Below, one piece after another: positions 1 through 64,000 of a DNA stretch of 64,000 bases. The DNA comes from Elusimicrobiota bacterium (lineage in GTDB: Bacteria > Elusimicrobiota > UBA8919): the NCBI GenBank assembly GCA_028718185.1, contig JAQUMH010000012.1, positions 1 to 64,000 on the forward strand, written 5' to 3'. Within the stretch, counting starts at the first letter, position 1, and the number at the start of each line of letters is the position of its first letter. A program made the position numbers and the translations under genes. The notes beneath the pieces are model-generated. The model had not been told where the DNA came from. It saw only the letters and a list, made by a program, of their open reading frames with translations, and did not search any database.

Positions 1-107
1 TTTTCAAAGACACAGAGGCTTATCTGAAAAACATAAAATTGCTTATTTGAAATGGTATATTTATTTAAAAAACCATTAAAAAAACAACATTTTAGTACTA
101 TTAAGCC

Positions 108-178
108 CATTGCGAGCGTTAGCGAAGCAATCTCATAAGAGATTGCCACGAGCCAATAAATTGGCTCTCGCAATGACA
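108..178. repeat. R1 REP-like palindromic repeat, copy 1
   Basis: The sequence opens with CATTGCGAGCG, has GAAGCAATCTC and GAGATTGCCACG in the middle and ends with CTCGCAATGACA, so the two ends are inverted copies. The same element recurs near 2880, 31872, 33054, 36758 and 43586. Bases 1-107 hold nothing I can identify, and the short reading frame crossing the element is not a credible gene. Confidence 0.8.
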
Positions 179-212
179 AACTGTATGTTACGATACGATA
201 TCCAAATTCGGT

Positions 213-1655
213 ATGATAAAAATGAAAAAAAACTTTTTAATAATATTTTCTATATTTTTATTCAGTGTTCTGGTTCAAATAAAAGGAATCACAAATCCTT
301 TGCTTGACTTTCATGCTTGGAGACAAACTCAGACTGCAATGACGATTAGGAATTATTATGAGAATGGTTTTAAGTTTTTTTATCCGCAGGTTGATTGGGT
401 TGGTCAGAGGTCAGTAGAAAGAGCAGGAACCGAATTCCCAGTATATTCATATTTAGTGGCACTATTGTATAAAGTCTTTGGACAGCATGATATTTTAGGA
501 AGATTTCTTGCTGTGTTTTTTTCTGCCAGTGGTGCTGCATATTTATTTCTGTTGCTTAAAAAATTTATAAGTTTTCGCAGTGCATATGTTTCATCGTTAA
601 TATTTTCAGTCATACCGATTAAAATATATTTTACACGTACTATTCAGCCGGAATCAATAATGTTGTTTGCTACAATATCCGGACTTTATTATTTTGTATG
701 TTATTTAGAGAATACAAATAGAAAATCATACTTACTGTTTTCGTTGTTTTTTTTAGTATTGGCTCCCCTTGTGAAACTTCCGTCACTTTATATTTTATTG
801 CCAATAGCATATCTTGCATATCAGAAATGGGGCTGGAAGTTCTTGTATAGGATAGATGTGTGGTGTTATAATATTTTACTTATTTTATGTGTCGGCTTAT
901 GGTATAAATACACTAAAAGTGGGATTAGAATCTTACCTTTGGAATTTAACAGTTTCCTTGATATGCTATCAGTAATTAAGCAACCTGATTTTTGGGCACG
1001 ACATTTTCTTTCACGATTTATAGAATTAACGACGACTTACGTCGGTTTATTTTTTTTTGCGGTTGGTTTATGGGTTGTTGTACTGAAAAATCGCAAGTTC
1101 TTCTTTGCTTTATGGTTTACTGCTGTTATAATTTATATCATTCTTATTGGCAGATATGGGTATATTCATCAATATACATCACTTCCTTATGCACCTATTA
1201 ATGCTGTATTTATTGGCTGTGGAATTGTTTATTTTTGGGAAAAATATGAACAAAGGGGGGTTCTTAATAAATTAATAATAGCTTTTTTTGTATTAGTCAT
1301 ACCAATCAATAGTTTTATTAGAATTCATAATTGGTATAAAATGAGCGATGTGTGGTTATTAAGAGCCGAACCTATTGTGGCAAAATTAAGCGCTTCTAAT
1401 GATTTATTTTTATGTAATACTAAAGCAGATTCTATACAACTTTATCATATTCATCGCAAGGGACTTACGGTAGATTTAAGGAAAACAGATTTGATTTTTC
1501 AGAATGTTGCTTCACAGGGAATTAGTTTTTTTCTTACAGGAACTGATGATTATTGGCCGGACGATTCGGAAACTAAAAAGTTACTATTGAAAAATTATTT
1601 GCTTGCTTGGAAAGACAAAGATTTTTTAATTTTTGATTTAAGAAAAAGAAAATGA
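213..1655 (+). CDS. GT39-type integral membrane glycosyltransferase
   Basis: A 480-residue multi-pass membrane protein. A hydrophobic N-terminal helix is followed by a periplasmic loop with Asp32 and the HAWRQTQ motif (residues 34-40). That motif is typical of dolichyl/undecaprenyl-phosphate-dependent glycosyltransferases of the GT39/ArnT superfamily, which move a sugar from a lipid-phosphate carrier to an acceptor on the outer face of the inner membrane. About ten further hydrophobic segments follow, with a soluble C-terminal tail. The stop overlaps the next start (ATGA at 1652-1655), so it is translationally coupled to the GT4 enzyme and belongs to the polysaccharide cluster. The start could also be the ATG at 222; neither has a clear ribosome-binding site. 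The sugar and acceptor cannot be deduced. Confidence 0.8.
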   Translation: MIKMKKNFLIIFSIFLFSVLVQIKGITNPLLDFHAWRQTQTAMTIRNYYENGFKFFYPQVDWVGQRSVERAGTEFPVYSYLVALLYKVFGQHDILGRFLAVFFSASGAAYLFLLLKKFISFRSAYVSSLIFSVIPIKIYFTRTIQPESIMLFATISGLYYFVCYLENTNRKSYLLFSLFFLVLAPLVKLPSLYILLPIAYLAYQKWGWKFLYRIDVWCYNILLILCVGLWYKYTKSGIRILPLEFNSFLDMLSVIKQPDFWARHFLSRFIELTTTYVGLFFFAVGLWVVVLKNRKFFFALWFTAVIIYIILIGRYGYIHQYTSLPYAPINAVFIGCGIVYFWEKYEQRGVLNKLIIAFFVLVIPINSFIRIHNWYKMSDVWLLRAEPIVAKLSASNDLFLCNTKADSIQLYHIHRKGLTVDLRKTDLIFQNVASQGISFFLTGTDDYWPDDSETKKLLLKNYLLAWKDKDFLIFDLRKRK

Positions 1656-2791
1656 AAATTGCTATAATACACGACTGGTTAACAGGAATGCGCGGCGGAG
1701 AGAAATGTCTTGAGATTTTCTGCAAACTTTATCCGTCAGCGACACTTTTTACTCTTGTCCATATAAAAGGTACTATCTCGAATGTGATAGAAAATATGAA
1801 TATAAGAACTTCATTTCTCCAGCATTTACCCGATATAGAAAGAAAATACAGATATTATTTACCACTGATGCCGACAGCGATAAGTAAATTTGATTTAACA
1901 GGCTATGATTTAATTTTATCATCCAGCCATTGTGTCGCAAAAGGGGTAAAAATTCCTAAGAATTCTATGCATATTTGTTACTGTTATACCCCGATGAGAT
2001 ATGTTTGGGATATGTACGAGCAGTATTTTGGTAATTCATCAGCCTCCGGCAGATTTACAAAATATGTAATGAAAACATTAAGACCATATTTGCAGAAATG
2101 GGATGTCCAAAGCTCAAAACAGGTTAATTATTTTATCGCTATTTCCGAACATGTAAGGGAACGCATAAAAAGACATTATAACCGCGACTCTGTAGTAATC
2201 TACCCCCCAGTCGCCACAGACTTCTTCACTCCGACATTGGACATTGGACATCGGACATCGGACTACTATTTAATCGTTTCCGCCTTTGCTCCGTATAAAA
2301 AAGTAGATTTAGCAATAGAGGCATTTAATGCATTGGGCTATCAGCTAAAAATTATAGGCTCAGGTCAGGAAGAAGCAAAACTGAAAAAAATTGCTAAAAA
2401 TAATATTGAGTTCTTGGGGTGGACGAATAACGATGATTTGAAAAAGTATTATCAAAATTGCAAAGCAGTTATTTTCCCGGGTGAAGAAGATTTTGGAATT
2501 GTTCCGGTAGAAGCACAATCATCCGGAAAGCCGGTAATCGCATATAAGAAAGGGGGAGTATTAGAGACGGTAGTTGATGGTAAAACCGGTATTTTTTTTG
2601 AGGAACAAACAACTAATTCGCTTGTTAATGCTGTGAAAAGATTTGAAAATATGAAGTTTAATAAAGATGAAATCAGGGATATTGCTGAAAAATTTAGTGT
2701 TAAAATATTTGAAGAAAAAATAAAATATTTCATTGACGATAAAGTAAAAAATATATATAATGAGATTGTTGGGAAACCCAACAGTCTATGA
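1652..2791 (+). CDS. GT4-family glycosyltransferase
   Basis: 379 residues with a GT-B fold. The N-terminal MKIAIIHDWL strand and the GGEK segment, the central strand leading to YPPV, and the C-terminal GEEDFGIVPVEA motif near residues 277-288 (the EX7E-type nucleotide-sugar site) are typical of retaining GT4 enzymes in O-antigen or capsule synthesis. It probably adds a sugar from an NDP-sugar to a lipid-linked acceptor in the cytoplasm. It begins inside the stop of the preceding gene. An oddity is a DIGHRTSD segment at about residues 194-204, encoded by a GACATTG/GACATCG heptamer repeat (2233-2264) at the linker between the two Rossmann-like domains. The family assignment is firm; the exact donor and acceptor are unknown. 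Confidence 0.88.
   Translation: MKIAIIHDWLTGMRGGEKCLEIFCKLYPSATLFTLVHIKGTISNVIENMNIRTSFLQHLPDIERKYRYYLPLMPTAISKFDLTGYDLILSSSHCVAKGVKIPKNSMHICYCYTPMRYVWDMYEQYFGNSSASGRFTKYVMKTLRPYLQKWDVQSSKQVNYFIAISEHVRERIKRHYNRDSVVIYPPVATDFFTPTLDIGHRTSDYYLIVSAFAPYKKVDLAIEAFNALGYQLKIIGSGQEEAKLKKIAKNNIEFLGWTNNDDLKKYYQNCKAVIFPGEEDFGIVPVEAQSSGKPVIAYKKGGVLETVVDGKTGIFFEEQTTNSLVNAVKRFENMKFNKDEIRDIAEKFSVKIFEEKIKYFIDDKVKNIYNEIVGKPNSL
2232..2264. repeat. R4 heptamer repeat inside a coding region, copy 1
   Basis: Four tandem heptamers (GACATTG twice, GACATCG twice) plus a partial unit lie in frame in the GT4 gene and are read as DIGHRTSD. The same heptamer lies in ahcY (11021) and in the TPR gene (46136 and 46207), with a diverged copy near 61917. 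Confidence 0.9.
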
Positions 2792-2879
2792 TTACATCGA
2801 CTAAACAGCAGATTACATAGATTGAAATACAATTTTTAACTTGTTAATTCCCTGTGGCTTGCCACACTGTAAACAATGT

Positions 2880-2960
2880 TGTCATTACGAGGAACGAAGA
2901 GACGAAGTAATCTCAATTAAGTATCGAGATTGCCACACCCCTACGGGGTTCGCAATGACA
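2880..2960. repeat. R1 REP-like palindromic repeat, copy 2
   Basis: Opens TGTCATTACGAGG and closes CGCAATGACA, with AAGTAATCTC and GAGATTGCCACA between. It fills the centre of the 297-base gap (2792-3088) between the GT4 gene and the initiating transferase; nothing else recognisable lies there. Confidence 0.8.
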
Positions 2961-3088
2961 CCTGAAAGAGAATTCAAAAGTCTCAAAAGATTTTAATACC
3001 CTGCACCTTGCCGCAGGGATGTCTGTAATCTTGCGATGAATTCGCTTGTTTTGTTTATTGTAGGTTTAGTGTATTTGCGGAGTAAATA

Positions 3089-4459
3089 ATGGGTTCAAAA
3101 ATAAGAAAAATAATATTTCCAGTAATACTTATTATAGCTGATATAATTGCAATATATATTTCGTTTAATCTTGCGTATTGGTTAAGGTTCTATTCTTGGG
3201 TGGTTCCTATTATTCATGGAGTTCCGCCTTTCAAATTATATCACACTGCTATATTTGTTGTAATATTTTTATGGGGAATTGTTTTTGTTTATTCAGGGTT
3301 TTATCAACCAAGAAAGATAGATTTGTTAAATGAATTTTTAAAAATTGTTAAAGGTGTGTTTTTAGGAACTGTAATAATTGCAGCAATTACTTTTTTATAT
3401 CGTGATTTTACATTTTCAAGAGTAATGCTTCTAATCGCTTTTGCAATAAGTAGTATAGTTATATTTATTTTTCATGAGATTATACGGTTACTGGATGTCT
3501 ATATAGGAAATATATTGGTAGGAACCAGCAAAATACTTATCTTGGGTGAAGGTAAAGTCGCAGATGATATTATCAAAAATTTACGGGCAAAGAGAAACTA
3601 TGAAGTCTGGAATGAATATTTTGCTGATATCAATATATTAAAAAAATTCATAGTTGAAAAAAATATAAGTGAGATTATATTTTCTAAAAGTCAGACTGAT
3701 CATAACGAGATTAGTAATATTTCAGATGTTTGTGAGGATTTAGGGGTTGATTTTAAATTTGTTCCTGATATTTTCGAATTAAAACGCGGGGAAATAATAA
3801 TAGATGAATTTATTGGGGTTCCCATATTTCACTTGAAGGCAATTTCTCTCCATGGATGGAATTTTTTTATTAAAAGGTTAATGGATGTAATAATCTCAAT
3901 CTTTATATTTTCAATATTTTCTATTCCGCTTATTATTATAGCAGTGCTTATCAAGGTTTCAGACGGTGGTGATGTGTTTTACCTTCATAAAAACATGGTT
4001 GGTTACCGGTGGAATGGTTTTGATATATTCAAGTTTAGAACTATGATACTCAATCCAGAAAAAAAATTCAGCAAAGAAGAGATTTTGCATTTATCTACCC
4101 GTCGTGGTGAAAAAGCAAAACATGATCCGAGGATAACTAAAGTAGGGAAGTTTTTACGGAGGTTTTCACTTGATGAAATTCCTCAATTTATAAATGTTTT
4201 AAGAGGGGAGATGTCTATTGTAGGACCTCGTCCGCAAACTACTGTAGAATCAGTAAGATTTGATAATATTGGGCAGAGAAGATTTAAGGTTCTTCCCGGC
4301 ATAACTGGTTTATGGCAGACAAAAGGACGGAAAAATTTATCATATGAAGAGATGTTGCGTTTGGATGTTTATTATTTGGAGAATTGGTCAATTGCGCTTG
4401 ATATAAGAATTATGTTGAGTACAATCCCGGCAATTCTTACCGGGAGAGGAGCATATTAA
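3089..4459 (+). CDS. Polyprenyl-phosphate sugar phosphotransferase (initiating transferase)
   Basis: 456 residues. About four N-terminal membrane helices are followed by a CoA-binding-like cytoplasmic region (about residues 140-250), a further membrane helix at about 262-290, and a C-terminal bacterial sugar-transferase domain. The domain carries FKFRTM, SLDEIPQFINVL, SIVGPRP and PGITGLWQ, all hallmarks of the WbaP/WcaJ family. Such enzymes move a sugar-1-phosphate from an NDP-sugar to undecaprenyl phosphate and start assembly of a lipid-linked polysaccharide repeat. GGAG lies 8 bases before the ATG. It is the expected first enzyme for the glycosyltransferases upstream. The sugar cannot be read from sequence. 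Confidence 0.92.
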   Translation: MGSKIRKIIFPVILIIADIIAIYISFNLAYWLRFYSWVVPIIHGVPPFKLYHTAIFVVIFLWGIVFVYSGFYQPRKIDLLNEFLKIVKGVFLGTVIIAAITFLYRDFTFSRVMLLIAFAISSIVIFIFHEIIRLLDVYIGNILVGTSKILILGEGKVADDIIKNLRAKRNYEVWNEYFADINILKKFIVEKNISEIIFSKSQTDHNEISNISDVCEDLGVDFKFVPDIFELKRGEIIIDEFIGVPIFHLKAISLHGWNFFIKRLMDVIISIFIFSIFSIPLIIIAVLIKVSDGGDVFYLHKNMVGYRWNGFDIFKFRTMILNPEKKFSKEEILHLSTRRGEKAKHDPRITKVGKFLRRFSLDEIPQFINVLRGEMSIVGPRPQTTVESVRFDNIGQRRFKVLPGITGLWQTKGRKNLSYEEMLRLDVYYLENWSIALDIRIMLSTIPAILTGRGAY

Positions 4460-4463
4460 ATGA

Positions 4464-4551
4464 TAGAAATAAGAATTAAGAAGTTAGAGATGAAGAACAA
4501 AAAAAATAATTCTTACTTCTAATTTCTTACTTCTTGATTCTTGATTTTCCG
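4464..4551. repeat. AT-rich imperfect inverted repeat made of AAGAAGT-like units
   Basis: The first half contains AAGAATTAAGAAGTTAGAGA and the second half the complementary TTCTTAC and TTCTTGATTCTTG runs. It fills the gap before the epimerase and ends just before that gene's GGAGG. It is not a terminator, since no T-tract follows a stable GC stem. Confidence 0.6.
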
Positions 4552-4559
4552 GAGGAATT

Positions 4560-5495
4560 ATGAAGATTTTAATTACCGGAGGGGCTGGGTTTATCGGTTC
4601 AAATATAACAGATACCTATGTTAAGGCGGGGCATGCGGTTGTTATAGTAGATAACTTAGTTACCGGTAAAAAGGAAAATATAAATCCAAAAGCAAAATTT
4701 TACAATGCGGATATTACAGATAAGGAACTTATTGGTCAAATATTTGAAAAAGAAAAACCGGAAATTGTAAATCATCATGCAGCTCAGATAGATGTAAGAA
4801 AGTCAGTTGCAAATCCTGTTTTTGATGCACAAACTAACATTTTAGGTGCAATAAATCTTCTTGAAAATTCCGTGAAATATAAAGTCAAGAAGTTTATTTT
4901 TGCTTCTTCAGGCGGTGTAATGTATGGTGAATGCGGGAAAATATCGCCTTCTGAAAAAGTTACACCAGAACCGCTTTCTCCTTATGGTATTGCAAAACGT
5001 GCTACTGAATATTATTTAAATTATTATGCAAAAGTTTATGGGCTTAAGTATGTTGCCAACCGTTATGGTAATGTTTATGGTCCTCGCCAGGACCCGCATG
5101 GAGAAGCAGGAGTAGTCGCAATTTTTATTAATAGAATATTAGCAGGTGAAACTATAAATATTTTTGGTGATGGTGAGCAGTTGCGCGACTATGTATCCGT
5201 ATCGGATATCGTTGATTTAAATTTGGTTTGTCTGAAAAAAGGTGAAAATGAAATTTTTAATATTGGAACCGGCAATTCAAAATCGGTTAATCAACTTTTT
5301 AGCGAACTTTCAAAGATAAGCGGATATTTACAAAAACCTGTTTACAAGTTACAAAGAACAGGAGAATTATTCAAAAGTTCGCTTGATGTGAAAAAAGTTA
5401 AAAGAAAACTTGATTGGTCTACAAAGGTAGATTTTTCAGAAGGACTTAAAAGAACATTTAACTACTTTAAATCACGAATAAAGGAACGCGAATAA
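4560..5495 (+). CDS. NAD-dependent nucleotide-sugar epimerase (GalE-like SDR)
   Basis: 311 residues of the extended short-chain dehydrogenase family. It has the Rossmann motif GGAGFIGS (residues 7-14), the catalytic YxxxK pair Tyr142/Lys146 in SPYGIAK, and the NRYGNVYGPRQ and GDGEQLRDYVSV segments of UDP-glucose/N-acetylglucosamine 4-epimerases. The likely role is cytoplasmic epimerisation of a UDP-sugar for polysaccharide synthesis. GGAGG is placed ideally before the ATG. The last residues (SRIKERE) and the TAA stop are written by the start of an R2 repeat, so the natural C terminus may have been altered. A 4,6-dehydratase is less likely. Confidence 0.9.
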   Translation: MKILITGGAGFIGSNITDTYVKAGHAVVIVDNLVTGKKENINPKAKFYNADITDKELIGQIFEKEKPEIVNHHAAQIDVRKSVANPVFDAQTNILGAINLLENSVKYKVKKFIFASSGGVMYGECGKISPSEKVTPEPLSPYGIAKRATEYYLNYYAKVYGLKYVANRYGNVYGPRQDPHGEAGVVAIFINRILAGETINIFGDGEQLRDYVSVSDIVDLNLVCLKKGENEIFNIGTGNSKSVNQLFSELSKISGYLQKPVYKLQRTGELFKSSLDVKKVKRKLDWSTKVDFSEGLKRTFNYFKSRIKERE

Positions 5496-5583
5496 AAGCA
5501 AACATCACGAATAGACACAAACAACAGCATTGGTTTCATTCGTGATAATTTGTGATAATATTCGTGATGTATTATTCGTGATT
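5472..5583. repeat. R2 intercistronic repeat, copy 1
   Basis: Begins in the last codons of the epimerase (ATCACGAATAAAGG) and ends ATTATTCGTGATT about 20 bases before the next start. CACGAATA units on the left are inverted against TATTCGTG units on the right, so the RNA would fold into a long hairpin. Confidence 0.85.
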
Positions 5584-5602
5584 AAGGAGCGAAGCGACTT
5601 AT

Positions 5603-6625
5603 ATGAAAGCAATTATTCTTATTGGCGGATTCGGAACAAGGCTTAGGCCTTTGACATGTAATACTCCAAAACCGTTACTTCCGGTGGTTAATAAGCCGTT
5701 TTCTCTGTATCAGATAGAACTTCTTAAAAAGTATGGCATAAAAGATATAGTTCTTTGTATGGCTTATTTACCCTCAGAGTTTGAAAAATATTTAGGTGAC
5801 GGTAGAAAATATGGAGTAAATATATCATATGCGATTGAGAAATCGCCGTTGGGGACCGGTGGAGCTATAAAAAATGCTGAAAAATATATTAATGACTCGG
5901 TTATTATTTTTAATGGTGATGTATTGACAGATATAGATTTGGCGAAGCTTATAAAATTCCATAGAAACAAAAAATCTAAGGCGACAATTTCTCTGGTTAG
6001 AGTTCCCGACCCGACAAGTTACGGTCTTGTGGAAACCGCAAAGAATGGAAAAATAAAACAATTCCTGGAGAAACCGTCTCTTAATCAGATTACATGTGAT
6101 ACCATAAGTGCAGGAACGTATATTTTTGAGCCGGAAATTTTCAGTGAAATGCCGCCTGATGTTGTTTATTCTGTTGAACGGGAACTATTCCCGACTCTCT
6201 TGAGTAAAAAAATTCCCTTTTATGGCTATATTTATTCCGGTTATTGGATTGATATAGGTACCACAGAAAAATATTTACAGGTTCATAATGATTTAATGAA
6301 TCAAATGAAAAAAAATGTAATTGGCAAAAACTCAAAAATAGCAAAAAGTGTAAGGATTTTTGGACATCTCGCTGTGGGAAACAATACTACAATAGCTGAA
6401 AAAACTACGATTTCCGGGAATGTTTGTTTGGGAAATGATGTTAAAGTTGGGAAAAATTGTTTTCTTTCTAACTGTGTCGTTCTTACTAATACTATAATAG
6501 AAGAAGATAGTAAAATTGAAAATTCATTAATTGGGAAAAATTGTATAATAGAAAAAAATGTGCAACTTAAAGAGGGTTGTGTAATTGGAGATAAAACTAT
6601 TGTAAGGAGTTACTCAAAATTATGA
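5603..6625 (+). CDS. NDP-sugar pyrophosphorylase (mannose-1-phosphate guanylyltransferase-like)
   Basis: 340 residues. The nucleotidyltransferase signature GGFGTRLRPLT (residues 8-18) and PKPLLPVVNKP, followed by GTGGAIK and FNGDVL, give a GT-A-like catalytic domain. From about residue 240 there is a left-handed beta-helix with hexapeptide repeats. The reaction is sugar-1-phosphate plus NTP to NDP-sugar and pyrophosphate. The adjoining mannose cupin and phosphomannomutase favour GDP-mannose, but a glucose-1-phosphate enzyme cannot be excluded. GGAG at 5586-5589 lies 13 bases before the ATG, rather far. It overlaps the next gene by ATGA. Confidence 0.88.
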   Translation: MKAIILIGGFGTRLRPLTCNTPKPLLPVVNKPFSLYQIELLKKYGIKDIVLCMAYLPSEFEKYLGDGRKYGVNISYAIEKSPLGTGGAIKNAEKYINDSVIIFNGDVLTDIDLAKLIKFHRNKKSKATISLVRVPDPTSYGLVETAKNGKIKQFLEKPSLNQITCDTISAGTYIFEPEIFSEMPPDVVYSVERELFPTLLSKKIPFYGYIYSGYWIDIGTTEKYLQVHNDLMNQMKKNVIGKNSKIAKSVRIFGHLAVGNNTTIAEKTTISGNVCLGNDVKVGKNCFLSNCVVLTNTIIEEDSKIENSLIGKNCIIEKNVQLKEGCVIGDKTIVRSYSKL

Positions 6626-6981
6626 AAATAGTAAAAAAACCGTGGGGATATGAAAAATGGTTTGCATTTACGAAAAATTATGTTGGTAAAATACTTTTTA
6701 TTAAAAAAGGGCGTCGTTTAAGTAAACAGTATCACAAAGTGAAACATGAAACAATTTATACCCTTTCCGGTAAATATATTATGGAACTGAGAAATACGAA
6801 GAAGTTAATGAAGCAAAGCAGTGTAATTGTCATACCACCTAAAAAAATACATAGAATGTATGCGAAGTTTTGTGATGTAACACTTGTTGAGGTATCGACC
6901 CCTGAAGTTTGGGATGTTGTTCGTATGGAAGATGATTATGGAAGAACGCGGATAACCGCAGATAAAAGGAGAAGCAGATGA
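6622..6981 (+). CDS. Cupin, mannose-6-phosphate isomerase type II C-terminal-like
   Basis: 119 residues forming a single beta-barrel cupin. The opening KPWGYEKWF, the central HETIYTLSG strand and the end VEVSTPEVWDVVRMEDDYGR match the isomerase half of bifunctional mannose-1-phosphate guanylyltransferase/mannose-6-phosphate isomerases. Here that half is a free protein directly behind the pyrophosphorylase (4-base overlap), as if the bifunctional enzyme were split. It probably interconverts fructose-6-phosphate and mannose-6-phosphate, with a metal held by cupin histidines and glutamate. The tail after DYGR (TRITADKRRSR) comes from an R7 repeat, and the stop overlaps the next start. Confidence 0.85.
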   Translation: MKIVKKPWGYEKWFAFTKNYVGKILFIKKGRRLSKQYHKVKHETIYTLSGKYIMELRNTKKLMKQSSVIVIPPKKIHRMYAKFCDVTLVEVSTPEVWDVVRMEDDYGRTRITADKRRSR

Positions 6982-7035
6982 CCGCAGATAATTGTCAGCG
7001 GCAATCAACGTTGCAAATCAGCGGTAATCAGTGTA
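6948..7035. repeat. R7 repeat (CCGCAGATAA units) across a gene junction
   Basis: Units such as CGGATAACCGCAGATAA and GACCGCAGATAATTG with inverted partners (AATCAGCGGTAATCAG) span the end of the cupin gene and the start of the phosphomannomutase gene. They supply the last codons of one and the first codons of the other. A related copy lies at 18808-18906. Confidence 0.7.
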
Positions 7036-8438
7036 TCCGTTTTGGAACTGATGGTTGGCGCGGAATAATTGCCGAAGATTTCACATTTAAAAATGTCAGT
7101 ATTGTTGCTCAAGCAATTGCCGATTATATAAAAAATAAAGAAATTCAAAATACACTTCCCACTTCCCACTTGCCACTTTCTGCTGTTATCGTGGGTTATG
7201 ACAATCGTTTCCTTTCTGACAAATTTGCCAAGCAAGTCGCAAAAGTTATTTCAGCAAATAATATAGATGTTCATATCTCGAAAACGGCGGTAACTTCACC
7301 ATCGATTTCTTTATTTTGCAAAAAAAATAATTGTATCGGAATAATGATAACCGCGAGTCATAATCCGCCTTTTTGGAACGGGTTAAAGATAAAACTTCCG
7401 TATGGCGGTTCTGTATCGCAAAAAATAATAAATGAAATTTCAGCATGTCTTTATAAAAATGATGTTAAGATTGATGATAAAAAAATAGATACTGTAGATG
7501 TTATAGCTGATTATAAAGCATATCTTAAATCACTGGTAAAAGTAAGCTTATCATCAAAACTGAATGTCGTTGTTGATTCTATGTATGGAAGCGGTTCTGG
7601 TATTATTGAACAGCTTTTTGATAAAAAAAATAAAATCCACTCAATTAACAATTATAGAGAACCGTTGTTCGGTGGAATAAATCCGGAACCAATAGAAAAA
7701 AATCTTTACAAATTAAAAAAAGAAATATTAAAAAACAAGGCTGCTGCTGGTTTCGCTTTTGATGGTGATGCGGACCGTTTAGGCGTTATTGATGATAAAG
7801 GGCGCTATCTTTCGCCGCATATAGTTTTTCCTTTAATTTTGTTGTATATCTTAGAACATAAAAAATTAAAAGGAAAAATTGTTCAGACAGTTTCTCTGGG
7901 GTATCTTTCGGAACGTATTGCTAAAAAGTTTTCCCAGCCATTTGAGGAAGTGTCTGTTGGTTTTAAGTACATATGCGAGAAAATGTTAGACAAAGATGTT
8001 TTGTTCGGGGGCGAGGAATCCGGTGGTTATGGATGGGGAAAGGGAATGCCGGAAAGAGATGGTATATTAAATGCGCTTCTTATTATGGAAATGTTAACTA
8101 ATACAAAGAAGAAACTTTCATATTTGGTTGATGATTTGCAAAAAAGATTTGGCAAATCATGTTTTTTAAGGAAAGACATAAAATTGAAATCTCCTGTTGA
8201 TAAAGAAAAATTTACAAAAAGTGTAAATGAAATAATGTGTAAAAATACGGATGTCAGGGAAATTAAAGCATTTGACGGTATAAAAATAATTTTTAATAAT
8301 GACGATTGGCTTTTACTTCGTCCTTCTGGAACAGAACCGGTCCTGAGGACTTACTCTGAAACTAATTCAATTGTCAAAACAAAAATATTACTTGATTTTG
8401 CAGAAAAAATTTGCTTTAATTTAGTAAAGCACGAATAA
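6978..8438 (+). CDS. Phosphomannomutase / phosphoglucomutase
   Basis: 486 residues of the alpha-D-phosphohexomutase family with all four active-site signatures. These are phosphoserine loop TASHNP (Ser127), metal loop DGDADR (Asp262, 264, 266), sugar loop GGEESGGYG, and phosphate loop RPSGTEPVLRTY near the C terminus. It converts mannose-6-phosphate to mannose-1-phosphate, or the glucose pair, feeding the pyrophosphorylase two genes upstream. The family N terminus normally begins near IRFGTDGWRG, so residues 1-20 are extra and repeat-derived. A run NTLPTSHLPLS near residue 58 comes from an ACTTCCC microrepeat. The final KHE and stop lie at the edge of an R2 repeat. Confidence 0.92.
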   Translation: MTADNCQRQSTLQISGNQCIRFGTDGWRGIIAEDFTFKNVSIVAQAIADYIKNKEIQNTLPTSHLPLSAVIVGYDNRFLSDKFAKQVAKVISANNIDVHISKTAVTSPSISLFCKKNNCIGIMITASHNPPFWNGLKIKLPYGGSVSQKIINEISACLYKNDVKIDDKKIDTVDVIADYKAYLKSLVKVSLSSKLNVVVDSMYGSGSGIIEQLFDKKNKIHSINNYREPLFGGINPEPIEKNLYKLKKEILKNKAAAGFAFDGDADRLGVIDDKGRYLSPHIVFPLILLYILEHKKLKGKIVQTVSLGYLSERIAKKFSQPFEEVSVGFKYICEKMLDKDVLFGGEESGGYGWGKGMPERDGILNALLIMEMLTNTKKKLSYLVDDLQKRFGKSCFLRKDIKLKSPVDKEKFTKSVNEIMCKNTDVREIKAFDGIKIIFNNDDWLLLRPSGTEPVLRTYSETNSIVKTKILLDFAEKICFNLVKHE

Positions 8439-8538
8439 AGACACACTAATAAATGCAAATATCACGAACAAGACACGAATATAAAGATTTTATTCGTGAA
8501 AATTTGTGATAGCATTCGTGATGCAGTATTCGTGATAT
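8429..8538. repeat. R2 intercistronic repeat, copy 2
   Basis: Starts at the phosphomannomutase stop (AGCACGAATAAAG) and ends TATTCGTGATAT, 12 bases before the metK start. The left CACGAATA and right TATTCGTG arms are inverted. It fills the whole intergenic gap. Confidence 0.85.
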
Positions 8539-8549
8539 AGGGGGTTCAA

Positions 8550-9749
8550 ATGTTTAGTGGGGATTATGTTTTTACTTCGGAGTCAGTAACAGAAGGGCAT
8601 CCGGACAAGGTTTGTGACCAGATTTCTGATGCGATTTTGGATGAGGTTTATAGGCAGGACTCGCCGTTAAAGAATAATTTTAGATGTCGAGTTGCTTGTG
8701 AGACATATGTTACTGTAGGGCTTTTAATAGTCGGTGGTGAAATTACTACCAGTGCATATGTTGATGTTCAGGATATAGCAAGAAATGTTATAAAGGGTAT
8801 TGGTTACACTCATATGAAATATGGGTTCAATTATCAAACTTGCGGGATACTTAATGCGATAGGTCGTCAATCACCCGATATTTCACAAGGTGTTGGCAGA
8901 AAAGGAAAAGAAATTGGTGCAGGCGACCAGGGTCTTATGATAGGTTATGCATGCAATGAAACAAAAGAACTTATGCCGCTTCCGATAACACTTGCACAAA
9001 GACTGACAATGCGTCTTGCGGAAGTAAGAAAAAAAAATACATTAAAATATATCGGACCTGATGGCAAATCTCAGGTTACGGTGAAATATATTGACGGGAA
9101 ACCTGTTTCGGTAGAAAAAATAGTTATATCTACTCAGCATACCGAAGATTCGGTTGATAAAAAAACAGGTAATCTTGCCAATTGGGCAAAAGATGATATA
9201 CTTCATACTGTAATTATACCGACTATTCCTAAGAATCTTATGAAAGGATTTAACTTCAAGAAAGATTGTTATATCAACCCGACAGGCAGATTTGTCGTGG
9301 GTGGTCCCCAGTCTGATACTGGTATGACCGGCAGGAAAATAATAGTTGATACATATGGCGGAATGGCGCCTCATGGCGGTGGTGCATTTTCCGGAAAAGA
9401 CCCGACTAAAGTTGACCGTTCGGCTTCTTACATGGCAAGATATATTGCAAAAAATATAGTAGCAGCTGGTCTTGCAGAAAAGTGTATGATACAGCTTGCA
9501 TATGCAATAGGAGTCGCGGAGCCGGTATCAATAATGGTTGATACGCTTGATACGGGCAGTGTTTCTGATGAAAAACTTGAAAAAGCAGTAAGAAAAGTTT
9601 TTCTCTTAACACCGAGAGGAATCATTGATACTCTTAAACTTCATCTTCCTATATATCAGAAAACAGCAGCATATGGTCATTTTGGAAGAGAAGGATTTAC
9701 ATGGGAGAAAACTGACAAAGCAGAGAGATTAAAATCAGAAGTAAGGTGA
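8550..9749 (+). CDS. metK: S-adenosylmethionine synthetase
   Basis: 399 residues, the usual length. The N-terminal [24 protein letters not shown] holds the ATP-binding histidine, [12 protein letters not shown] is the second signature, and [16 protein letters not shown] is the third. It makes AdoMet from methionine and ATP in the cytosol. A GGGGG run 7 bases before the ATG serves as ribosome-binding site. Its partner ahcY lies directly downstream, giving the AdoMet production and AdoHcy recycling steps side by side. No SAM riboswitch was recognised upstream; the leader is an R2 repeat. Confidence 0.98.
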
Positions 9750-9791
9750 AGATTCTTGTAAGCAGGATATTACAGGGTATCTATCTAAGGT

Positions 9792-9869
9792 ACACCCCCA
9801 GTTTTGATCCCCCCAGATTTACTAAAAGTAAATCTAAACGGGGGGACAGGCAAAACTAAGCGGGGGTGT
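9792..9869. repeat. Long imperfect hairpin between metK and ahcY
   Basis: ACACCCCC, AGTTTTG, CCCCCC and AGATTTAC on the left are matched in mirror order by GTAAATCT, GGGGGG, CAAAACT and GGGGGTGT on the right. Near-perfect symmetry suggests a MITE-like element or terminator-like RNA. It does not match the SAH or SAM riboswitch layouts I know. Confidence 0.7.
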
Positions 9870-9870
9870 T

Positions 9871-11191
<1,321 letters not shown>

Positions 11192-11198
11192 AAGGCAA

Positions 11199-11285
11199 TT
11201 AAAAAGATTATAAAGATTAAAAGATTTTAAATATTTCATTCTTTTCAATTTTTTAATCTTCCCAATCTTTCTAATCTTTTAATCG
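11199..11285. repeat. AT-rich imperfect inverted repeat after ahcY
   Basis: AAAGATTATAAAGATTAAAAG on the left is matched by CTTTCTAATCTTTTAATCG on the right. It could act as a weak transcription stop for metK-ahcY, but there is no GC-rich stem. Confidence 0.5.
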
Positions 11286-11294
11286 TTTTTCAAG

Positions 11295-11339
11295 TGTGTA
11301 AAAAATCACATTGACAAAATTGATATATTTGTTTATACT
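11295..11339 (+). promoter_or_regulatory. Strong promoter with abutting CRP-like dyad, upstream of the PorV-like gene
   Basis: The -35 TTGACA (11311-11316) and -10 TATACT (11334-11339) are 17 bases apart. Immediately upstream is TGTGT-N6-TCACA (11295-11310), close to the CRP/FNR-family consensus TGTGA-N6-TCACA. Its centre falls near -43 if the start is at about 11346. The same dyad-plus-promoter arrangement precedes the giant gene at 47815. Confidence 0.75.
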
Positions 11340-11369
11340 TCCTATTAGATGGGGATTCAGGGGGTTATT

Positions 11370-13097
11370 ATGAGAAAAAATTTCGCAATAGTTTTTGTAT
11401 TTGCTTTTTTTTGTTTGTTATTTACCGGGTATATTTATTCCGAATCTTTTAAAATCCTTGGGACTAGACCTTTGGGAATGGGTGGCGCATATGTCGCTAT
11501 TGGTGAGGATGCTATTACACAATACTGGAACCCCGCAGGGCTTGGAATTGGAAGAGATGTAGATGTCCAGCTTCCTGTGAATATTCAGGCTGAATTTACA
11601 GGTGATATTCTTGGTTCTGCTAACCGGCTTAGTGATATTGCTGATCAGTTTTCCAGTATTTCCGCTGCCCAAAAAACCGGAAAAGCGATTTCGCTTGACC
11701 AGCTTTCTGCATTTGTTAAAGGAGTTAAGGAATTAGACAATTTGAATGATCCTTCAAAAGGTGTACTTGTTGATTTAGGAGCCGGAGGAAATATTAGAGT
11801 TAGCCATTTTGCATTTTCTGTAAACAATTTTACTTCAATAGGTGCTGACCCGTCAATTGATATTAAAAACCTTGGATTAGGTGCCGGGTCATTTTCACCA
11901 CAGATAAAGAAGTCGGTTTATAAAGCAGAAAGTTATCAAGGTGTTGATTTGGGAAAAATTATAGATGATTTTAATTCCACCTATAAGACAGGTAATAGCG
12001 GAGCAAATATTTATGATACTCCAACCGATGCTTCACTACAAACATCAGCCAACACGCTTGCTGAAGGACTTCTCACAGATATTACAACGAATCTCAAAAA
12101 TCTTAATATTGATACAACAATAACAGCCACTCTTCCGGCAGGACTTACGGTCGAGCAAGCGCTTGCAAATGCGATTGTGAGAGCTGCTACAGATCCGACA
12201 ATAGCAAATCAGCTTGGAACAACAGTACTTACTAAAGAACAAGTAAAAGACTATATTCAACAAATTGAAGATGTCAGGCCTTTAATTGATAGTATTCTTG
12301 GTGGTGCAACTGCCGGTTCTTCATATGCTAATAATAAGTCCAATCTTACTGTTCGCGGTGCTTCAACATTTGAGGCATCATTGGGTTATGGTATGAAAGT
12401 TCCGCGTGTTCAATCAACAGCAGTTTTAAACGGAATTTTAAAAGGGCTTTATGCCGGCATAAATGTGAAATATATTAAAGGTTATGTCGGTTATGTAAAG
12501 GTTGGTGTGCTTAATCAAGATAATGTTGATTTATGGAAAGATTTTAGTGACAATCAGAGAACTTCAAATGCTATAGGTGTTGATTTAGGATTTTTGCTTC
12601 AGAAGAAATTTTTTAATAAGAAAACAAATTTTGGGCTTTTAATAAGAAATTTAAATAGTCCTACCTTTGACCAGCCGGTAAAAGCAATTAATGATGGTGA
12701 AGGTTCAAAGTATAAAATTGACCCGCAAATCCGCGGAGGAATTGCTGTTTGGCCGTTTAACTGGTGGAGTATTTCAACTGATTTGGATTTAACAGAAAAC
12801 TCGACACCGCTTCCCGGTTATAATTCACAGTTATGGGGGCTTGGAACTGAATTAAACATTTTAAATAAATCATGGTTTAATTTAGCTTTGCGTACTGGTG
12901 TTATGAAAAATATTGCTGAGTCATCTGCAAAACTTGCTTACACCGGAGGTTTTGGATTAAATATTGCACATTTTGTAATTGATGTCGGTGGTGCAATGTC
13001 ATCTGATATGGTTGATATTGGTCAGAAAGTTTCTGGTTCAAGCACAAAAGTCCCGGCAGCAGCTTCTGCAGCATTAACAATTTCATTTGATTTTTAA
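11370..13097 (+). CDS. PorV/PorQ-like outer membrane barrel protein
   Basis: 575 residues from the ATG at 11370, chosen because GGGG(G) lies just before it and a clean signal peptide (about residues 1-25) follows; an ATG at 11349 would lengthen it without any ribosome site. After the signal comes LGMGGAYVAIGEDAITQYWNPAGLG (residues about 35-59), the hallmark of the UPF0164/PorV family, whose FadL-like barrels shuttle type IX secretion substrates at the outer membrane. The remainder alternates short beta strands and ends in SFDF, a barrel-type aromatic C terminus. A non-homologous insert at about residues 185-310 is rich in Asn, Thr and Ala. It is followed by a secreted protease with a sorting-like tail, fitting the role. 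Confidence 0.82.
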   Translation: MRKNFAIVFVFAFFCLLFTGYIYSESFKILGTRPLGMGGAYVAIGEDAITQYWNPAGLGIGRDVDVQLPVNIQAEFTGDILGSANRLSDIADQFSSISAAQKTGKAISLDQLSAFVKGVKELDNLNDPSKGVLVDLGAGGNIRVSHFAFSVNNFTSIGADPSIDIKNLGLGAGSFSPQIKKSVYKAESYQGVDLGKIIDDFNSTYKTGNSGANIYDTPTDASLQTSANTLAEGLLTDITTNLKNLNIDTTITATLPAGLTVEQALANAIVRAATDPTIANQLGTTVLTKEQVKDYIQQIEDVRPLIDSILGGATAGSSYANNKSNLTVRGASTFEASLGYGMKVPRVQSTAVLNGILKGLYAGINVKYIKGYVGYVKVGVLNQDNVDLWKDFSDNQRTSNAIGVDLGFLLQKKFFNKKTNFGLLIRNLNSPTFDQPVKAINDGEGSKYKIDPQIRGGIAVWPFNWWSISTDLDLTENSTPLPGYNSQLWGLGTELNILNKSWFNLALRTGVMKNIAESSAKLAYTGGFGLNIAHFVIDVGGAMSSDMVDIGQKVSGSSTKVPAAASAALTISFDF

Positions 13098-13143
13098 TAT
13101 AAAGTATTATAGTTTATTCATGTCCAAAATAATGTTATTAATA

Positions 13144-13167
13144 ACTTACTAACAATTGTTAGTAAGT
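13144..13167. promoter_or_regulatory. Perfect 24-base palindrome upstream of the M6 protease
   Basis: ACTTACTAACAA is followed at once by its exact reverse complement. A further half-unit (GTTAGTAA) follows at about 13169. It could be an operator for a dimeric regulator or a leftover of tandem-unit repeats; neither is proven. Confidence 0.4.
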
Positions 13168-13216
13168 ATGTTAGTAACCTGTGCAGTTAAGTCGCATATC
13201 TTATTATAAACAACGT

Positions 13217-15130
13217 ATGAAAAAAACTTCTACTTTTTTAATCTTGCATCTTTCTTCTTTCATCTTGTTTCTTGCCTCTTCCCTTTACGCTGTGCCTCAT
13301 ATTAATGGAAAAAATCCCGGACCAAAAGAATATGTGCATCAACATCCCGATATAAAAATACTTAAAGAAACAGGTTTATCACAGCAAGTGATTGCAAAAA
13401 CTATAGGAACAACCGGAACAAGAAAAATTGCTGTAATTTTGGTTGATTTGGAACCCAATGGTGTAAATACATCAGGTAATGAAACAATGACTAACGAAGA
13501 TAAAATTGGTTTTAACGATACGCTTTCATTTCTTAAAAACTTTTATAAAGAAGCGTCATATAGTCTTCTGGATATTGAATTTACATTTTTTTATTATTCA
13601 ATAAAAGATTCAGTGGCAAAATCGACGCCAACTTTAGAAGGAATATATAACGAAATGCCATTTCCACTTTCCAGGACTATGTCGTATTATGGAGAGGATA
13701 CAGATGCATCACTATCTCAACTCATAATAGATGCATTGCGAGAAGTGAATAATTATCCTGACGGTCCTGTTATTGTTTCATATCCGGAGTACGATGGTGT
13801 CATGGTTGCACATGCCGGTTATGGAAATGAAACAACACAAAATTCCGGTGATATATGGTCGGCATATGTCGGTCCTTTTACAGAAACAAATGGTTTTACG
13901 GAAGGTATAAATGTCCCGGCAAAAGAATTGGATGCAAGTTCTATCGGTGTTACATGTCACGAATTTGGACATTACTTGGGTCTTTGGGATTTGTATTCAA
14001 CAGGAATTAGCAGATATTCTCAGGTTGGGTACTGGTCTCTAATGGATTATGGGGTTTGGGTTAATAATGGATATAACCCTACACAGCCTTCTGCATGGGA
14101 AAAATACAAACTTGGATGGCTTACACCGACTGAAATCTCTGATGGGACTTATTATCTTACCTCATATACGTTCGAGATATCGTCATCTTCAGTTTATAGA
14201 TTAAAAACAATAAATTCTGAAACAGAGTATTTCATTTTATGTAATACATCCACTTCTACATATTCTACTAAATTACCGGGTTCCGGACTTTTAATTTGGC
14301 ATATTGATGAAGGAACTATTGAGGGAACAACATTTGCTGAAAGAGCAGCAAATAACTCACTAAATAACTATGCACACAGAACAGTTGATGTTGAAGAGGC
14401 TGATGACACGGACCCTTCGACAAATTATGGTGATTCAACTGATATCTGGCCTGGAACAAGAGAGATTTTTTGTTCACCTTATGCGAATAATTACGATGGG
14501 CAGGAGAATATGTTAAGGGTTTATGATATTTCGAATGATGTGCAAAGCTCCAATTTCACAGTTGCCTATAAACCGTTTATTAGGGGATATATAAAAGATA
14601 GTGCCGGAAGAGGTATTCAGGACGTTGGTGTTACATTGTCCGGGACAATAGTTGATTATACAACAACTAATACTGATGGTTATTATATTTTCTCAGATTT
14701 AGAAAATGGTCCATATACGATTACACCCGCATTAACTAACTGGAAATTTTTGCCTGGAAATATAACTGCAACAATCACTAAATTACCTTTAAGTAATAAC
14801 GATTTTATAGGAATTGCAAATGTTAGTTATTTAAATTTGATAGATAAGCCGAATAATATTAAGCCCATTAATAATCTTTTTGTTCCGGGAGCAGAAAAAA
14901 CTACCATCTATTATAAAACATCAAATGATGGCAATGTTACCGTTAAAATTTATACACTGGATGGGCGGTTTATAAAGACCCTTGTAAGTGAATATATTTC
15001 TGCAGGAACATATTTTATTGGTTGGGATGGTAAAAATTCTGATAATAATACTGTTGCCTCTGGAATTTACCTTATTCATATAACAGCACCTGGCTACAAA
15101 GAAACTAAAAAAATATGTGTTATAAGATAG
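13217..15130 (+). CDS. Secreted M6-type metalloprotease with C-terminal sorting-like domain
   Basis: 637 residues from the ATG at 13217, which gives a proper signal peptide; an ATG at 13181 is possible. The zinc site HEFGHYLGLWD (His248, Glu249, His252, Asp258) and the met-turn SLMDYG (Met276) identify an M6 (immune inhibitor A-like) peptidase. A carboxypeptidase-regulatory-like beta domain (about residues 455-530) follows, and then a C-terminal FlgD-Ig/type-A CTD-like domain ending in SGIYLIH and KKICVIR. Such tails direct proteins through the type IX system in Bacteroidota. It lies between two PorV-like genes, supporting export to the surface. Substrates are unknown. Confidence 0.87.
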   Translation: MKKTSTFLILHLSSFILFLASSLYAVPHINGKNPGPKEYVHQHPDIKILKETGLSQQVIAKTIGTTGTRKIAVILVDLEPNGVNTSGNETMTNEDKIGFNDTLSFLKNFYKEASYSLLDIEFTFFYYSIKDSVAKSTPTLEGIYNEMPFPLSRTMSYYGEDTDASLSQLIIDALREVNNYPDGPVIVSYPEYDGVMVAHAGYGNETTQNSGDIWSAYVGPFTETNGFTEGINVPAKELDASSIGVTCHEFGHYLGLWDLYSTGISRYSQVGYWSLMDYGVWVNNGYNPTQPSAWEKYKLGWLTPTEISDGTYYLTSYTFEISSSSVYRLKTINSETEYFILCNTSTSTYSTKLPGSGLLIWHIDEGTIEGTTFAERAANNSLNNYAHRTVDVEEADDTDPSTNYGDSTDIWPGTREIFCSPYANNYDGQENMLRVYDISNDVQSSNFTVAYKPFIRGYIKDSAGRGIQDVGVTLSGTIVDYTTTNTDGYYIFSDLENGPYTITPALTNWKFLPGNITATITKLPLSNNDFIGIANVSYLNLIDKPNNIKPINNLFVPGAEKTTIYYKTSNDGNVTVKIYTLDGRFIKTLVSEYISAGTYFIGWDGKNSDNNTVASGIYLIHITAPGYKETKKICVIR

Positions 15131-15255
15131 GAAAAATAGTTAATAGTTTTATAGTTCATAGTTCATAGCAAAGAGAAATAACATGAAGAAAAATCCATTA
15201 TTAATATTATTGTTTTTAACTATGAACTATGAACTATTTACTCTGAACTATCTTT
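15131..15255. repeat. TATGAAC-type microrepeats around the start of the PorV-CsgG gene
   Basis: AGTTCATAGTTCATAG before the gene is inverted against CTATGAACTATGAACT inside it. The right arm encodes MNYEL within the signal peptide of the next protein. Confidence 0.7.
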
Positions 15256-16658
15256 ATGCTTCTGCCGTAGGTACAACTGCGGGTATAATAATGATGCAAC
15301 CTGTGGGTGTGAGACAAATGGCTCTTGGTGGTTGTGGCACATCTTTAGATGAAGATATTTATACGCTGTATTTTAATCCCGCTGGTCTTGCTTCTATTTC
15401 AAGAAAGCAAATATCTTCATTTTTTACTAGCGGATTAAGTGATGATTATAAAGCTTCAGTTATTTATAATCAACCGTTATTAACTAGAAAAAGATCTAGT
15501 ATTGCTTTTGGAGTTTTACATCTGAATGGCGGCAAAATTGAAATAAATTATATAGATGGCACGTCGAAAAGTGCTGTTTCCCAATCTGACTTTATGGCTA
15601 CTATTGGTTGGGGATGGTATTTATCGGAAGACTTTTCAATGGGATATAATATAAAATGTTTATCAACAAGACTTGTAGAAGAATATAATGCTTCCGCAGC
15701 AGCTTTGGATACGGGTATGCTATTAAGAAGTAAAAACAAGAGGCTGCATTTTGGTCTTTCGGTTCAAAATTATGGTACGTCAATAAAATATAGGAGCAAA
15801 GGTGAATCACTACCGTTCCTTGTTCGTAGCGGTTTGTCTTATAATCTGCCTATTAGTAATAATAATTCATTGCTTGCTGTTGCAGACAGTTTTGATTTGA
15901 TTAAAGAAGAAGGTATCTATAGTTCAGTCGGACTCGAATATTCTCTTTATGAAAGATATTTTTTGAGAGGCGGTCTAAAAATTCTGCCTGATAGAAACAA
16001 TTATACCTTAGGTTTGGGATTTAGATTTTATGACAGGTTTTCGGTTGACTTTGCTACCGAACTTAACAGTATTAGTAATCCATATCAGGTTTCTTTTTTG
16101 ATGAGATTTGGCGGGGAAGAATCAGAACAAGAAAATGAAGAAAGTCGGTTGAAAAAAGTACAAGAAGCAATGATAAAGCAAAAGTTTAGAAGTAAGAAAA
16201 GTAAGTTGGAAGAACAGAAAATCAATGAATTGCAGAAAGGTAATATTATAAATATCGCAGTTGCTAACTTCGAAGGGAATAATGTTTCTCAATCAGATGC
16301 TTCTATTGTTGATGATTTCTTAAGGATAGAACTTGAAAAATTAAGTACCCTAATAAAACCTGGTACCTATAATTTAATCGGAAAAGCAGATATGGATAAA
16401 ATACTTGCAGAAGCAGCTTTTCAACGGTTAGGCTGTGCTACTCCTGATTGTGCAGTTCAAATAGGGAAAATTTTAAATGCACAGCAGATTATTATCGGTA
16501 ATCTTTCAAAACTTATAGATACTTATTTGATAACAGTGAATCTTGTTGATGTTGAAACAGGAAGTATATTAAAATCAGAAAACGTTAAAGCATATTCCGC
16601 AGAAGAACTTAACGACGCATGTAAAATTCTTGCCAATCTTATTCTATTTTCAAAATAA
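15183..16658 (+). CDS. PorV-like barrel fused to a CsgG-like domain
   Basis: 491 residues. A signal peptide (about 1-27, part of it repeat-encoded) precedes the PorV-type motif LGGCGTSLDEDIYTLYFNPAGL (about residues 47-70) and a barrel of about 300 residues ending in VSFLMRFGGE. A charged, coiled linker (about 315-350) leads to a C-terminal domain of about 140 residues (INIAVANFEGN, LIGKADMDKIL, GCATPDCAVQIGKIL, QIIIGNLSKL). This looks like the CsgG/TolB-like domain used in outer-membrane assembly lipoproteins. A role in export or surface anchoring is inferred. The last 20 bases overlap the 3' end of lptG on the other strand. Confidence 0.75.
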   Translation: MKKNPLLILLFLTMNYELFTLNYLYASAVGTTAGIIMMQPVGVRQMALGGCGTSLDEDIYTLYFNPAGLASISRKQISSFFTSGLSDDYKASVIYNQPLLTRKRSSIAFGVLHLNGGKIEINYIDGTSKSAVSQSDFMATIGWGWYLSEDFSMGYNIKCLSTRLVEEYNASAAALDTGMLLRSKNKRLHFGLSVQNYGTSIKYRSKGESLPFLVRSGLSYNLPISNNNSLLAVADSFDLIKEEGIYSSVGLEYSLYERYFLRGGLKILPDRNNYTLGLGFRFYDRFSVDFATELNSISNPYQVSFLMRFGGEESEQENEESRLKKVQEAMIKQKFRSKKSKLEEQKINELQKGNIINIAVANFEGNNVSQSDASIVDDFLRIELEKLSTLIKPGTYNLIGKADMDKILAEAAFQRLGCATPDCAVQIGKILNAQQIIIGNLSKLIDTYLITVNLVDVETGSILKSENVKAYSAEELNDACKILANLILFSK

Positions 16659-17706
16659 GGAAAACCGCGACAGACGTAAAGATTATATTAGAAAGCCATG
16701 ATGCAAGTAATGGTGAAAGGGTCTGGTTAAGTCCCATAGCTTGCCCTAACGATACTCCTCCCCAATAAAGAAACCCGACAAATATAGCTACGGCAAATGA
16801 GAATATTTTTGCAGTTTTTGCCATTTTTATTGCAAAAGGGATTCCTAAAAGCAACATTGTCAAAATAGATACAGGTCTCGCAAGCTTTGAATATTTAAAA
16901 ACCATTTCCTGGTGTGACGGGATTCCGGATTTTTTAAGTCGTACAATCAGGTCGGATATTTCCCTATAAGACAGTTCGTCAGGGTCTTTCTTAATATTAA
17001 TAAATTCCGACGGTTTTTTATTAAACGGGATTTTTTTTGCAGTGAACTTTTTTATTGTAAAATTACCGTTATAAAAGTCACATATTGTAGTGTCAGTAAT
17101 CTCCAGCCATCCGTCTTTCCACTTCGCTTCTTTAGCGGTTATTTTTTGCTTTAAATTCATTTTGTCATCAAGCTCAAGTAGAATAAGCCCAGAAATCTTT
17201 TCGTTGTTACCATCAATCATTTTTGCTGAAAATATTTTGTCTTTTTCAATCTGGACAACATTAAATCCTTCATTTGTTTGATATTTCTGTTTTTTTATAT
17301 CATATTTCCAAATTTGAGTGAATTTCTTGTTTGAATTTATCAATACGGTATTATTAAAAAAAATAAAGATAATGGTAAATAAAATACCTGCAAAAATTAT
17401 TGATGATACTATTCTTAAGATACTGCATCCCGAAGTTCTTAATGCAGTAATTTCATTATTTCTTGCTAAATCACCTACAGAAAAAAGTGTAGCTAAAAGT
17501 ATTGCCACCGGAAAGATTAGAGAAAGCCAATTAGGAAACGAGTAAAGAAGTGATAAGAAGAATGAAGACAACGATGCATTTAATTTAAAAATTATGTACA
17601 GGCGGTCAAAAATATATGTTATGCATATAATGAATGAAAAAACTGCGACCGAAATGGCCAGTGATTTGGAAAAAGTAATTGTTAAATATTTATCTATAAT
17701 TTTCAT
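16639..17706 (-). CDS. lptG: LPS export permease LptG (YjgP/YjgQ family)
   Basis: 355 residues with three membrane helices at the N-terminal side, a periplasmic beta-jellyroll region (about 120-260) and three helices at the C-terminal side, the standard LptF/G layout. With LptF and the ATPase LptB (not in this window) it extracts lipopolysaccharide from the inner membrane and pushes it along the Lpt bridge. It starts 12 bases after the stop of the first permease gene. By the usual gene order this second one is lptG, though F and G are hard to tell apart by eye. It converges on the PorV-CsgG gene with a 20-base overlap of coding ends. Confidence 0.88.
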   Translation of the reverse strand: MKIIDKYLTITFSKSLAISVAVFSFIICITYIFDRLYIIFKLNASLSSFFLSLLYSFPNWLSLIFPVAILLATLFSVGDLARNNEITALRTSGCSILRIVSSIIFAGILFTIIFIFFNNTVLINSNKKFTQIWKYDIKKQKYQTNEGFNVVQIEKDKIFSAKMIDGNNEKISGLILLELDDKMNLKQKITAKEAKWKDGWLEITDTTICDFYNGNFTIKKFTAKKIPFNKKPSEFINIKKDPDELSYREISDLIVRLKKSGIPSHQEMVFKYSKLARPVSILTMLLLGIPFAIKMAKTAKIFSFAVAIFVGFLYWGGVSLGQAMGLNQTLSPLLASWLSNIIFTSVAVFLILKIE

Positions 17707-17718
17707 ACAATTTAATAA

Positions 17719-18807
17719 TTATTTTTTAATTAATTTTAGTGTCAGTAAAGCGCCTATTATTCCAAATGTAAAGTTTGGGAACCATACTGCAGCCACTGGA
17801 TTTATGAAACCCTTTTGACCCATAGTAGTCCCTGCTATTAAAAGCGTGTAATAGGCAAATATAATTGCGATAATAGATGTAATTCCAAAGCTCTTTGCTC
17901 TTTTTTTATAAAGTAATGACAGGGGAATTGATACAAATATAAGTATAAAACCAGCGCAAGCCAGGGCGATTCGCAAATGGAATTCAGTAATATATAAATT
18001 TTTCAATTCGGGCGCAACCGTTTTGAGTTTTTTTAATAAATCCTTTGATTTTAATTCTCGTATGCTAACCTCTCTGTTTGCTAGGAAATCTGTATTGTTG
18101 TTTACTGCGAGTACCATTTCATTGGTTAAAAAATTGCAAACGCTAAAATCTCCGATTCTCTTAGAATTCTCCTGAAAAGTCATACCATTGTTTAAACGGA
18201 ATAAGAATCCTTTTTCCTCCGCTATAACCATTTCCGCACTTTTTGCTGTTGTTATTGTAGGGAGTCCCTCCTCCCACTTGTAAATTAACACACCTTTAAG
18301 GGTATTATCTTTTTGGATTTTTTTTACGTAGATATCATAATTTTGGATTTGAATAAAATTTTTCTCAGAGAACTGCGTAACAGGGTTTTTATAAAGTATG
18401 GGGTAATAAAGTTTTTTAAATTTTGAATTTGCTTGCGGCGCTAATGTGGAATTTACATGAAACATAAGTAAGGACAATAAAAATGAAATTACTGCAACTG
18501 GTTTTATAATTGAGGTGGTTGCTATGCCTGCGGTTCGTATTGCAGTTATTTCATTGTCTTCATTCATGCGGCTGAAAAGCAAAACACTGCCGGAAAATAT
18601 TGATATAGGAACCGAAAACATAAAAAGCGAAGATAGCAGATATAAAAATAATTTTAAAGTATCTAGAAAATTTACACCTTTGTTTAAAACTAAATCAGCA
18701 AGAAAATCAAAAATCTGATCCATAAGTAATATTAAGGTAAATACTGAAAGTGAAGTAAGGAATTTTGGTAAAAATTCTTTGATAATATATCGGTCAATTA
18801 TTTTCAT
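17719..18807 (-). CDS. lptF: LPS export permease LptF (YjgP/YjgQ family)
   Basis: 362 residues, opening MKIIDRYIIKEFL as is usual for this family, with six membrane helices split 3+3 around a periplasmic jellyroll (LPTITTAKSAEM, FLFRLNNGMTFQ). The role is shared with LptG in lipopolysaccharide transport, and its presence implies an LPS-type outer leaflet. It is the first gene of a two-gene minus-strand operon. Confidence 0.88.
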   Translation of the reverse strand: MKIIDRYIIKEFLPKFLTSLSVFTLILLMDQIFDFLADLVLNKGVNFLDTLKLFLYLLSSLFMFSVPISIFSGSVLLFSRMNEDNEITAIRTAGIATTSIIKPVAVISFLLSLLMFHVNSTLAPQANSKFKKLYYPILYKNPVTQFSEKNFIQIQNYDIYVKKIQKDNTLKGVLIYKWEEGLPTITTAKSAEMVIAEEKGFLFRLNNGMTFQENSKRIGDFSVCNFLTNEMVLAVNNNTDFLANREVSIRELKSKDLLKKLKTVAPELKNLYITEFHLRIALACAGFILIFVSIPLSLLYKKRAKSFGITSIIAIIFAYYTLLIAGTTMGQKGFINPVAAVWFPNFTFGIIGALLTLKLIKK

Positions 18808-18906
18808 AGACGCAGATAGCGGCGGATTTTTAAAGTATCGCTGATGACCGCTGATTTATATCCGCAGTCATCCGTACCTTACATTTGCGGCTATCTACGT
18901 CTATTA
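18808..18906. repeat. R7 inverted repeat in the divergent lptF / SprA-like region
   Basis: The AGACGCAGATAGC arm is inverted against GCTATCTACGTCT, with GCTGATGACCGCTG and CCGCAGTCATCCG in the middle. It occupies the first third of the 368-base region between the divergent genes (18808-19175). The rest holds a CCCGCCA/TGGCGGG repeat and a possible promoter. Confidence 0.75.
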
Positions 18907-19010
18907 TATATAAAGTATTTGATAGAATCAAGTCTATTTTTTTTGAGTCCCTAACTGAAGGTTAGGGACATAAAAGGGTGTTATAGGAAATCCGCCAAAG
19001 TATCAGTGCT

Positions 19011-19050
19011 TGCCCGCCAAAGCAGTAGTGGCGGGGCGGAGCGGGGGCGG
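19011..19050. repeat. R5 GC-rich hairpin repeat (GCCCGCCA / TGGCGGG)
   Basis: GCCCGCCAAAG and GTGGCGGGGCGG form a short GC-rich inverted repeat that stands out from the AT-rich surroundings. Related pieces lie at 33080-33110 and 47764-47790. Confidence 0.65.
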
Positions 19051-19067
19051 GTCCATATAAATTTATA

Positions 19068-19096
19068 TTGTTAAATTGAATATTATTTGCTAAAAT
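19068..19096 (+). promoter_or_regulatory. Possible promoter for the SprA-like gene
   Basis: TTGTTA (19068-19073) and TAAAAT (19091-19096) are 17 bases apart, which would put the transcript start near 19103. Confidence 0.4.
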
Positions 19097-19175
19097 ACTA
19101 TAAGTAGAGAACTGTCTTAATTTTATGCCGGTATCTGGTGTATTTGTGCAAAACATATTAAAAAAATATTTATTA

Positions 19176-22100
19176 ATGAAAAAATATATTTCAATCACGT
19201 TTATCTGGATTGTTTTTCTTGCCTGTATTTCCGCTGTTTATGGACAGGAATTAGATATGGATGAATGGCAGCAGATAAGAAAACAGAAAGAAGAAAAAAC
19301 GTTTAGTGAAGAAACAATAAATACTGCCAAACCTGAATCATTTCAGGCAAGTTCAACTACGATTACTTCCGAGCCGACATTACCTCCAATACTTTCCGAA
19401 GGAATAGAACTTCCTTATGATTCAAAACTTGCGATTTCGGGCAGGAAGTTTATCGGTATGAAATTTTCAGTCTCAAAATATCTCAATAAGAGGGATGACG
19501 GTAGAACAGAACCGACAGCTGCCGGGTTTGAACTGGACCAGCAGCTTCAAGTTAGGGTTAAGGGGACGGTTAAAAAGAAAATTTCCGTGAATGTTGATTA
19601 TGACGATACGGTTGAAAGTAAAAAAGATATTTCTATTATGTATCAGGGTGATCCTGATGAATTTGTACAGCAGGCAGCATTTGGTGATATTACACTTTCG
19701 CTTCCCGGAACAGAATTTGTTTCGTACGATAAGGCAGCATTTGGTGCTATGGCAAAGCTAAAATATAAGAATGCCAACATGTACGGAGTTTTTTCAAGGA
19801 CAAAAGGTACAACTGAAACAAAACGATTTCATGGTTCAACTACATTTGAAAAGAAAGATATTTATGATATATCGTATCAAAGAAGAAAGTATTATAGGTT
19901 GACGCTTGATTCATCTCAGCTCCCGATTAAACCGGGTAGCGAAAGGATTTACATTGATGATAAAAATGCGCAAAATAATACCATCCTTACTTCTACAATT
20001 ACAGCATGGGATGTTAATGCGTCTACCATAATTGTTTTGACGGCGGAATTGGTTTATCCCGGCAGCGACTATACTGTAGATTATGAAAGAGGGATTGTGG
20101 TTTTTAGAAAAACAATTGCCCAGAATTATGTTATTGTAGTGGATTATGAGAAAAAAGATGGAACAAGAGCTGTCAAAGGCAACCCATTAGATTCCTATCA
20201 AATAATAAAAGATGAAAATGAAGCGCTTAAATATGAACTGAAAAATTATTACTCAATAGGACGTACTAAAATTATAAGAGATGACAACAGAAATAACTTT
20301 ATTTTAAAAATATTGGATTTAGCGCGTATAGAAAAACCAGACGTTGCTCAGTATCCGACAAATGTAGAAGTTGACTTTGAAGCAGGGACTTTTAGATTTA
20401 CTGACTCGGCAGGAAATGATAAAGAACCATTCCCGTCAAGTACATATGAAAACACGCCGACCCGCAATTATATTATTTACACCGAATATAGGTACCGCAC
20501 AAAATCTTATCTTGTAAAACCCAACATAGTTCCGCTATCGGAAAAAATTCTAATGGATGGGGTACCTATTAATCGTGATACAGATTATTTTATGGACTAC
20601 GATTCCGGTTTTATTACTTTTTTGAATGAAGAGAGAATTAGTGATTCAACGCTTATAGATATAACATATGAATGGATGCCTTTCGGCGGACAGATGGATC
20701 AAACAGTCATTGGACTTCGTGGTGAGTATGCACCTTTTAATAATTTTTCGTTTGGCTCAACGTTCTTATATAATTTCCCTGCAAAACCATTAACCTCTCC
20801 GGATGTGCATTCAACTCCGGAAAGTATTTCTGTATATGAATTTGATTCCAGAACAACATTCGCTAATTTACCGCTTAAACCTTCTTTTTCAGGTGAATAT
20901 GCTGGAAGTATTAAGAATCCAAATATTTTTGGTAATGCACTTATTGATAATATGGAAGGCATTAAACAAGCGGATACAATGACTACTGATAAGAATTATT
21001 GGAAATATTCTGCAAATATTTCGGCAGAAGTTACAGCGAATAGTTCTCTTTATTGGGAAAACATAGATGTAAGAATGGGTGATATTAACTCTTCAACTTC
21101 TCAGGATGAGATAGAGACGAAAAAACAAGTATTATATGTTGCCTACAAACTCAATTCAAACAGAGAAGCATCAATTGTTTATCCTATTTCGCGGCTTGGA
21201 GTGGACTATACAAAAAAACTTTTTTTAGATTTTTGGATGTATGGTAACAGTATTGGTAGTTCCGGTGATGAAATTACAATCAGTCTCGGTTCGTTAAACG
21301 AGGATGCCGACGGTGATGGTATATTAGAGACTGAAGATAAAAATTCTGACGGTATTTTAAATCCGGGTGAGGATGTGGGAATTCCCTTTCATCATCCTGA
21401 TGGAAGTATTACTATTATTGGAGCGAACAACGGCAAGATTGATACTGAAGATCTTGATGGTGACGGTATATTGAGAAGAAAAGATTTAATTTTGGGCAGT
21501 TTTGATATGTCAAACTTTGTCAATACGGATGGTTCTATCGGATTTAAGGATGAAACTGGTACAGTTTATAAGAATATTTCATGGACAGGATGGAAACATT
21601 TTGTATTACCGCTCGGTGATACAGCAACATGGGAAGCGGTAAAACAAATTCGGTTAACTATAAAATCACCGCTTGGGAATTCAAATGTTACTAATGTTCA
21701 ATTTACCGATATATCAATTGTAGGGAATAAATGGGAAAAACCAACCGTTTATGGAACCGGAATTAACAATATGATGACTGCTACGGCAATTAATAATGTT
21801 GATAATATCGGTTACACTCCATTATATAGTCAATTTCCCTCACTTTATACAGATCTTTATAATCTTGCAAAAAAGGATTTAACGGGGAAAAAGGAACAGG
21901 CACTTTCTTTGAAGTATACACTTGAAAGCGGTTCAACAGCAACTACAAAAACTGTTTTTGCGAGTGCTGCTAATTATTCAAATCATAAAAAACTGACATA
22001 TTTTTTATGGGGTAATAATTCAGGTGGAGCTGTATTTTCTATGCAAATTGGAGCTGATTCGGCATATTATGAACATACTATAGTCCCGGACTGGGTTGGC

Positions 22101-24305
22101 TGGAAAAAAATTGTTTTGGAGCTTGTTGATATAAATAAAGATGCTAAACCGGATACAATTATTGCAAGCGAGGGTACAATTAAGGTTATAGGTAAACCAG
22201 CACTTACTAATATATCCCAAATAAAACTTCTTGTAAAAAATACAACTGGTTCAAAAATCGAGAATGGCGAAATTTGGGTTGATGAAATTTATTTAGATGA
22301 AGCATGGCAAATGTCCGGTTATGCACATAGGGAAAATGCTGATTTTTCAATTCCTGGCTGGGCAACATTTGGGGCAAAATATAAATATATAGATCGCGAT
22401 TTTCAAACGCTAACTACGCAAATTGCAAATCGTGATTATGAAGAGATGTCAGGTTATTTAAATATGCCTCAAATATGGTTTTTAAAACCATCGTTTTTAA
22501 ATTGGATTTCTATTCCGCTGAATACATCTGTTTCAAAGATACTTACAGTAACACCGTCAGCAGTACAAACGGGGGATACAAATCTTGTTTCAATTTTAGA
22601 TGAGGGAAAAGTTACAACAGTTACAGGTAACGGTTCCACTTCAATTACAATCCAAAAATTTCCACGGATCGGTGCATCATATTCAAAATCAATCACGGAA
22701 ACAAACCTTACATCTCAACGTGATGAAACCAACTCTTATAGTGGTACTTTTGATTATACAAATCCGCTGAAACTTTATGTTACGCCAAATGATTTATCAG
22801 CATCATATTCAAGATCAAATTCATATTTAGGTAGACCGCAAAGAAAAGTTGTGAATTTCGGGGATTTGCTTGGCCAAACAACAAGCTGGTATTTCCTGAC
22901 GTATACGGATAATTATTCCGGCAGGACATCTTTTACACCATTAAATTGGATGGATGATTGGATAGGCATAAAACCGTTTTCGAATCTTTCATTAACGCCA
23001 AATTATAAGTATACTATCACACAAGAACGAAAACGATTAATATTTGATGAAGAAACAAAGTATCCCAAAAATGATAGTCAGGCAGCATCGTTAGCAACCT
23101 CATTCCGTATTTTCTCCTGGTTCCAACCCGCTGCCTCTTACAATTCAAATATAAACCAGACATATAATTTAATAACTTCAACTACCGGTAATGTTACAAC
23201 TAATACAAAAAGTATTGACAGGACAGCCGGCGGAAATGTTTCAGTTTCGTTATCTTCAAGAGATATTATTAATTTCAAACCAATGAATTCGCTTTCACTA
23301 AATTCTTCATATGAAATAGCCGATGGGGATTCTTATGAAAATGTAAGAAATGAAATATACATTTATAATAAATTATGGATAAGAGATTTCATGGTATTTG
23401 AAGATACCGGAACAAAACGGAGATCATATACTATTTCAGATACTATAAGGGAAAATGCGAGGTGGGCGCCATTTGAATTTATAGATTTCCAGGGACGGCT
23501 CACGCCTATAAAATCCATAATGACAACTTCCGCGTATTCAAAAACAGATAGAAGAAATGATACTACCGGGACAACGAGCCGATCTGTTACGCTGAACTGG
23601 CCGGATATTAGTGCAGGAATATCAGAAACGGAAAAGTTTTTTTTCGTTGAAAAATATGTAACTGATACACAAGTCAACTTAAGATATACAAAAAGGATTA
23701 CGGATGATTATGCGTTTAGCAGAAAAATAAAATATGACCAGTCAATAGCTACCTCGTATGATTACAGGTTTAATTTTATAAAAAAGTTTGATTGTTTCAC
23801 TTCATATAGCCTTACCACAAATTTGAGTGAAGATATAAGTCAGAATAGGATTATGGGTGATGGAAAATCGCAAACGGCAGCATTTCAGGTTGGCTATAGA
23901 TATAAAGACTGGCGATTTACTCCGCGCTATGACTGGCAAAATAACTTTGAAGTTGATGGAACACCTAAAGTAACAAAGGATTCTGTAAATCAAACTTATT
24001 CAGTGGGTGTAAACTATGATGTTTCCAAACCCATTTTGTGGAAATTACCATTTTCGTCAATAGTAATAGATCTTAAAAATCGTTTTACTTTGACGAGTAA
24101 TTTAAGATATGCTACAAATACTGATAAAATAGTAGATGTTAATAACACCGATACATATTCTTTATCACTAAGCGGAGATTATTCTATTTCCGATAATTTG
24201 CAGATAAATTTAGGTTCTTCCGGTTCTTATTTTAAAAATAGAAAAAGAAAGCAGGATAATTATTATTCTTTCGACATTTCTTCTTCGCTTACTATTACTT
24301 TCTAA
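19176..24305 (+). CDS. SprA-like giant outer-membrane/periplasmic protein
   Basis: 1709 residues from the ATG at 19176, chosen for its tidy signal peptide (ending VYGQE); an in-frame ATG lies at 19125 and neither has a ribosome site. The N-terminal ISGRKFIGMKFS, the long series of beta strands (VRVKGTVKKKISVNVDYD, SAAFGAM-like repeats) and an acidic calcium-binding-like part (DADGDGIL, DLDGDGIL; about residues 710-770) match the SprA/Sov family. In Bacteroidota SprA is the very large outer-membrane barrel through which type IX substrates leave. Here the protein is shorter than the roughly 2400 residues of Flavobacterium SprA. It ends in SLTITF, with an aromatic last residue. The PorV-like genes nearby support a shared system. 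By eye the family call is good, but a profile search is needed. Confidence 0.8.
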   Translation: MKKYISITFIWIVFLACISAVYGQELDMDEWQQIRKQKEEKTFSEETINTAKPESFQASSTTITSEPTLPPILSEGIELPYDSKLAISGRKFIGMKFSVSKYLNKRDDGRTEPTAAGFELDQQLQVRVKGTVKKKISVNVDYDDTVESKKDISIMYQGDPDEFVQQAAFGDITLSLPGTEFVSYDKAAFGAMAKLKYKNANMYGVFSRTKGTTETKRFHGSTTFEKKDIYDISYQRRKYYRLTLDSSQLPIKPGSERIYIDDKNAQNNTILTSTITAWDVNASTIIVLTAELVYPGSDYTVDYERGIVVFRKTIAQNYVIVVDYEKKDGTRAVKGNPLDSYQIIKDENEALKYELKNYYSIGRTKIIRDDNRNNFILKILDLARIEKPDVAQYPTNVEVDFEAGTFRFTDSAGNDKEPFPSSTYENTPTRNYIIYTEYRYRTKSYLVKPNIVPLSEKILMDGVPINRDTDYFMDYDSGFITFLNEERISDSTLIDITYEWMPFGGQMDQTVIGLRGEYAPFNNFSFGSTFLYNFPAKPLTSPDVHSTPESISVYEFDSRTTFANLPLKPSFSGEYAGSIKNPNIFGNALIDNMEGIKQADTMTTDKNYWKYSANISAEVTANSSLYWENIDVRMGDINSSTSQDEIETKKQVLYVAYKLNSNREASIVYPISRLGVDYTKKLFLDFWMYGNSIGSSGDEITISLGSLNEDADGDGILETEDKNSDGILNPGEDVGIPFHHPDGSITIIGANNGKIDTEDLDGDGILRRKDLILGSFDMSNFVNTDGSIGFKDETGTVYKNISWTGWKHFVLPLGDTATWEAVKQIRLTIKSPLGNSNVTNVQFTDISIVGNKWEKPTVYGTGINNMMTATAINNVDNIGYTPLYSQFPSLYTDLYNLAKKDLTGKKEQALSLKYTLESGSTATTKTVFASAANYSNHKKLTYFLWGNNSGGAVFSMQIGADSAYYEHTIVPDWVGWKKIVLELVDINKDAKPDTIIASEGTIKVIGKPALTNISQIKLLVKNTTGSKIENGEIWVDEIYLDEAWQMSGYAHRENADFSIPGWATFGAKYKYIDRDFQTLTTQIANRDYEEMSGYLNMPQIWFLKPSFLNWISIPLNTSVSKILTVTPSAVQTGDTNLVSILDEGKVTTVTGNGSTSITIQKFPRIGASYSKSITETNLTSQRDETNSYSGTFDYTNPLKLYVTPNDLSASYSRSNSYLGRPQRKVVNFGDLLGQTTSWYFLTYTDNYSGRTSFTPLNWMDDWIGIKPFSNLSLTPNYKYTITQERKRLIFDEETKYPKNDSQAASLATSFRIFSWFQPAASYNSNINQTYNLITSTTGNVTTNTKSIDRTAGGNVSVSLSSRDIINFKPMNSLSLNSSYEIADGDSYENVRNEIYIYNKLWIRDFMVFEDTGTKRRSYTISDTIRENARWAPFEFIDFQGRLTPIKSIMTTSAYSKTDRRNDTTGTTSRSVTLNWPDISAGISETEKFFFVEKYVTDTQVNLRYTKRITDDYAFSRKIKYDQSIATSYDYRFNFIKKFDCFTSYSLTTNLSEDISQNRIMGDGKSQTAAFQVGYRYKDWRFTPRYDWQNNFEVDGTPKVTKDSVNQTYSVGVNYDVSKPILWKLPFSSIVIDLKNRFTLTSNLRYATNTDKIVDVNNTDTYSLSLSGDYSISDNLQINLGSSGSYFKNRKRKQDNYYSFDISSSLTITF

Positions 24306-24313
24306 TTTTTTAC

Positions 24314-24342
24314 TTGACCCGATACTTAAATTTATGTATCAT
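24314..24342 (+). promoter_or_regulatory. Probable promoter of gap
   Basis: TTGACC (24314-24319) and TATCAT (24337-24342) with 17-base spacing. The start would be near 24349, giving a leader of about 95 bases that contains only AT-rich imperfect repeats. Confidence 0.5.
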
Positions 24343-24418
24343 GTACGGCGTTAGTTAATATTTTTATTAAGTGAGATTAATGAAATTAAAAATTAAATAG
24401 CAAGATTAGGTTTTCTGA

Positions 24419-25489
<1,071 letters not shown>

Positions 25490-25490
25490 T

Positions 25491-25608
25491 CGCTCACAAG
25501 CAAATTTTTTTGAGACGCTCGTTTGCTACTCGCTCTGCAATTTGCTCCTGGAACGAAAAGGTCGCAAATTGAGGCTCTTCAAAAATTTCTTGCTTCGCTC
25601 CGCGATGA
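25491..25608. repeat. R3 intercistronic repeat, copy 1
   Basis: Starts one base after the gap stop. GCAAATTTTTTTGAGACGCTC at the left is loosely inverted against the right end (CTCTTCAAAAATTTCTTGC), and CAATTTGC/GCAAATTG pair in the middle. Copies lie at 29133, 43525 and 47018, with a diverged one at 26897. Confidence 0.85.
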
Positions 25609-25623
25609 CTAGAGGAGGAGGCG

Positions 25624-25700
25624 GTGAATAGGTAGATAAGCGGATAAGGTGATAAGAGAAGTATTCTTATCCACTAACCTGCTTACCCGCTTATCCGCTG
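25624..25700. repeat. Inverted repeat before pgk (GATAAGCGGATAAG units)
   Basis: AGATAAGCGGATAAGG on the left is matched by CTTACCCGCTTATCCGC on the right. An in-frame extension upstream of the true pgk start is made of this repeat and is not protein-coding by similarity. Confidence 0.7.
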
Positions 25701-25708
25701 AAGTAATT

Positions 25709-26896
25709 ATGACGAAACTTACGATTCGGGATGTTGATTTGAAAGGTAAGAAGGTTTTGATGCGGGTTGATTATAATGTGCCGTTGGATAAGTCACAGAA
25801 CATCACCGATGACACGAGAATAAAAGAATCAATTCCTACTATAAAATATCTTATTGATAATGGTTGCAAAATTATTTTATGCTCTCATTTAGGCAGACCG
25901 AAAGGTAAGGTTGCCCTGGAATTTTCATTAAAGCCGGTTGCTAAGAGATTAGCGGAATTGCTGAAAATAGATGTAAAATTTGCGCCGGATTGTATTGGTG
26001 AAGAAGTTAAGAAACTTGCTTCCGGTTTGAAACCTAAAGAGATTTTGTTGCTTGAAAATCTCAGGTTTCATCCTGAAGAAGAAAAGAACGATGAAAAATT
26101 TGCAAAACAGCTTTCGGAACTTGCAGATTTTTTTGTTCAGGACGCTTTTGGAACAGTTCATCGTGCCCACGCATCAACAGCCGGTGTGAATAGATATTTA
26201 CCTTCAGCAGCAGGTTTTTTACTTGAGAAAGAGATAAAATATCTTGGCGATACGTTGCAAAACCCGAAAAGACCGTTCATAGCTATTCTTGGCGGTGCAA
26301 AAGTTTCTGATAAAATTAGTGTAATTGAAAATCTTATAAAAAAAGTTGACGCAATTTTAATCGGTGGTGCGATGGCTTACACTTTTTTGAAAGCACAGGG
26401 AATATCGATTGGTAAATCCCTTGTTGAAGAAGATAAACTAAATTTAGCGAAAGATCTGATGAAAAAAGCCGGCAAAATTCAGTTTTTACTTCCGATTGAC
26501 CATATAATAGCTGATAAAGTTGATGCAAGTGCAAATGTCGAAGAAACAAAAAGTATTGATATAAAAGATGGTTGGATGGGTGTTGACATCGGCTCGACAA
26601 CAATAACAAAATACAGCAGTGTTATTAAATCGGCAAAAACTATCGTTCTTAACGGTCCTATGGGTGTGTTTGAGATTGATAAATTTGCTAAAGGAACAAA
26701 CGCAGTTGTTTGTGCAATTGCCGAAGCCACATTAAAAGGTGCGATTTCAATCATAGGTGGCGGCGACAGTGTTTCTGCTGTTAAAAAAGCCGGTGTTTCA
26801 GATAAGGTTTCACATATTTCTACCGGTGGCGGTGCTTCGCTGGAGTTTTTAGAAGGCAAAGACTTACCGGGAATCGCAGCATTAAAGGATAAATAG
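25709..26896 (+). CDS. pgk: Phosphoglycerate kinase
   Basis: 395 residues. I start at the ATG at 25709 because [25 protein letters not shown] is the family's N terminus; the longer frame from 25649 is encoded by an inverted repeat. Substrate motifs [10 protein letters not shown] and the C-terminal [13 protein letters not shown] and [13 protein letters not shown] are intact. It makes ATP from 1,3-bisphosphoglycerate. It is the second gene of the gap-pgk pair. Confidence 0.97.
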
Positions 26897-27055
26897 TCTC
26901 GCTCGGGAATTGTCTCGCAGAACCGTGTTCCCGACGTAACGTCGGGACACTCTGTCTCACTCGTTCCGCTGAATGTGTAAGCGGAACTCCGTGAAGTTCT
27001 GCTCAACAACTCCCTCGCTCCGCGATTGAAAGATTCTTCAAAAATTTGTTGCTTT
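26897..27055. repeat. R3-related composite repeat after pgk
   Basis: Begins right at the pgk stop (CTCGCTCGGGAA) and ends with CTTCAAAAATTTGTTGC, as in R3, but the centre is replaced by GTTCCCGACG/CGTCGGGAC and GTTCCGCTGAATG/AAGCGGAAC hairpins. It is probably a rearranged or nested R3 copy. Confidence 0.6.
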
Positions 27056-27102
27056 GTTTTGAAATTTAAAGGATATTAAAAACAAATGAAAGGTAAATAA
27101 CA

Positions 27103-27816
27103 ATGAGTTTAATAAATCGGATAAAAAATGAAGTAAGGGCGTTACGGGATATTGTTTATTATAAAATGTATTATTCCCCAAAGTCCGAAAAAGACATTGT
27201 AAGAAATTTTCATAAACTTTATTATGATTCCAATGTCATGCACAAGACTTGGCGTAATACATATTGGCTGGGTGTTCGTGCATTAAAATGTCCGTTGGAT
27301 CTTTGGATATACCAGGAAATTATTTATGAACAGAAACCGGATGTAATAATAGAAACCGGAACTGCGAACGGCGGCAGTGCACGGTATTTGGCTACAATGT
27401 GTGATTTTGTAAATAACGGAAAAATTATTACTGTGGATATTGAAAATGTTGCCAACCGTCCCCAGCATAAAAGAATACAATATTTACTGGGTTCGTCTAT
27501 TTCCAAAGAAATTGTCGAACAGATAAAAAAGCAGATAAGCGATAAGGATAAAGTGATGGTTATACTGGATTCCGACCATAGGAAAGACCATGTCCTTGAA
27601 GAATTAAAAATTTACAGCAAATTTGTCACGAAAGGCAGTTATTTGATTGTAGAAGACAGCAATGTAAACGGACATCCGGTGAATATTTCTTTTGGTCCCG
27701 GTCCATATGAGGCAATTGAAGAATTTTTAAAAGAAAATAAAAATTTCGTTATCGACGAAGAAAAAGAAAAATTTTTAATGACATTTAATCCCAGCGGTTA
27801 CCTGAGAAAGATATAA
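27103..27816 (+). CDS. CmcI-type (cephalosporin hydroxylase family) methyltransferase
   Basis: 237 residues. The AdoMet-binding motif IIETGTANGGSARYLA (about residues 83-98), then KIITVDIE, VILDSDHRKDHVLEEL, VEDSNVNGHPV and GPGPYEAIEEFL, are characteristic of the CmcI/cephalosporin hydroxylase family. This is a class I methyltransferase fold often found in sugar or secondary-metabolite clusters. The substrate is unknown; despite the family name no beta-lactam role is implied. AAAGG precedes the ATG by 9 bases. It stands alone between glycolytic genes. Confidence 0.82.
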   Translation: MSLINRIKNEVRALRDIVYYKMYYSPKSEKDIVRNFHKLYYDSNVMHKTWRNTYWLGVRALKCPLDLWIYQEIIYEQKPDVIIETGTANGGSARYLATMCDFVNNGKIITVDIENVANRPQHKRIQYLLGSSISKEIVEQIKKQISDKDKVMVILDSDHRKDHVLEELKIYSKFVTKGSYLIVEDSNVNGHPVNISFGPGPYEAIEEFLKENKNFVIDEEKEKFLMTFNPSGYLRKI

Positions 27817-27925
27817 TAGGGAAATCGAGAACGGTTGTTAATGCCAACTAAACAGGCAACTCTTTTGGTTTTATTATTTCATTACACATAGCACAAAACA
27901 CATTACACAATAAGTGAGGAAAAAG

Positions 27926-29128
27926 ATGATTGAACAGGAATTTTTAAAAAAACTAACTGTAAAAACGGATACAAAAATTGTGCTTGTTGTAATGGATGGG
28001 TTAGGCGGGCTTCAAAATGAAAGTGGTAAAACAGAACTTGAAGCGGCAAACCATCCCAATTTAGATAATCTCGCTAAAATTTCAATATGCGGTTTATCAG
28101 ACCCCATTTCACCTGGAATTACTCCCGGCAGCGGGCCTGCGCACCTTTCACTTTTTGGTTACGACCCGTTAAGACATGAAATCGGTCGCGGGCTTCTAGA
28201 TACGCTTGGGATAGATTTTGAATTTACCGTTAACGACATGGCAGCACGGGGAAATTATTGTACAGTCGACGATAAAGATATAATTACTGACCGTCGTGCC
28301 GGGCGGATTTCAACCGACAAAAATATAGAACTTTGTAAGAAACTTGACGGTATGGAAATTGACGGAATAAAAATATTTGTAAGACCTGTCAAAGAACACA
28401 GGTTTTCAGTAATTTTCAGGGGTAAGGATTTATCTGACAAGCTTTTAGATTCCGACCCGCAAAAAGAGGGATTAAAACCGCCGGACGTTGTTGTTATAGA
28501 TAAATCTGCTGTCCGTTCTGCAGAAATTGTCAATAAATTTATCCGGAAAACGAAAGAGATTTTAAAAAATGACCATCCTGCTAATATGGTTTTGCTTCGC
28601 GGATTTTCTAAAATGGTTAATTTACCGAAATTTCAGGAAGTTTATAAACTTACGCCTGCCTGTATTGCTTTATATCCTATGTATAAAGGTCTTGCCCGGT
28701 TATGCGGTATGGAAGTTGTAAAAGCGGGTGATACCATAGAAACGGAATTTTCAACATTGAAAGAAAATTTTTCAAAGTATGATTTCTTCTACATGCATAT
28801 AAAACAGACGGATTCTTCAGGTGAAGACGGCGATTTTGCGAGAAAAGTAAAAGTGATTGAACAAGTTGATAAATCAATACCCGTATTGACAAGTTTAAAC
28901 CCTGATGTTATAATAGTAACCGGAGACCATTCTACACCTGCAGTGAATAGCGGTCATTCCTGGCACCCGGTACCTTTATTAATTTATTCTAAAAAATGTA
29001 GGTTTGATAAAGTTGAAAGGTTCGCGGAAATGGATTGTATTTCCGGAGGTTTAGGAAGAATTTCAGCAAGAGACGTAATGCCGCTGGCGCTTGCGAATGC
29101 AGGAAAATTATTGAAATATGGCGCATAG
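27926..29128 (+). CDS. apgM: Cofactor-independent phosphoglycerate mutase, archaeal type
   Basis: 400 residues from the ATG at 27926. A GTG at 27914 would give four more residues, but GAGG at 27916-27919 is an ideal ribosome site for the ATG. VLVVMDGLGGL (first metal aspartate), TPGSGPAHLSLFGYDP (catalytic serine region) and the C-terminal VTGDHSTPAVNSGHSWHPVPLL (metal histidines) define the ApgM branch of the alkaline-phosphatase superfamily. It interconverts 3- and 2-phosphoglycerate. With gap and pgk it covers the lower glycolysis steps in this stretch. Confidence 0.95.
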   Translation: MIEQEFLKKLTVKTDTKIVLVVMDGLGGLQNESGKTELEAANHPNLDNLAKISICGLSDPISPGITPGSGPAHLSLFGYDPLRHEIGRGLLDTLGIDFEFTVNDMAARGNYCTVDDKDIITDRRAGRISTDKNIELCKKLDGMEIDGIKIFVRPVKEHRFSVIFRGKDLSDKLLDSDPQKEGLKPPDVVVIDKSAVRSAEIVNKFIRKTKEILKNDHPANMVLLRGFSKMVNLPKFQEVYKLTPACIALYPMYKGLARLCGMEVVKAGDTIETEFSTLKENFSKYDFFYMHIKQTDSSGEDGDFARKVKVIEQVDKSIPVLTSLNPDVIIVTGDHSTPAVNSGHSWHPVPLLIYSKKCRFDKVERFAEMDCISGGLGRISARDVMPLALANAGKLLKYGA

Positions 29129-29132
29129 ATAT

Positions 29133-29245
29133 CGCTCGGGAACAAATTTTTTTGAAACGCTCATTAGAACTCGCTCTGCAATTTGCTCCTGGAACAAATA
29201 AGTTGCAAATTGAAGTTCTGCAAAAATTTTTCCCTCGCTGCGATA
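29133..29245. repeat. R3 intercistronic repeat, copy 2
   Basis: Starts 5 bases after the apgM stop and ends 15 bases before the secG ATG. The CAATTTGC/GCAAATTG central stem is intact. A TTG-started frame through it into secG is an artefact. Confidence 0.85.
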
Positions 29246-29260
29246 AAAGGAATAAAAAAT

Positions 29261-29602
29261 ATGTATGGATTTATTTTGACGGTTCACATTATAGTAAGTG
29301 TTGGGTTGATTTTGGTTGTGCTTTTACAGGCTGGAAAGGGAGCGGGTATTTCCGGGCTTTTTGGCGGTGGCGGTAATGAAGCTGTGTTTGGTGGTAATAC
29401 TACGCCTGGGATTATCAAAAAAACTACCACTACCATGGCAGTGGTATTTATGATAACATCGCTATTACTGACAATTGTTGCTGTCCGAACAAGGGGCAGG
29501 TCACTAGCTGAAAAAATACCGATAGCTTCTCAAAAACCGCAATCAGCACAACCGGCAGCACCAACAGCGGCACCAACAACTCCTGCCCAACCTAAGAAAT
29601 AA
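29261..29602 (+). CDS. secG: Preprotein translocase subunit SecG
   Basis: 113 residues from the ATG at 29261 (AAAAGG 10 bases before). Two membrane helices (about 1-22 and 55-75) flank the conserved loop LLQAGKGAGISGLFGGGGNEAVFGG, the SecG signature. It is an accessory subunit of the SecYEG channel. The C terminus is a low-complexity Pro/Ala/Thr/Gln tail ending in PKK, longer than usual. It lies immediately before a tRNA-Leu gene. Confidence 0.93.
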   Translation: MYGFILTVHIIVSVGLILVVLLQAGKGAGISGLFGGGGNEAVFGGNTTPGIIKKTTTTMAVVFMITSLLLTIVAVRTRGRSLAEKIPIASQKPQSAQPAAPTAAPTTPAQPKK

Positions 29603-29617
29603 TTTAGAATTAATTTT

Positions 29618-29699
29618 GCTGGGGTGGCGGAATTGGCATACGCGCACGTTTGAGGGGCGTGTTCCGAAAGGAATGCGGGTTCAAGTCCCGCCCCCAGCA
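29618..29699 (+). tRNA. tRNA-Leu (GAG anticodon)
   Basis: Acceptor arms GCTGGGG (29618-29624) and CCCCAGC (29692-29698) pair perfectly, with A as discriminator; CCA is not encoded. The D-arm, an anticodon stem CACGT/GCGTG around the loop TTGAGGG (anticodon GAG), the long variable arm TTCCGAAAGGAA and the T-loop GGTTCAAGTCC are all present. The long variable arm confirms a class II leucine tRNA. Confidence 0.96.
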
Positions 29700-29777
29700 G
29701 TTAAATAAAGATAAAGTATATTTTTTTGCAGAAATTATAATCCTTAACTTTGATTTTTAAGTGTAGGGATTTTTTTA

Positions 29778-29806
29778 TTGTAAAAATGGGAAAAATATGG
29801 TATGAT
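29778..29806 (+). promoter_or_regulatory. Probable promoter of the yebC-ruv operon
   Basis: TTGTAA (29778-29783) and TATGAT (29801-29806) with 17-base spacing; the start would fall near 29813, leaving a leader of about 40 bases ending in GGGGGA. Confidence 0.5.
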
Positions 29807-29853
29807 TACCTTGTAAAGGTGTAAATATTTATTTATAGTATTTGGGGGAAAAT

Positions 29854-30579
29854 ATGTCAGGACATTCTAAATGGGCGGGAATAAAACACAAGAAGGCAAT
29901 TATAGATGCCAAAAGAGGAAAGGTTTTTACCAGGATTGCCAGGGAACTTACCATTGCTGCCAAGCAAAGCGGTAATAATCCGGAAAATAACTCCAGGTTA
30001 AGAAAAGCTATTGAAGATGCTAAAATGGCAAATATGCCGTCTGATAATGTAAAAAAAGCTATTCAGCGCGGGACCGGTGAGTTGCCGGGTGTAAACTATG
30101 AGGAATTGTCATACGAGGGTTATGGTCCCGGTGGAGTTGCTGTTATAGTTGAAGTTACGACTGACAATAAAAACAGGACGCATTCGGAGATAAAAAAAAT
30201 ATTTTCTTCACATGGCGGTAATCTTGGCGAGACCGGTTGTGTCGGCTGGATGTTCCAGTCAAAAGGCTATATTGCGACTGAAAAAACAAAGGTTAAAGAA
30301 GATGAAATAATGACAATTGCAATTGACAACGGCGCTGAAGATGTAAAGAGTGATGATGCAGACTTATATGAGATTATTACACAGCCGGCAGATTTTGAAA
30401 AAGTAAAAAAAGCGATTGAAAACAAAAAAATTGATATTGAGGTGGCAGAAAATACAAAATTACCTACAACATATATCAAACTTGAAGGTGCAGATGCAAA
30501 TAAGATGATAGAACTTGTAACTGAATTAGAAGAACACGATGATGTTAAAAATGTTTTTTCAAATTTCGAAGTAGAATAA
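29854..30579 (+). CDS. YebC/PmpR family (TACO1-like) translational or transcriptional regulator
   Basis: 241 residues. I use the ATG at 29854 (GGGGGA at 29844-29849) rather than a TTG 12 bases upstream. MSGHSKWAGIKHKKAIIDAKRGKVFTR and the RTHSEIKKIFSSHGGNLGETGCVGWMF segment are diagnostic. Members bind DNA or assist ribosomes at difficult proline stretches. Placement directly before ruvC-ruvA-ruvB is the classic arrangement in many bacteria. Confidence 0.95.
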   Translation: MSGHSKWAGIKHKKAIIDAKRGKVFTRIARELTIAAKQSGNNPENNSRLRKAIEDAKMANMPSDNVKKAIQRGTGELPGVNYEELSYEGYGPGGVAVIVEVTTDNKNRTHSEIKKIFSSHGGNLGETGCVGWMFQSKGYIATEKTKVKEDEIMTIAIDNGAEDVKSDDADLYEIITQPADFEKVKKAIENKKIDIEVAENTKLPTTYIKLEGADANKMIELVTELEEHDDVKNVFSNFEVE

Positions 30580-30691
30580 AAACACGAATAAAGAAACACG
30601 AATAAAAGCAAACATCACGAACAAAACACGAATAATAACAATGTTTTTATTCGTGACTATTCGTGACTAAATTTGTGGTCGTTTTCGTGAA
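30580..30691. repeat. R2 intercistronic repeat, copy 3
   Basis: From the yebC stop (AAAACACGAATAAAG) to TTTCGTGAAGG, 10 bases before ruvC. CACGAATA and TATTCGTG arms are inverted. Confidence 0.85.
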
Positions 30692-30700
30692 GGTGTTTTA

Positions 30701-31222
30701 ATGATAGTACTTGGAGTTGACCCCGGGATTGCTTCTTGCGGGTGGGCGGTTATAGAAGCGATTAAAGATTCAAGATTAACGATTAAAGAATGCGGGGTAA
30801 TAAAGACCTTGCCGGATGTTCCGTTTGGGAATCGGCTTTATATAATCAGCAGGGAACTTAAAAAAATAATAAGAAATAATAAGCCGGAAGTAGCGTCAGT
30901 TGAACAGATATATTTTGCAAAAAATGTTAAAACAGCAATTACAGTCAGTCATGCTCGTGGAGTTGTAATAGTAACCTGTGTAGAAATGGGACTTAGTATT
31001 TGTGAATTTACCCCGCTTCAAGTAAAGCAGGCACTTACCGGTTACGGTCAGGCAGATAAAAATCAAGTCGGTTATATGGTAAAAAATATTTTAAAATTAA
31101 AAGAACTGCCAAAAGATGATAACACAGTTGACGCTATCGCCATCGGCATCTGTTATTTAAACACGAATAGTGTCACACAAATAAAGGCAAACATCACGAA
31201 CAAAACACAAATAACTGCGTAG
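30701..31222 (+). CDS. ruvC: Holliday junction resolvase RuvC
   Basis: 173 residues. The catalytic acidic residues lie in VLGVDPG (Asp7), SVEQIYFAKN (Glu66) and the DDNTVDAIAIG segment near residues 139-149. RuvC nicks Holliday junctions brought by RuvAB. After ICYLNT the family normally ends; here the last 18 or so residues (NSVTQIKANITNKTQITA) are read from an R2 repeat, so the C terminus has been extended or replaced. GAAGG precedes the ATG. Confidence 0.95.
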   Translation: MIVLGVDPGIASCGWAVIEAIKDSRLTIKECGVIKTLPDVPFGNRLYIISRELKKIIRNNKPEVASVEQIYFAKNVKTAITVSHARGVVIVTCVEMGLSICEFTPLQVKQALTGYGQADKNQVGYMVKNILKLKELPKDDNTVDAIAIGICYLNTNSVTQIKANITNKTQITA

Positions 31223-31272
31223 TTTTTATTCGTGTTAATTCGTGAATAAATTCGTGGTCATTTTCGTGAGTT
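31162..31272. repeat. R2 intercistronic repeat, copy 4 (enters ruvC)
   Basis: CACGAATAGTG begins inside ruvC and the element runs to TTTCGTGAGTTCG, 14 bases before ruvA. The left arm supplies the final ruvC codons. Confidence 0.85.
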
Positions 31273-31285
31273 CGTAAGGTAGATA

Positions 31286-31876
31286 ATGATATCTCAGCTT
31301 ACCGGAACGCTTGTTTCCAAGAAAAAAAATAAAATTGTTATTGATGTCGGTGGTGTAGGGTATGAACTGACAATTTCAATGGCAACGTTTTCCGAACTCC
31401 CGCCTGAGACAATGAAATTAAAAATATTGACTTATCAGCATGTGCGGGAAAATGCCATTGACCTTTTTGGATTTTCATCCCAATTTGAAAAAGAACTTTT
31501 TTTACTTTTGATAGGTGTTTCGGGTATTGGTCCAAAAACGGCTATGGAAATTTTATCAAATACTTCTATTTCCGGGTTTAGGAAAGCCATTATTTCTTCA
31601 GACATGAAAACTATTTCAGGTATTCACGGGATTGGCAAGAAAACAGCTGAAAAACTTATTTTCGAATTAAAAGATAAAATGAAAGAATTTTATTTGCCGG
31701 ATAGAGAGGTTACAACTTCTGCATTAGCATTTGATGATGCAGTAGAAGCATTAAAGTCGCTCGGTTTTACATATATTCAGTCCAAGGAAGCAGTTGAAAC
31801 TGCAGTTGCTCGTATTAAAAAAGAGGCTTCAACTCAGGAAATAATAAAAGAGGCACTTAAAGATTTAGAGAAGTGA
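31286..31876 (+). CDS. ruvA: Holliday junction branch-migration protein RuvA
   Basis: 196 residues. An N-terminal OB-fold (MISQLTGTLVSKKKNKIVIDVGGVGYEL), two helix-hairpin-helix motifs (GIGPKTAMEIL and GIHGIGKKTAEKLIFELK) and the C-terminal RuvB-binding helical domain are all present. It holds the junction and loads RuvB. AAGG lies about 10 bases before the ATG. The stop is the beginning of a half R1 repeat. Confidence 0.97.
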   Translation: MISQLTGTLVSKKKNKIVIDVGGVGYELTISMATFSELPPETMKLKILTYQHVRENAIDLFGFSSQFEKELFLLLIGVSGIGPKTAMEILSNTSISGFRKAIISSDMKTISGIHGIGKKTAEKLIFELKDKMKEFYLPDREVTTSALAFDDAVEALKSLGFTYIQSKEAVETAVARIKKEASTQEIIKEALKDLEK

Positions 31877-31912
31877 GATTGCCGCGTGACTTCGTCCCTC
31901 GCAATGACAGCG
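31872..31912. repeat. R1 half-element between ruvA and ruvB
   Basis: Only the right half of R1 (GAGATTGCCGCG to CTCGCAATGACA) is present, overlapping the ruvA stop codon. Confidence 0.7.
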
Positions 31913-31970
31913 ATGTTGTCATAAATGTAATCAAGATCGTTTATGGTTTTTCAAAAGGTCTAAAAATAAT

Positions 31971-32993
31971 ATGGAAGAAATAGAAAAGCGGATAATTAGT
32001 CCTATAACTGTTGAAGAAGAAGAAAAAATTGATTATACTTTAAGACCTCAGAAACTTGATGAATTCATCGGTCAGGAAAAACTTAAAGAAAATCTCAAGA
32101 TTTTCATTTCTGCCGCAAAAAAAAGGAAAGAACCGCTCGACCATTGTCTTTTTTATTCACCGCCTGGACTTGGCAAGACAACTCTTGCTAATATAATTGC
32201 ACACGAAATGGGTGTAAATATAAAATCAACGTCCGGTCCTGTTATGGAAAAAGTCGGCGATTTGGCAGCTATTTTAACTAATTTTTCATATGGAGATGTT
32301 TTTTTTATTGATGAGATTCATCGTCTAAACAGGGTGGTTGAAGAATCGCTTTATCCTGTTTTGGAAGATTTTAAATTAGATATTATTATAGGGCAGGGTC
32401 CTTCGGCAAAAACCATAAAGCTGGATATACCAAAATTTACTCTTATCGGAGCCACAACCCGTGCGGGACTTTTAACATCCCCGTTAAGAGAAAGGTTCGG
32501 CATTTCTGCCCATATTGATTTTTATTCGGTTGATAACTTGAAAGAAATTATAACACGTTCGGCAGGTATTCTTAATATAAAATCAGATAAAAAAGGTATT
32601 GACATTATAGCTGAAAGAAGCAGGGGTACTCCCAGAATAGCAAACCGGCTTTTAAGACGAATCCGTGATTTTGCTGATATGAGAACAGAAGGAATAATTA
32701 CGGAAAAACTTGCATCAGATGCTCTTGAATCGCTGGGAATTGATGCAGTCGGTCTTGACGAGACAGACAGGAAAATTCTTCTTACAATTATTGAAAAATT
32801 TTCAGGTGGTCCCGTGGGTGTTGATACAATAGCAGTTTCCGTTTCAGAGGAAACAGATACGATAACTGATGTATATGAACCCTATCTTATACAAGCAGGT
32901 TTTTTGGCAAGGACTTCCCGTGGCAGAGTTGTCACAGAACTTTCATATAAACATTTAGGATTACCCTTCAAAAAACAGTCAGAACTTTTATAA
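31971..32993 (+). CDS. ruvB: Holliday junction helicase RuvB
   Basis: 340 residues. Walker A PPGLGKTT, Walker B FIDEIHRL, sensor GATTRAG and the arginine-finger region SPLRERFGI are intact. The C-terminal winged helix ends in [14 protein letters not shown]. The AAA+ ring drives branch migration with RuvA. AAAGG precedes the ATG by about 10 bases. It closes the yebC-ruvCAB group. Confidence 0.98.
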
Positions 32994-33053
32994 ATGAGAT
33001 TGTTGTCCGAAGGATACCAACAATCTCTGATTACACCGATTAAACAACAGGCA

Positions 33054-33152
33054 TGTCATTGCGAGGAATGAAATGACGCCTGCCCGCCAACGATTCAGTG
33101 GTGGGAAGCAATCTCATGAGATTGCCACGGGACTTCGTCCCTCGCAATGACA
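33054..33152. repeat. R1 repeat, copy 4, with R5 hairpin inserted
   Basis: R1 begins TGTCATTGCGAGG and ends CTCGCAATGACA. Between GAAATGACG and AAGCAATCTC lies an extra CCTGCCCGCCAACG...GGTGGG hairpin of the R5 type, absent from other R1 copies. R1 makes up most of the 193-base gap after ruvB. Confidence 0.75.
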
Positions 33153-33186
33153 GTTATGCTATTATCTGTGTGATCTGCGTACTCAT

Positions 33187-34071
33187 ATGGTCAAATATGA
33201 ACTTATCCAGGTACAAAGCATTTTAAATCGCTTGGACGATAAATTAGACGGTTTTTCATGCGTTTATACATTAAATCCATACAAGGGTTGTGAGCATTCA
33301 TGCCAATACTGCTATGTTATGTCTGATAAGTATATCCCGTATGAAAAGAAGGAAGAATTTTTTTACAAGATACAATCAAAAACGAATGCACCGTTTCTGT
33401 TAAATGAAATACTGCAAAAAATTCCCCAGGACTGTCTGGTAATAATCGGTACTGCCTGCGACCCGTACCAGCCAATCGAAAAAAAATATAAAAATACAAG
33501 AAGTATTTTAGAAGTTCTTTATAATTTTAAAATTCCGACTCATATAATGACAAAGTCGGATTTAATTCTGAGTGATATTGACTTGTTGGAGAAAATGTCG
33601 GCAGTAACATTTTTAGCAGTAAGTTTTTCTATAGTAACAAATGATGATTTATGGGAATTGCTTGAGCCGCGTTCAGTTAAGCCGTCAAAAAGGTTTAAAG
33701 CAATGAGCATCCTTGCTTCGCGGGGAATACGATGTGGTGCTATGTTGGCACCGGTTATCCCGTATATAATAAACGAAAAAACAGTATCGGACATAGTATC
33801 AGAAGCAAGTCTTTCCGGTGCCAAGTATATTTCTACTGATGATTTGCGTTTACGTGATACAAATAAAGCGCGATTTTTGTCTTTTATTGAAAAATTTTAT
33901 CCCCAACTATTAAGAAGATATGAAATAATGTATTCAAAGCGGGTTTCACCACCGGTAATATTTTCTAAAAAGATAGCAGATTTGGTAGAAAAAATGGCAG
34001 TAGATTTTGGTTTAGATACAACTGCTATCGGTGAGTTTGTCCCAGAAAAGAGACAGTTGGAACTGCTATAG
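33187..34071 (+). CDS. Radical SAM protein of the SPL / Rv2578c-like type
   Basis: 294 residues. The cluster motif CEHSCQYC (CxxxCxxC, about residues 36-43) follows YTLNPYKG, and later come GTACDPYQPIEKKY and THIMTKSDLILSDIDLL. That set matches the spore photoproduct lyase-like / Rv2578c radical SAM family. It should bind a 4Fe-4S cluster and generate a 5'-deoxyadenosyl radical. The reaction is unknown, and DNA repair is only suggested by the ruv neighbourhood. The ATG has no good ribosome site. Confidence 0.82.
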   Translation: MVKYELIQVQSILNRLDDKLDGFSCVYTLNPYKGCEHSCQYCYVMSDKYIPYEKKEEFFYKIQSKTNAPFLLNEILQKIPQDCLVIIGTACDPYQPIEKKYKNTRSILEVLYNFKIPTHIMTKSDLILSDIDLLEKMSAVTFLAVSFSIVTNDDLWELLEPRSVKPSKRFKAMSILASRGIRCGAMLAPVIPYIINEKTVSDIVSEASLSGAKYISTDDLRLRDTNKARFLSFIEKFYPQLLRRYEIMYSKRVSPPVIFSKKIADLVEKMAVDFGLDTTAIGEFVPEKRQLELL

Positions 34072-34259
34072 TTACAGTTGAAAAAATGTCAATTTCATTA
34101 TTCCGAACTTGGAGATTATGTCACAATTGTATTTTTTTTGTCATCCTCACAGCCAATGTGCAATTATCTGACAACCTCTAAACTTTTTTACAACAATAGA
34201 ACGCAAAGAATTTGCGATAATTTGCGTTTGATTCGCGACAATTTGCGTTTTATTTTATT

Positions 34260-34769
34260 ATGCGGACAGTTTTACTCCATACTTGCTGCGGGATTTGTGG
34301 TTTTTCTGCTAAAAAATATTTAGCAGAAGAATTTAATATAAAATATCACTGGTATAATCCTAATATCCATTTTCCGTCAGAACATAAACGGCGGTTAGAA
34401 GTTGCGATTAAGAACTTTCCGCTTATAGTATCTGAGTATAATTGGAAGGAATGGTTTTCAAAGGTTAAAAGTTTTGCAGACCGGAAGGATAAAAGATGCA
34501 GCGAATGCTATATGATGCGCATGACGAAAACAGCTCGGAAAGCAAAAGAATTAAAGCTTGAGTATTTTTCAACAACACTTTTAACAAGTCCTTACCAAAA
34601 TCACGAGGAGTTAAAAAAAACAGGAGAGCAGCTTCAAAATAAATTCGGTGTAAAGTTTTATTACTACGACGGCAGAGAAAACTTTTATAAAAATACAAAT
34701 GAGTTTAAGAAACTCGGTTACTATATGCAAAAATATTGCGGTTGCGTGTTCAGTAAATATGAAAAATAA
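34260..34769 (+). CDS. queH: Epoxyqueuosine reductase QueH
   Basis: 169 residues of the DUF208/QueH family. Cys9-Cys10 in LLHTCCGICG, the central RCSECYMMRM and the C-terminal YCGCVFSKY supply the conserved cysteines that hold the iron-sulfur and metal site. QueH carries out the last step of queuosine synthesis, reducing epoxyqueuosine in tRNA. queA, the preceding step, lies at 38.1 kb. The gap before it (34072-34259) contains only TTTGCG-rich short repeats; a frame there (34078-34323) is not credible. It overlaps the next gene by 11 bases. Confidence 0.92.
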   Translation: MRTVLLHTCCGICGFSAKKYLAEEFNIKYHWYNPNIHFPSEHKRRLEVAIKNFPLIVSEYNWKEWFSKVKSFADRKDKRCSECYMMRMTKTARKAKELKLEYFSTTLLTSPYQNHEELKKTGEQLQNKFGVKFYYYDGRENFYKNTNEFKKLGYYMQKYCGCVFSKYEK

Positions 34770-36498
34770 AAAAGTAAAAATCTTGTTGTTAATTATAGGA
34801 TTTGCGATAATTTTTTATTTATTTTTTATTACGGTTTATAAAAAAGAGAAGAAAATAATCGCAACAATTGACTTGTCTTATGAAAAACTGATACCCCCCG
34901 ACCCTTCTATTCTTATGCGGTTTGATGATTTAGGTTCTGTGTGGATGGATTTTAAGAATACAAATATTTATTCACAATTGAATGGTTTTATGAAATGGTT
35001 TTGGAAAGAAATGCCGTCGGAATCGCTTGGATTTTCAAAAGATATCAGGGATATTCAGAATAGTATAGGGTTTGATTTAAGTGAAAAAAATATGTTGTCG
35101 ATTTTAAGTAAAAACATCATGGTTGCAATGTGGTTAAAAAATGCTGATGATAGAAAAATATTATTAATTTCAAGTTTGGATAAACAATCTGATTTGTTGA
35201 AAGAAGTAAGAGATTTGGTGGCAAAGAAAATTGGAATAGACGAATATAAAAATATACAAATAGACATATTCAGTGAGAATAAATATTGGTGTCTTATAGA
35301 TGACAGGTTGGTTATATCAAACGACATATTTACTATACGAAAAGTAATTGATTTAGCAACAGATGTTTTAAACAGTTCTGTTGCAGATGATGTCGAGTTC
35401 AAGACAAATATGCAAAAAATAATATCGGGAAATTATATTTATATTAAGCCCGGAGGAATTGGACCAAATAATTATAGGCCGATAGAAGAAATGGCAAACG
35501 CAGTTTTATTGTCAGTTCAATTTAAGAAGGGTATACTGGTAAAATCATATATTTTCAACAAAAATCCCGGATTAAAGAAGAAGCCCCAAAAAATTAAGTC
35601 ACTGTCGTTTATCCCCGGAAATGCCTTGCTTTTTGTCGCGGGTAATTTACCTATACCGTATTTTATTCCTGTTCCTGTTACCGAAAAAACAGTTTTTAGT
35701 GAAGAGTCAGGATATGTATTATGCCCTTATAATAATAAAAATGCAATTATGATGTTTTGTAAAGTGAAAAGTAAGAAATTATTTTTAGGTAAATTTGAGG
35801 AAATTGTAAAACCATCATCAAAAGAAAAAGAGGGAGGTACATTCGATTACAGACTGCCTTTTTTGGGTGTTGTACAATTTAAGTATTTTTTTATAAAAAA
35901 ATATTTCATTATCTGTTACCCGCCTTCCTTTTCAGAAGATATAGAAAGTTTTATGACAAAGAAGAAAAACTTATTATCAGAAACTGAAAAATTCAAGCAG
36001 TTAACAATTCCGTCTAAAAGTAATGAGATATTTTATATCGATTTTTATAGTATTTTTTCGATGTTATTTAAAAATGATTATTTACGTTTCATACAGCCAA
36101 GCGGAGGGTATACAGTATGGACACCCGTGGGTATGGAAAATTATTATTATATACCCATGGTTGATTTATCTAACCAACAGTGTATGGATATTTTTTCAAA
36201 GCTTCGTGATCTGGCATATAGAAAAATCATTATTGAAAAGGAGAAGGTAACCCAAAGAAATTTGTTTTACCTTCGTGAAGCAATAAATATTTATAATGCA
36301 AAAACAAGAAAATATCCCAGGAAACTTGATTCTCTTATTGAAGAATACCTGGATGAGATACCGCAGGAATTATTAACTAAATCCAACAAAGTGAGTCGTG
36401 TCTTAAATGGTTCAGGCGGCTGGGTATATAAAAAAGGTAAAGTTACTCTGAATGTTTTTGGCAGTGATTTGTCGGGGAGTTTATACACAAGGTGGTAA
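34759..36498 (+). CDS. Membrane-anchored protein of unknown function with a pseudopilin-like tail
   Basis: 579 residues from the ATG at 34759; a frame running further upstream only overlaps queH. One N-terminal membrane helix (about 6-26, after MKNKKVK) anchors a large periplasmic part. FIPGNALLFVAGNLP and similar stretches recall DUF3352-like proteins but I cannot assign a family. The C-terminal 70 residues (LREAINIYNAKTRKYPRKLDSLIEEYLDEIP, GGWVYKKGKVTLN) resemble the globular end of type II secretion pseudopilins, where such segments follow the pilin helix. No function is proposed. It is translationally coupled to queH. Confidence 0.6.
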   Translation: MKNKKVKILLLIIGFAIIFYLFFITVYKKEKKIIATIDLSYEKLIPPDPSILMRFDDLGSVWMDFKNTNIYSQLNGFMKWFWKEMPSESLGFSKDIRDIQNSIGFDLSEKNMLSILSKNIMVAMWLKNADDRKILLISSLDKQSDLLKEVRDLVAKKIGIDEYKNIQIDIFSENKYWCLIDDRLVISNDIFTIRKVIDLATDVLNSSVADDVEFKTNMQKIISGNYIYIKPGGIGPNNYRPIEEMANAVLLSVQFKKGILVKSYIFNKNPGLKKKPQKIKSLSFIPGNALLFVAGNLPIPYFIPVPVTEKTVFSEESGYVLCPYNNKNAIMMFCKVKSKKLFLGKFEEIVKPSSKEKEGGTFDYRLPFLGVVQFKYFFIKKYFIICYPPSFSEDIESFMTKKKNLLSETEKFKQLTIPSKSNEIFYIDFYSIFSMLFKNDYLRFIQPSGGYTVWTPVGMENYYYIPMVDLSNQQCMDIFSKLRDLAYRKIIIEKEKVTQRNLFYLREAINIYNAKTRKYPRKLDSLIEEYLDEIPQELLTKSNKVSRVLNGSGGWVYKKGKVTLNVFGSDLSGSLYTRW

Positions 36499-36504
36499 CG
36501 CCAG

Positions 36505-36720
36505 ATGAGTTTTTTCGGAAAGATTTTAATAATAACAGGTTTGGTTTTTGTTTTTGTCGGTATTATACTTGTTTTTAACATAAAAATCCCATATTTGGGA
36601 AAACTCCCCGGGGATATCTATATAAAGAAAGAAAACTTTACCTTTTATTTCCCGTTATCTACCTCTATAGTTCTTAGTGTTTTATTATCATTTATACTAT
36701 GGTTAATTTCAAAAAAGTAA
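36505..36720 (+). CDS. DUF2905 small membrane protein
   Basis: 71 residues with two membrane helices (about 4-24 and 49-68) around the loop LGKLPGDIYIKKENFTFYFPL, which is the DUF2905 signature. Function unknown. It is packed 6 bases after the previous gene and overlaps the next reading frame by 22 bases. Confidence 0.85.
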   Translation: MSFFGKILIITGLVFVFVGIILVFNIKIPYLGKLPGDIYIKKENFTFYFPLSTSIVLSVLLSFILWLISKK

Positions 36721-38057
36721 GTTTTTATAAATCTATGTCTAAGAATTTAAAAATTCATGAGATTGCTTCATCTTTAGTTCGCAATGACAAAAAAGATGTA
36801 GTCATTGCGAGGAGTATAGCGACGAAGCAATCTAAGTTGTTTATCATTTTTTATTTTTTGTTCATTTTTTCCGGGTGTGCTGTTCCGCAAAAGAAAACTA
36901 AAGTTACTGTTAAGCCGGAAGTGCCGGTAGTTTCAGAAAGAATGAAAGAGACATTAATACCGGAAGCTATCTTACCTCAAAAATCGCAAAGAATAGTAAA
37001 AATAGGTATTTTTGAAAATTTATCACAGGTCACAATCGGCGCCGAAGATGATTTTGTAATTACTGATACCAAAACCGGTAAAGAAACCGAAATGTCAGCA
37101 GATAATGCTTACGTTGTTAAAATTATTGACGGAAAAATTATCTTTATAAAAAAACAGTATCAATTCCCGATAAAATTAAACACTAAAAATCCAAAATATA
37201 AAATTAAGGTTGGTGGGAAAAGGTACAGGGGAAACATAATATTGCGAATAAAAAATAAAAAAAGAATTACTGTCATAAATGAGGTTGGAATTGAAGACTA
37301 TCTTTGCGGAGTAATGACAAAGGAAGTATCGCCTGACTGGGCAATTGAGTCATTAAAAGCACAGGCAGTAGTTGCAAGAACTTTTGCTATTAAAAATTTA
37401 AATAGGCATTATGAAAGTGGTTTCGATTTATGTTCACAGACACATTGTCAGGTTTATGGGGGAGCGGATTCTGAAGATGAAAGGTCGGACAATGCGGTAG
37501 CTGATACAGCAGGAGAAATTCTTGTTTATAACGGTGGGATAATAAATACCCTTTATCATTCAAGTTGCGGGGGGCATACCGAAGATATTAGAAATGTCTG
37601 GCAGGATTCCAAAAGTCCTAATCCTGAATATCTTACCGGCGTAGAATGTGGTTTTTGCGAAGATGATAGATGGTATAATTGGACTGCTAAATATTCTTTT
37701 GCTGCAATTGCAAATAATTTGCGTGCTAACGGTTACAAGATTAAAGATATAAAAAGAATAAAAGCTGTCGGGTATACATCATCAGGTCGTGTGAAAGAAA
37801 TTCTAATTGAACATTCCAAAGGAAATCTATGGCTGGCATCCAGCAGGTTCAGAACATCCATGGGTTCCAATGTTATTCGCAGTACTAATTTTAAAATTAA
37901 ACTTAAAAAAAATGTTGTTTATTTTACCGGGCATGGTTGGGGTCATGGTGTAGGTATGTGCCAGTGGGGTGCAAAAGGCATGGCTGAAAAAGGTTGGAAT
38001 TATGAAAAAATATTAAAATATTATTATCGTAACACTGAAATCAAAAAATTAGATTAA
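36699..38057 (+). CDS. SpoIID/LytB-domain lipoprotein
   Basis: 452 residues as drawn. The SpoIID core includes GIEDYLCGVMTKEVSPDWAIESLKAQAVVARTFA, then CSQTHCQVYGG and YHSSCGGHTED, and the end HGVGMCQWGAKGMAEKGWNYEKIL. The family cuts stripped peptidoglycan glycans as lytic transglycosylases. A lipobox-like FSGC at about residues 57-60 suggests an outer- or inner-membrane lipoprotein. The N terminus is odd: residues about 20-46 are encoded by an R1 repeat (VIARSIATKQS), and there is no ATG between the repeat and the signal, so the real start may be a TTG at 36837 or one of the upstream ATGs (36699, 36735). Confidence 0.85.
   Translation: MVNFKKVSFYKSMSKNLKIHEIASSLVRNDKKDVVIARSIATKQSKLFIIFYFLFIFSGCAVPQKKTKVTVKPEVPVVSERMKETLIPEAILPQKSQRIVKIGIFENLSQVTIGAEDDFVITDTKTGKETEMSADNAYVVKIIDGKIIFIKKQYQFPIKLNTKNPKYKIKVGGKRYRGNIILRIKNKKRITVINEVGIEDYLCGVMTKEVSPDWAIESLKAQAVVARTFAIKNLNRHYESGFDLCSQTHCQVYGGADSEDERSDNAVADTAGEILVYNGGIINTLYHSSCGGHTEDIRNVWQDSKSPNPEYLTGVECGFCEDDRWYNWTAKYSFAAIANNLRANGYKIKDIKRIKAVGYTSSGRVKEILIEHSKGNLWLASSRFRTSMGSNVIRSTNFKIKLKKNVVYFTGHGWGHGVGMCQWGAKGMAEKGWNYEKILKYYYRNTEIKKLD
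36758..36834. repeat. R1 repeat, copy 5, inside the SpoIID reading frame
   Basis: GATTGCTTCATC...GCAATGAC and GTCATTGCGAGG...GAAGCAATC form an inverted pair around a short loop. Read through, it gives the RSIATKQS peptide known from REP-type elements. Confidence 0.8.
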
Positions 38058-38065
38058 AAATTAAT

Positions 38066-39073
38066 ATGTCTTCTCAAAATCTCTCAGATTTTTATTATGA
38101 CCTGCCAAAAAGATTTATAGCACAATACCCGAGCCGGAAAAGAGACGAATCGAAACTGTTGGTCCTTCACAGAAATACCGGGAAAATAGAGCATAAAATT
38201 TTCAGGGATATTGTAGAATATTTCGATAAAGGCGATGTTTTAGTTATAAACAATACAAAAGTGATTCCTGCCCGTCTTTTCGGGAAAAAACAAACAGGCG
38301 GCAAAATAGAAATATTGTTGCTTAATGAGGGCAAGGATAATATAGTTAATGTGATAGCTAAGCCATCGAAAAATTTAAAGATTGGTGATCGTCTGTTTTT
38401 CGGTGATGATTTTTGCGAAATTATTTCCATATCAGATGGTTTTCTAAAAGTTAAATTTTCAAGTGATATCGAAATTGTTGTTGAAAAGCAAGGCAAGATG
38501 CCGTTACCGCCTTATATAAAAAGGGATTTAATACAAGATGATATTGATAGATACCAGACCGTCTTCGCATCTATCCCGGGTTCAGTAGCGGCGCCAACAG
38601 CAGGATTACATTTCACAGAAAGAATTTTTAAAGATTTAAAAAATAAGGATATAGAAATATCCGAAGTTTTGCTTCATATTTCCTGGGCTACTTTTTCACC
38701 TGTCAGATGTAAAAATATTGTAGAACATAAAATGGGTACTGAATACTTTGAGTTAAACAGTGTCAATGCAGATAAAATAAATGCTTCTAAAAGAAAAATT
38801 GCGGTTGGAACAACTTCCGTTAGGGTTTTGGAAACAGTTTCGAAGGGTGACAAGGTTTTGGCAAAAAACGGTACAACTGATATTTTTATTTATCCGGGAT
38901 ATAGTTTTAAAAATGTTGATGCTATGATTACGAATTTTCACCTTCCTGAAACCACGCTTCTTATGCTTGTATGTGCATTTGCCGGGAAAGACTTGATTTT
39001 CAAGGTGTATGAAGAAGCAAAAAAAGAAAACTATCGTTTTGCTTCGTATGGCGATGCGATGTTGATTTTATAG
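38066..39073 (+). CDS. queA: tRNA preQ1 ribosyltransferase-isomerase
   Basis: 335 residues. DFYYDLPKRFIAQYP, NNTKVIPARLFG, PAPTAGLHFT-type loop (here AAPTAGLHFT), GTTSVRVLE and TNFHLPETTLLMLV are all QueA signatures. It transfers and rearranges the ribose of AdoMet onto preQ1 in tRNA to form epoxyqueuosine, which QueH then reduces. It also links to metK/ahcY chemistry. No clear ribosome site precedes the ATG. Confidence 0.97.
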   Translation: MSSQNLSDFYYDLPKRFIAQYPSRKRDESKLLVLHRNTGKIEHKIFRDIVEYFDKGDVLVINNTKVIPARLFGKKQTGGKIEILLLNEGKDNIVNVIAKPSKNLKIGDRLFFGDDFCEIISISDGFLKVKFSSDIEIVVEKQGKMPLPPYIKRDLIQDDIDRYQTVFASIPGSVAAPTAGLHFTERIFKDLKNKDIEISEVLLHISWATFSPVRCKNIVEHKMGTEYFELNSVNADKINASKRKIAVGTTSVRVLETVSKGDKVLAKNGTTDIFIYPGYSFKNVDAMITNFHLPETTLLMLVCAFAGKDLIFKVYEEAKKENYRFASYGDAMLIL

Positions 39074-39092
39074 TATCTGTATTTAAATGTTA

Positions 39093-39156
39093 TGCAGAGC
39101 TAACGCTCTGCGGCTACAATACAACTGGTTTGTAGCTGCAAAGCGAAGCTTTGCTT
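39093..39156. repeat. R6 GTAG hairpins, two copies in opposite orientation
   Basis: GCAGAGC/GCTCTGC next to GGCTACA (reverse orientation), then TGTAGCTGCAAAGC/GCTTTGC. The stems differ in sequence but both pair. They occupy the gap behind queA. Confidence 0.7.
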
Positions 39157-39197
39157 AATTTTATACAACAAATAAACAATTTAAAACTAAAAAGTAC

Positions 39198-39226
39198 TTG
39201 ACAAAAATCAAAAAATTCTTTATACA
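39198..39226 (+). promoter_or_regulatory. Promoter of the small secreted protein gene
   Basis: TTGACA (39198-39203) and TATACA (39221-39226) with 17-base spacing. The core is very similar to the promoters at 11311 and 47831 but lacks the TGTGT-N6-TCACA dyad. Confidence 0.7.
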
Positions 39227-39262
39227 TATTAAGCAGGGTATTTTAGGTTAAGGGAGGGTTAC

Positions 39263-39856
39263 ATGATAAAAAAAATGGTTTCTTTAATTCTTGTTGTTTC
39301 TTTGTCTTTAGTTTTTGTACCGGTATTGTTTAGTAAAGATGGCGGACATGTTGGTGAACAAAATATGTTGAATGTTAATATCCTGTTTTCTAACAATCCC
39401 GGAACTACCGTGACTAATGCAAGTGGTACCACTTACAAGTATTACGGATACGCATTTACAGAAAATAAGGTTTATCCTTCGCAGTATTGGGGTGAATTCC
39501 CGCTTTTCTTTTTTGGTGAACAAGTTGGTGTAACTGTAAAAATTACAAATAACGGGCCCCGGGCAAAAGCCAAGGTTAGGATTAAGACAGAGTCATATGT
39601 TCTTCGTACTGATGGTTCCAATGGTGCACCAATGATGGAACCTAAGATTGTTGATTTAGAAGTTGCACGGGGAGAAACAAAAACTATAGACGCTTCGTTT
39701 ATTGCTCAAAACACGGCAGCTATGGAATCAGGGCTGGACCGTATCCTTGTTAAGGTTTTGCATATAAACGAGGGTGATGGTTCCGGAAACCCGGAACCGG
39801 CTCTTATTATGGTAAAAGAAGGTGTTTTTTGCCCGCCGGAATATGTAAAAAAGTAG
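39263..39856 (+). CDS. Secreted protein of unknown function
   Basis: 197 residues. A signal peptide (about 1-24, MIKKMVSLILVVSLSLVFVPVLFS) is followed by a beta-rich domain; VGVTVKITNNGPRAKAKVRIK and ETKTIDASFIAQ look like an immunoglobulin-like or CARDB-like fold. It carries its own promoter and a strong GGGAGG ribosome site, so it is probably well expressed. It ends at a hairpin terminator. No family recognised. Confidence 0.7.
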   Translation: MIKKMVSLILVVSLSLVFVPVLFSKDGGHVGEQNMLNVNILFSNNPGTTVTNASGTTYKYYGYAFTENKVYPSQYWGEFPLFFFGEQVGVTVKITNNGPRAKAKVRIKTESYVLRTDGSNGAPMMEPKIVDLEVARGETKTIDASFIAQNTAAMESGLDRILVKVLHINEGDGSGNPEPALIMVKEGVFCPPEYVKK

Positions 39857-39887
39857 CAGGTTTTTAACTGGTAAAGTTTAAAAAATT

Positions 39888-39934
39888 AGGGATTGTCTTT
39901 CCAAACATTTTGGAGTTGACAAATCCCTTTTTTT
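39888..39934 (+). terminator. Rho-independent terminator overlapping the next promoter
   Basis: AGGGATTGTC (39888-39897) pairs with GACAAATCCCT (39918-39928) with one bulge, followed by seven T. The right arm contains the -35 of the next promoter. Confidence 0.65.
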
Positions 39935-39943
39935 GTATATAAT
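39916..39943 (+). promoter_or_regulatory. Consensus promoter of the outer-membrane barrel gene
   Basis: TTGACA (39916-39921) and TATAAT (39938-39943) with 16-base spacing. Transcription should start near 39950, which rules out the apparent start codon at 39933 and supports a start at 40002 or 40011. Confidence 0.75.
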
Positions 39944-40010
39944 AAAATCGCTGAAAAGGTGTCCTTTTTCAGTTTTTTGTATTCCCACCAATTTGAGCGA
40001 GATGAGAGAT

Positions 40011-41957
40011 ATGAAAAAAGTAAATAAATACTTAAATAAACTGCTAATCAGGCTGTTAATTTCCGTCAATTTCTTATTTCTTTATTTTGTTACCGCTATT
40101 TATGCTGCTCCTTCCGGTAATATCCAGCTTACTATTGCATCTCCGGATCCTGCTACTGCCGGTGAAAAGATAACATTCCAGGTTATCGTACTTAATACGG
40201 GTGCGGGAAGCGAAAAATGGCTTTCCGGAGAATATTATTTAGAAGCAGAAATTTACGATTCAAATAAAGCATATATAAGAAAAACAGATAAATATATAGG
40301 GAAAACCAATATTGCTTCCGGTGAAACTTTTCTCGCCTATATTCCATTCACCGTTCCTACTTCTTATTCGGGACAATATTTTTACAAAATAACCTTAACA
40401 TTGAAAGAACAAAAAATAATTGTTTCCGAATATTTACCGTTTACAATAGTTGAATTAACAAAACCGCCAATGCAGCCTAGTAAGGTTGCTTTAGGCGGGA
40501 ATATGATTCTTTCAGGAAAATATTCTCAAAAAACCTACGAAGTTTATGAGGCGTCTTCAAATTATACAAATTCACTGAATCTTAACCTGGTAGGTAAAAC
40601 ATTTGGGTCTCCTGTTTCGTTGAATCTTTACGCACTTTATTCAAAGGATAAGCAATTTGAATTAGATAATTTTTTGTTTAATTATTACGGGAATTCGGTT
40701 CAGGTTGCTTTTGGAGACATACAACCTGCGTATAATTCGCTATGTTTGTATGGTGCTGGTGTAAGAGGATTGAATCTTATCGGAACCAGGGAAAGATTTT
40801 CTGTGTCTGTTATAGGTGCTGAGTCAGCTAAGAAGCAGGAAGGTACATCACTAGCAAATGGTATTTATGAAAGATATTTATACGGTGGAAAAATAACTCA
40901 GGGACTGGATATATTGAATGCAGCTATAGGGGGGTCATATATTATCAGTGAAGATGCTAAAAATTCAATTAAAACACCAGAATCTACGCTTCCTGTAAGA
41001 AACAAAGTTGTTGGTGGTGACGGCTATTTTGAATTTTTTGAAAATGTTAGTTTAAAAGGTGAATATGCAGAGTCACAATATTGGGAAGATGTTTCATCCG
41101 GTGCAGTTAAAGACACAGGACTTAAAACGACAGTTTCTGTTGTTAACGTGAAAAATTTTTCATTTACCGGGATTTATTCTAAAATTGAGCCTGATTTTAA
41201 TTCTCTTGGTGCCCCTTCATCAACAAAAGACAAAGAATCATATGAAATTTCAACTAACTTTTCCCAGCCGAATATATGTTCTTTATCGGTTTATCTGAAT
41301 AATTATCATGATAATTTAAACAAAGATCCAAACAAAACTACCTCAACCCAGAACATTGGAAGCGCTTCAATTGCATTCAATATAGACAAATATCCAACGC
41401 TTACGTTAGGATATTCTATTAACATAGCTAAAGGTGACCCGATAACGGCTTTAGATAATGAAACAAAAACACCGTCAGTTTCACTTTCGCATACCATAAA
41501 ATCAACTACTCTTTCGGTGAGTGCCCAGCGTTCCAATTTCACAGATAAAACAGGAGTATCAAGCAATTTAAAATCGGATATGGGGAATGCGGGTTTTTCC
41601 ACGCGACTAAGTAACAATATCTCAGTTTCAGCGGGTGCTACAATTTCAGAAACATTAAATCTGATTTCATCTACAGCTACAACAACCAATTCGTATTCGC
41701 TAAATATGAATTTTTCAAATATTATTAAAGAAAAACTTTCTGCTGCTGTATGGGGTTCGTATAGTACTTCTATTGATAAACCGGTTCAGTCAACTGACAA
41801 TACGAACTTAACAGGAACAGTTGAATTTACCTACAATCTTCGCGAAAATCTTGCTACCACATTAGGTTTTACTCATACCGATTATGTTAATAATTTTATC
41901 AACACAGAATCATATAAAGAGGAATCCGGAAATTTAAGATTTTCTATGAGTTTTTAA
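40011..41957 (+). CDS. Outer-membrane beta-barrel protein with N-terminal Ig-like domain
   Basis: 648 residues from the ATG at 40011 (ATG 40002 is also possible); the promoter excludes the start at 39933. A signal peptide (about 1-34, ending IYAAP) precedes a CARDB/Ig-like domain of about 120 residues (VIVLNTGAGSEKW, EIYDSN, AYIPFTVP). Then come about 500 residues of alternating strands with a final SFSMSF-like aromatic end (LRFSMSF), typical of outer-membrane barrels. The N-terminal domain resembles the start of the protein at 62068. It sits directly before the motor genes and may be an outer-membrane partner; that is inference. Confidence 0.7.
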   Translation: MKKVNKYLNKLLIRLLISVNFLFLYFVTAIYAAPSGNIQLTIASPDPATAGEKITFQVIVLNTGAGSEKWLSGEYYLEAEIYDSNKAYIRKTDKYIGKTNIASGETFLAYIPFTVPTSYSGQYFYKITLTLKEQKIIVSEYLPFTIVELTKPPMQPSKVALGGNMILSGKYSQKTYEVYEASSNYTNSLNLNLVGKTFGSPVSLNLYALYSKDKQFELDNFLFNYYGNSVQVAFGDIQPAYNSLCLYGAGVRGLNLIGTRERFSVSVIGAESAKKQEGTSLANGIYERYLYGGKITQGLDILNAAIGGSYIISEDAKNSIKTPESTLPVRNKVVGGDGYFEFFENVSLKGEYAESQYWEDVSSGAVKDTGLKTTVSVVNVKNFSFTGIYSKIEPDFNSLGAPSSTKDKESYEISTNFSQPNICSLSVYLNNYHDNLNKDPNKTTSTQNIGSASIAFNIDKYPTLTLGYSINIAKGDPITALDNETKTPSVSLSHTIKSTTLSVSAQRSNFTDKTGVSSNLKSDMGNAGFSTRLSNNISVSAGATISETLNLISSTATTTNSYSLNMNFSNIIKEKLSAAVWGSYSTSIDKPVQSTDNTNLTGTVEFTYNLRENLATTLGFTHTDYVNNFINTESYKEESGNLRFSMSF

Positions 41958-41962
41958 GACAG

Positions 41963-42034
41963 AACAAGCCTGCCTGACGGCAGTCAGGTTCTACCACTAC
42001 AATGATGTTGATGTAGTTGCCGACCTTGGTCGGC
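41963..42034. repeat. R6 hairpins upstream of the motor gene
   Basis: CCTGAC/GTCAGG in reverse orientation and GTAGTTGCCGACC-TT-GGTCGGC forward. They fill most of the gap before the FliF-FliG gene. Confidence 0.65.
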
Positions 42035-42075
42035 ATGACTTGTTATTATTACACAATTTTCTAATGGGAGGAAAA

Positions 42076-42135
42076 ATGGTTAAATGGTTAAGTAGTCAAA
42101 TGGTCAAATGGTCAGGTAGTCAAATAGTAAAGTGT
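42076..42135. repeat. Microrepeat (GTCAAATG units) in the N terminus of the FliF-FliG gene
   Basis: AAATGGTTAAGTAGTC and CAAATGGTCAAATGGTC repeats encode MVKWLSSQMVKWSGSQIVK just before the hydrophobic signal segment, so the positively charged n-region is repeat-derived. Confidence 0.7.
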
Positions 42136-43521
42136 TTGTTGTTTCTCGGTTTAATAATTTGTCAATTTACTGCTATTGTTAATGCCCAAAAAGAGGCAAA
42201 GACATCAATTGAAACTAAGATTGCACTTGAAACTAACCTTGAAAGCCGGTTAAAAAAAGTTCTTACGGAAATCACAGGTACCGAAAAGCTTATTGTGATT
42301 GTGAATGTTGAGTTAATGAGCGAAAAGAAAGAAACTGAACCAGCCAAAAAAGAAGATGATATGATATTGCCGGGGGTACCGATTAAGGAAACACTTGCAG
42401 AAAAAAAAGTAGAATCAGTTATGATGTCGGCTCTCGGTGAAGATACAAGGACAATGATAAAAAAACTTTCCGTAACGGTGATTCTTGACAAATCCATTTC
42501 ACCTGCGGTTGTAGAGATAGTAAATAAAGTAGCGACGGGACTTTTAGGTATTGAATCGGAAAGGGGAGACAAGCTGATAATCCAGCAGATGTCTTTCCAG
42601 AAAAATCTGTTTACGTGGTCTTCACTTATTTATCCGCCGAATATTTATTGGATTATTGCTGTTCTTTCAGGGTTGGTATTTACATTGACGATTTTGCTGT
42701 TTTTGTTCGGACCGTTTCAGAAATTTGCAAAAGAACTTGCCTCAGCTGCAGTAAATTCCGTTGCAGCATTTAAAGAAAGGACTTCCGAGCAGTCAGGTGG
42801 TTTTTCCGTAGGTGGCGGTGTTGCACTTCCTGAGTTAGCTCAGTCAACTGAAACAAAACCCGAAAAGACTGCATCCGGTAAAGAACCGTTATTCTCATTT
42901 GTTAACGAATCCAATGTAAAAGAACTTATTTTCTTGCTAAAAAACGAGTCGCCAAAACATATCGCGGCAGTTATAAATTATCTCTCACCGGAACTTTCAA
43001 CAAATGTACTTAACAGCATATCACCGGATAAGAAAAAAGACATATATTCAGCACTTTCAAAAATGGAAGAATTTGATTCATCTGAAATTGGGACAATTGA
43101 ATCCCAGTTAAAATCAAGAATTGACTATCTCATCGGCGGCGAAGAGAAAATTATGAAAATTATTGATGATGCTGATGAAACAATGCAAATGGAAATATTA
43201 ACTGAACTTAGAAAAACAAACATACCGCTTGCTGAAAAAATACAGAAGTCAATGATTCGCCTTGATATCCTTTCAACGCTCGATATCACAGGGTTACAAC
43301 TTGTTATTAAACAGATAGGCGGTTCATTGTTCGGGCAGATATTAAAAGTTTTATCAAAAGAAGCGCAGGAAAAAATAATAACTATGCTTCCTGCCGGAGC
43401 AGCGACAAGGTTAAGACAGGAAATGGCTCTTACTAAACCGCTTGCACCGCAGCGTCTTGCAATAGAGAAAAAACGTCTTTTAAATATTATCCGTAGAATG
43501 AGAGAAAGAGGACTGATATAA
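42076..43521 (+). CDS. FliF-FliG chimera: FliF C-terminal region fused to FliG middle and C domains
   Basis: 481 residues from the ATG at 42076 (GGGAGG just upstream; a TTG at 42040 is not needed). A signal-anchor or signal peptide (about 18-37) precedes a periplasmic part of about 145 residues (LESRLKKVLTEITGTEKLIVIVNVEL, VKKLSVTVIL-like, GDKLIIQQMSF) that matches the FliF C-terminal periplasmic region. A membrane helix (188-212) and a linker (213-270) follow. Then comes FliG: middle-domain NESPKHIAAVINYL (290-301; EHPQ-type), a GG hinge (354-355), and a C domain with LKVLSKEAQEK...ATRLRQEM and an end RRMRERGLI. The FliF ring-building domains and the FliG N domain are missing. MotA and two MotB genes follow, and no other flagellar gene is seen. 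It is the likely rotor of a non-flagellar motor. Confidence 0.82.
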   Translation: MVKWLSSQMVKWSGSQIVKCLLFLGLIICQFTAIVNAQKEAKTSIETKIALETNLESRLKKVLTEITGTEKLIVIVNVELMSEKKETEPAKKEDDMILPGVPIKETLAEKKVESVMMSALGEDTRTMIKKLSVTVILDKSISPAVVEIVNKVATGLLGIESERGDKLIIQQMSFQKNLFTWSSLIYPPNIYWIIAVLSGLVFTLTILLFLFGPFQKFAKELASAAVNSVAAFKERTSEQSGGFSVGGGVALPELAQSTETKPEKTASGKEPLFSFVNESNVKELIFLLKNESPKHIAAVINYLSPELSTNVLNSISPDKKKDIYSALSKMEEFDSSEIGTIESQLKSRIDYLIGGEEKIMKIIDDADETMQMEILTELRKTNIPLAEKIQKSMIRLDILSTLDITGLQLVIKQIGGSLFGQILKVLSKEAQEKIITMLPAGAATRLRQEMALTKPLAPQRLAIEKKRLLNIIRRMRERGLI

Positions 43522-43524
43522 AAA

Positions 43525-43703
43525 TCGCTTGCAAGTAAATTTTTTTGAGACACTCGCTAGAACTCGTTCTACAATTGACACAAAGTGTCATTGCGAGGAG
43601 TGAAACGACGAAGCAATCTCAATGGGATTGCCACGGGACTTTGTCCCTCGCAACGACTTCGTCGATTGAGGCTTTTCAAAAATTTCTTGCTTCGCTCGCG
43701 TGA
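43525..43703. repeat. R3 repeat, copy 3, interrupted by an R1 element
   Basis: R3 ends are present (TGCAAGTAAATTTTTTTGAG and CTTTTCAAAAATTTCTTGC), but the central hairpin is replaced by an R1 copy at 43586-43657. R3 begins just after the FliF-FliG stop and ends 15 bases before motA. Confidence 0.85.
43586..43657. repeat. R1 repeat, copy 6, nested in R3
   Basis: TGTCATTGCGAGG to CTCGCAACGAC, with AAGCAATCTC and GGGATTGCCACG inside. It lies within the loop position of the surrounding R3. Confidence 0.85.
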
Positions 43704-43718
43704 TAAAAGAGGTGAATT

Positions 43719-44492
43719 ATGGATTTAATGACAATTTTGGGAATTATTACAGGATTTGGCGCTATTTTGTTCGTAATGGTACGCGGCGAAATGGTCCATA
43801 TGCTTTGGAATGTTGAAGCATTAGTACTTATTTTCGGTGGAACTTTTGGAGCGGCGATGATTACATATCCATGGAAAATAATTAAACGGATTCCGGCTGC
43901 TCTGTTTATTGTCTTTTTCCCTCGCAAGAGGATGCCGTTAATCGTTGCGAGTAAAACATTTACCTGGCTTGCTGAAAAAGCGAAACGGGAAGGTGTTGAA
44001 AAACTGCAGGAAGATATTTCTAAACTTGACTCGCCATTTTTAAAAGATGCATTACAGATGGTTGTAGACGGTCTTGAAGCGGATGTAGTAAAAGAAAAAC
44101 TTGAGAAAGAGATCAGTTCTATTAGAAGACGGCATCAGCAATTAGCGAATGTATTCCGTTCAATGGGTACTTATGCTCCTATTTTTGGACTTTTGGGTAC
44201 ACTGGTAGGTGTTGTTCAGGTGCTCCGTAACTTGACTGACCCGCAAAGTTTAGGTGCTTCCATGGCAATAGCCATGACAGCGTCTTTTTATGGAATTTTC
44301 TCCGCGAACTTTATGTTTCTTCCTATTGCCGGTAAATTATCTGCAAACAGCGAAGATGAAATTATACTTAAAGAAGTTATAACTAAAGGTGTATTGTCTA
44401 TTCAAAAAGGCGATGTCCCGGTTGTTGTTGAGAAAAAATTAGAAGCCTTTATATCATACCGTACAAGAGAAAAAGAAAGTAGGAAAAAATGA
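43719..44492 (+). CDS. motA: MotA-like stator subunit
   Basis: 257 residues with four membrane helices, a cytoplasmic loop between helices 2 and 3 (about 60-145) and a cytoplasmic tail. YAPIFGLLGTLVGVVQVL (with the channel proline) and FLPIAGKLS (second conserved proline) are MotA/PomA signatures. In the loop, KREGVEKLQEDI corresponds to the segment holding Arg90 and Glu98 of E. coli MotA; a basic residue is kept and the acidic one appears shifted by one. MotA surrounds MotB to form the ion channel that pushes a FliG-type rotor. It follows the FliF-FliG chimera with a GAGGTG ribosome site. Confidence 0.92.
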   Translation: MDLMTILGIITGFGAILFVMVRGEMVHMLWNVEALVLIFGGTFGAAMITYPWKIIKRIPAALFIVFFPRKRMPLIVASKTFTWLAEKAKREGVEKLQEDISKLDSPFLKDALQMVVDGLEADVVKEKLEKEISSIRRRHQQLANVFRSMGTYAPIFGLLGTLVGVVQVLRNLTDPQSLGASMAIAMTASFYGIFSANFMFLPIAGKLSANSEDEIILKEVITKGVLSIQKGDVPVVVEKKLEAFISYRTREKESRKK

Positions 44493-44560
44493 GAACCTAG
44501 GATTTGAGTTTTAGGATTTAGGAATAACAAATGTTTTGGTTTTTCCTAATCTCTAATCTC
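44493..44560. repeat. Inverted repeat between motA and motB
   Basis: GAACCTAGGATTTGAGTTTT and AATCTCTAATCTCTGG-type units form an imperfect inverted repeat built of short tandem pieces, filling the gap. Confidence 0.5.
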
Positions 44561-44571
44561 TGGACTTATTT

Positions 44572-45237
44572 ATGGCAGAATCTTATCGTGAAAGACGAAC
44601 TCAGGAAAATCCCATCTGGTTAGCTGTTTTGTCAGATTTAATGACTAATCTTATGTTGTTTTTTCTTGTACTTTATGGTTTTACAAGACAACCTGAAGAA
44701 ATGAGGAAATCTATGACTGCTGCTCTTTCAGATAGGTTCAAAGGCAAGAAAGTGGATTATGCACTTGCTAAAGCGGAAAAAGTCGTTAAAAAATTTCAGG
44801 AAGAGGAAACGGCGTCAAGAATAGATAATCTTGTAAAGGATAAAGGAATTCAGGAATATACACAGGTAGAAATTAGTGAAAAATACGTAAAAATAACACT
44901 GAAAACTCCTGTTTTATTTTCTCCGGGTAGTTCAGCATTAAAAGAAGAAGCAATGATTTCATTAAAAGAAGTTTCAAAAGCTCTTCGACTATTACCAAAT
45001 TCTGTAATAGTTGAAGGACATACGGATAACGTACCTATCAGTACAAAAATGTATTCGTCTAATTGGGAACTTTCAGTTGCAAGAGCGTATAGCGTAATTG
45101 ATTTTTTAATTAAAGCAGGAATACCACCTGATAGATTTGTTGCAGCAGGTTACGGTGAATATAAAGCAATCGCTTCAAACGATACAGAAGAAGGCAGAAT
45201 GCAAAACCGCCGCATAGAAATAAACGTCGTAAGATAA
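44572..45237 (+). CDS. motB: MotB-like stator subunit, first copy
   Basis: 221 residues. A short cytoplasmic N terminus leads into one membrane helix with the ion-binding aspartate (Asp22) in SDLMTNLMLFFLVLYGF. A periplasmic linker follows, and then an OmpA-like peptidoglycan-binding domain (VEGHTDNVPI, NWELSVARAYSVIDFLI, GYGEYKAIASNDTEEGRMQNRRIEI). With MotA it forms the stator anchored to the cell wall. A second, distinct MotB follows. Its stop is separated from that gene by an R2 repeat. Confidence 0.93.
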   Translation: MAESYRERRTQENPIWLAVLSDLMTNLMLFFLVLYGFTRQPEEMRKSMTAALSDRFKGKKVDYALAKAEKVVKKFQEEETASRIDNLVKDKGIQEYTQVEISEKYVKITLKTPVLFSPGSSALKEEAMISLKEVSKALRLLPNSVIVEGHTDNVPISTKMYSSNWELSVARAYSVIDFLIKAGIPPDRFVAAGYGEYKAIASNDTEEGRMQNRRIEINVVR

Positions 45238-45342
45238 GGCACGCGAATGGACGCGAATAATCAAAAAATCGCGAATACCACACGAATAATTCGTGACCAA
45301 TTCGTGAGATTTTATAAAATTCGTGAACATTCGTGTTCCCGA
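45238..45342. repeat. R2 intercistronic repeat, copy 5
   Basis: GGCACGCGAATGG after the motB stop to ATTCGTGTTCCCG before the second MotB. CACGAATAATTCGTG forms the tip. It fills the gap between the two motB genes. Confidence 0.8.
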
Positions 45343-45359
45343 GTGAAACGAGGGTAGGT

Positions 45360-46121
45360 ATGGCAGAAGATTTTAATGATTTAGAACTTGAAGAAGATTT
45401 TTTAACTGAAGAAGAAAGATATATTGAAGAATTTAAGAAGGAAGATGCTAAGGAAGCAGAAGATGATTCTTTCCAGGAACATCATGATGATATGTCCCAG
45501 CATTTATGGATGGTTTCTTTTGCTGACCTTATGACAATACTTATGATTTTTTTCCTTTCGTTATTCGGGTATGCATATTCGGGTACTTCAACCCAATATG
45601 AAAAAGCGATGGCGTCACTGCAGAAAGATGTTGCGTCAACGAAAGGAAAATCTGTTTTTGAAAATAAAGAAAAAGAAGCGGATGCTGCTATGCAAATGGA
45701 AACTTTTATTAAAGAAAAAAAACTTGCTGAATATGCAAAAGTAGAAACTAATGCACAGCGAATAAAAATTTCGCTTTCTAACCCGATTTTGTTTGATTCC
45801 GGTTCTGCAGAACTTAAGAGTGAAGCAGTGCCTGCTCTAAAAGAAATAGCGCACCTTATCCGTTCAATGGATAATCCTGTTGTAGTTGAAGGGCATACTG
45901 ACAATGTTCCGATGTCATCAGCTAAATACCGTTCCAATTTTGAGCTTTCTGCTGCAAGAGCGTTTAGCGTAATAGGTTATTTTATTAATGTTGAAAAAAT
46001 GTCACCTGAAAAATTCTCAGCTTTCGGTTACGGAGAATACAAAGCGGTTGCCCCTAATGACACGGATGCAAATAAAGCAAAAAACAGAAGAATAGAAATA
46101 AACATCATCAGGAAAACATGA
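45360..46121 (+). CDS. MotB-like stator subunit, second copy with acidic N-terminal extension
   Basis: 253 residues from the ATG at 45360 (AGGG/AGG just upstream; a GTG at 45333 is less likely). About 48 mostly acidic cytoplasmic residues precede the membrane helix with its ion-binding aspartate (Asp56) in FADLMTILMIFFLSLFGY. The OmpA-like domain (VEGHTDNVPM, NFELSAARAFSVIGYFI, GYGEYKAVAPNDTDANKAKNRRIEI) is closely similar to the first copy. The stop overlaps the start of the TPR gene (ATGA). The two MotBs may form mixed or alternative stators. Confidence 0.92.
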   Translation: MAEDFNDLELEEDFLTEEERYIEEFKKEDAKEAEDDSFQEHHDDMSQHLWMVSFADLMTILMIFFLSLFGYAYSGTSTQYEKAMASLQKDVASTKGKSVFENKEKEADAAMQMETFIKEKKLAEYAKVETNAQRIKISLSNPILFDSGSAELKSEAVPALKEIAHLIRSMDNPVVVEGHTDNVPMSSAKYRSNFELSAARAFSVIGYFINVEKMSPEKFSAFGYGEYKAVAPNDTDANKAKNRRIEINIIRKT

Positions 46122-47017
46122 AAAAGATAAAAAATGTCCAATGTCCAATGTCCAATGTCAAACGGAAATGGTTTGTATTTATATTTTTTATATTATTATT
46201 GACCCCGGACATCGGACATCGGACATCGGACTGCCTTTATTCCCAAGAACTCAACACACTTTACCAGGATGCTATGAATGCTTTTTATAATAAGGATTAT
46301 AAAAAAGCGATTGGTATATGGGAAGAGATAATAAGAATTGATGTTAACCAGAAAAATCCTCCAAAACTAATAGAAATGGCACGGGCAAAGATGTTTGATA
46401 AAGTCAAACCTCTCCTCAATGAATTTACTTCCTATTTAGAAAAAGGCGATTATACAACAGCAATCAGAAAAAACAATGAGTTACTTGAAATTGACCCCTT
46501 AAACGGAAACTACAAAAAAGCATCAGAGAAACTTGAAAAAGTTGTAACAATGTTAGCCCCTTCCATTACACAAGTAAGTAAAGTCGGTGACCTTATGAGA
46601 AAAAGCATAGCTGCGCATGTAGCTGGTGCAAAAGACGAAAGGATACCCGTTTTAGCAAGTCGTTATGCGTGGCAGTTAGATTCCAACAATAAATTTGCTG
46701 AAAAGGTTTTTCTTTTCATGGAAAAGGAATATATAACAATAGCGCGTATGGAAGTAATGGAAAGGGGTAAAAATGTCATTGAACAAAAACTTGCTGTTAT
46801 TCTTGAAGATATTTATGACGGTAAATATGAACATGCATTAATAGAATGCGAAATTGTCCTTGCTATTGAATCTGAAAACGTTATGGGATGGAAGCGGCTT
46901 GGTTCCATATATTATGCTCTCGGAAAAAGAGCTGAAGCCAAATCCGCATGGGAAAAAGCTCTAAAACTAGACCCTAAAGACAAAGACATAGCCAGATTTT
47001 ATAAAAGAGTGAAGTAG
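46118..47017 (+). CDS. Exported TPR protein of the motor cluster
   Basis: 299 residues. A hydrophobic signal segment (about 14-28, WFVFIFFILLL) lies between two heptamer-repeat-encoded stretches (VQCPMSNV before and DIGHRTSD after). TPR-like helices follow at both ends (LYQDAMNAFYNKDYKKAIGIWEEII; ALIECEIVLAIES, GWKRLGSIYYALGKRAEAKSAWEKALKLDPKDKDI). It probably sits in the periplasm and binds partner proteins; a link between the MotB periplasmic domains and the outer membrane is inference. It is coupled to the second motB by a 4-base overlap. Confidence 0.75.
   Translation: MKKIKNVQCPMSNVKRKWFVFIFFILLLTPDIGHRTSDCLYSQELNTLYQDAMNAFYNKDYKKAIGIWEEIIRIDVNQKNPPKLIEMARAKMFDKVKPLLNEFTSYLEKGDYTTAIRKNNELLEIDPLNGNYKKASEKLEKVVTMLAPSITQVSKVGDLMRKSIAAHVAGAKDERIPVLASRYAWQLDSNNKFAEKVFLFMEKEYITIARMEVMERGKNVIEQKLAVILEDIYDGKYEHALIECEIVLAIESENVMGWKRLGSIYYALGKRAEAKSAWEKALKLDPKDKDIARFYKRVK
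46136..46232. repeat. R4 heptamer inverted repeat around a signal-peptide coding segment, copy 3
   Basis: CCAATGT/CAATGTC units at 46136-46160 are inverted against GACATCG units at 46207-46232. The hydrophobic core of the signal peptide lies in the loop. Confidence 0.85.
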
Positions 47018-47131
47018 ACACTCGTAAGCAAATTTCTTTGAGACGCTCCTTAGAAGTCGCTCTTAAATTTGCTCCTGTAAAGAATAAGTCGCAAATTCAG
47101 GCTCTGCAGAAATTTCTTACTCGTTGGCGAT
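47018..47131. repeat. R3 intercistronic repeat, copy 4
   Basis: Begins at the TPR stop and ends GCAGAAATTTCTTACTCG. The central AAATTTGC/GCAAATTC stem is kept. Confidence 0.8.
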
Positions 47132-47152
47132 AGTAAAAGGTTAAAGTTAATT

Positions 47153-47185
47153 AAATGTAGCGGCAGAGCGGTAGCTCTGCTTGTG
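47153..47185. repeat. R6 GTAG hairpin before the hicBA pair
   Basis: TGTAGCGGCAGAGC-GGTA-GCTCTGC followed by TTGTGTTGTAG. Confidence 0.65.
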
Positions 47186-47215
47186 TTGTAGTTTTAGTTA
47201 GTCCAGGAGGATTTC

Positions 47216-47476
47216 GTGAAAAAAAAAGCAAACCAAATTCGTGAAACACGGACAGCATATAAGGCAGGAAGAAAAGAAATAATTTTTCTTGTAGAAGAAT
47301 CAAACGAAGGTGGGTATGAAGCAAAAGCTCTTGATTGTTCAATTTTTACACAAGCAGAAACAATAAAAGAATTAAAAGAAGCAATAAAAGATGCCATAGA
47401 GTGTCATTTTGAAGGGAAAAGCAAACCTCATATAGTCAGGATTCATATGGTAAAAGATGAGGTAATGGTTGTATGA
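47216..47476 (+). CDS. hicB: HicB-like antitoxin
   Basis: 86 residues with a GTG start preceded by CAGGAGG. IIFLVEESNEGGYEAKALDCSIFTQAETIKELKEAIKDAIECHF matches the partial RNase H-like fold of HicB. There is no room for the C-terminal DNA-binding domain of longer HicBs, so autoregulation may be absent. It overlaps the toxin gene by ATGA, in antitoxin-first order. Confidence 0.82.
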   Translation: MKKKANQIRETRTAYKAGRKEIIFLVEESNEGGYEAKALDCSIFTQAETIKELKEAIKDAIECHFEGKSKPHIVRIHMVKDEVMVV

Positions 47477-47718
47477 AGATTCCTCGCGATATAAGCGGAA
47501 GCGAGTTAGCAAAACTTCTCAATAAAAAATACGATTATAAAATTACCCGTCAAACAGGAAGTCATATGAGATTAACAACTAAATTAAAAGGCGAACATCA
47601 TGTTACTATTCCAAAGCATAAATTTATAAAGTTAGGAACACTGAATAATATTTTGCAAGGTATTGCAAATTACATAGAAACAGATAAACAAAATATAATT
47701 AAGGAATTATTCGGATAA
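47473..47718 (+). CDS. hicA: HicA-like mRNA interferase toxin
   Basis: 81 residues of the HicA/YcfA family, a double-stranded RNA-binding fold. SGSELAKLLNKKYDYKITRQTGSHMRL contains the catalytic histidine in GSHMRL, and HHVTIPKHKFIKLGTLNNILQGI follows. It cleaves mRNA when not bound by HicB. The pair forms a small toxin-antitoxin unit between the motor cluster and the giant surface gene. Confidence 0.88.
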   Translation: MKIPRDISGSELAKLLNKKYDYKITRQTGSHMRLTTKLKGEHHVTIPKHKFIKLGTLNNILQGIANYIETDKQNIIKELFG

Positions 47719-47814
47719 GAAGTCCGGAAGTCGTAAGTGGTTTTGAACTCCCACTCCCTACTTGCCTCGCCAAGGTTAAGTGGCGGGCTTCCTACTTCCT
47801 GTCTTTAGTGACAA
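47719..47814. repeat. Mixed microrepeats after hicA
   Basis: ACTCCCT/CTTCCTACTTCC units and an R5-type CGCCAAGG...GTGGCGGG piece. No gene is seen in the 265-base gap 47719-47983, which otherwise holds the promoter and R6 hairpins listed below. Confidence 0.6.
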
Positions 47815-47859
47815 TGTGTAAAAATTCACATTGACAAAATTCAAAATATTCTTTATAAA
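47815..47859 (+). promoter_or_regulatory. Strong promoter with abutting CRP-like dyad, upstream of the giant gene
   Basis: TGTGT-N6-TCACA (47815-47830) directly abuts TTGACA (47831-47836), which is 17 bases from TATAAA (47854-47859). The layout is the same, base for base in spacing, as at 11295-11339. Confidence 0.78.
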
Positions 47860-47888
47860 TATGGTGTAATTGCCGGGTTTGTTCATGT

Positions 47889-47968
47889 TGATTGTAGCCG
47901 CACCATCTTATGGTGCCAATAATGTAGCCGAAGAGCTAATCTCTGCTTATGTTATAGTTGTTGTAGGC
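47889..47968. repeat. R6 GTAG hairpins in the leader of the giant gene
   Basis: TGTAGCCGCACCATC-TT-ATGGTGCC and the less perfect TGTAGCCGAAGAGC-TAAT-CTCTGC, in the transcribed leader between promoter and start. Confidence 0.65.
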
Positions 47969-47983
47969 ACCTGTTAAAAATAT

Positions 47984-50900
47984 ATGAAAAACAAAAAAAT
48001 CATTAAAATAGGAACTTTACCCCGTATATTTATTGTGCGGGGCATTTCCATTTTATTGCTATACCTTATTACCATTTTTTATTCTAATTTTGCCTGTGCA
48101 GATAATATTATTCACACTACAACAACAGATTTTTCAAGCGGTACATTTACAGGTTGGGGAATTACCGCGAGTACATCATCTGATCTTCGGTTGGATTTCG
48201 AAGCTTCTGGAATTGAATCTACAGGTACAACAACATCTCTGACATTAAATCGGGTTTTTCACGCTGTGGCGACATGGAATGGAAGAATTTATGTTTCCGG
48301 TGGAGGTGACGGTGCTGCTGAATCAACAGTTTATTCTGCACAAATCAATCCTAACGGTACTATTAGTAGTTGGAATACAGAAATTAATTCTCTACCTCAA
48401 GCACGTTACTATCACGCTATGGTTGCCTGGAATGGACGACTTTATGTAACCGGTGGTAAGAACGGCGGTACTACTGTGAATACGGTCTATTCTGCATCCA
48501 TTAGTACTAATGGTTCTATTGGAAGTTGGACGATAGAAGCCAATGTATTGCCTGCAGTTCGTCATAGTCATGCTATGTCAGCATGGAACGGCCGGCTTTA
48601 TGTTACCGGTGGAGACGATGGTAGTGGCGGCGATGCTCCTCAAACTACTGTCTATTCTGCACCAATCAATGCTAACGGTTCAGTAGGAAATTGGAAAGTA
48701 GAACCTAATGCTCTTCAATCAGCAAGATATGGACATACAATGGGTATCTGGAATAATAAGATTTATGTTGTAGGTGGATGGGGTGCAACTTATTCAGATT
48801 TAGTTTTTTCGGCTTCCATAAATTTTGATGGAACCGTTGGGGTGTGGTCTCAAGAAACAAAACAACTTCCCATTGCATTCAAGTATCACGCTATGTCTGT
48901 TTATAATGGGGTACTTTATGTCAGCGGAGGTTATAGCGGTTCCGGTGTATTAGATACGATTTTTATTGCATCTATAACAGCAAACGGAAATGTGGGAACA
49001 TGGTCATCAGTAACTGCTCTACCGGGAAAACGATGCTATCATTCAATGGGTGCATGGAATGGAACTCTTTATGTCATAGGAGGACAAGATGAAACCTTTG
49101 CAAACAAATCTACGGTTTTTATGATTGCTGTGAAATCCCAAAGCATCTTCAAGGAATCTTGGGTCACAGAATCCAATAATCTTTCCCAAGGTCTCAGCGG
49201 GCTTGCAATGGCAACTTACAACGGGCGGCTTTATGTTGTCGGAGGATTTAATAGCGGTATTTCTACACCGAGCGTATATTCGTCTTTAATTGACGGGAAT
49301 GGAAATGTAGGAAGTTGGACCAACGAAGCAAATCAAATGCCTCAAGGGCGATATAATCATGCAGCGGCGGTATGGAACGGAAAACTTTATGTGGCGGGTG
49401 GTTTAAGTTCCAATACTGTTTATTCTGCACCTATAAATGGAGATGGTAGCATCGGAGTTTGGGGTGCGCAAGGAAATACACTTCCGCAAAACCTTGATTA
49501 TCATACTATGGTTGCCTGGGGTTCTTCGCTTTATGTGGTTGGAGGTATAAATGGTGGTACACCTCAAAACACCGTTTATCGTTCTTCTGTTTCCGGAAAT
49601 GGTACTGTAGGAGTGTGGAATGTAGAAACTGCTCTTCCTAAAGCACTTTACGGTCATGCGATGTCTATCTATAACGGAAAACTTTATGTGGCTGGAGGAG
49701 AGGATTTTAGTTTTACTATTTCGTCATGTGTTTACACTGCTCCTATAAATGGTGATGCCACGGTAGGAAGTTGGACACAAGAGCCATTCTCACTTCCAAG
49801 TGGTGGAGCCAAATATCTATCAATGTGCATTGATAATAATAAAATTGTCGTGACCGGAGGAAATAATAGCGGAGCTAAGAACACAGTGTATTCATCAACT
49901 ATCACTGCAAATGGCGGTGTTGGTGTATGGACTGTTGAGCCTAAAACTTTGCCATTACAGTTAGATAGTCATGCTATGACTACTTATAATGGAAGGTTTT
50001 ATTTGGCAGGTGGTGCAAACAGTGGTGGAGTTCCACAACCGCAAGTTTATTCTAACTCAATGAATGAGTGGCGGTTATATACAACTTCCGGCACTTATTT
50101 TTCACCGGTTATAGATTTTGGCAATACAGATATTATCAACTCAATCTCATGGACTCAATCCAATAACCCTGCAGGAAGTGTAGTTGCGGTTTGGATTGCT
50201 ACCGCTACTTCAGGCACACAAGTTATTTCCACATTTACCCAGGTTTCAAATGGTAATGCATTAAACATAAGTGCTCGTTATCTTCAATATAGAATTGACA
50301 TGTCACCCGGAGGAATTATTGGAACTCCACCTCGCGAACAAACACCTATTATAGATGATGTAACTATTTCTTACACCAGTGTATTATTACCGGCACCTAC
50401 TTTATACTATCCCTCAACAGCGACATGGACAAATGCGGGTATTTGTGATTGGAGTGATGTGACAGGTGCAGCTGAATATAATTTACAGATAGATGATGAT
50501 ATAAATTTTGGTTCTATAAATCAAAACAGCAACGCAACGCAATCATCAGCGACAATAACTTCTTTATCGGAAAATTTATTGTATTACTGGCGAGTAAAAA
50601 CAAAAAACAGTGATGGTAATTATGGTGCATGGAGTTCAACCCGCTCATTCAAATTAGATTTGACTGATGCTGTATTTAGTAATCTGTTGGTCCAGACATC
50701 CACAGGAGGCTGGGCGGCAAGCACATCATATGTAAATATATCAACACCGCAAATACAAATTAATGTTCAGGATGTAAATTATTCAGGTTTAAGGGTTGGA
50801 ATGACGGAAACAGTAGCGAGCAGTGGCTGTGTCCTGTTGATGCATTTGAATGGAGATACTACAGATTATTCAGGTTATGGTAATGATGGGGCAAGGGTGG

Positions 50901-53900
50901 GTACTAGTTGGTCAAGTATTCCAACATGGAAGACAACAGGTGGGAATGAGAATATGTTGTATTTTAATGGCACCGCTGATTATGTGAATTGTGTTAATGG
51001 AGAAGGTTTAACAAATTTAATTAATAAAATAACGGTATCGGCATGGATAAACTGGACAAAGCCATCTGATGCAGACCAGCAAATAGCAGTTGGTAGGTCC
51101 GGTGATTGGCGGTTTGGCGATATGGGAGCAAGTAATAATACTTGGGGTTTTTATGCACCTGCACCATATAATGGAACCGGGGGATGGGCACCTTCAGGCG
51201 TTACAGTACCACAGAATGAATGGCATCATATGGTATTTACATATAATGGTTCAACAGCAAAAATATATAAAGATGGAATATTGGCGAAACAGGCAAGTGT
51301 GACAGGTAATTTAGGTATAAATAATAATGTATTTATTGGTGCTCGCAATAATGCTAATTCTTATTTTGGCGGATATATAGATGAGGTGGGGATATGGGAG
51401 CGGACATTAAGTGCGGAAGAGATAGCAGTGATGTATAATTCTTGTGCAGTAAAGTACTCAACAAATGCATGGACAAATTCAGAGATAATTACATCAACAA
51501 ATATAGTGCGGACAACAGGCATTGATGGAACTACATCATTACAGTTTTCAACAGCAACAGCGATTCAATTCAAACAGGGTACAGATAACAGAATACAGTT
51601 TTTAGCCCGGGATGAAGCGGGTAATCTTGCCGAGTCAGCCAGTTACACAATAAATATAGATACTATTACATTACCACCTGCAGCTATATCGGACTTAACA
51701 GCTTTACCAGGCAATAATGAAGGCGAGATTGTTTTAAAATGGACAGCACCCGGTGCTGATGGAACTGTCGGTAATTTAACCGGGCAATTCGAGATAAAAT
51801 ATTCTACAGTTGGTATAATTACAGCAGGTAATTATGATACTCCGCCTGTTACTACATATATTGTTGATATCACAACCAGTAATGTGGCGCCACTAACTAT
51901 TTGTACAACTACATTTTATAATTTAAGTCCTAACACAACCTACTGGTTTGCTATAAAAGCAAAAGATGAGGCAGGTAATTGGTCACTGTGGAGTTCACAA
52001 CAAGATTTCGCTACTATAAATACAAAAGCTTATATTTATATACCATCTATTATCATGGCAGTCAATAGTGGTGTGTGGAATGACCAGAATACGTGGGAAG
52101 GCAGTAATGTTCCATCACCGTATCAACGAGTACAAATTAATGGTGGTCGTATTGTCACATTTAATAGAAATGATTCAAATGTTACCTGTTCAACAATTAC
52201 CATTATAGGAAAATTACAGTTTGATGCGGGGGTTGATTCAAGGACAATGATTGTAGCAGGAGGTATTGATATACAAAGTGGTGGGCAATTCCTTATGCCG
52301 CCGAATACAGGGTATATATCAGTACTAAAGATAAAATGTAATTCTGCCGGTGAATATGGAATAACTGTGAACAATGGTGGTGTATTTGATGTTCAGGGAA
52401 ACACTACAACAACGCCATCTAATAGGAACTGTTTAATCACATCATATAATTCATCTTATAAAACATATATAAGAAACCTCTCACAGGCAGAAGCAAACTT
52501 TAATATGTATTATGTTGAAGTAAGCAGCTTGGGAATGAGTGATATAGGAAAATATGGAATAACCTTTGATGGTTCAGGAACAAAAGGAAAAGTAAATTAT
52601 TGCAGTATCCATAATGGATATTATGGCATTTATCTTTACTATAGTTCCAACAACACTTTAGACAATAACAGTTGTTACTCAAATTCTCAAGGTATTTTTG
52701 TTCAAGCCAGTTCCAATAACACTTTAAGTAATAACAGTTGTTACTCAAATACTAGTGATGGTATTTACCTTTCTGATGGTTCCAATAACAATACAATTGT
52801 TAATAACAACTGTTATTTAAATAGTAGGCATGGCATTTCCCTTTACAACAGTTCCACTAATAATATAGTAAACAGTAACAGCTGTTACTCAAATACTCAA
52901 AATGGTATTTACTTTGAAAACAGTTCCAACAATAACATATTAAGCAATAACAGTTGTTACTCAACTATCCGGGGCATTCGTGTAAAGAGTTCCATAAATA
53001 ATACAGTGGTGAACTGTGAGTTGGGTAAAAGTGGAAATAATGTAAGTGGTGATATAGATTATTCAGGTAGTTCTCTTTTAACACTGACTTTAAAAGATTG
53101 TAGTTTAAATTCTACAACAAAAGTAAATACAACAGGAATGACTGCTGCGGGATCTTACCTTGTTTCATATAATCAGGATAATTCAACAGGCACAGTAAAA
53201 ATCTGGGGTGATTATCAGGTAGATAGCGGCAAGACCTTAAAGAGTAATTATGATGATGTGTTATATGTTTCAACTGCAACAGAACCCAATGCAACATTAA
53301 AAGGTACAGGTTCAATATATGGGATAAAGACTAATGATTATCAAACAGCGACTGAATTGTGGGAAGTGAAATGTACCGGTGACCCGAATTTTACGGTGAA
53401 AAGGGGTACAAGCAGTGTGTTATATACGGATGATCCGGGTAATGTATTAGATAATGGTGTGGAATATACATCAAATATCCGTGGAGTAAAATTCACCATA
53501 CAATCGGATGTTTATTCAGTAGGTGACATGTTTTATTTTGTAACGGTTTCCTCATCTGCTGACTCATTCGTTCAAAAGAAGATTGAATTTAATGATTCAC
53601 CGGTTGGAACAAAGTTAACCGTTAGCACCGGTGGCGAGATTCAAATGAGAGGTAGTCTTTTGTATCCTACTATATCAACCTCTGCAGCAAGCAATGTTTA
53701 TTATGGATTTTATTCATCGGGAACAACAAATTTGAATAGTTATGTGTTTTCAAACCTTACGTCAAATGGTGTAGTGATTTCTTCAGGGGCTAATGTTATT
53801 GATTTAAGTACCGGAACTTTTAATAGTATACAAGATAGTGCCGGTGATTCAAGTTACATCAGGGTAAACGGACTTACGTCCTCAGCTACGTTCTATGGCA

Positions 53901-56900
53901 ATATTTTTAATGATGCTCTTGGAACAGCGGATTATAACGTTAAAGCAAATGGTTCGGGAATCAACTGGACATTTATGAACGCATCCGGGGCAAAATCGGG
54001 TGAAAGCTACGATAACGAGGTTAATGGTGCAATAATAACTTGGAAAGAAAACGTTCCACCAACAATTCAAAATTTACAGTCAGGAGATAATGTTGTAAGA
54101 AATGTGGCAGGAGCAACCTATAAGGTTTATTTCTATGATGACGGGGGCAGTGGTTTGGATACAATTCAATACAAAGCTTGTTCTCAACCCGGTCAGGTGG
54201 GAATTATAAAGGATTGGACAAATATCACGGCTCCTTTAGGCGGTTCTGCGACATATTATCAAACCGACTGGAACCTTGATGCTGATTTTAATACCTTGCT
54301 TTCGTTTCCTACTACTAACTGGATTTCTGTTCGGGCATGGGATGTATCAGGGAATACAACAACTATACCCGACGTTTTTTATGTGATAAAAGATACTATT
54401 CCGCCGGCATCAGGAGTGTCATATCCCAGTGAGACAAATTATGAAACACTTTCAACAATTTCGGGAACTGCTGGAGACAATTACAATCTTAACAAAGTTG
54501 TATTGCAGATAAAACGATGGTCTGATAATCAATATTGGACAGGTAGTGGATGGAATGGTGATTCAACAACATGGCTTAATACGACTGGATCACCAATTGT
54601 ATGGCAGTATAACGGACTTACAGATGCCAATTTGACACCGGGTTGTTCTTACTGGGTGGTTTCAAGGGCGTCGGATACAGTTGGTAATTTAGAGACATCC
54701 GGTGCAGGTATCACGTTTACGTATAAATGGAAAAAGACAATTGGCAGTGGAAACTGGGATGTTGCTGGTATGTGGTTTGGTGGGCAGACACCTCTTGCCG
54801 GTGATGCTGTAGAAATTAGGTCAAATCACGCAATAACTTTAACACCGGGCACTTCCTCGTTGTATTCTCTTACTGTAGAAGATGGAGGAAGGTTGACGGT
54901 TTCGGGACCTCAGTTAACTGTCTCATCCGGTACCGGTGGTGGAATTTACAACTACGGAACGCTCGCAATGATAGGTGGAACGCTTGGTATAGGAGGCGAT
55001 AGCGGTAATAAAGTTCTTTTTTCAACTTCACCGTTGCAAATATTTTCTATTTTTACATACGCAGGTTCCACTGTTACACTTCAATCAGATATAAATATTG
55101 GCTATATGGGTGTTACTGGAGGTAGTACACTTGATGCAAATAATAGACAGATAAATGTTTCATATAATTGGCAGCAGGACGGAACATTTATTGCAGGTGT
55201 TTCTACAGTGACATTCAATTCTCCCGGATTTGGGCAATTTATAAATGGTTCTGTTCCCGTATGCAATTTTGCTAATTTTGCTGTTAATTCGTCCTCAACA
55301 GTTATACCTACGAAACCGCTTGATATAAACGGGAATTTTACAATTCAAATTGGAACTTTTAATGCGGGTGCCTATGAACATACAATTGCAGGAAACTTTA
55401 ATCAGATGGATGGAATATTTAATGCGGGAATATCAACAATGACTTTTGATGGTATCGGGACACAGATAATCTCTTCATTAATATCACCGGTAACATTTTA
55501 TTGTCTCATGCACACAGGTATCGGTTCTCTTACTCTTGGTGCAAACCTTGATATAAATGGAAACTTCACTCATTCTGCCGGAACAGTTAATTGTGGAAGT
55601 TATCAATATAATCTTGCCGGCAGAATGTCATTAAATGCTTGGAATGCCGGTAATTCAACATGGGTTTTTGATGGAACATCAGCACAAACAATTCCATCCG
55701 GTTTTGGTTTTTATAACATTATTGTTGACAATTCTATAGGGTTAAGTTATACAGGGACAGGGAGTAGACAAATACAGAATAATTTAGATATAAAACCGGG
55801 CGCTAAATTGGATATAACAAATAATGATATTGAAGTATGGAGTAATCTTACCAGTTCAGGTACATTCATTACTGCGGGTTCAACAGTAACATTTGGTAGT
55901 AATAATGACAGTATACTTTATGTAAATACAGGTACTACATTCGGTAATATTAGATTGAATAAGTTATCAAACAAAACAGTATCAATATTTTCTAATGCTT
56001 CAACAATTGGCGGGTGGCTGGAAATTAGTACCGGAACTTTAAATATGCTTAGTTCAAGTTCTACTGTTCAAGGTGCAACTACAATTAGTGGTTCTAATGC
56101 GAAATTGGATATCGGTTCATCTACTACGACGCTTGTGGGTGCGGTAAATGTACTAAACGGGGGAACGCTTCTATTGCCAAGCTCTAATCCTGCATCGGTT
56201 CTAAAACTCGGAGGAAATCTTCTGACAGTTGATACCGGCGGATTCTTCATTTCCCAGTCATCAAATAATATGATAACTTCAACTAATCCTGGCAGCGTAT
56301 TTTATACGTTAAGATGTTTTGTTTCAACAGTAAATGTTACAGGAATAACATTACAGTCGGCGGGTGATAATATTGATGTTCTTTTTATATCCAGTAATAC
56401 AAAAATTGTTAATTTGAACTATATCGTCTATAAAGATCCGATGTCAGCAATAAACCGTGCGTTATCACTTGACTATACAATAATTCCCGGAACATTTACA
56501 TTTATAGGACATCAGTTTGGGTCGACAGTCTTCACAAATATCTATGCTCCAAATCTTGTAAGTGGAGTTGTTGTTATGCAGAATGCGACGGGAGCAAAAG
56601 CTGGTTCTGATTACGAAGCAGAACCGAACGACAGAGTTTTTTGGCCTGGAAATGATTCAATAGCAGGGGTGGGACCGGGTGCTGGTGAATCATTCTTAAT
56701 TGGAACTTCAACAAAAATTGTTTGGACCACATATGGCTCAATAAAGAATTTTACGATTAAATATTCAACAAACAATTTTACAACTGATAATTTTGTAGCA
56801 AATGTGTCTTCTCCTTCAATAAATTTTGACTGGACAATACCAAATAATATTTCAACTAATGTAAAGGTTCAAGTTTATGCTACCAATTATCCGATTATAA

Positions 56901-59900
56901 ATAGTATTTCACCTTCAACTTTCAGAATAGTTCCGTCTGTAAACGCAGCATCAAATTTGAAAATCTCTTCATTAGGCACAACCTCCATTCAATGGCAGTT
57001 TACTGATAATGCAAATGATGAAACTGAACTTTATGTGTCCAGCGGGACTAATGATGTTACTAAGCGGCTTTCTGAGAATTTGGGACCAATAACCGGTACA
57101 GGCGGTACAACAAGTTGGTTGGAAATTGAACTTTCAACAAATACAGTATATACAAGATATGTTGAGTCAAGAAGCATTGTTGGAAGTTCCTGGTCACTTG
57201 TTTCAATTACAAGTTACACCGCGTCAGCTGCACCTTTAAATCTTACATTTACTAATGTTGGTTCATCAAGTGCAACATTAACATGGTCAACAAACACCAA
57301 TCCTAACTGGACAAGATACGGAGTTATATTATCCAGCAGTACTGATTTCTATGGCACATCAGTAAGTACAACTGTTGCTTATGCTGAGAATCTTACTGCT
57401 AATACAACAACACTCCTTTCATTAAGTCCTGAAACAGAATATTATTTTAGAGTAATAGCATTTAATGGTGACAAAATCCAAACAACATATATCCAATCTA
57501 GTACAACAACAAAACCATCTGCTGAACCTGCTGCACCGATAAATTTAAAAGTATCGGCACTGTTAGGTCCTACATCAATTTACTGGCAATTTGACGACAA
57601 TTCAACAAATGAGACGGGTTTATATCTTTCCAGTGGAACAAATGTAACAATGCGTTTATCAACTAATTTAGCAAACACGGTAACTAAAGGTACAACTTAC
57701 TGGTTAGAATTAGGACTTTCTACTAACACTAAATATACCAGATATGTGGAAGCCGAAAACGCTTACGGCAGTTCTTGGTCATCATCAATTAGTTCCTACA
57801 CACTTACTTCTGTTCCAAGCAAACTGACAATTATCGGCCGTTCATCATATACTATAGTACTTGACTGGCAACCTAACGGTAATCCTGAGCCCGGAACTAA
57901 TTATTGGATATCACGTTCAACATTTAATAGTTTCCAGGAAGAAATTAATGGTATTTATTCGACTTCTACAGCCATACTTTCTGATCTTTTACCATATGTG
58001 ACTTATTACTTTAAAGTAAGGTCGGAAAATGGGGATTCTGTTATGAACTATGGATATGAGACACCTATATCAACAAGAACCATGGCAGGCTCTGTAAATT
58101 CAATTGGAATCTCTGGATATGTCGGAAATGCACTCTCTACTGCATCTATACAGTGGTCATGGACAGATACAAATTCCGGACAAAATAGCGAAGATGGTTA
58201 CTACATAAGACGTGCGGCTGATAATGCTATATTGGTTTCTTTGCCAACGGATACTATAACTTGGACGCAGAAAGGTCTATCCGCAAACATTTCTACAGGA
58301 ACATATATTGAGGTATATAACGAATCCGGTAGTGCATTTTCATCATCACAATTTAAATATACGTTAGCAAACACGCCATTGAATATTTCAGTTAACAATA
58401 TTGGTCAATCCAGTGTTACAATTCAATGGGGTATAAACAACAATCCAACAAATAATACTATTTATGCGGTGGCTCAATCAACCTGCCCTGAATTTGTAGG
58501 TGTTACAGTCAGTACGTTTGTCAAATATGCAGATAATCTCATAAATAATACTACTATTGCATTTAACCTTACTCCGGAGACTACATATTACTTCAGAGTA
58601 TGGGCATATAATGGGAGTGCTATTGAGACAGCATATTCCCAAACATCTTCTGCAATTGTTACACTAATTGGACCGCCTGTACCGCCAAGTAATCTTAAAA
58701 CAGTATCACTAGGTCCGACATCCATACAATGGCAGTTTGATGATAATTCTACTAATGAGACAGGATTATATCTTTCCAGTGGAACAAACGACATAACAAT
58801 GAGATTATCTCCTAATTTAGCAAATACAGCATTTACTGGTACAACCTACTGGTTAGAATTAGGACTTTCTACAAATACTGCATACACAAGATATACCGAG
58901 TCAGTAAATTCAGCAGGTTCCAGTTGGTCGTCCGTCTCAATTACAAGTTACACTGCGGCTGTGTCACCATTAAACCTTACATTTACTAATGTTTATTCGT
59001 CAAGTGCAACATTAACATGGTTTGCAAACACCAATCCTAACGGAACAAAATATGGTGTTATTTTATCCAGTAATCCTGAGTGTTATGGTGCGACAGTTAG
59101 CACAGCAGTAACTTTTGCGAATAATCTTATTAATAACACTATAACAGTATCTTTATTAAGTCCTGAAACCGAGTATTATTTTAGAGTAATAGCATTTAAT
59201 GGCGACCAAATCCAGACATCATATGTCCAATCCAGTACTACCACAAAACCATCTGCTGCTCCTACTGCGCCTTCAAACTTGAAAGTATCAGCATTATTAG
59301 GTACTACATCCATCTACTGGCAGTTTGATGATAATTCCACTAATGAGATAGGATTATATATTTCTAGCAGCAAAGATATAGCGGCAAGACTATCACCTAA
59401 TTTAGCGAACACAACATTTACTGGAACAACCTACTGGTTAGAAGTAGGACTTTCTACAAATACAGCATACACAAGGTTTGCAGAAGCAGTAAATGCAAGT
59501 GGTTCCAGTTGGTCGTCCGTTTCAATTACCAGTTATACCGCGACTGCATCTCCTGGAAGTCCGTATGTAACTATGATTTCAAGTTATGCTATATATTTAA
59601 ACTGGCTGCATAATAATAATAATGTAGATACTGTTTACAATATTGAAAAATCTACAGATAATGTGAATTTTGTGTTAGGTAACACAATTTCTTCTACGTT
59701 TGATCCGGTTACATCAGAATTGTATGGTTTAAAACCGGGTACAATCTATTATGTTCGCGTAAACGCTAAAAATGGTGATAATATATATTCAGATTACTCG
59801 TCGGTCATTTCAACGGAAACTTTACCTGCGGCTGCGCCTACTGATACAACACCACCGGTGGTTACTATAACACAACCTGCAAACGGTTCTTATAAGGCTT

Positions 59901-61912
59901 CACCAACCCTTGTTGAAGGTACTTTTTCAGATAATGTTGCTGTTTCATCAGTAGTAGTTTCTATAAGACGTATAGCTGATGGATTGTACTGGAATAATAT
60001 TAACGATTATACATTATCAGAGACATGGTATGGTTGTGCGTTGTGGACTTCTTCATGGACATATGCAAATATTTCCGGGTCAGACGGTTCAGGAGTTACG
60101 ATTGTAGCAAAAGCAAAAGATTCTTCTAATAATTGGACGATAGCGTATGCAACAAATACATTTGCTTTTGATACGGTAGCGCCACAATCTTCAGTAACAT
60201 TACCGAATAATGGGAGCTCATATATAGATTTACCTACGATTTCCGGTACAGCATCAGATACGGTAAGTGGTGTCGCATCTGTTGACATAACAATACGGGA
60301 TTTAACTTATTCATCCAGTTACTGGACAGGAGCAATATGGACAGATACACTTTACTTGATTACAACAACTCTCTCTGCAGGAGCAAGTGTTTGGACATAT
60401 ACGGGTGTACCTTCCTGGAGAGTGAATAATGAATATAAAATTGAATCCCGTGCATGGGATATTGTCAGTCATATTCAATCACCGGTAGCATCAGCTACTT
60501 TCTATATAATGATTACTGAACCTAACCAACCGACAGATTTAACGGCAACAGGAGTTAGCAATTCTTCAATCAAATGGGTTTGGACCGATAAAGCTACTAA
60601 TGAAGATGGTTATCGTGTTAAAACATCCACGGGTGTTATTTTAAAAGATGCGCTATCGGTTGATGCAACAAGCTGGGTAGAGACAAACCTTTCGCCAAAT
60701 ATACAATATAGTCGTTGTGTAGAAGTATATAATTTAGGTGGTTCGAGTACTTCTGTAATTATTTCAAAATATACTTTGGCAAGCTTACCTTCTAATTTTG
60801 CTTTTTCCGCAAAGGATTTTAACTGGATAGGGCTATCCTGGGGAGAAAATGGTAATTCACCTGATACAAAATATGAAATATATCGTTCCTCCAGTAATCT
60901 CGCTTCTGACTTCTTGCTTATTGCTTCTACCGTTTCAGTATCTTTTACAGACACAGGTCTTACGCAAAGTACAACATACTATTATCGTTTGTATTCCGTA
61001 AATGGCGAAAATATAAAAACCGGTCCAACGGAAATTATTATTCAAACACCCGATTCAATTGTTAAGGGTCCAATTTCCGGAAAGGTGACTCAAGCCAACG
61101 GTCAGTCAATCACGGGAGTTCTTGTGCAGTTATATAACAATTCCGGTATTGCAAAACTTTTCGAGACATTTACAAAAACCGACGGTTCTTACTTATTTGA
61201 AAATATGGATGACGGTGTTTATCGTGTTGTTAGCAGTTGGATGGTTGACGATATTGAATCGGGAGTCTATAAAGCGGATATCCCTGAGAACAGCACAGAT
61301 ATTTTATTTACGTTAGAGATACAATATCAGCTTGCCCAGCTTGTCGGAAAAATTACACTTGGCAGCCGTGCCAGTTTTGCCGGTAAATTTGCCCCAAGCC
61401 AGCAGCCGTATGTGGAATTGTTGCAGCGCAGCAGGGTGATTGCAAAAATAAATACGGATTCTAACGGAAATTACATTATACCTAATCTCTTACCGGGAAA
61501 ATATTTAGCCAGAGCTTTTAACGGGATTCAAATGTCTGAATTATCAGAGCTGAAAGTACGTGAAGGTGAAAAATTAATAGTCAATTTTAAGTGGGCATTA
61601 GGACTAATATCAAATGAGGTTTACGCATATCCAAACCCAAGTAAAATTAATAAGATAACAATAAGATATGCTGTGCCAAATACTAATCATACTGCAAAAA
61701 TCAAGATATATAATATTGCCGGTGAATTAGTACGTGAGATAAAAAACAATGAAATAACAAAAACACCGCCTAAATATGAATTTATATGGGACCTTAAAAA
61801 CGGGGATGGCTCATTAATTTCAAGCGGTATATATATTTATGTGCTTGAGTTAGAAGAACTTGACACAGGTGAAAAAGCAACAGTTAAAAAGAAGTTAGCG
61901 ATAATTAAATAA
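47984..61912 (+). CDS. Giant multidomain surface protein (4642 residues) with sorting-like C terminus
   Basis: A signal peptide (about 1-39) precedes the following parts. Twelve kelch-like blades (about 85-690, motif HAM..WNGRLYVTGG) come first. An FN3 domain lies at about 803-893, a LamG jellyroll at 945-1157 and FN3 at 1229-1345. A beta-helical part with six NosD-like NN..L.NNSCYSN repeats spans about 1552-1680. Ig-like domains at about 2022-2245 lead to a second beta-helical stretch (2250-2800). Six alternating FN3 pairs of about 195 residues fill about 2986-4360, interrupted by two Ig-like domains. Two carboxypeptidase-regulatory-like domains (4361-4540) come last before the C-terminal FlgD/type-A CTD-like domain (SSGIYIYVLEL, KKKLAIIK). 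Length, repeats and tail recall the SprB-type adhesins moved or exported by type IX systems. No ribosome site is evident. Binding partners are unknown. Confidence 0.85.
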   Translation: MKNKKIIKIGTLPRIFIVRGISILLLYLITIFYSNFACADNIIHTTTTDFSSGTFTGWGITASTSSDLRLDFEASGIESTGTTTSLTLNRVFHAVATWNGRIYVSGGGDGAAESTVYSAQINPNGTISSWNTEINSLPQARYYHAMVAWNGRLYVTGGKNGGTTVNTVYSASISTNGSIGSWTIEANVLPAVRHSHAMSAWNGRLYVTGGDDGSGGDAPQTTVYSAPINANGSVGNWKVEPNALQSARYGHTMGIWNNKIYVVGGWGATYSDLVFSASINFDGTVGVWSQETKQLPIAFKYHAMSVYNGVLYVSGGYSGSGVLDTIFIASITANGNVGTWSSVTALPGKRCYHSMGAWNGTLYVIGGQDETFANKSTVFMIAVKSQSIFKESWVTESNNLSQGLSGLAMATYNGRLYVVGGFNSGISTPSVYSSLIDGNGNVGSWTNEANQMPQGRYNHAAAVWNGKLYVAGGLSSNTVYSAPINGDGSIGVWGAQGNTLPQNLDYHTMVAWGSSLYVVGGINGGTPQNTVYRSSVSGNGTVGVWNVETALPKALYGHAMSIYNGKLYVAGGEDFSFTISSCVYTAPINGDATVGSWTQEPFSLPSGGAKYLSMCIDNNKIVVTGGNNSGAKNTVYSSTITANGGVGVWTVEPKTLPLQLDSHAMTTYNGRFYLAGGANSGGVPQPQVYSNSMNEWRLYTTSGTYFSPVIDFGNTDIINSISWTQSNNPAGSVVAVWIATATSGTQVISTFTQVSNGNALNISARYLQYRIDMSPGGIIGTPPREQTPIIDDVTISYTSVLLPAPTLYYPSTATWTNAGICDWSDVTGAAEYNLQIDDDINFGSINQNSNATQSSATITSLSENLLYYWRVKTKNSDGNYGAWSSTRSFKLDLTDAVFSNLLVQTSTGGWAASTSYVNISTPQIQINVQDVNYSGLRVGMTETVASSGCVLLMHLNGDTTDYSGYGNDGARVGTSWSSIPTWKTTGGNENMLYFNGTADYVNCVNGEGLTNLINKITVSAWINWTKPSDADQQIAVGRSGDWRFGDMGASNNTWGFYAPAPYNGTGGWAPSGVTVPQNEWHHMVFTYNGSTAKIYKDGILAKQASVTGNLGINNNVFIGARNNANSYFGGYIDEVGIWERTLSAEEIAVMYNSCAVKYSTNAWTNSEIITSTNIVRTTGIDGTTSLQFSTATAIQFKQGTDNRIQFLARDEAGNLAESASYTINIDTITLPPAAISDLTALPGNNEGEIVLKWTAPGADGTVGNLTGQFEIKYSTVGIITAGNYDTPPVTTYIVDITTSNVAPLTICTTTFYNLSPNTTYWFAIKAKDEAGNWSLWSSQQDFATINTKAYIYIPSIIMAVNSGVWNDQNTWEGSNVPSPYQRVQINGGRIVTFNRNDSNVTCSTITIIGKLQFDAGVDSRTMIVAGGIDIQSGGQFLMPPNTGYISVLKIKCNSAGEYGITVNNGGVFDVQGNTTTTPSNRNCLITSYNSSYKTYIRNLSQAEANFNMYYVEVSSLGMSDIGKYGITFDGSGTKGKVNYCSIHNGYYGIYLYYSSNNTLDNNSCYSNSQGIFVQASSNNTLSNNSCYSNTSDGIYLSDGSNNNTIVNNNCYLNSRHGISLYNSSTNNIVNSNSCYSNTQNGIYFENSSNNNILSNNSCYSTIRGIRVKSSINNTVVNCELGKSGNNVSGDIDYSGSSLLTLTLKDCSLNSTTKVNTTGMTAAGSYLVSYNQDNSTGTVKIWGDYQVDSGKTLKSNYDDVLYVSTATEPNATLKGTGSIYGIKTNDYQTATELWEVKCTGDPNFTVKRGTSSVLYTDDPGNVLDNGVEYTSNIRGVKFTIQSDVYSVGDMFYFVTVSSSADSFVQKKIEFNDSPVGTKLTVSTGGEIQMRGSLLYPTISTSAASNVYYGFYSSGTTNLNSYVFSNLTSNGVVISSGANVIDLSTGTFNSIQDSAGDSSYIRVNGLTSSATFYGNIFNDALGTADYNVKANGSGINWTFMNASGAKSGESYDNEVNGAIITWKENVPPTIQNLQSGDNVVRNVAGATYKVYFYDDGGSGLDTIQYKACSQPGQVGIIKDWTNITAPLGGSATYYQTDWNLDADFNTLLSFPTTNWISVRAWDVSGNTTTIPDVFYVIKDTIPPASGVSYPSETNYETLSTISGTAGDNYNLNKVVLQIKRWSDNQYWTGSGWNGDSTTWLNTTGSPIVWQYNGLTDANLTPGCSYWVVSRASDTVGNLETSGAGITFTYKWKKTIGSGNWDVAGMWFGGQTPLAGDAVEIRSNHAITLTPGTSSLYSLTVEDGGRLTVSGPQLTVSSGTGGGIYNYGTLAMIGGTLGIGGDSGNKVLFSTSPLQIFSIFTYAGSTVTLQSDINIGYMGVTGGSTLDANNRQINVSYNWQQDGTFIAGVSTVTFNSPGFGQFINGSVPVCNFANFAVNSSSTVIPTKPLDINGNFTIQIGTFNAGAYEHTIAGNFNQMDGIFNAGISTMTFDGIGTQIISSLISPVTFYCLMHTGIGSLTLGANLDINGNFTHSAGTVNCGSYQYNLAGRMSLNAWNAGNSTWVFDGTSAQTIPSGFGFYNIIVDNSIGLSYTGTGSRQIQNNLDIKPGAKLDITNNDIEVWSNLTSSGTFITAGSTVTFGSNNDSILYVNTGTTFGNIRLNKLSNKTVSIFSNASTIGGWLEISTGTLNMLSSSSTVQGATTISGSNAKLDIGSSTTTLVGAVNVLNGGTLLLPSSNPASVLKLGGNLLTVDTGGFFISQSSNNMITSTNPGSVFYTLRCFVSTVNVTGITLQSAGDNIDVLFISSNTKIVNLNYIVYKDPMSAINRALSLDYTIIPGTFTFIGHQFGSTVFTNIYAPNLVSGVVVMQNATGAKAGSDYEAEPNDRVFWPGNDSIAGVGPGAGESFLIGTSTKIVWTTYGSIKNFTIKYSTNNFTTDNFVANVSSPSINFDWTIPNNISTNVKVQVYATNYPIINSISPSTFRIVPSVNAASNLKISSLGTTSIQWQFTDNANDETELYVSSGTNDVTKRLSENLGPITGTGGTTSWLEIELSTNTVYTRYVESRSIVGSSWSLVSITSYTASAAPLNLTFTNVGSSSATLTWSTNTNPNWTRYGVILSSSTDFYGTSVSTTVAYAENLTANTTTLLSLSPETEYYFRVIAFNGDKIQTTYIQSSTTTKPSAEPAAPINLKVSALLGPTSIYWQFDDNSTNETGLYLSSGTNVTMRLSTNLANTVTKGTTYWLELGLSTNTKYTRYVEAENAYGSSWSSSISSYTLTSVPSKLTIIGRSSYTIVLDWQPNGNPEPGTNYWISRSTFNSFQEEINGIYSTSTAILSDLLPYVTYYFKVRSENGDSVMNYGYETPISTRTMAGSVNSIGISGYVGNALSTASIQWSWTDTNSGQNSEDGYYIRRAADNAILVSLPTDTITWTQKGLSANISTGTYIEVYNESGSAFSSSQFKYTLANTPLNISVNNIGQSSVTIQWGINNNPTNNTIYAVAQSTCPEFVGVTVSTFVKYADNLINNTTIAFNLTPETTYYFRVWAYNGSAIETAYSQTSSAIVTLIGPPVPPSNLKTVSLGPTSIQWQFDDNSTNETGLYLSSGTNDITMRLSPNLANTAFTGTTYWLELGLSTNTAYTRYTESVNSAGSSWSSVSITSYTAAVSPLNLTFTNVYSSSATLTWFANTNPNGTKYGVILSSNPECYGATVSTAVTFANNLINNTITVSLLSPETEYYFRVIAFNGDQIQTSYVQSSTTTKPSAAPTAPSNLKVSALLGTTSIYWQFDDNSTNEIGLYISSSKDIAARLSPNLANTTFTGTTYWLEVGLSTNTAYTRFAEAVNASGSSWSSVSITSYTATASPGSPYVTMISSYAIYLNWLHNNNNVDTVYNIEKSTDNVNFVLGNTISSTFDPVTSELYGLKPGTIYYVRVNAKNGDNIYSDYSSVISTETLPAAAPTDTTPPVVTITQPANGSYKASPTLVEGTFSDNVAVSSVVVSIRRIADGLYWNNINDYTLSETWYGCALWTSSWTYANISGSDGSGVTIVAKAKDSSNNWTIAYATNTFAFDTVAPQSSVTLPNNGSSYIDLPTISGTASDTVSGVASVDITIRDLTYSSSYWTGAIWTDTLYLITTTLSAGASVWTYTGVPSWRVNNEYKIESRAWDIVSHIQSPVASATFYIMITEPNQPTDLTATGVSNSSIKWVWTDKATNEDGYRVKTSTGVILKDALSVDATSWVETNLSPNIQYSRCVEVYNLGGSSTSVIISKYTLASLPSNFAFSAKDFNWIGLSWGENGNSPDTKYEIYRSSSNLASDFLLIASTVSVSFTDTGLTQSTTYYYRLYSVNGENIKTGPTEIIIQTPDSIVKGPISGKVTQANGQSITGVLVQLYNNSGIAKLFETFTKTDGSYLFENMDDGVYRVVSSWMVDDIESGVYKADIPENSTDILFTLEIQYQLAQLVGKITLGSRASFAGKFAPSQQPYVELLQRSRVIAKINTDSNGNYIIPNLLPGKYLARAFNGIQMSELSELKVREGEKLIVNFKWALGLISNEVYAYPNPSKINKITIRYAVPNTNHTAKIKIYNIAGELVREIKNNEITKTPPKYEFIWDLKNGDGSLISSGIYIYVLELEELDTGEKATVKKKLAIIK
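52637..53020 (+). repeat. NosD-like tandem repeats within the giant gene
   Basis: Six units of about 70 bases each encode (S)NN.(L/I)..N(S/N)CY.N...GI....S. Repeated AACAGTTGTTACTCAAAT words show recent duplication. They form part of a right-handed beta-helix. Confidence 0.8.
56938..59830 (+). repeat. Alternating A/B FN3 domain repeats within the giant gene
   Basis: Five consecutive pairs of about 585 bases. The A type carries SIQWQFDDNSTNETGLYLSSGT and WLELGLSTNT.YTR; the B type carries LTF..VYSSSATLTW and LSPETEYYFRVIAFNGD. A sixth, more diverged pair lies at about 60525-61050 after two Ig-like domains. Confidence 0.85.
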
Positions 61913-61916
61913 AGAC

Positions 61917-62016
61917 AGTCCGAAGTCCAATGTCCGGTGTCTGGGAGCCTATAGTCAATGTAGCGGCAGAGCGAAGCTCTGCTTCCGTAATTGTGTAGTT
62001 GCAGACCCTTGGTCTG
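61917..62016. repeat. R4 remnant and R6 hairpins after the giant gene
   Basis: AGTCCGAAGTCCAATGTCCGG (diverged R4), then TGTAGCGGCAGAGC-GAA-GCTCTGC and TGTAGTTGCAGACC-CTT-GGTCTGC. No gene lies in this gap. Confidence 0.65.
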
Positions 62017-62067
62017 CAATATGTTGTGTAGTGATAAGATCATTTTCATATAATTAAGGATGCTAAA

Positions 62068-63579
62068 ATGAAAAAAACAAAAAAAATGATTTGGTTTATA
62101 CTTATCAGTATGATAGCCTATCAATCTGCCAGGGCGTTAGAAATTCGCAGTGTCACTGTGACTGACCAGTTGGGTGGGTTGAGAAGTAACTATTCAAATA
62201 CAGAAAAGGTCAACTTTAACGTTACGGTATTCAATAACACTGTTCTTGACAGAATTAATTTCAGGTTTGAAATATATGATGCTGCCGGAAACAGCAGGTT
62301 TACTCACACCGGCAATTCCATACCCGGGACCATTGGTGAAGGTGCCTCATTTTTAAGATATATTCCAATAACAAACTTTTTCTCTACAAGCGGTAATTAT
62401 AGACTTGTTGTCTTTGCCAATACTATTATGAAGGAGACCACTTTTTCAGTGTATTCGCCTAACCTGACACTTACTTACCCGTCAAACTATGCGCGAGATT
62501 TAACTGATAACCCGCTTATTTTCAGGTGGGTTGCATCCGGTGCGGCAAAATACCGTATTTATGTAGATGATGACGCTGCATTTTTCAATTGTCTTTTTAC
62601 AGATGAAACAAATATGACACAATATACTTATCCATCGGATCCGGCTGATGTTAGGAAAAAACTTTCTGCCGGTACTATATATTACTGGAAAGTAGAAGGT
62701 TTGGATGCTTCAAATAATATAGTAGCCAAAACAGCCACACCTTCTAATTTTACTATAAAAGCTTCTGCGGTAGTTTCTACCTCAAAAGATTTAGCTATTT
62801 TAGATATAAAAGCCGAACAATATTTACCAAAGGTTATTGTCAGCGTGAAGAATCAAGGTGGTAAAACAGAGAGTTCAATACCGGTATCACTTTATCTTAG
62901 CGGTAGTTTAGTTGGCACTCAAAATATTGATAGTATTGCTTCGGGTGAAATAAAAAATATTAGTTTTTTAACAAATGTATACGGAACAAATATAGCGATG
63001 GCATCTATTACTTTTGATGATGATTATTCAAAAAATAATATTTTGACAAAACAAATATCTGTTTACACCCCAGTTGTGGGTTCAACTGTTACGGTAGTGG
63101 TTGAAAAGGCAAAAATACTTGGTACTGTTATGACAGCTGACGGAAATAAACTTCCGGATGCAGTTGTTTCATACGATGGTGCCGGGAAAGGCAGCGTTAA
63201 AACAAACTCGGGCGGCGAGTACAAAATAGAAGATTTGGAAATTGGTGAATATAAGCTAAAAGCATCTGCAAGCGGTTATGTTGATGCGGAAGCAATCGTA
63301 AAAGTAGATAAGTCAAAAGCATACACAAATGTTGATTTTAAATTAAATATTATCGGTTCTAAAGCAGCAGCCGCAGAAGCAGAGAAAATTGATTACTCAA
63401 ATGATGAAAAGAAATGTTGGAGTAAGCTCAAGGAGTATATAGCAAATGATAAAATTTTCCAACTATTTGAAGATTATGAAATTGATTCTATAGAGACTAA
63501 AGAGGATATTAATAAAATTATGTCAGAACTTGAAAGTGGAAAATCAAAAATCAGCGGTGTTGAAATAGTAGTTGAATAA
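62068..63579 (+). CDS. Secreted CARDB/FN3-like protein with carboxypeptidase-regulatory domain
   Basis: 503 residues with AAGGA before the ATG. A signal peptide (about 1-24, ending ARALE) leads to an Ig/CARDB-like domain similar to the start of the barrel protein at 40011 (EIYDAAGN, YIPITNFFSTSGNYRLVVF). An FN3-like domain (about 130-230), a CARDB domain (about 240-330: DLAILDIKAEQYLPKVIVSVKNQGG) and a carboxypeptidase-regulatory-like domain (about 348-425: AKILGTVMTADGNKLPDAVVSYDG) follow. The last 70 residues are charged and helical. No sorting-type tail is visible. It probably works at the surface or in the periplasm next to the giant protein. Confidence 0.72.
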   Translation: MKKTKKMIWFILISMIAYQSARALEIRSVTVTDQLGGLRSNYSNTEKVNFNVTVFNNTVLDRINFRFEIYDAAGNSRFTHTGNSIPGTIGEGASFLRYIPITNFFSTSGNYRLVVFANTIMKETTFSVYSPNLTLTYPSNYARDLTDNPLIFRWVASGAAKYRIYVDDDAAFFNCLFTDETNMTQYTYPSDPADVRKKLSAGTIYYWKVEGLDASNNIVAKTATPSNFTIKASAVVSTSKDLAILDIKAEQYLPKVIVSVKNQGGKTESSIPVSLYLSGSLVGTQNIDSIASGEIKNISFLTNVYGTNIAMASITFDDDYSKNNILTKQISVYTPVVGSTVTVVVEKAKILGTVMTADGNKLPDAVVSYDGAGKGSVKTNSGGEYKIEDLEIGEYKLKASASGYVDAEAIVKVDKSKAYTNVDFKLNIIGSKAAAAEAEKIDYSNDEKKCWSKLKEYIANDKIFQLFEDYEIDSIETKEDINKIMSELESGKSKISGVEIVVE

Positions 63580-63632
63580 TGAAATTGTTAAAAAAAAATA
63601 ACAATTTTAAAACGGAGTAATGGAGTATACAT

Positions 63633-64000
63633 ATGAAATTAATAGTTAAAAAATGTAGTTTTCATGTTTTTCTGATTTTATCCTATTTTTATTGTTTTTC
63701 TTGTATTCTTTATTCTTCGCAGATGGCAGGTATTGTTACAAACACTAAAGGCAGTGTTCAGGTTTTGAATAATAAAGGGAAAGACTGGAAAAAAGCGAAA
63801 GTAGGAGATTTTTTGTATGAAGGCGATACGATAAAAACACTGACTAAGTCGCAATCAGCGGTAACATTTACAAACGGTACCATGATAAAAAGTAATCAAA
63901 ATACCGAATTTTTTGTTGTTATTGCCGAGAAACTGGAAAAGATAGGTTCTCAAATTAAAATGAAAGCAGGGCGGGTTTGGACAAAGGTCAGACCCAAGAC
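63633..64000 (+). CDS. FecR-domain protein, 3' end outside the window
   Basis: 122 codons are visible. A signal peptide (about 1-29, FLILSYFYCFSCILYSSQ) is followed by GIVTNTKGSVQVLNNKGKDWKKAKVGDFLYEGDTIKTLTKSQSAVTFTNGTMIKSNQNTEFFV, which matches the FecR domain found in many periplasmic proteins of unknown role as well as in iron sensors. GGAG lies 8 bases before the ATG. Role unknown; it follows the surface-protein genes with no clear promoter. Confidence 0.8.
   Translation, partial: MKLIVKKCSFHVFLILSYFYCFSCILYSSQMAGIVTNTKGSVQVLNNKGKDWKKAKVGDFLYEGDTIKTLTKSQSAVTFTNGTMIKSNQNTEFFVVIAEKLEKIGSQIKMKAGRVWTKVRPK

Follow-up and report, generated by a model that had tools for sequence, protein, structure and literature searches.

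What might a flagellar rotor and stator be doing in a bacterium without a flagellum? The question is raised by a locus within a 64,000-nucleotide stretch of an Elusimicrobiota contig (hereafter the window), where a single gene joining parts of FliF and FliG precedes motA and two motB genes (Table 1). FliG is, to our knowledge, regarded as a protein of the flagellum only. Flagellar genes have been reported absent in Elusimicrobia, with nothing further on such a system (PMC7031533), and a survey of MotAB names neither Elusimicrobia nor a FliG chimera (PMC12505986). No description of a FliF-FliG chimera motor was found among the open-licence papers searched, in keeping with the initial annotation of this DNA, which knew of none, and no report was found on the motility of chimera-bearing Elusimicrobiota.

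Table 1. Features of the motor operon and its surroundings in the window
Feature	Position	Strand	Evidence
PorV/UPF0164-like outer-membrane protein (context)	15183..16658	+	Profile match
SprA/Sov-like type IX translocon (context, outside motor operon)	19125..24305	+	PF14349; TIGR04189
Predicted outer-membrane beta-barrel with N-terminal Ig-like part, family c8	39933..41957	+	C-terminus, AF2 strands, synteny
FliF-FliG chimera, rotor subunit, 481 aa	42076..43521	+	Pfam, profile vs PDB, AF2, Foldseek
Chimera: periplasmic RBM3-like (S-ring) domain, residues about 40-174, motifs IKKLSVTV and RGDKL	42193..42597	+	YscJ_FliF_C, Foldseek, AF2
Chimera: transmembrane helix, residues about 190-211, then family motif FLFGP	42643..42708	+	AF2 helices, conservation
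Chimera: FliG middle domain, residues 283-350, FliM-binding EHPQ motif degenerate	42922..43125	+	Pfam, residue tally
Chimera: FliG C-terminal torque domain, residues 377-481	43204..43518	+	Pfam, PDB comparison
MotA, flagellar-type stator A subunit	43719..44492	+	Pfam, PDB, NCBIfam-type model comparison, conserved prolines
MotB1, ion-binding Asp in SDLMT motif, OmpA-type peptidoglycan domain	44572..45237	+	Pfam, motif tally
MotB2, ADLMT motif in window copy	45333..46121	+	Pfam, motif tally
Exported TPR protein, family c5	46118..47017	+	Pfam, synteny
4642-aa surface protein, FlgD_ig/CHU_C-like C-terminal sorting domain, candidate cargo (context)	47984..61912	+	Profile match

A fused rotor subunit and its stator

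The chimera starts at an ATG with a GGGAGG ribosome site immediately 5' and consists of a signal/anchor helix, a FliF RBM3-like domain, a transmembrane helix, FliG-M and FliG-C. Its FliG half is recognised by Pfam (FliG_C 61.5 bits, FliG_M 46.4 bits), and a profile built from 11 chimeras matches Thermotoga (T. maritima) FliG with an E value of 4e-54. Sequence evidence for the FliF part is weak: YscJ_FliF_C scores 23.8 bits, exactly the Pfam cut-off. Foldseek searches with an AF2 model of moderate confidence (mean pLDDT 67) ranked FliG structures first, followed by the RBM3/S-ring structures 6sd1, 8ftf and 8zdt (E 3e-3 to 2e-2, probability 1.00), and the modelled domain follows the alpha-beta-beta-alpha-beta order described for RBM3 (PMC11481574). 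Judged by this model, RBM3, the S-ring-forming domain, appears to be retained. The beta-collar insertion of the window chimera is short and predicted to be disordered; among family members the loop at this position varies in length between about 35 and 112 aa. The chimera lacks FliG-N, RBM1/RBM2 and the FliF cytoplasmic tail; the complete FliG equivalog TIGR00207 scores 73.9 bits where its cut-off asks for 226.7, and matches over model positions 109-324 only. The initial annotation had the coordinates, reading frame, gene order and domain layout right, including the missing FliG N domain, and had named a C-terminal half without a FliG fold as what would overturn it; the fold is present. It had also described the ring-building domains of FliF as absent, which holds for RBM1/RBM2 but not for RBM3.

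The stator genes, a MotA followed by two MotBs as first annotated, are borne out by Pfam and PDB matches. MotA (MotA_ExbB 92.8 bits) aligns over its full length with a solved MotA structure (E 1.6e-54) and scores 218 bits to a MotA model versus 20.6 to TolQ, placing it in the flagellar class; no TolQ/ExbB-class A subunit was found in the operon. All 44 relatives compared keep the equivalents of P173 and P222. Each of the two MotBs has a MotB_plug and an OmpA domain. In eight relatives the motif Asp of MotB2 is replaced by Asn, while MotB1 keeps its Asp in every locus with a readable motif in clade B, the clade to which the window chimera belongs (see below). Since MotB2 may lose the Asp while MotB1 retains it, the two MotBs of clade B probably pair as a heterodimer. 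The FliG torque charges are partly altered in chimeras according to a residue tally (R281 to G, R297 lost), so that the mesh between chimera and MotA must differ from that of the flagellum.

Absence of a flagellum and distribution across the phylum

The host genome (97% complete, 27 contigs, contamination 1.8%) contains three FliG_C matches by Pfam search, all of them FliF-FliG chimeras and each on a different contig. Profile searches of this genome, including those for fliM, fliN and flhA suggested in the initial annotation, returned no FlhA (the type III export gate), no FliM/FliN over cut-off and no FliF RBM1/RBM2 domain (PF01514), and neither a separate FliG nor a flagellar gene set was found. 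A full set with separate fliF and fliG had been named as the finding that would make the locus a side copy of a normal flagellum, an explanation that these absences rule out. The degenerate EHPQ motif of the chimera fits the absence of FliM.

Across the phylum, FlhA occurs in 3 of 295 genomes and FliM/N exceeds its cut-off in the same three, one of which additionally carries chimeras; PF01514 passes its cut-off in 1 of 214 genomes, which is flagellated. The chimera profile matches in 121 of 295 genomes, among them one true FliG (genome G031), giving about 120 with a chimera, often in two to five copies. A contig scan across genomes using patterns from three paralogs gave matches in Elusimicrobiota only. 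Chimeras are missing from small-genome families (all of f3, nearly all of f4). Reading frames and gene order of the loci are conserved throughout the phylum, with homology-weighted gene calling leaving the chimera uncalled only in loci L113 and L114. That the locus is a contaminant or mis-binned flagellar fragment, as the multi-contig assembly and its level of contamination might allow, is excluded for practical purposes by the three copies on three contigs, the presence of the family in 60 of 90 genera and copies 66% identical in named Elusimicrobia MAGs. This survey supports the original proposal that MotAB drives a slimmed rotor in a non-flagellar task, and the chimera and MotAB very probably form a FliG rotor independent of any flagellum.

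The true flagellar genes in 3 of 295 genomes indicate that an ancestor of the phylum may have had a flagellum and, together with the lost torque charges, they would suit a degenerate remnant with no motor function or a role in signalling only. We regard this as very improbable given the conserved reading frames and gene order, the invariant stator prolines and retained MotB1 Asp, and the duplication and specialisation of the copies along with retention of FlbD.

Two clades and their outer-membrane neighbours

The initial annotation did not say what the motor drives. Chimera copies fall into two ancient clades, A and B, grouping by type rather than by genome, in line with an ancient duplication. 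Clade B loci have the order outer-membrane barrel, chimera, MotA, MotB, MotB and TPR protein, and include the chimera-motA-motB-motB arrangement first noted in the window. Of 25 clade-B loci, 7 have the c8 barrel directly upstream of the chimera and 13 have the c5 TPR protein downstream. This barrel, which is not PorV, has no match in Pfam or NCBIfam, more likely starts at an ATG at 40011 and ends in ...LRFSMSF; its AF2 model, of low confidence (pLDDT 34), contains many strands of 10-15 residues.

Clade A loci are ordered PorV-TPR barrel, chimera, giant cytoplasmic coiled coil, SwrD, MotA and MotB. A PorV/TPR barrel stands one or two genes upstream of the chimera in 27 of 29 loci, against a baseline of ~2% of all genes for the PorV family; families c4/c13 have only weak coiled-coil and TPR matches in Pfam. 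SwrD/FlbD, reported to increase flagellar motor power in Bacillus (PMC9195833), exceeds its cut-off in 105 genomes, 102 of which are chimera-positive (p 5e-55, species not being independent). Gene runs that include chimera operons also encode giant proteins bearing type IX-like sorting tails, and clade A loci often lie behind a giant surface protein with such a T9SS-type tail. In one clade-A locus the gene after that of a CHU_C protein encodes a PorP/SprF-like barrel. SprF, a PorP-like protein, holds the gliding adhesin SprB in Flavobacterium (PMC9143113). These neighbourhoods suggest that what the rotor drives likely lies at the outer membrane or cell surface.

The window also contains type IX secretion parts that had been overlooked, namely the SprA-like translocon (TIGR04189 E 6e-35, yet below the equivalog cut-off) and proteins with sorting domains. 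Scores for CHU_C and Por_Secre_tail are mostly below cut-off, and FlgD_ig is above it in several cases. With its own profile the translocon was found in 67 of 68 phylum genomes, and chimera genomes have both candidate cargo with sorting tails and PorV/PorP barrels. This co-occurrence, together with the lack of GldM (GldM_1st) in all 20 genomes tested, which speaks against a GldLM-type motor, raises the possibility that the chimera motor replaces GldLM/PorLM in powering export through the translocon. However, 25 of 26 chimera-free genomes tested keep the translocon, so that secretion needs no chimera and only gene order ties the motor to secretion and surface proteins. Moreover, the presence of up to five paralogous motors versus mostly one translocon suggests other or several jobs. 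Secretion is thereby weakened as the main role, and we consider it unlikely.

A further alternative, that the motor serves envelope maintenance, cell shape or division, or Tol-Pal-like sensing of mechanical load rather than surface movement, draws on the peptidoglycan-binding OmpA domains of MotB and LysM on some neighbouring barrels, and on the exported TPR proteins adjoining the motor genes. It too seems doubtful, as the host already has a distinct ExbB/TolQ-type gene pair (C1:655749), Tol-Pal-like systems are not known to use a FliG-type rotor ring, and the small-genome families lacking chimeras divide nonetheless.

A proposed rotary machine and its relatives

A pared-down flagellar motor beside outer-membrane and surface proteins in flagellum-free bacteria suggests an undescribed rotary machine, probably one that moves things on the cell surface. 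We envisage that chimera subunits form a ring in the inner membrane, served by MotA5-MotB2 units that MotB would anchor to peptidoglycan; with ions passing through them these units would spin and so drive the FliG-C ring, as they do in the flagellum. RBM1/2 of FliF hold the export gate. Without these domains and the FliM-binding site, such a ring would carry no export gate and would be unable to switch via FliM. Torque would cross the periplasm to the partner barrel (in clade A PorV/PorP-like and bearing a TPR part, in clade B c8), which may move surface proteins that the type IX-like system has exported and produce a gliding-like motion; in clade A the giant coiled coils may serve as track or scaffold. 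The case for this whole chain, from rotor to gliding-like movement, is close to evenly balanced, and gliding or surface motility as the driven process is put forward tentatively. Equally tentative is a separate rotary class, in which FliG rings freed from the flagellum would form an ancient, duplicated and specialised family spread over the phylum and working as a type IX-coupled gliding or surface conveyor, one clade having an asymmetric stator of MotB1 and MotB2.

The chimera system shares with the flagellar motor the FliG-M and FliG-C folds, the RBM3 S-ring domain, a full-length flagellar-type MotA, a MotB that has the plug, the Asp and the OmpA domain and, in clade-A operons, SwrD/FlbD. 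In contrast to that motor it has no FliG-N, FliM/FliN, RBM1/2 or type III export gate, its rotor is a single fused polypeptide, and the window operon has two different MotBs. If our reading is correct, the flagellar rotor-stator pair is separable from export, switch and propeller, and reusable. Natural variants with changed FliG charges or Asp/Asn MotB pairs open the question of the stator mesh to testing. Engineered or mutant FliF-FliG fusions (in Salmonella, and Vibrio FliFG, PDB 8z4d) likewise join both proteins in one chain, but the Vibrio construct comprises full FliF and full FliG, whereas RBM1/2, the FliF tail and FliG-N are all missing from the natural chimera, which offers a minimal natural rotor for structural studies.

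With the Bacteroidota type IX/gliding machinery (GldLM, SprA, PorV, SprB-SprF) the system has in common an SprA-like translocon, PorV/PorP-like barrels, giant sorting-tail surface proteins and an ion-driven inner-membrane motor, which in Elusimicrobiota would be a FliG rotor with MotAB stators instead, GldM not having been found; the chimera motor bears on the evolution of both flagellar and type IX/gliding motors. The Myxococcus AglRQS-Glt gliding motor combines one A and two B subunits with the AglZ coiled coil and works without a flagellum. The one A/two B composition, the long cytoplasmic coiled coil (in clade A) and the missing flagellum are features that the chimera system has in common with it; AglR, in contrast, resembles TolQ/ExbB and lacks a FliG/FliF rotor, homology having been compared for stator class. 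ExbBD, TolQR and Zorya ZorAB share the 5:2 ion-driven rotary unit but have no FliG ring, and model scores place the window MotA with the flagellar stators rather than with TolQ.

Domains and fold of the chimeric rotor protein

The operon layout put forward in the initial annotation, a FliF-FliG fusion (the chimera) followed by MotA and two MotB genes, was borne out by ORF calls and Pfam, with an exported TPR protein next in order. FliG_M and FliG_C in the chimera scored far over the Pfam cut-off and YscJ_FliF_C exactly at it, while a profile built from the chimera plus ten relatives hit FliG of solved structure at E 4e-54, its match to FliF being weak but at the correct position. An AlphaFold2 model (11 sequences, mean pLDDT 67) runs alpha-beta-(loop)-beta-alpha-beta, then through a transmembrane helix into the FliG helices. 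In Foldseek searches of the PDB, FliG structures took the top ranks, followed by Salmonella and Vibrio FliF structures matched at their RBM3/S-ring region (probability 1.00, E between about 3e-3 and 2e-2). Because these matches are joined by a predicted element order equal to that published for RBM3, alpha-beta-beta-alpha-beta with a beta-collar separating strands one and two (PMC11481574), the chimera seems to retain this domain. The earlier claim that the ring-building domains of FliF are absent thus holds for RBM1 and RBM2 but apparently not for RBM3; the FliF tail and the FliG N domain are likewise lost. The beta-collar is shortened in the window chimera and variable across the family (loop about 35-112 aa).

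Coordinates of the motor gene and of other features in the window and fetched loci (L-numbers)
Feature	Location	Details
Chimera ORF	window 42076-43521 (+)	ATG at 42076, GGGAGG directly 5' of start
4642-aa surface protein	window 47984-61912	kelch-like N-terminal repeats, many Ig/fn3-like domains, sorting-type tail
SprA/Sov-like type IX translocon	window 19125-24305; also L132-L143, L147	about 1700-1900 aa
Short dispersed repeats	window 42078-42110, 46135-46214; L005 12904-12990	
FlbD-MotA-MotB set	L010 9014-10694 (G000:C1:110600-112300; G000, genome holding the window)	unlinked

Motor genes without a flagellum

The 3.03-Mb assembly holding the window (96.7% complete) has three FliG_C matches, all chimeras, on contigs C3, C9 and C12, together with three flagellar-type MotA (C9, C12, C1) and one of ExbB/TolQ type; no FlhA, FliM/FliN or PF01514 was found in it. 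Its sole FlbD/SwrD adjoins the MotA-MotB pair on C1, whose MotB motif (WLINYADLMTEL) agrees with the stators of one group of chimeras (clade A, below), and on both grounds this pair probably serves as stator to the C3 rotor. Publicly recorded relatives are Elusimicrobia MAGs, the closest 66% identical.

Across the phylum the chimera profile matched 121 of 295 genomes, with up to five copies per genome (94/190 high-quality genomes, 60/90 genera), and was missing from family f3 and nearly all of f4, both small-genome families. Among the 295, FlhA and above-cut-off FliM/N are limited to G031, G215 and G246, so about 119 genomes carry chimeras without a flagellum. In G031, one of the matching genomes, the match is a true FliG, and G215 holds chimeras and flagellar genes together. 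True flagellar gene sets are rare in Elusimicrobiota (L145 in G215; L144 and L146 in G031 and G246). FlbD/SwrD exceeded the cut-off in 105 genomes, and the chimera profile matched in 102 of these (p 5e-55 by Fisher's test, for genomes that are related and hence not independent). G038, G067 and G122, which have FlbD/SwrD with no chimera detected at E 1e-5, possibly hold a divergent or overlooked rotor.

Two clades of chimera loci and their motor residues

Neighbouring genes were clustered for 63 fetched loci, two without a called chimera. A tree of 60 chimeras forms two groups (support 98/94 for A, 92/94 for B), each spanning the phylum, and places the three copies from the window's genome in three different positions, indicating that the duplication is old and its copies specialised. 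Clade A (29 loci) usually has a longer chimera tail and in 29/29 loci has, after the chimera, coiled-coil proteins (500-1200 aa) that begin with a proline-rich stretch, in some also a coiled coil of 1500-2100 aa; FlbD occurs in 14/29, MotA in 13/29, and giant proteins of about 2000 aa with a FlgD_ig/CHU_C-like C-terminal end lie upstream in 13/29. In 27/29, loci that share ancestry and are not independent trials, the first or second gene upstream of the chimera encodes a TPR-bearing barrel, PorV_fam over the NCBIfam cut-off. Since PorV-family genes make up only about 2% of genes in the window's genome, this association is not a density effect. The 53 PorV/PorQ-family outer-membrane barrel matches are unusually many for a 3-Mb genome. 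In clade B, whose 25 loci include that of the window, MotA is next to the chimera in 25/25; two MotBs are present in 23/25, the exported TPR family c5 in 13/25 and the predicted outer-membrane barrel family c8 in 7/25.

The MotA prolines that correspond to P173 and P222 are conserved without exception (44/44), and 36/44 carry R or K at the position of R90. The FliG GG hinge is retained in 61/62 chimeras, and in clade B most residues at the K264 site are basic; most chimeras have Q/E or E/E in place of D288/D289, R281 is replaced by G, and R297 is lost. EHPQ, the FliM-binding motif of FliG, is degraded to ExPx. In clade B the first MotB keeps its Asp in all loci with a readable motif, and in eight (L058, L060, L061, L064, L066, L067, L085, L089) the second has Asn for the ion-binding Asp. 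This suggests an asymmetric stator, for which a MotB1-MotB2 heterodimer is the simplest reading of these sequences.

A putative link to the cell surface

The chimera and MotAB resemble the flagellar rotor-stator pair in working, but of the features that define a flagellar motor, four that were tested, namely full FliG, FliF RBM1/2, FliM/N and FlhA, are lacking. The parts, their folds, gene order and conservation and the lack of a flagellum are observed; in the mechanism that we infer, RBM3 domains would assemble a ring, MotA would apply torque to FliG-C, and torque would cross the periplasm to outer-membrane barrels bearing surface proteins. The torque step is presumably the already known one; if the surface link holds, the whole machine would be a new class. 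No such system is described in the open-licence papers searched.

Our best guess at the role, tentatively held, is surface movement, by analogy with Flavobacterium, where the PorP-like SprF holds the gliding adhesin SprB at the surface (PMC9143113): one clade-A locus encodes a CHU_C surface protein followed by a PorP/SprF-like barrel, and PorV-like barrels precede most clade-A rotors. The surroundings are shared with type IX/gliding systems, but their GldM motor was not found in any of 20 Elusimicrobiota genomes checked, which would leave room for the chimera to power secretion itself. That role is less likely than surface movement because 25 of 26 chimera-free genomes tested keep the SprA-like translocon. 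This translocon occurs in 67 of 68 Elusimicrobiota genomes tested. The 4642-aa surface protein gene sits directly downstream of the motor operon. Several exported-protein genes carry short dispersed repeats at their signal-peptide-coding start, encoding peptides such as VQCPMSNV, RTSD and MVKW.
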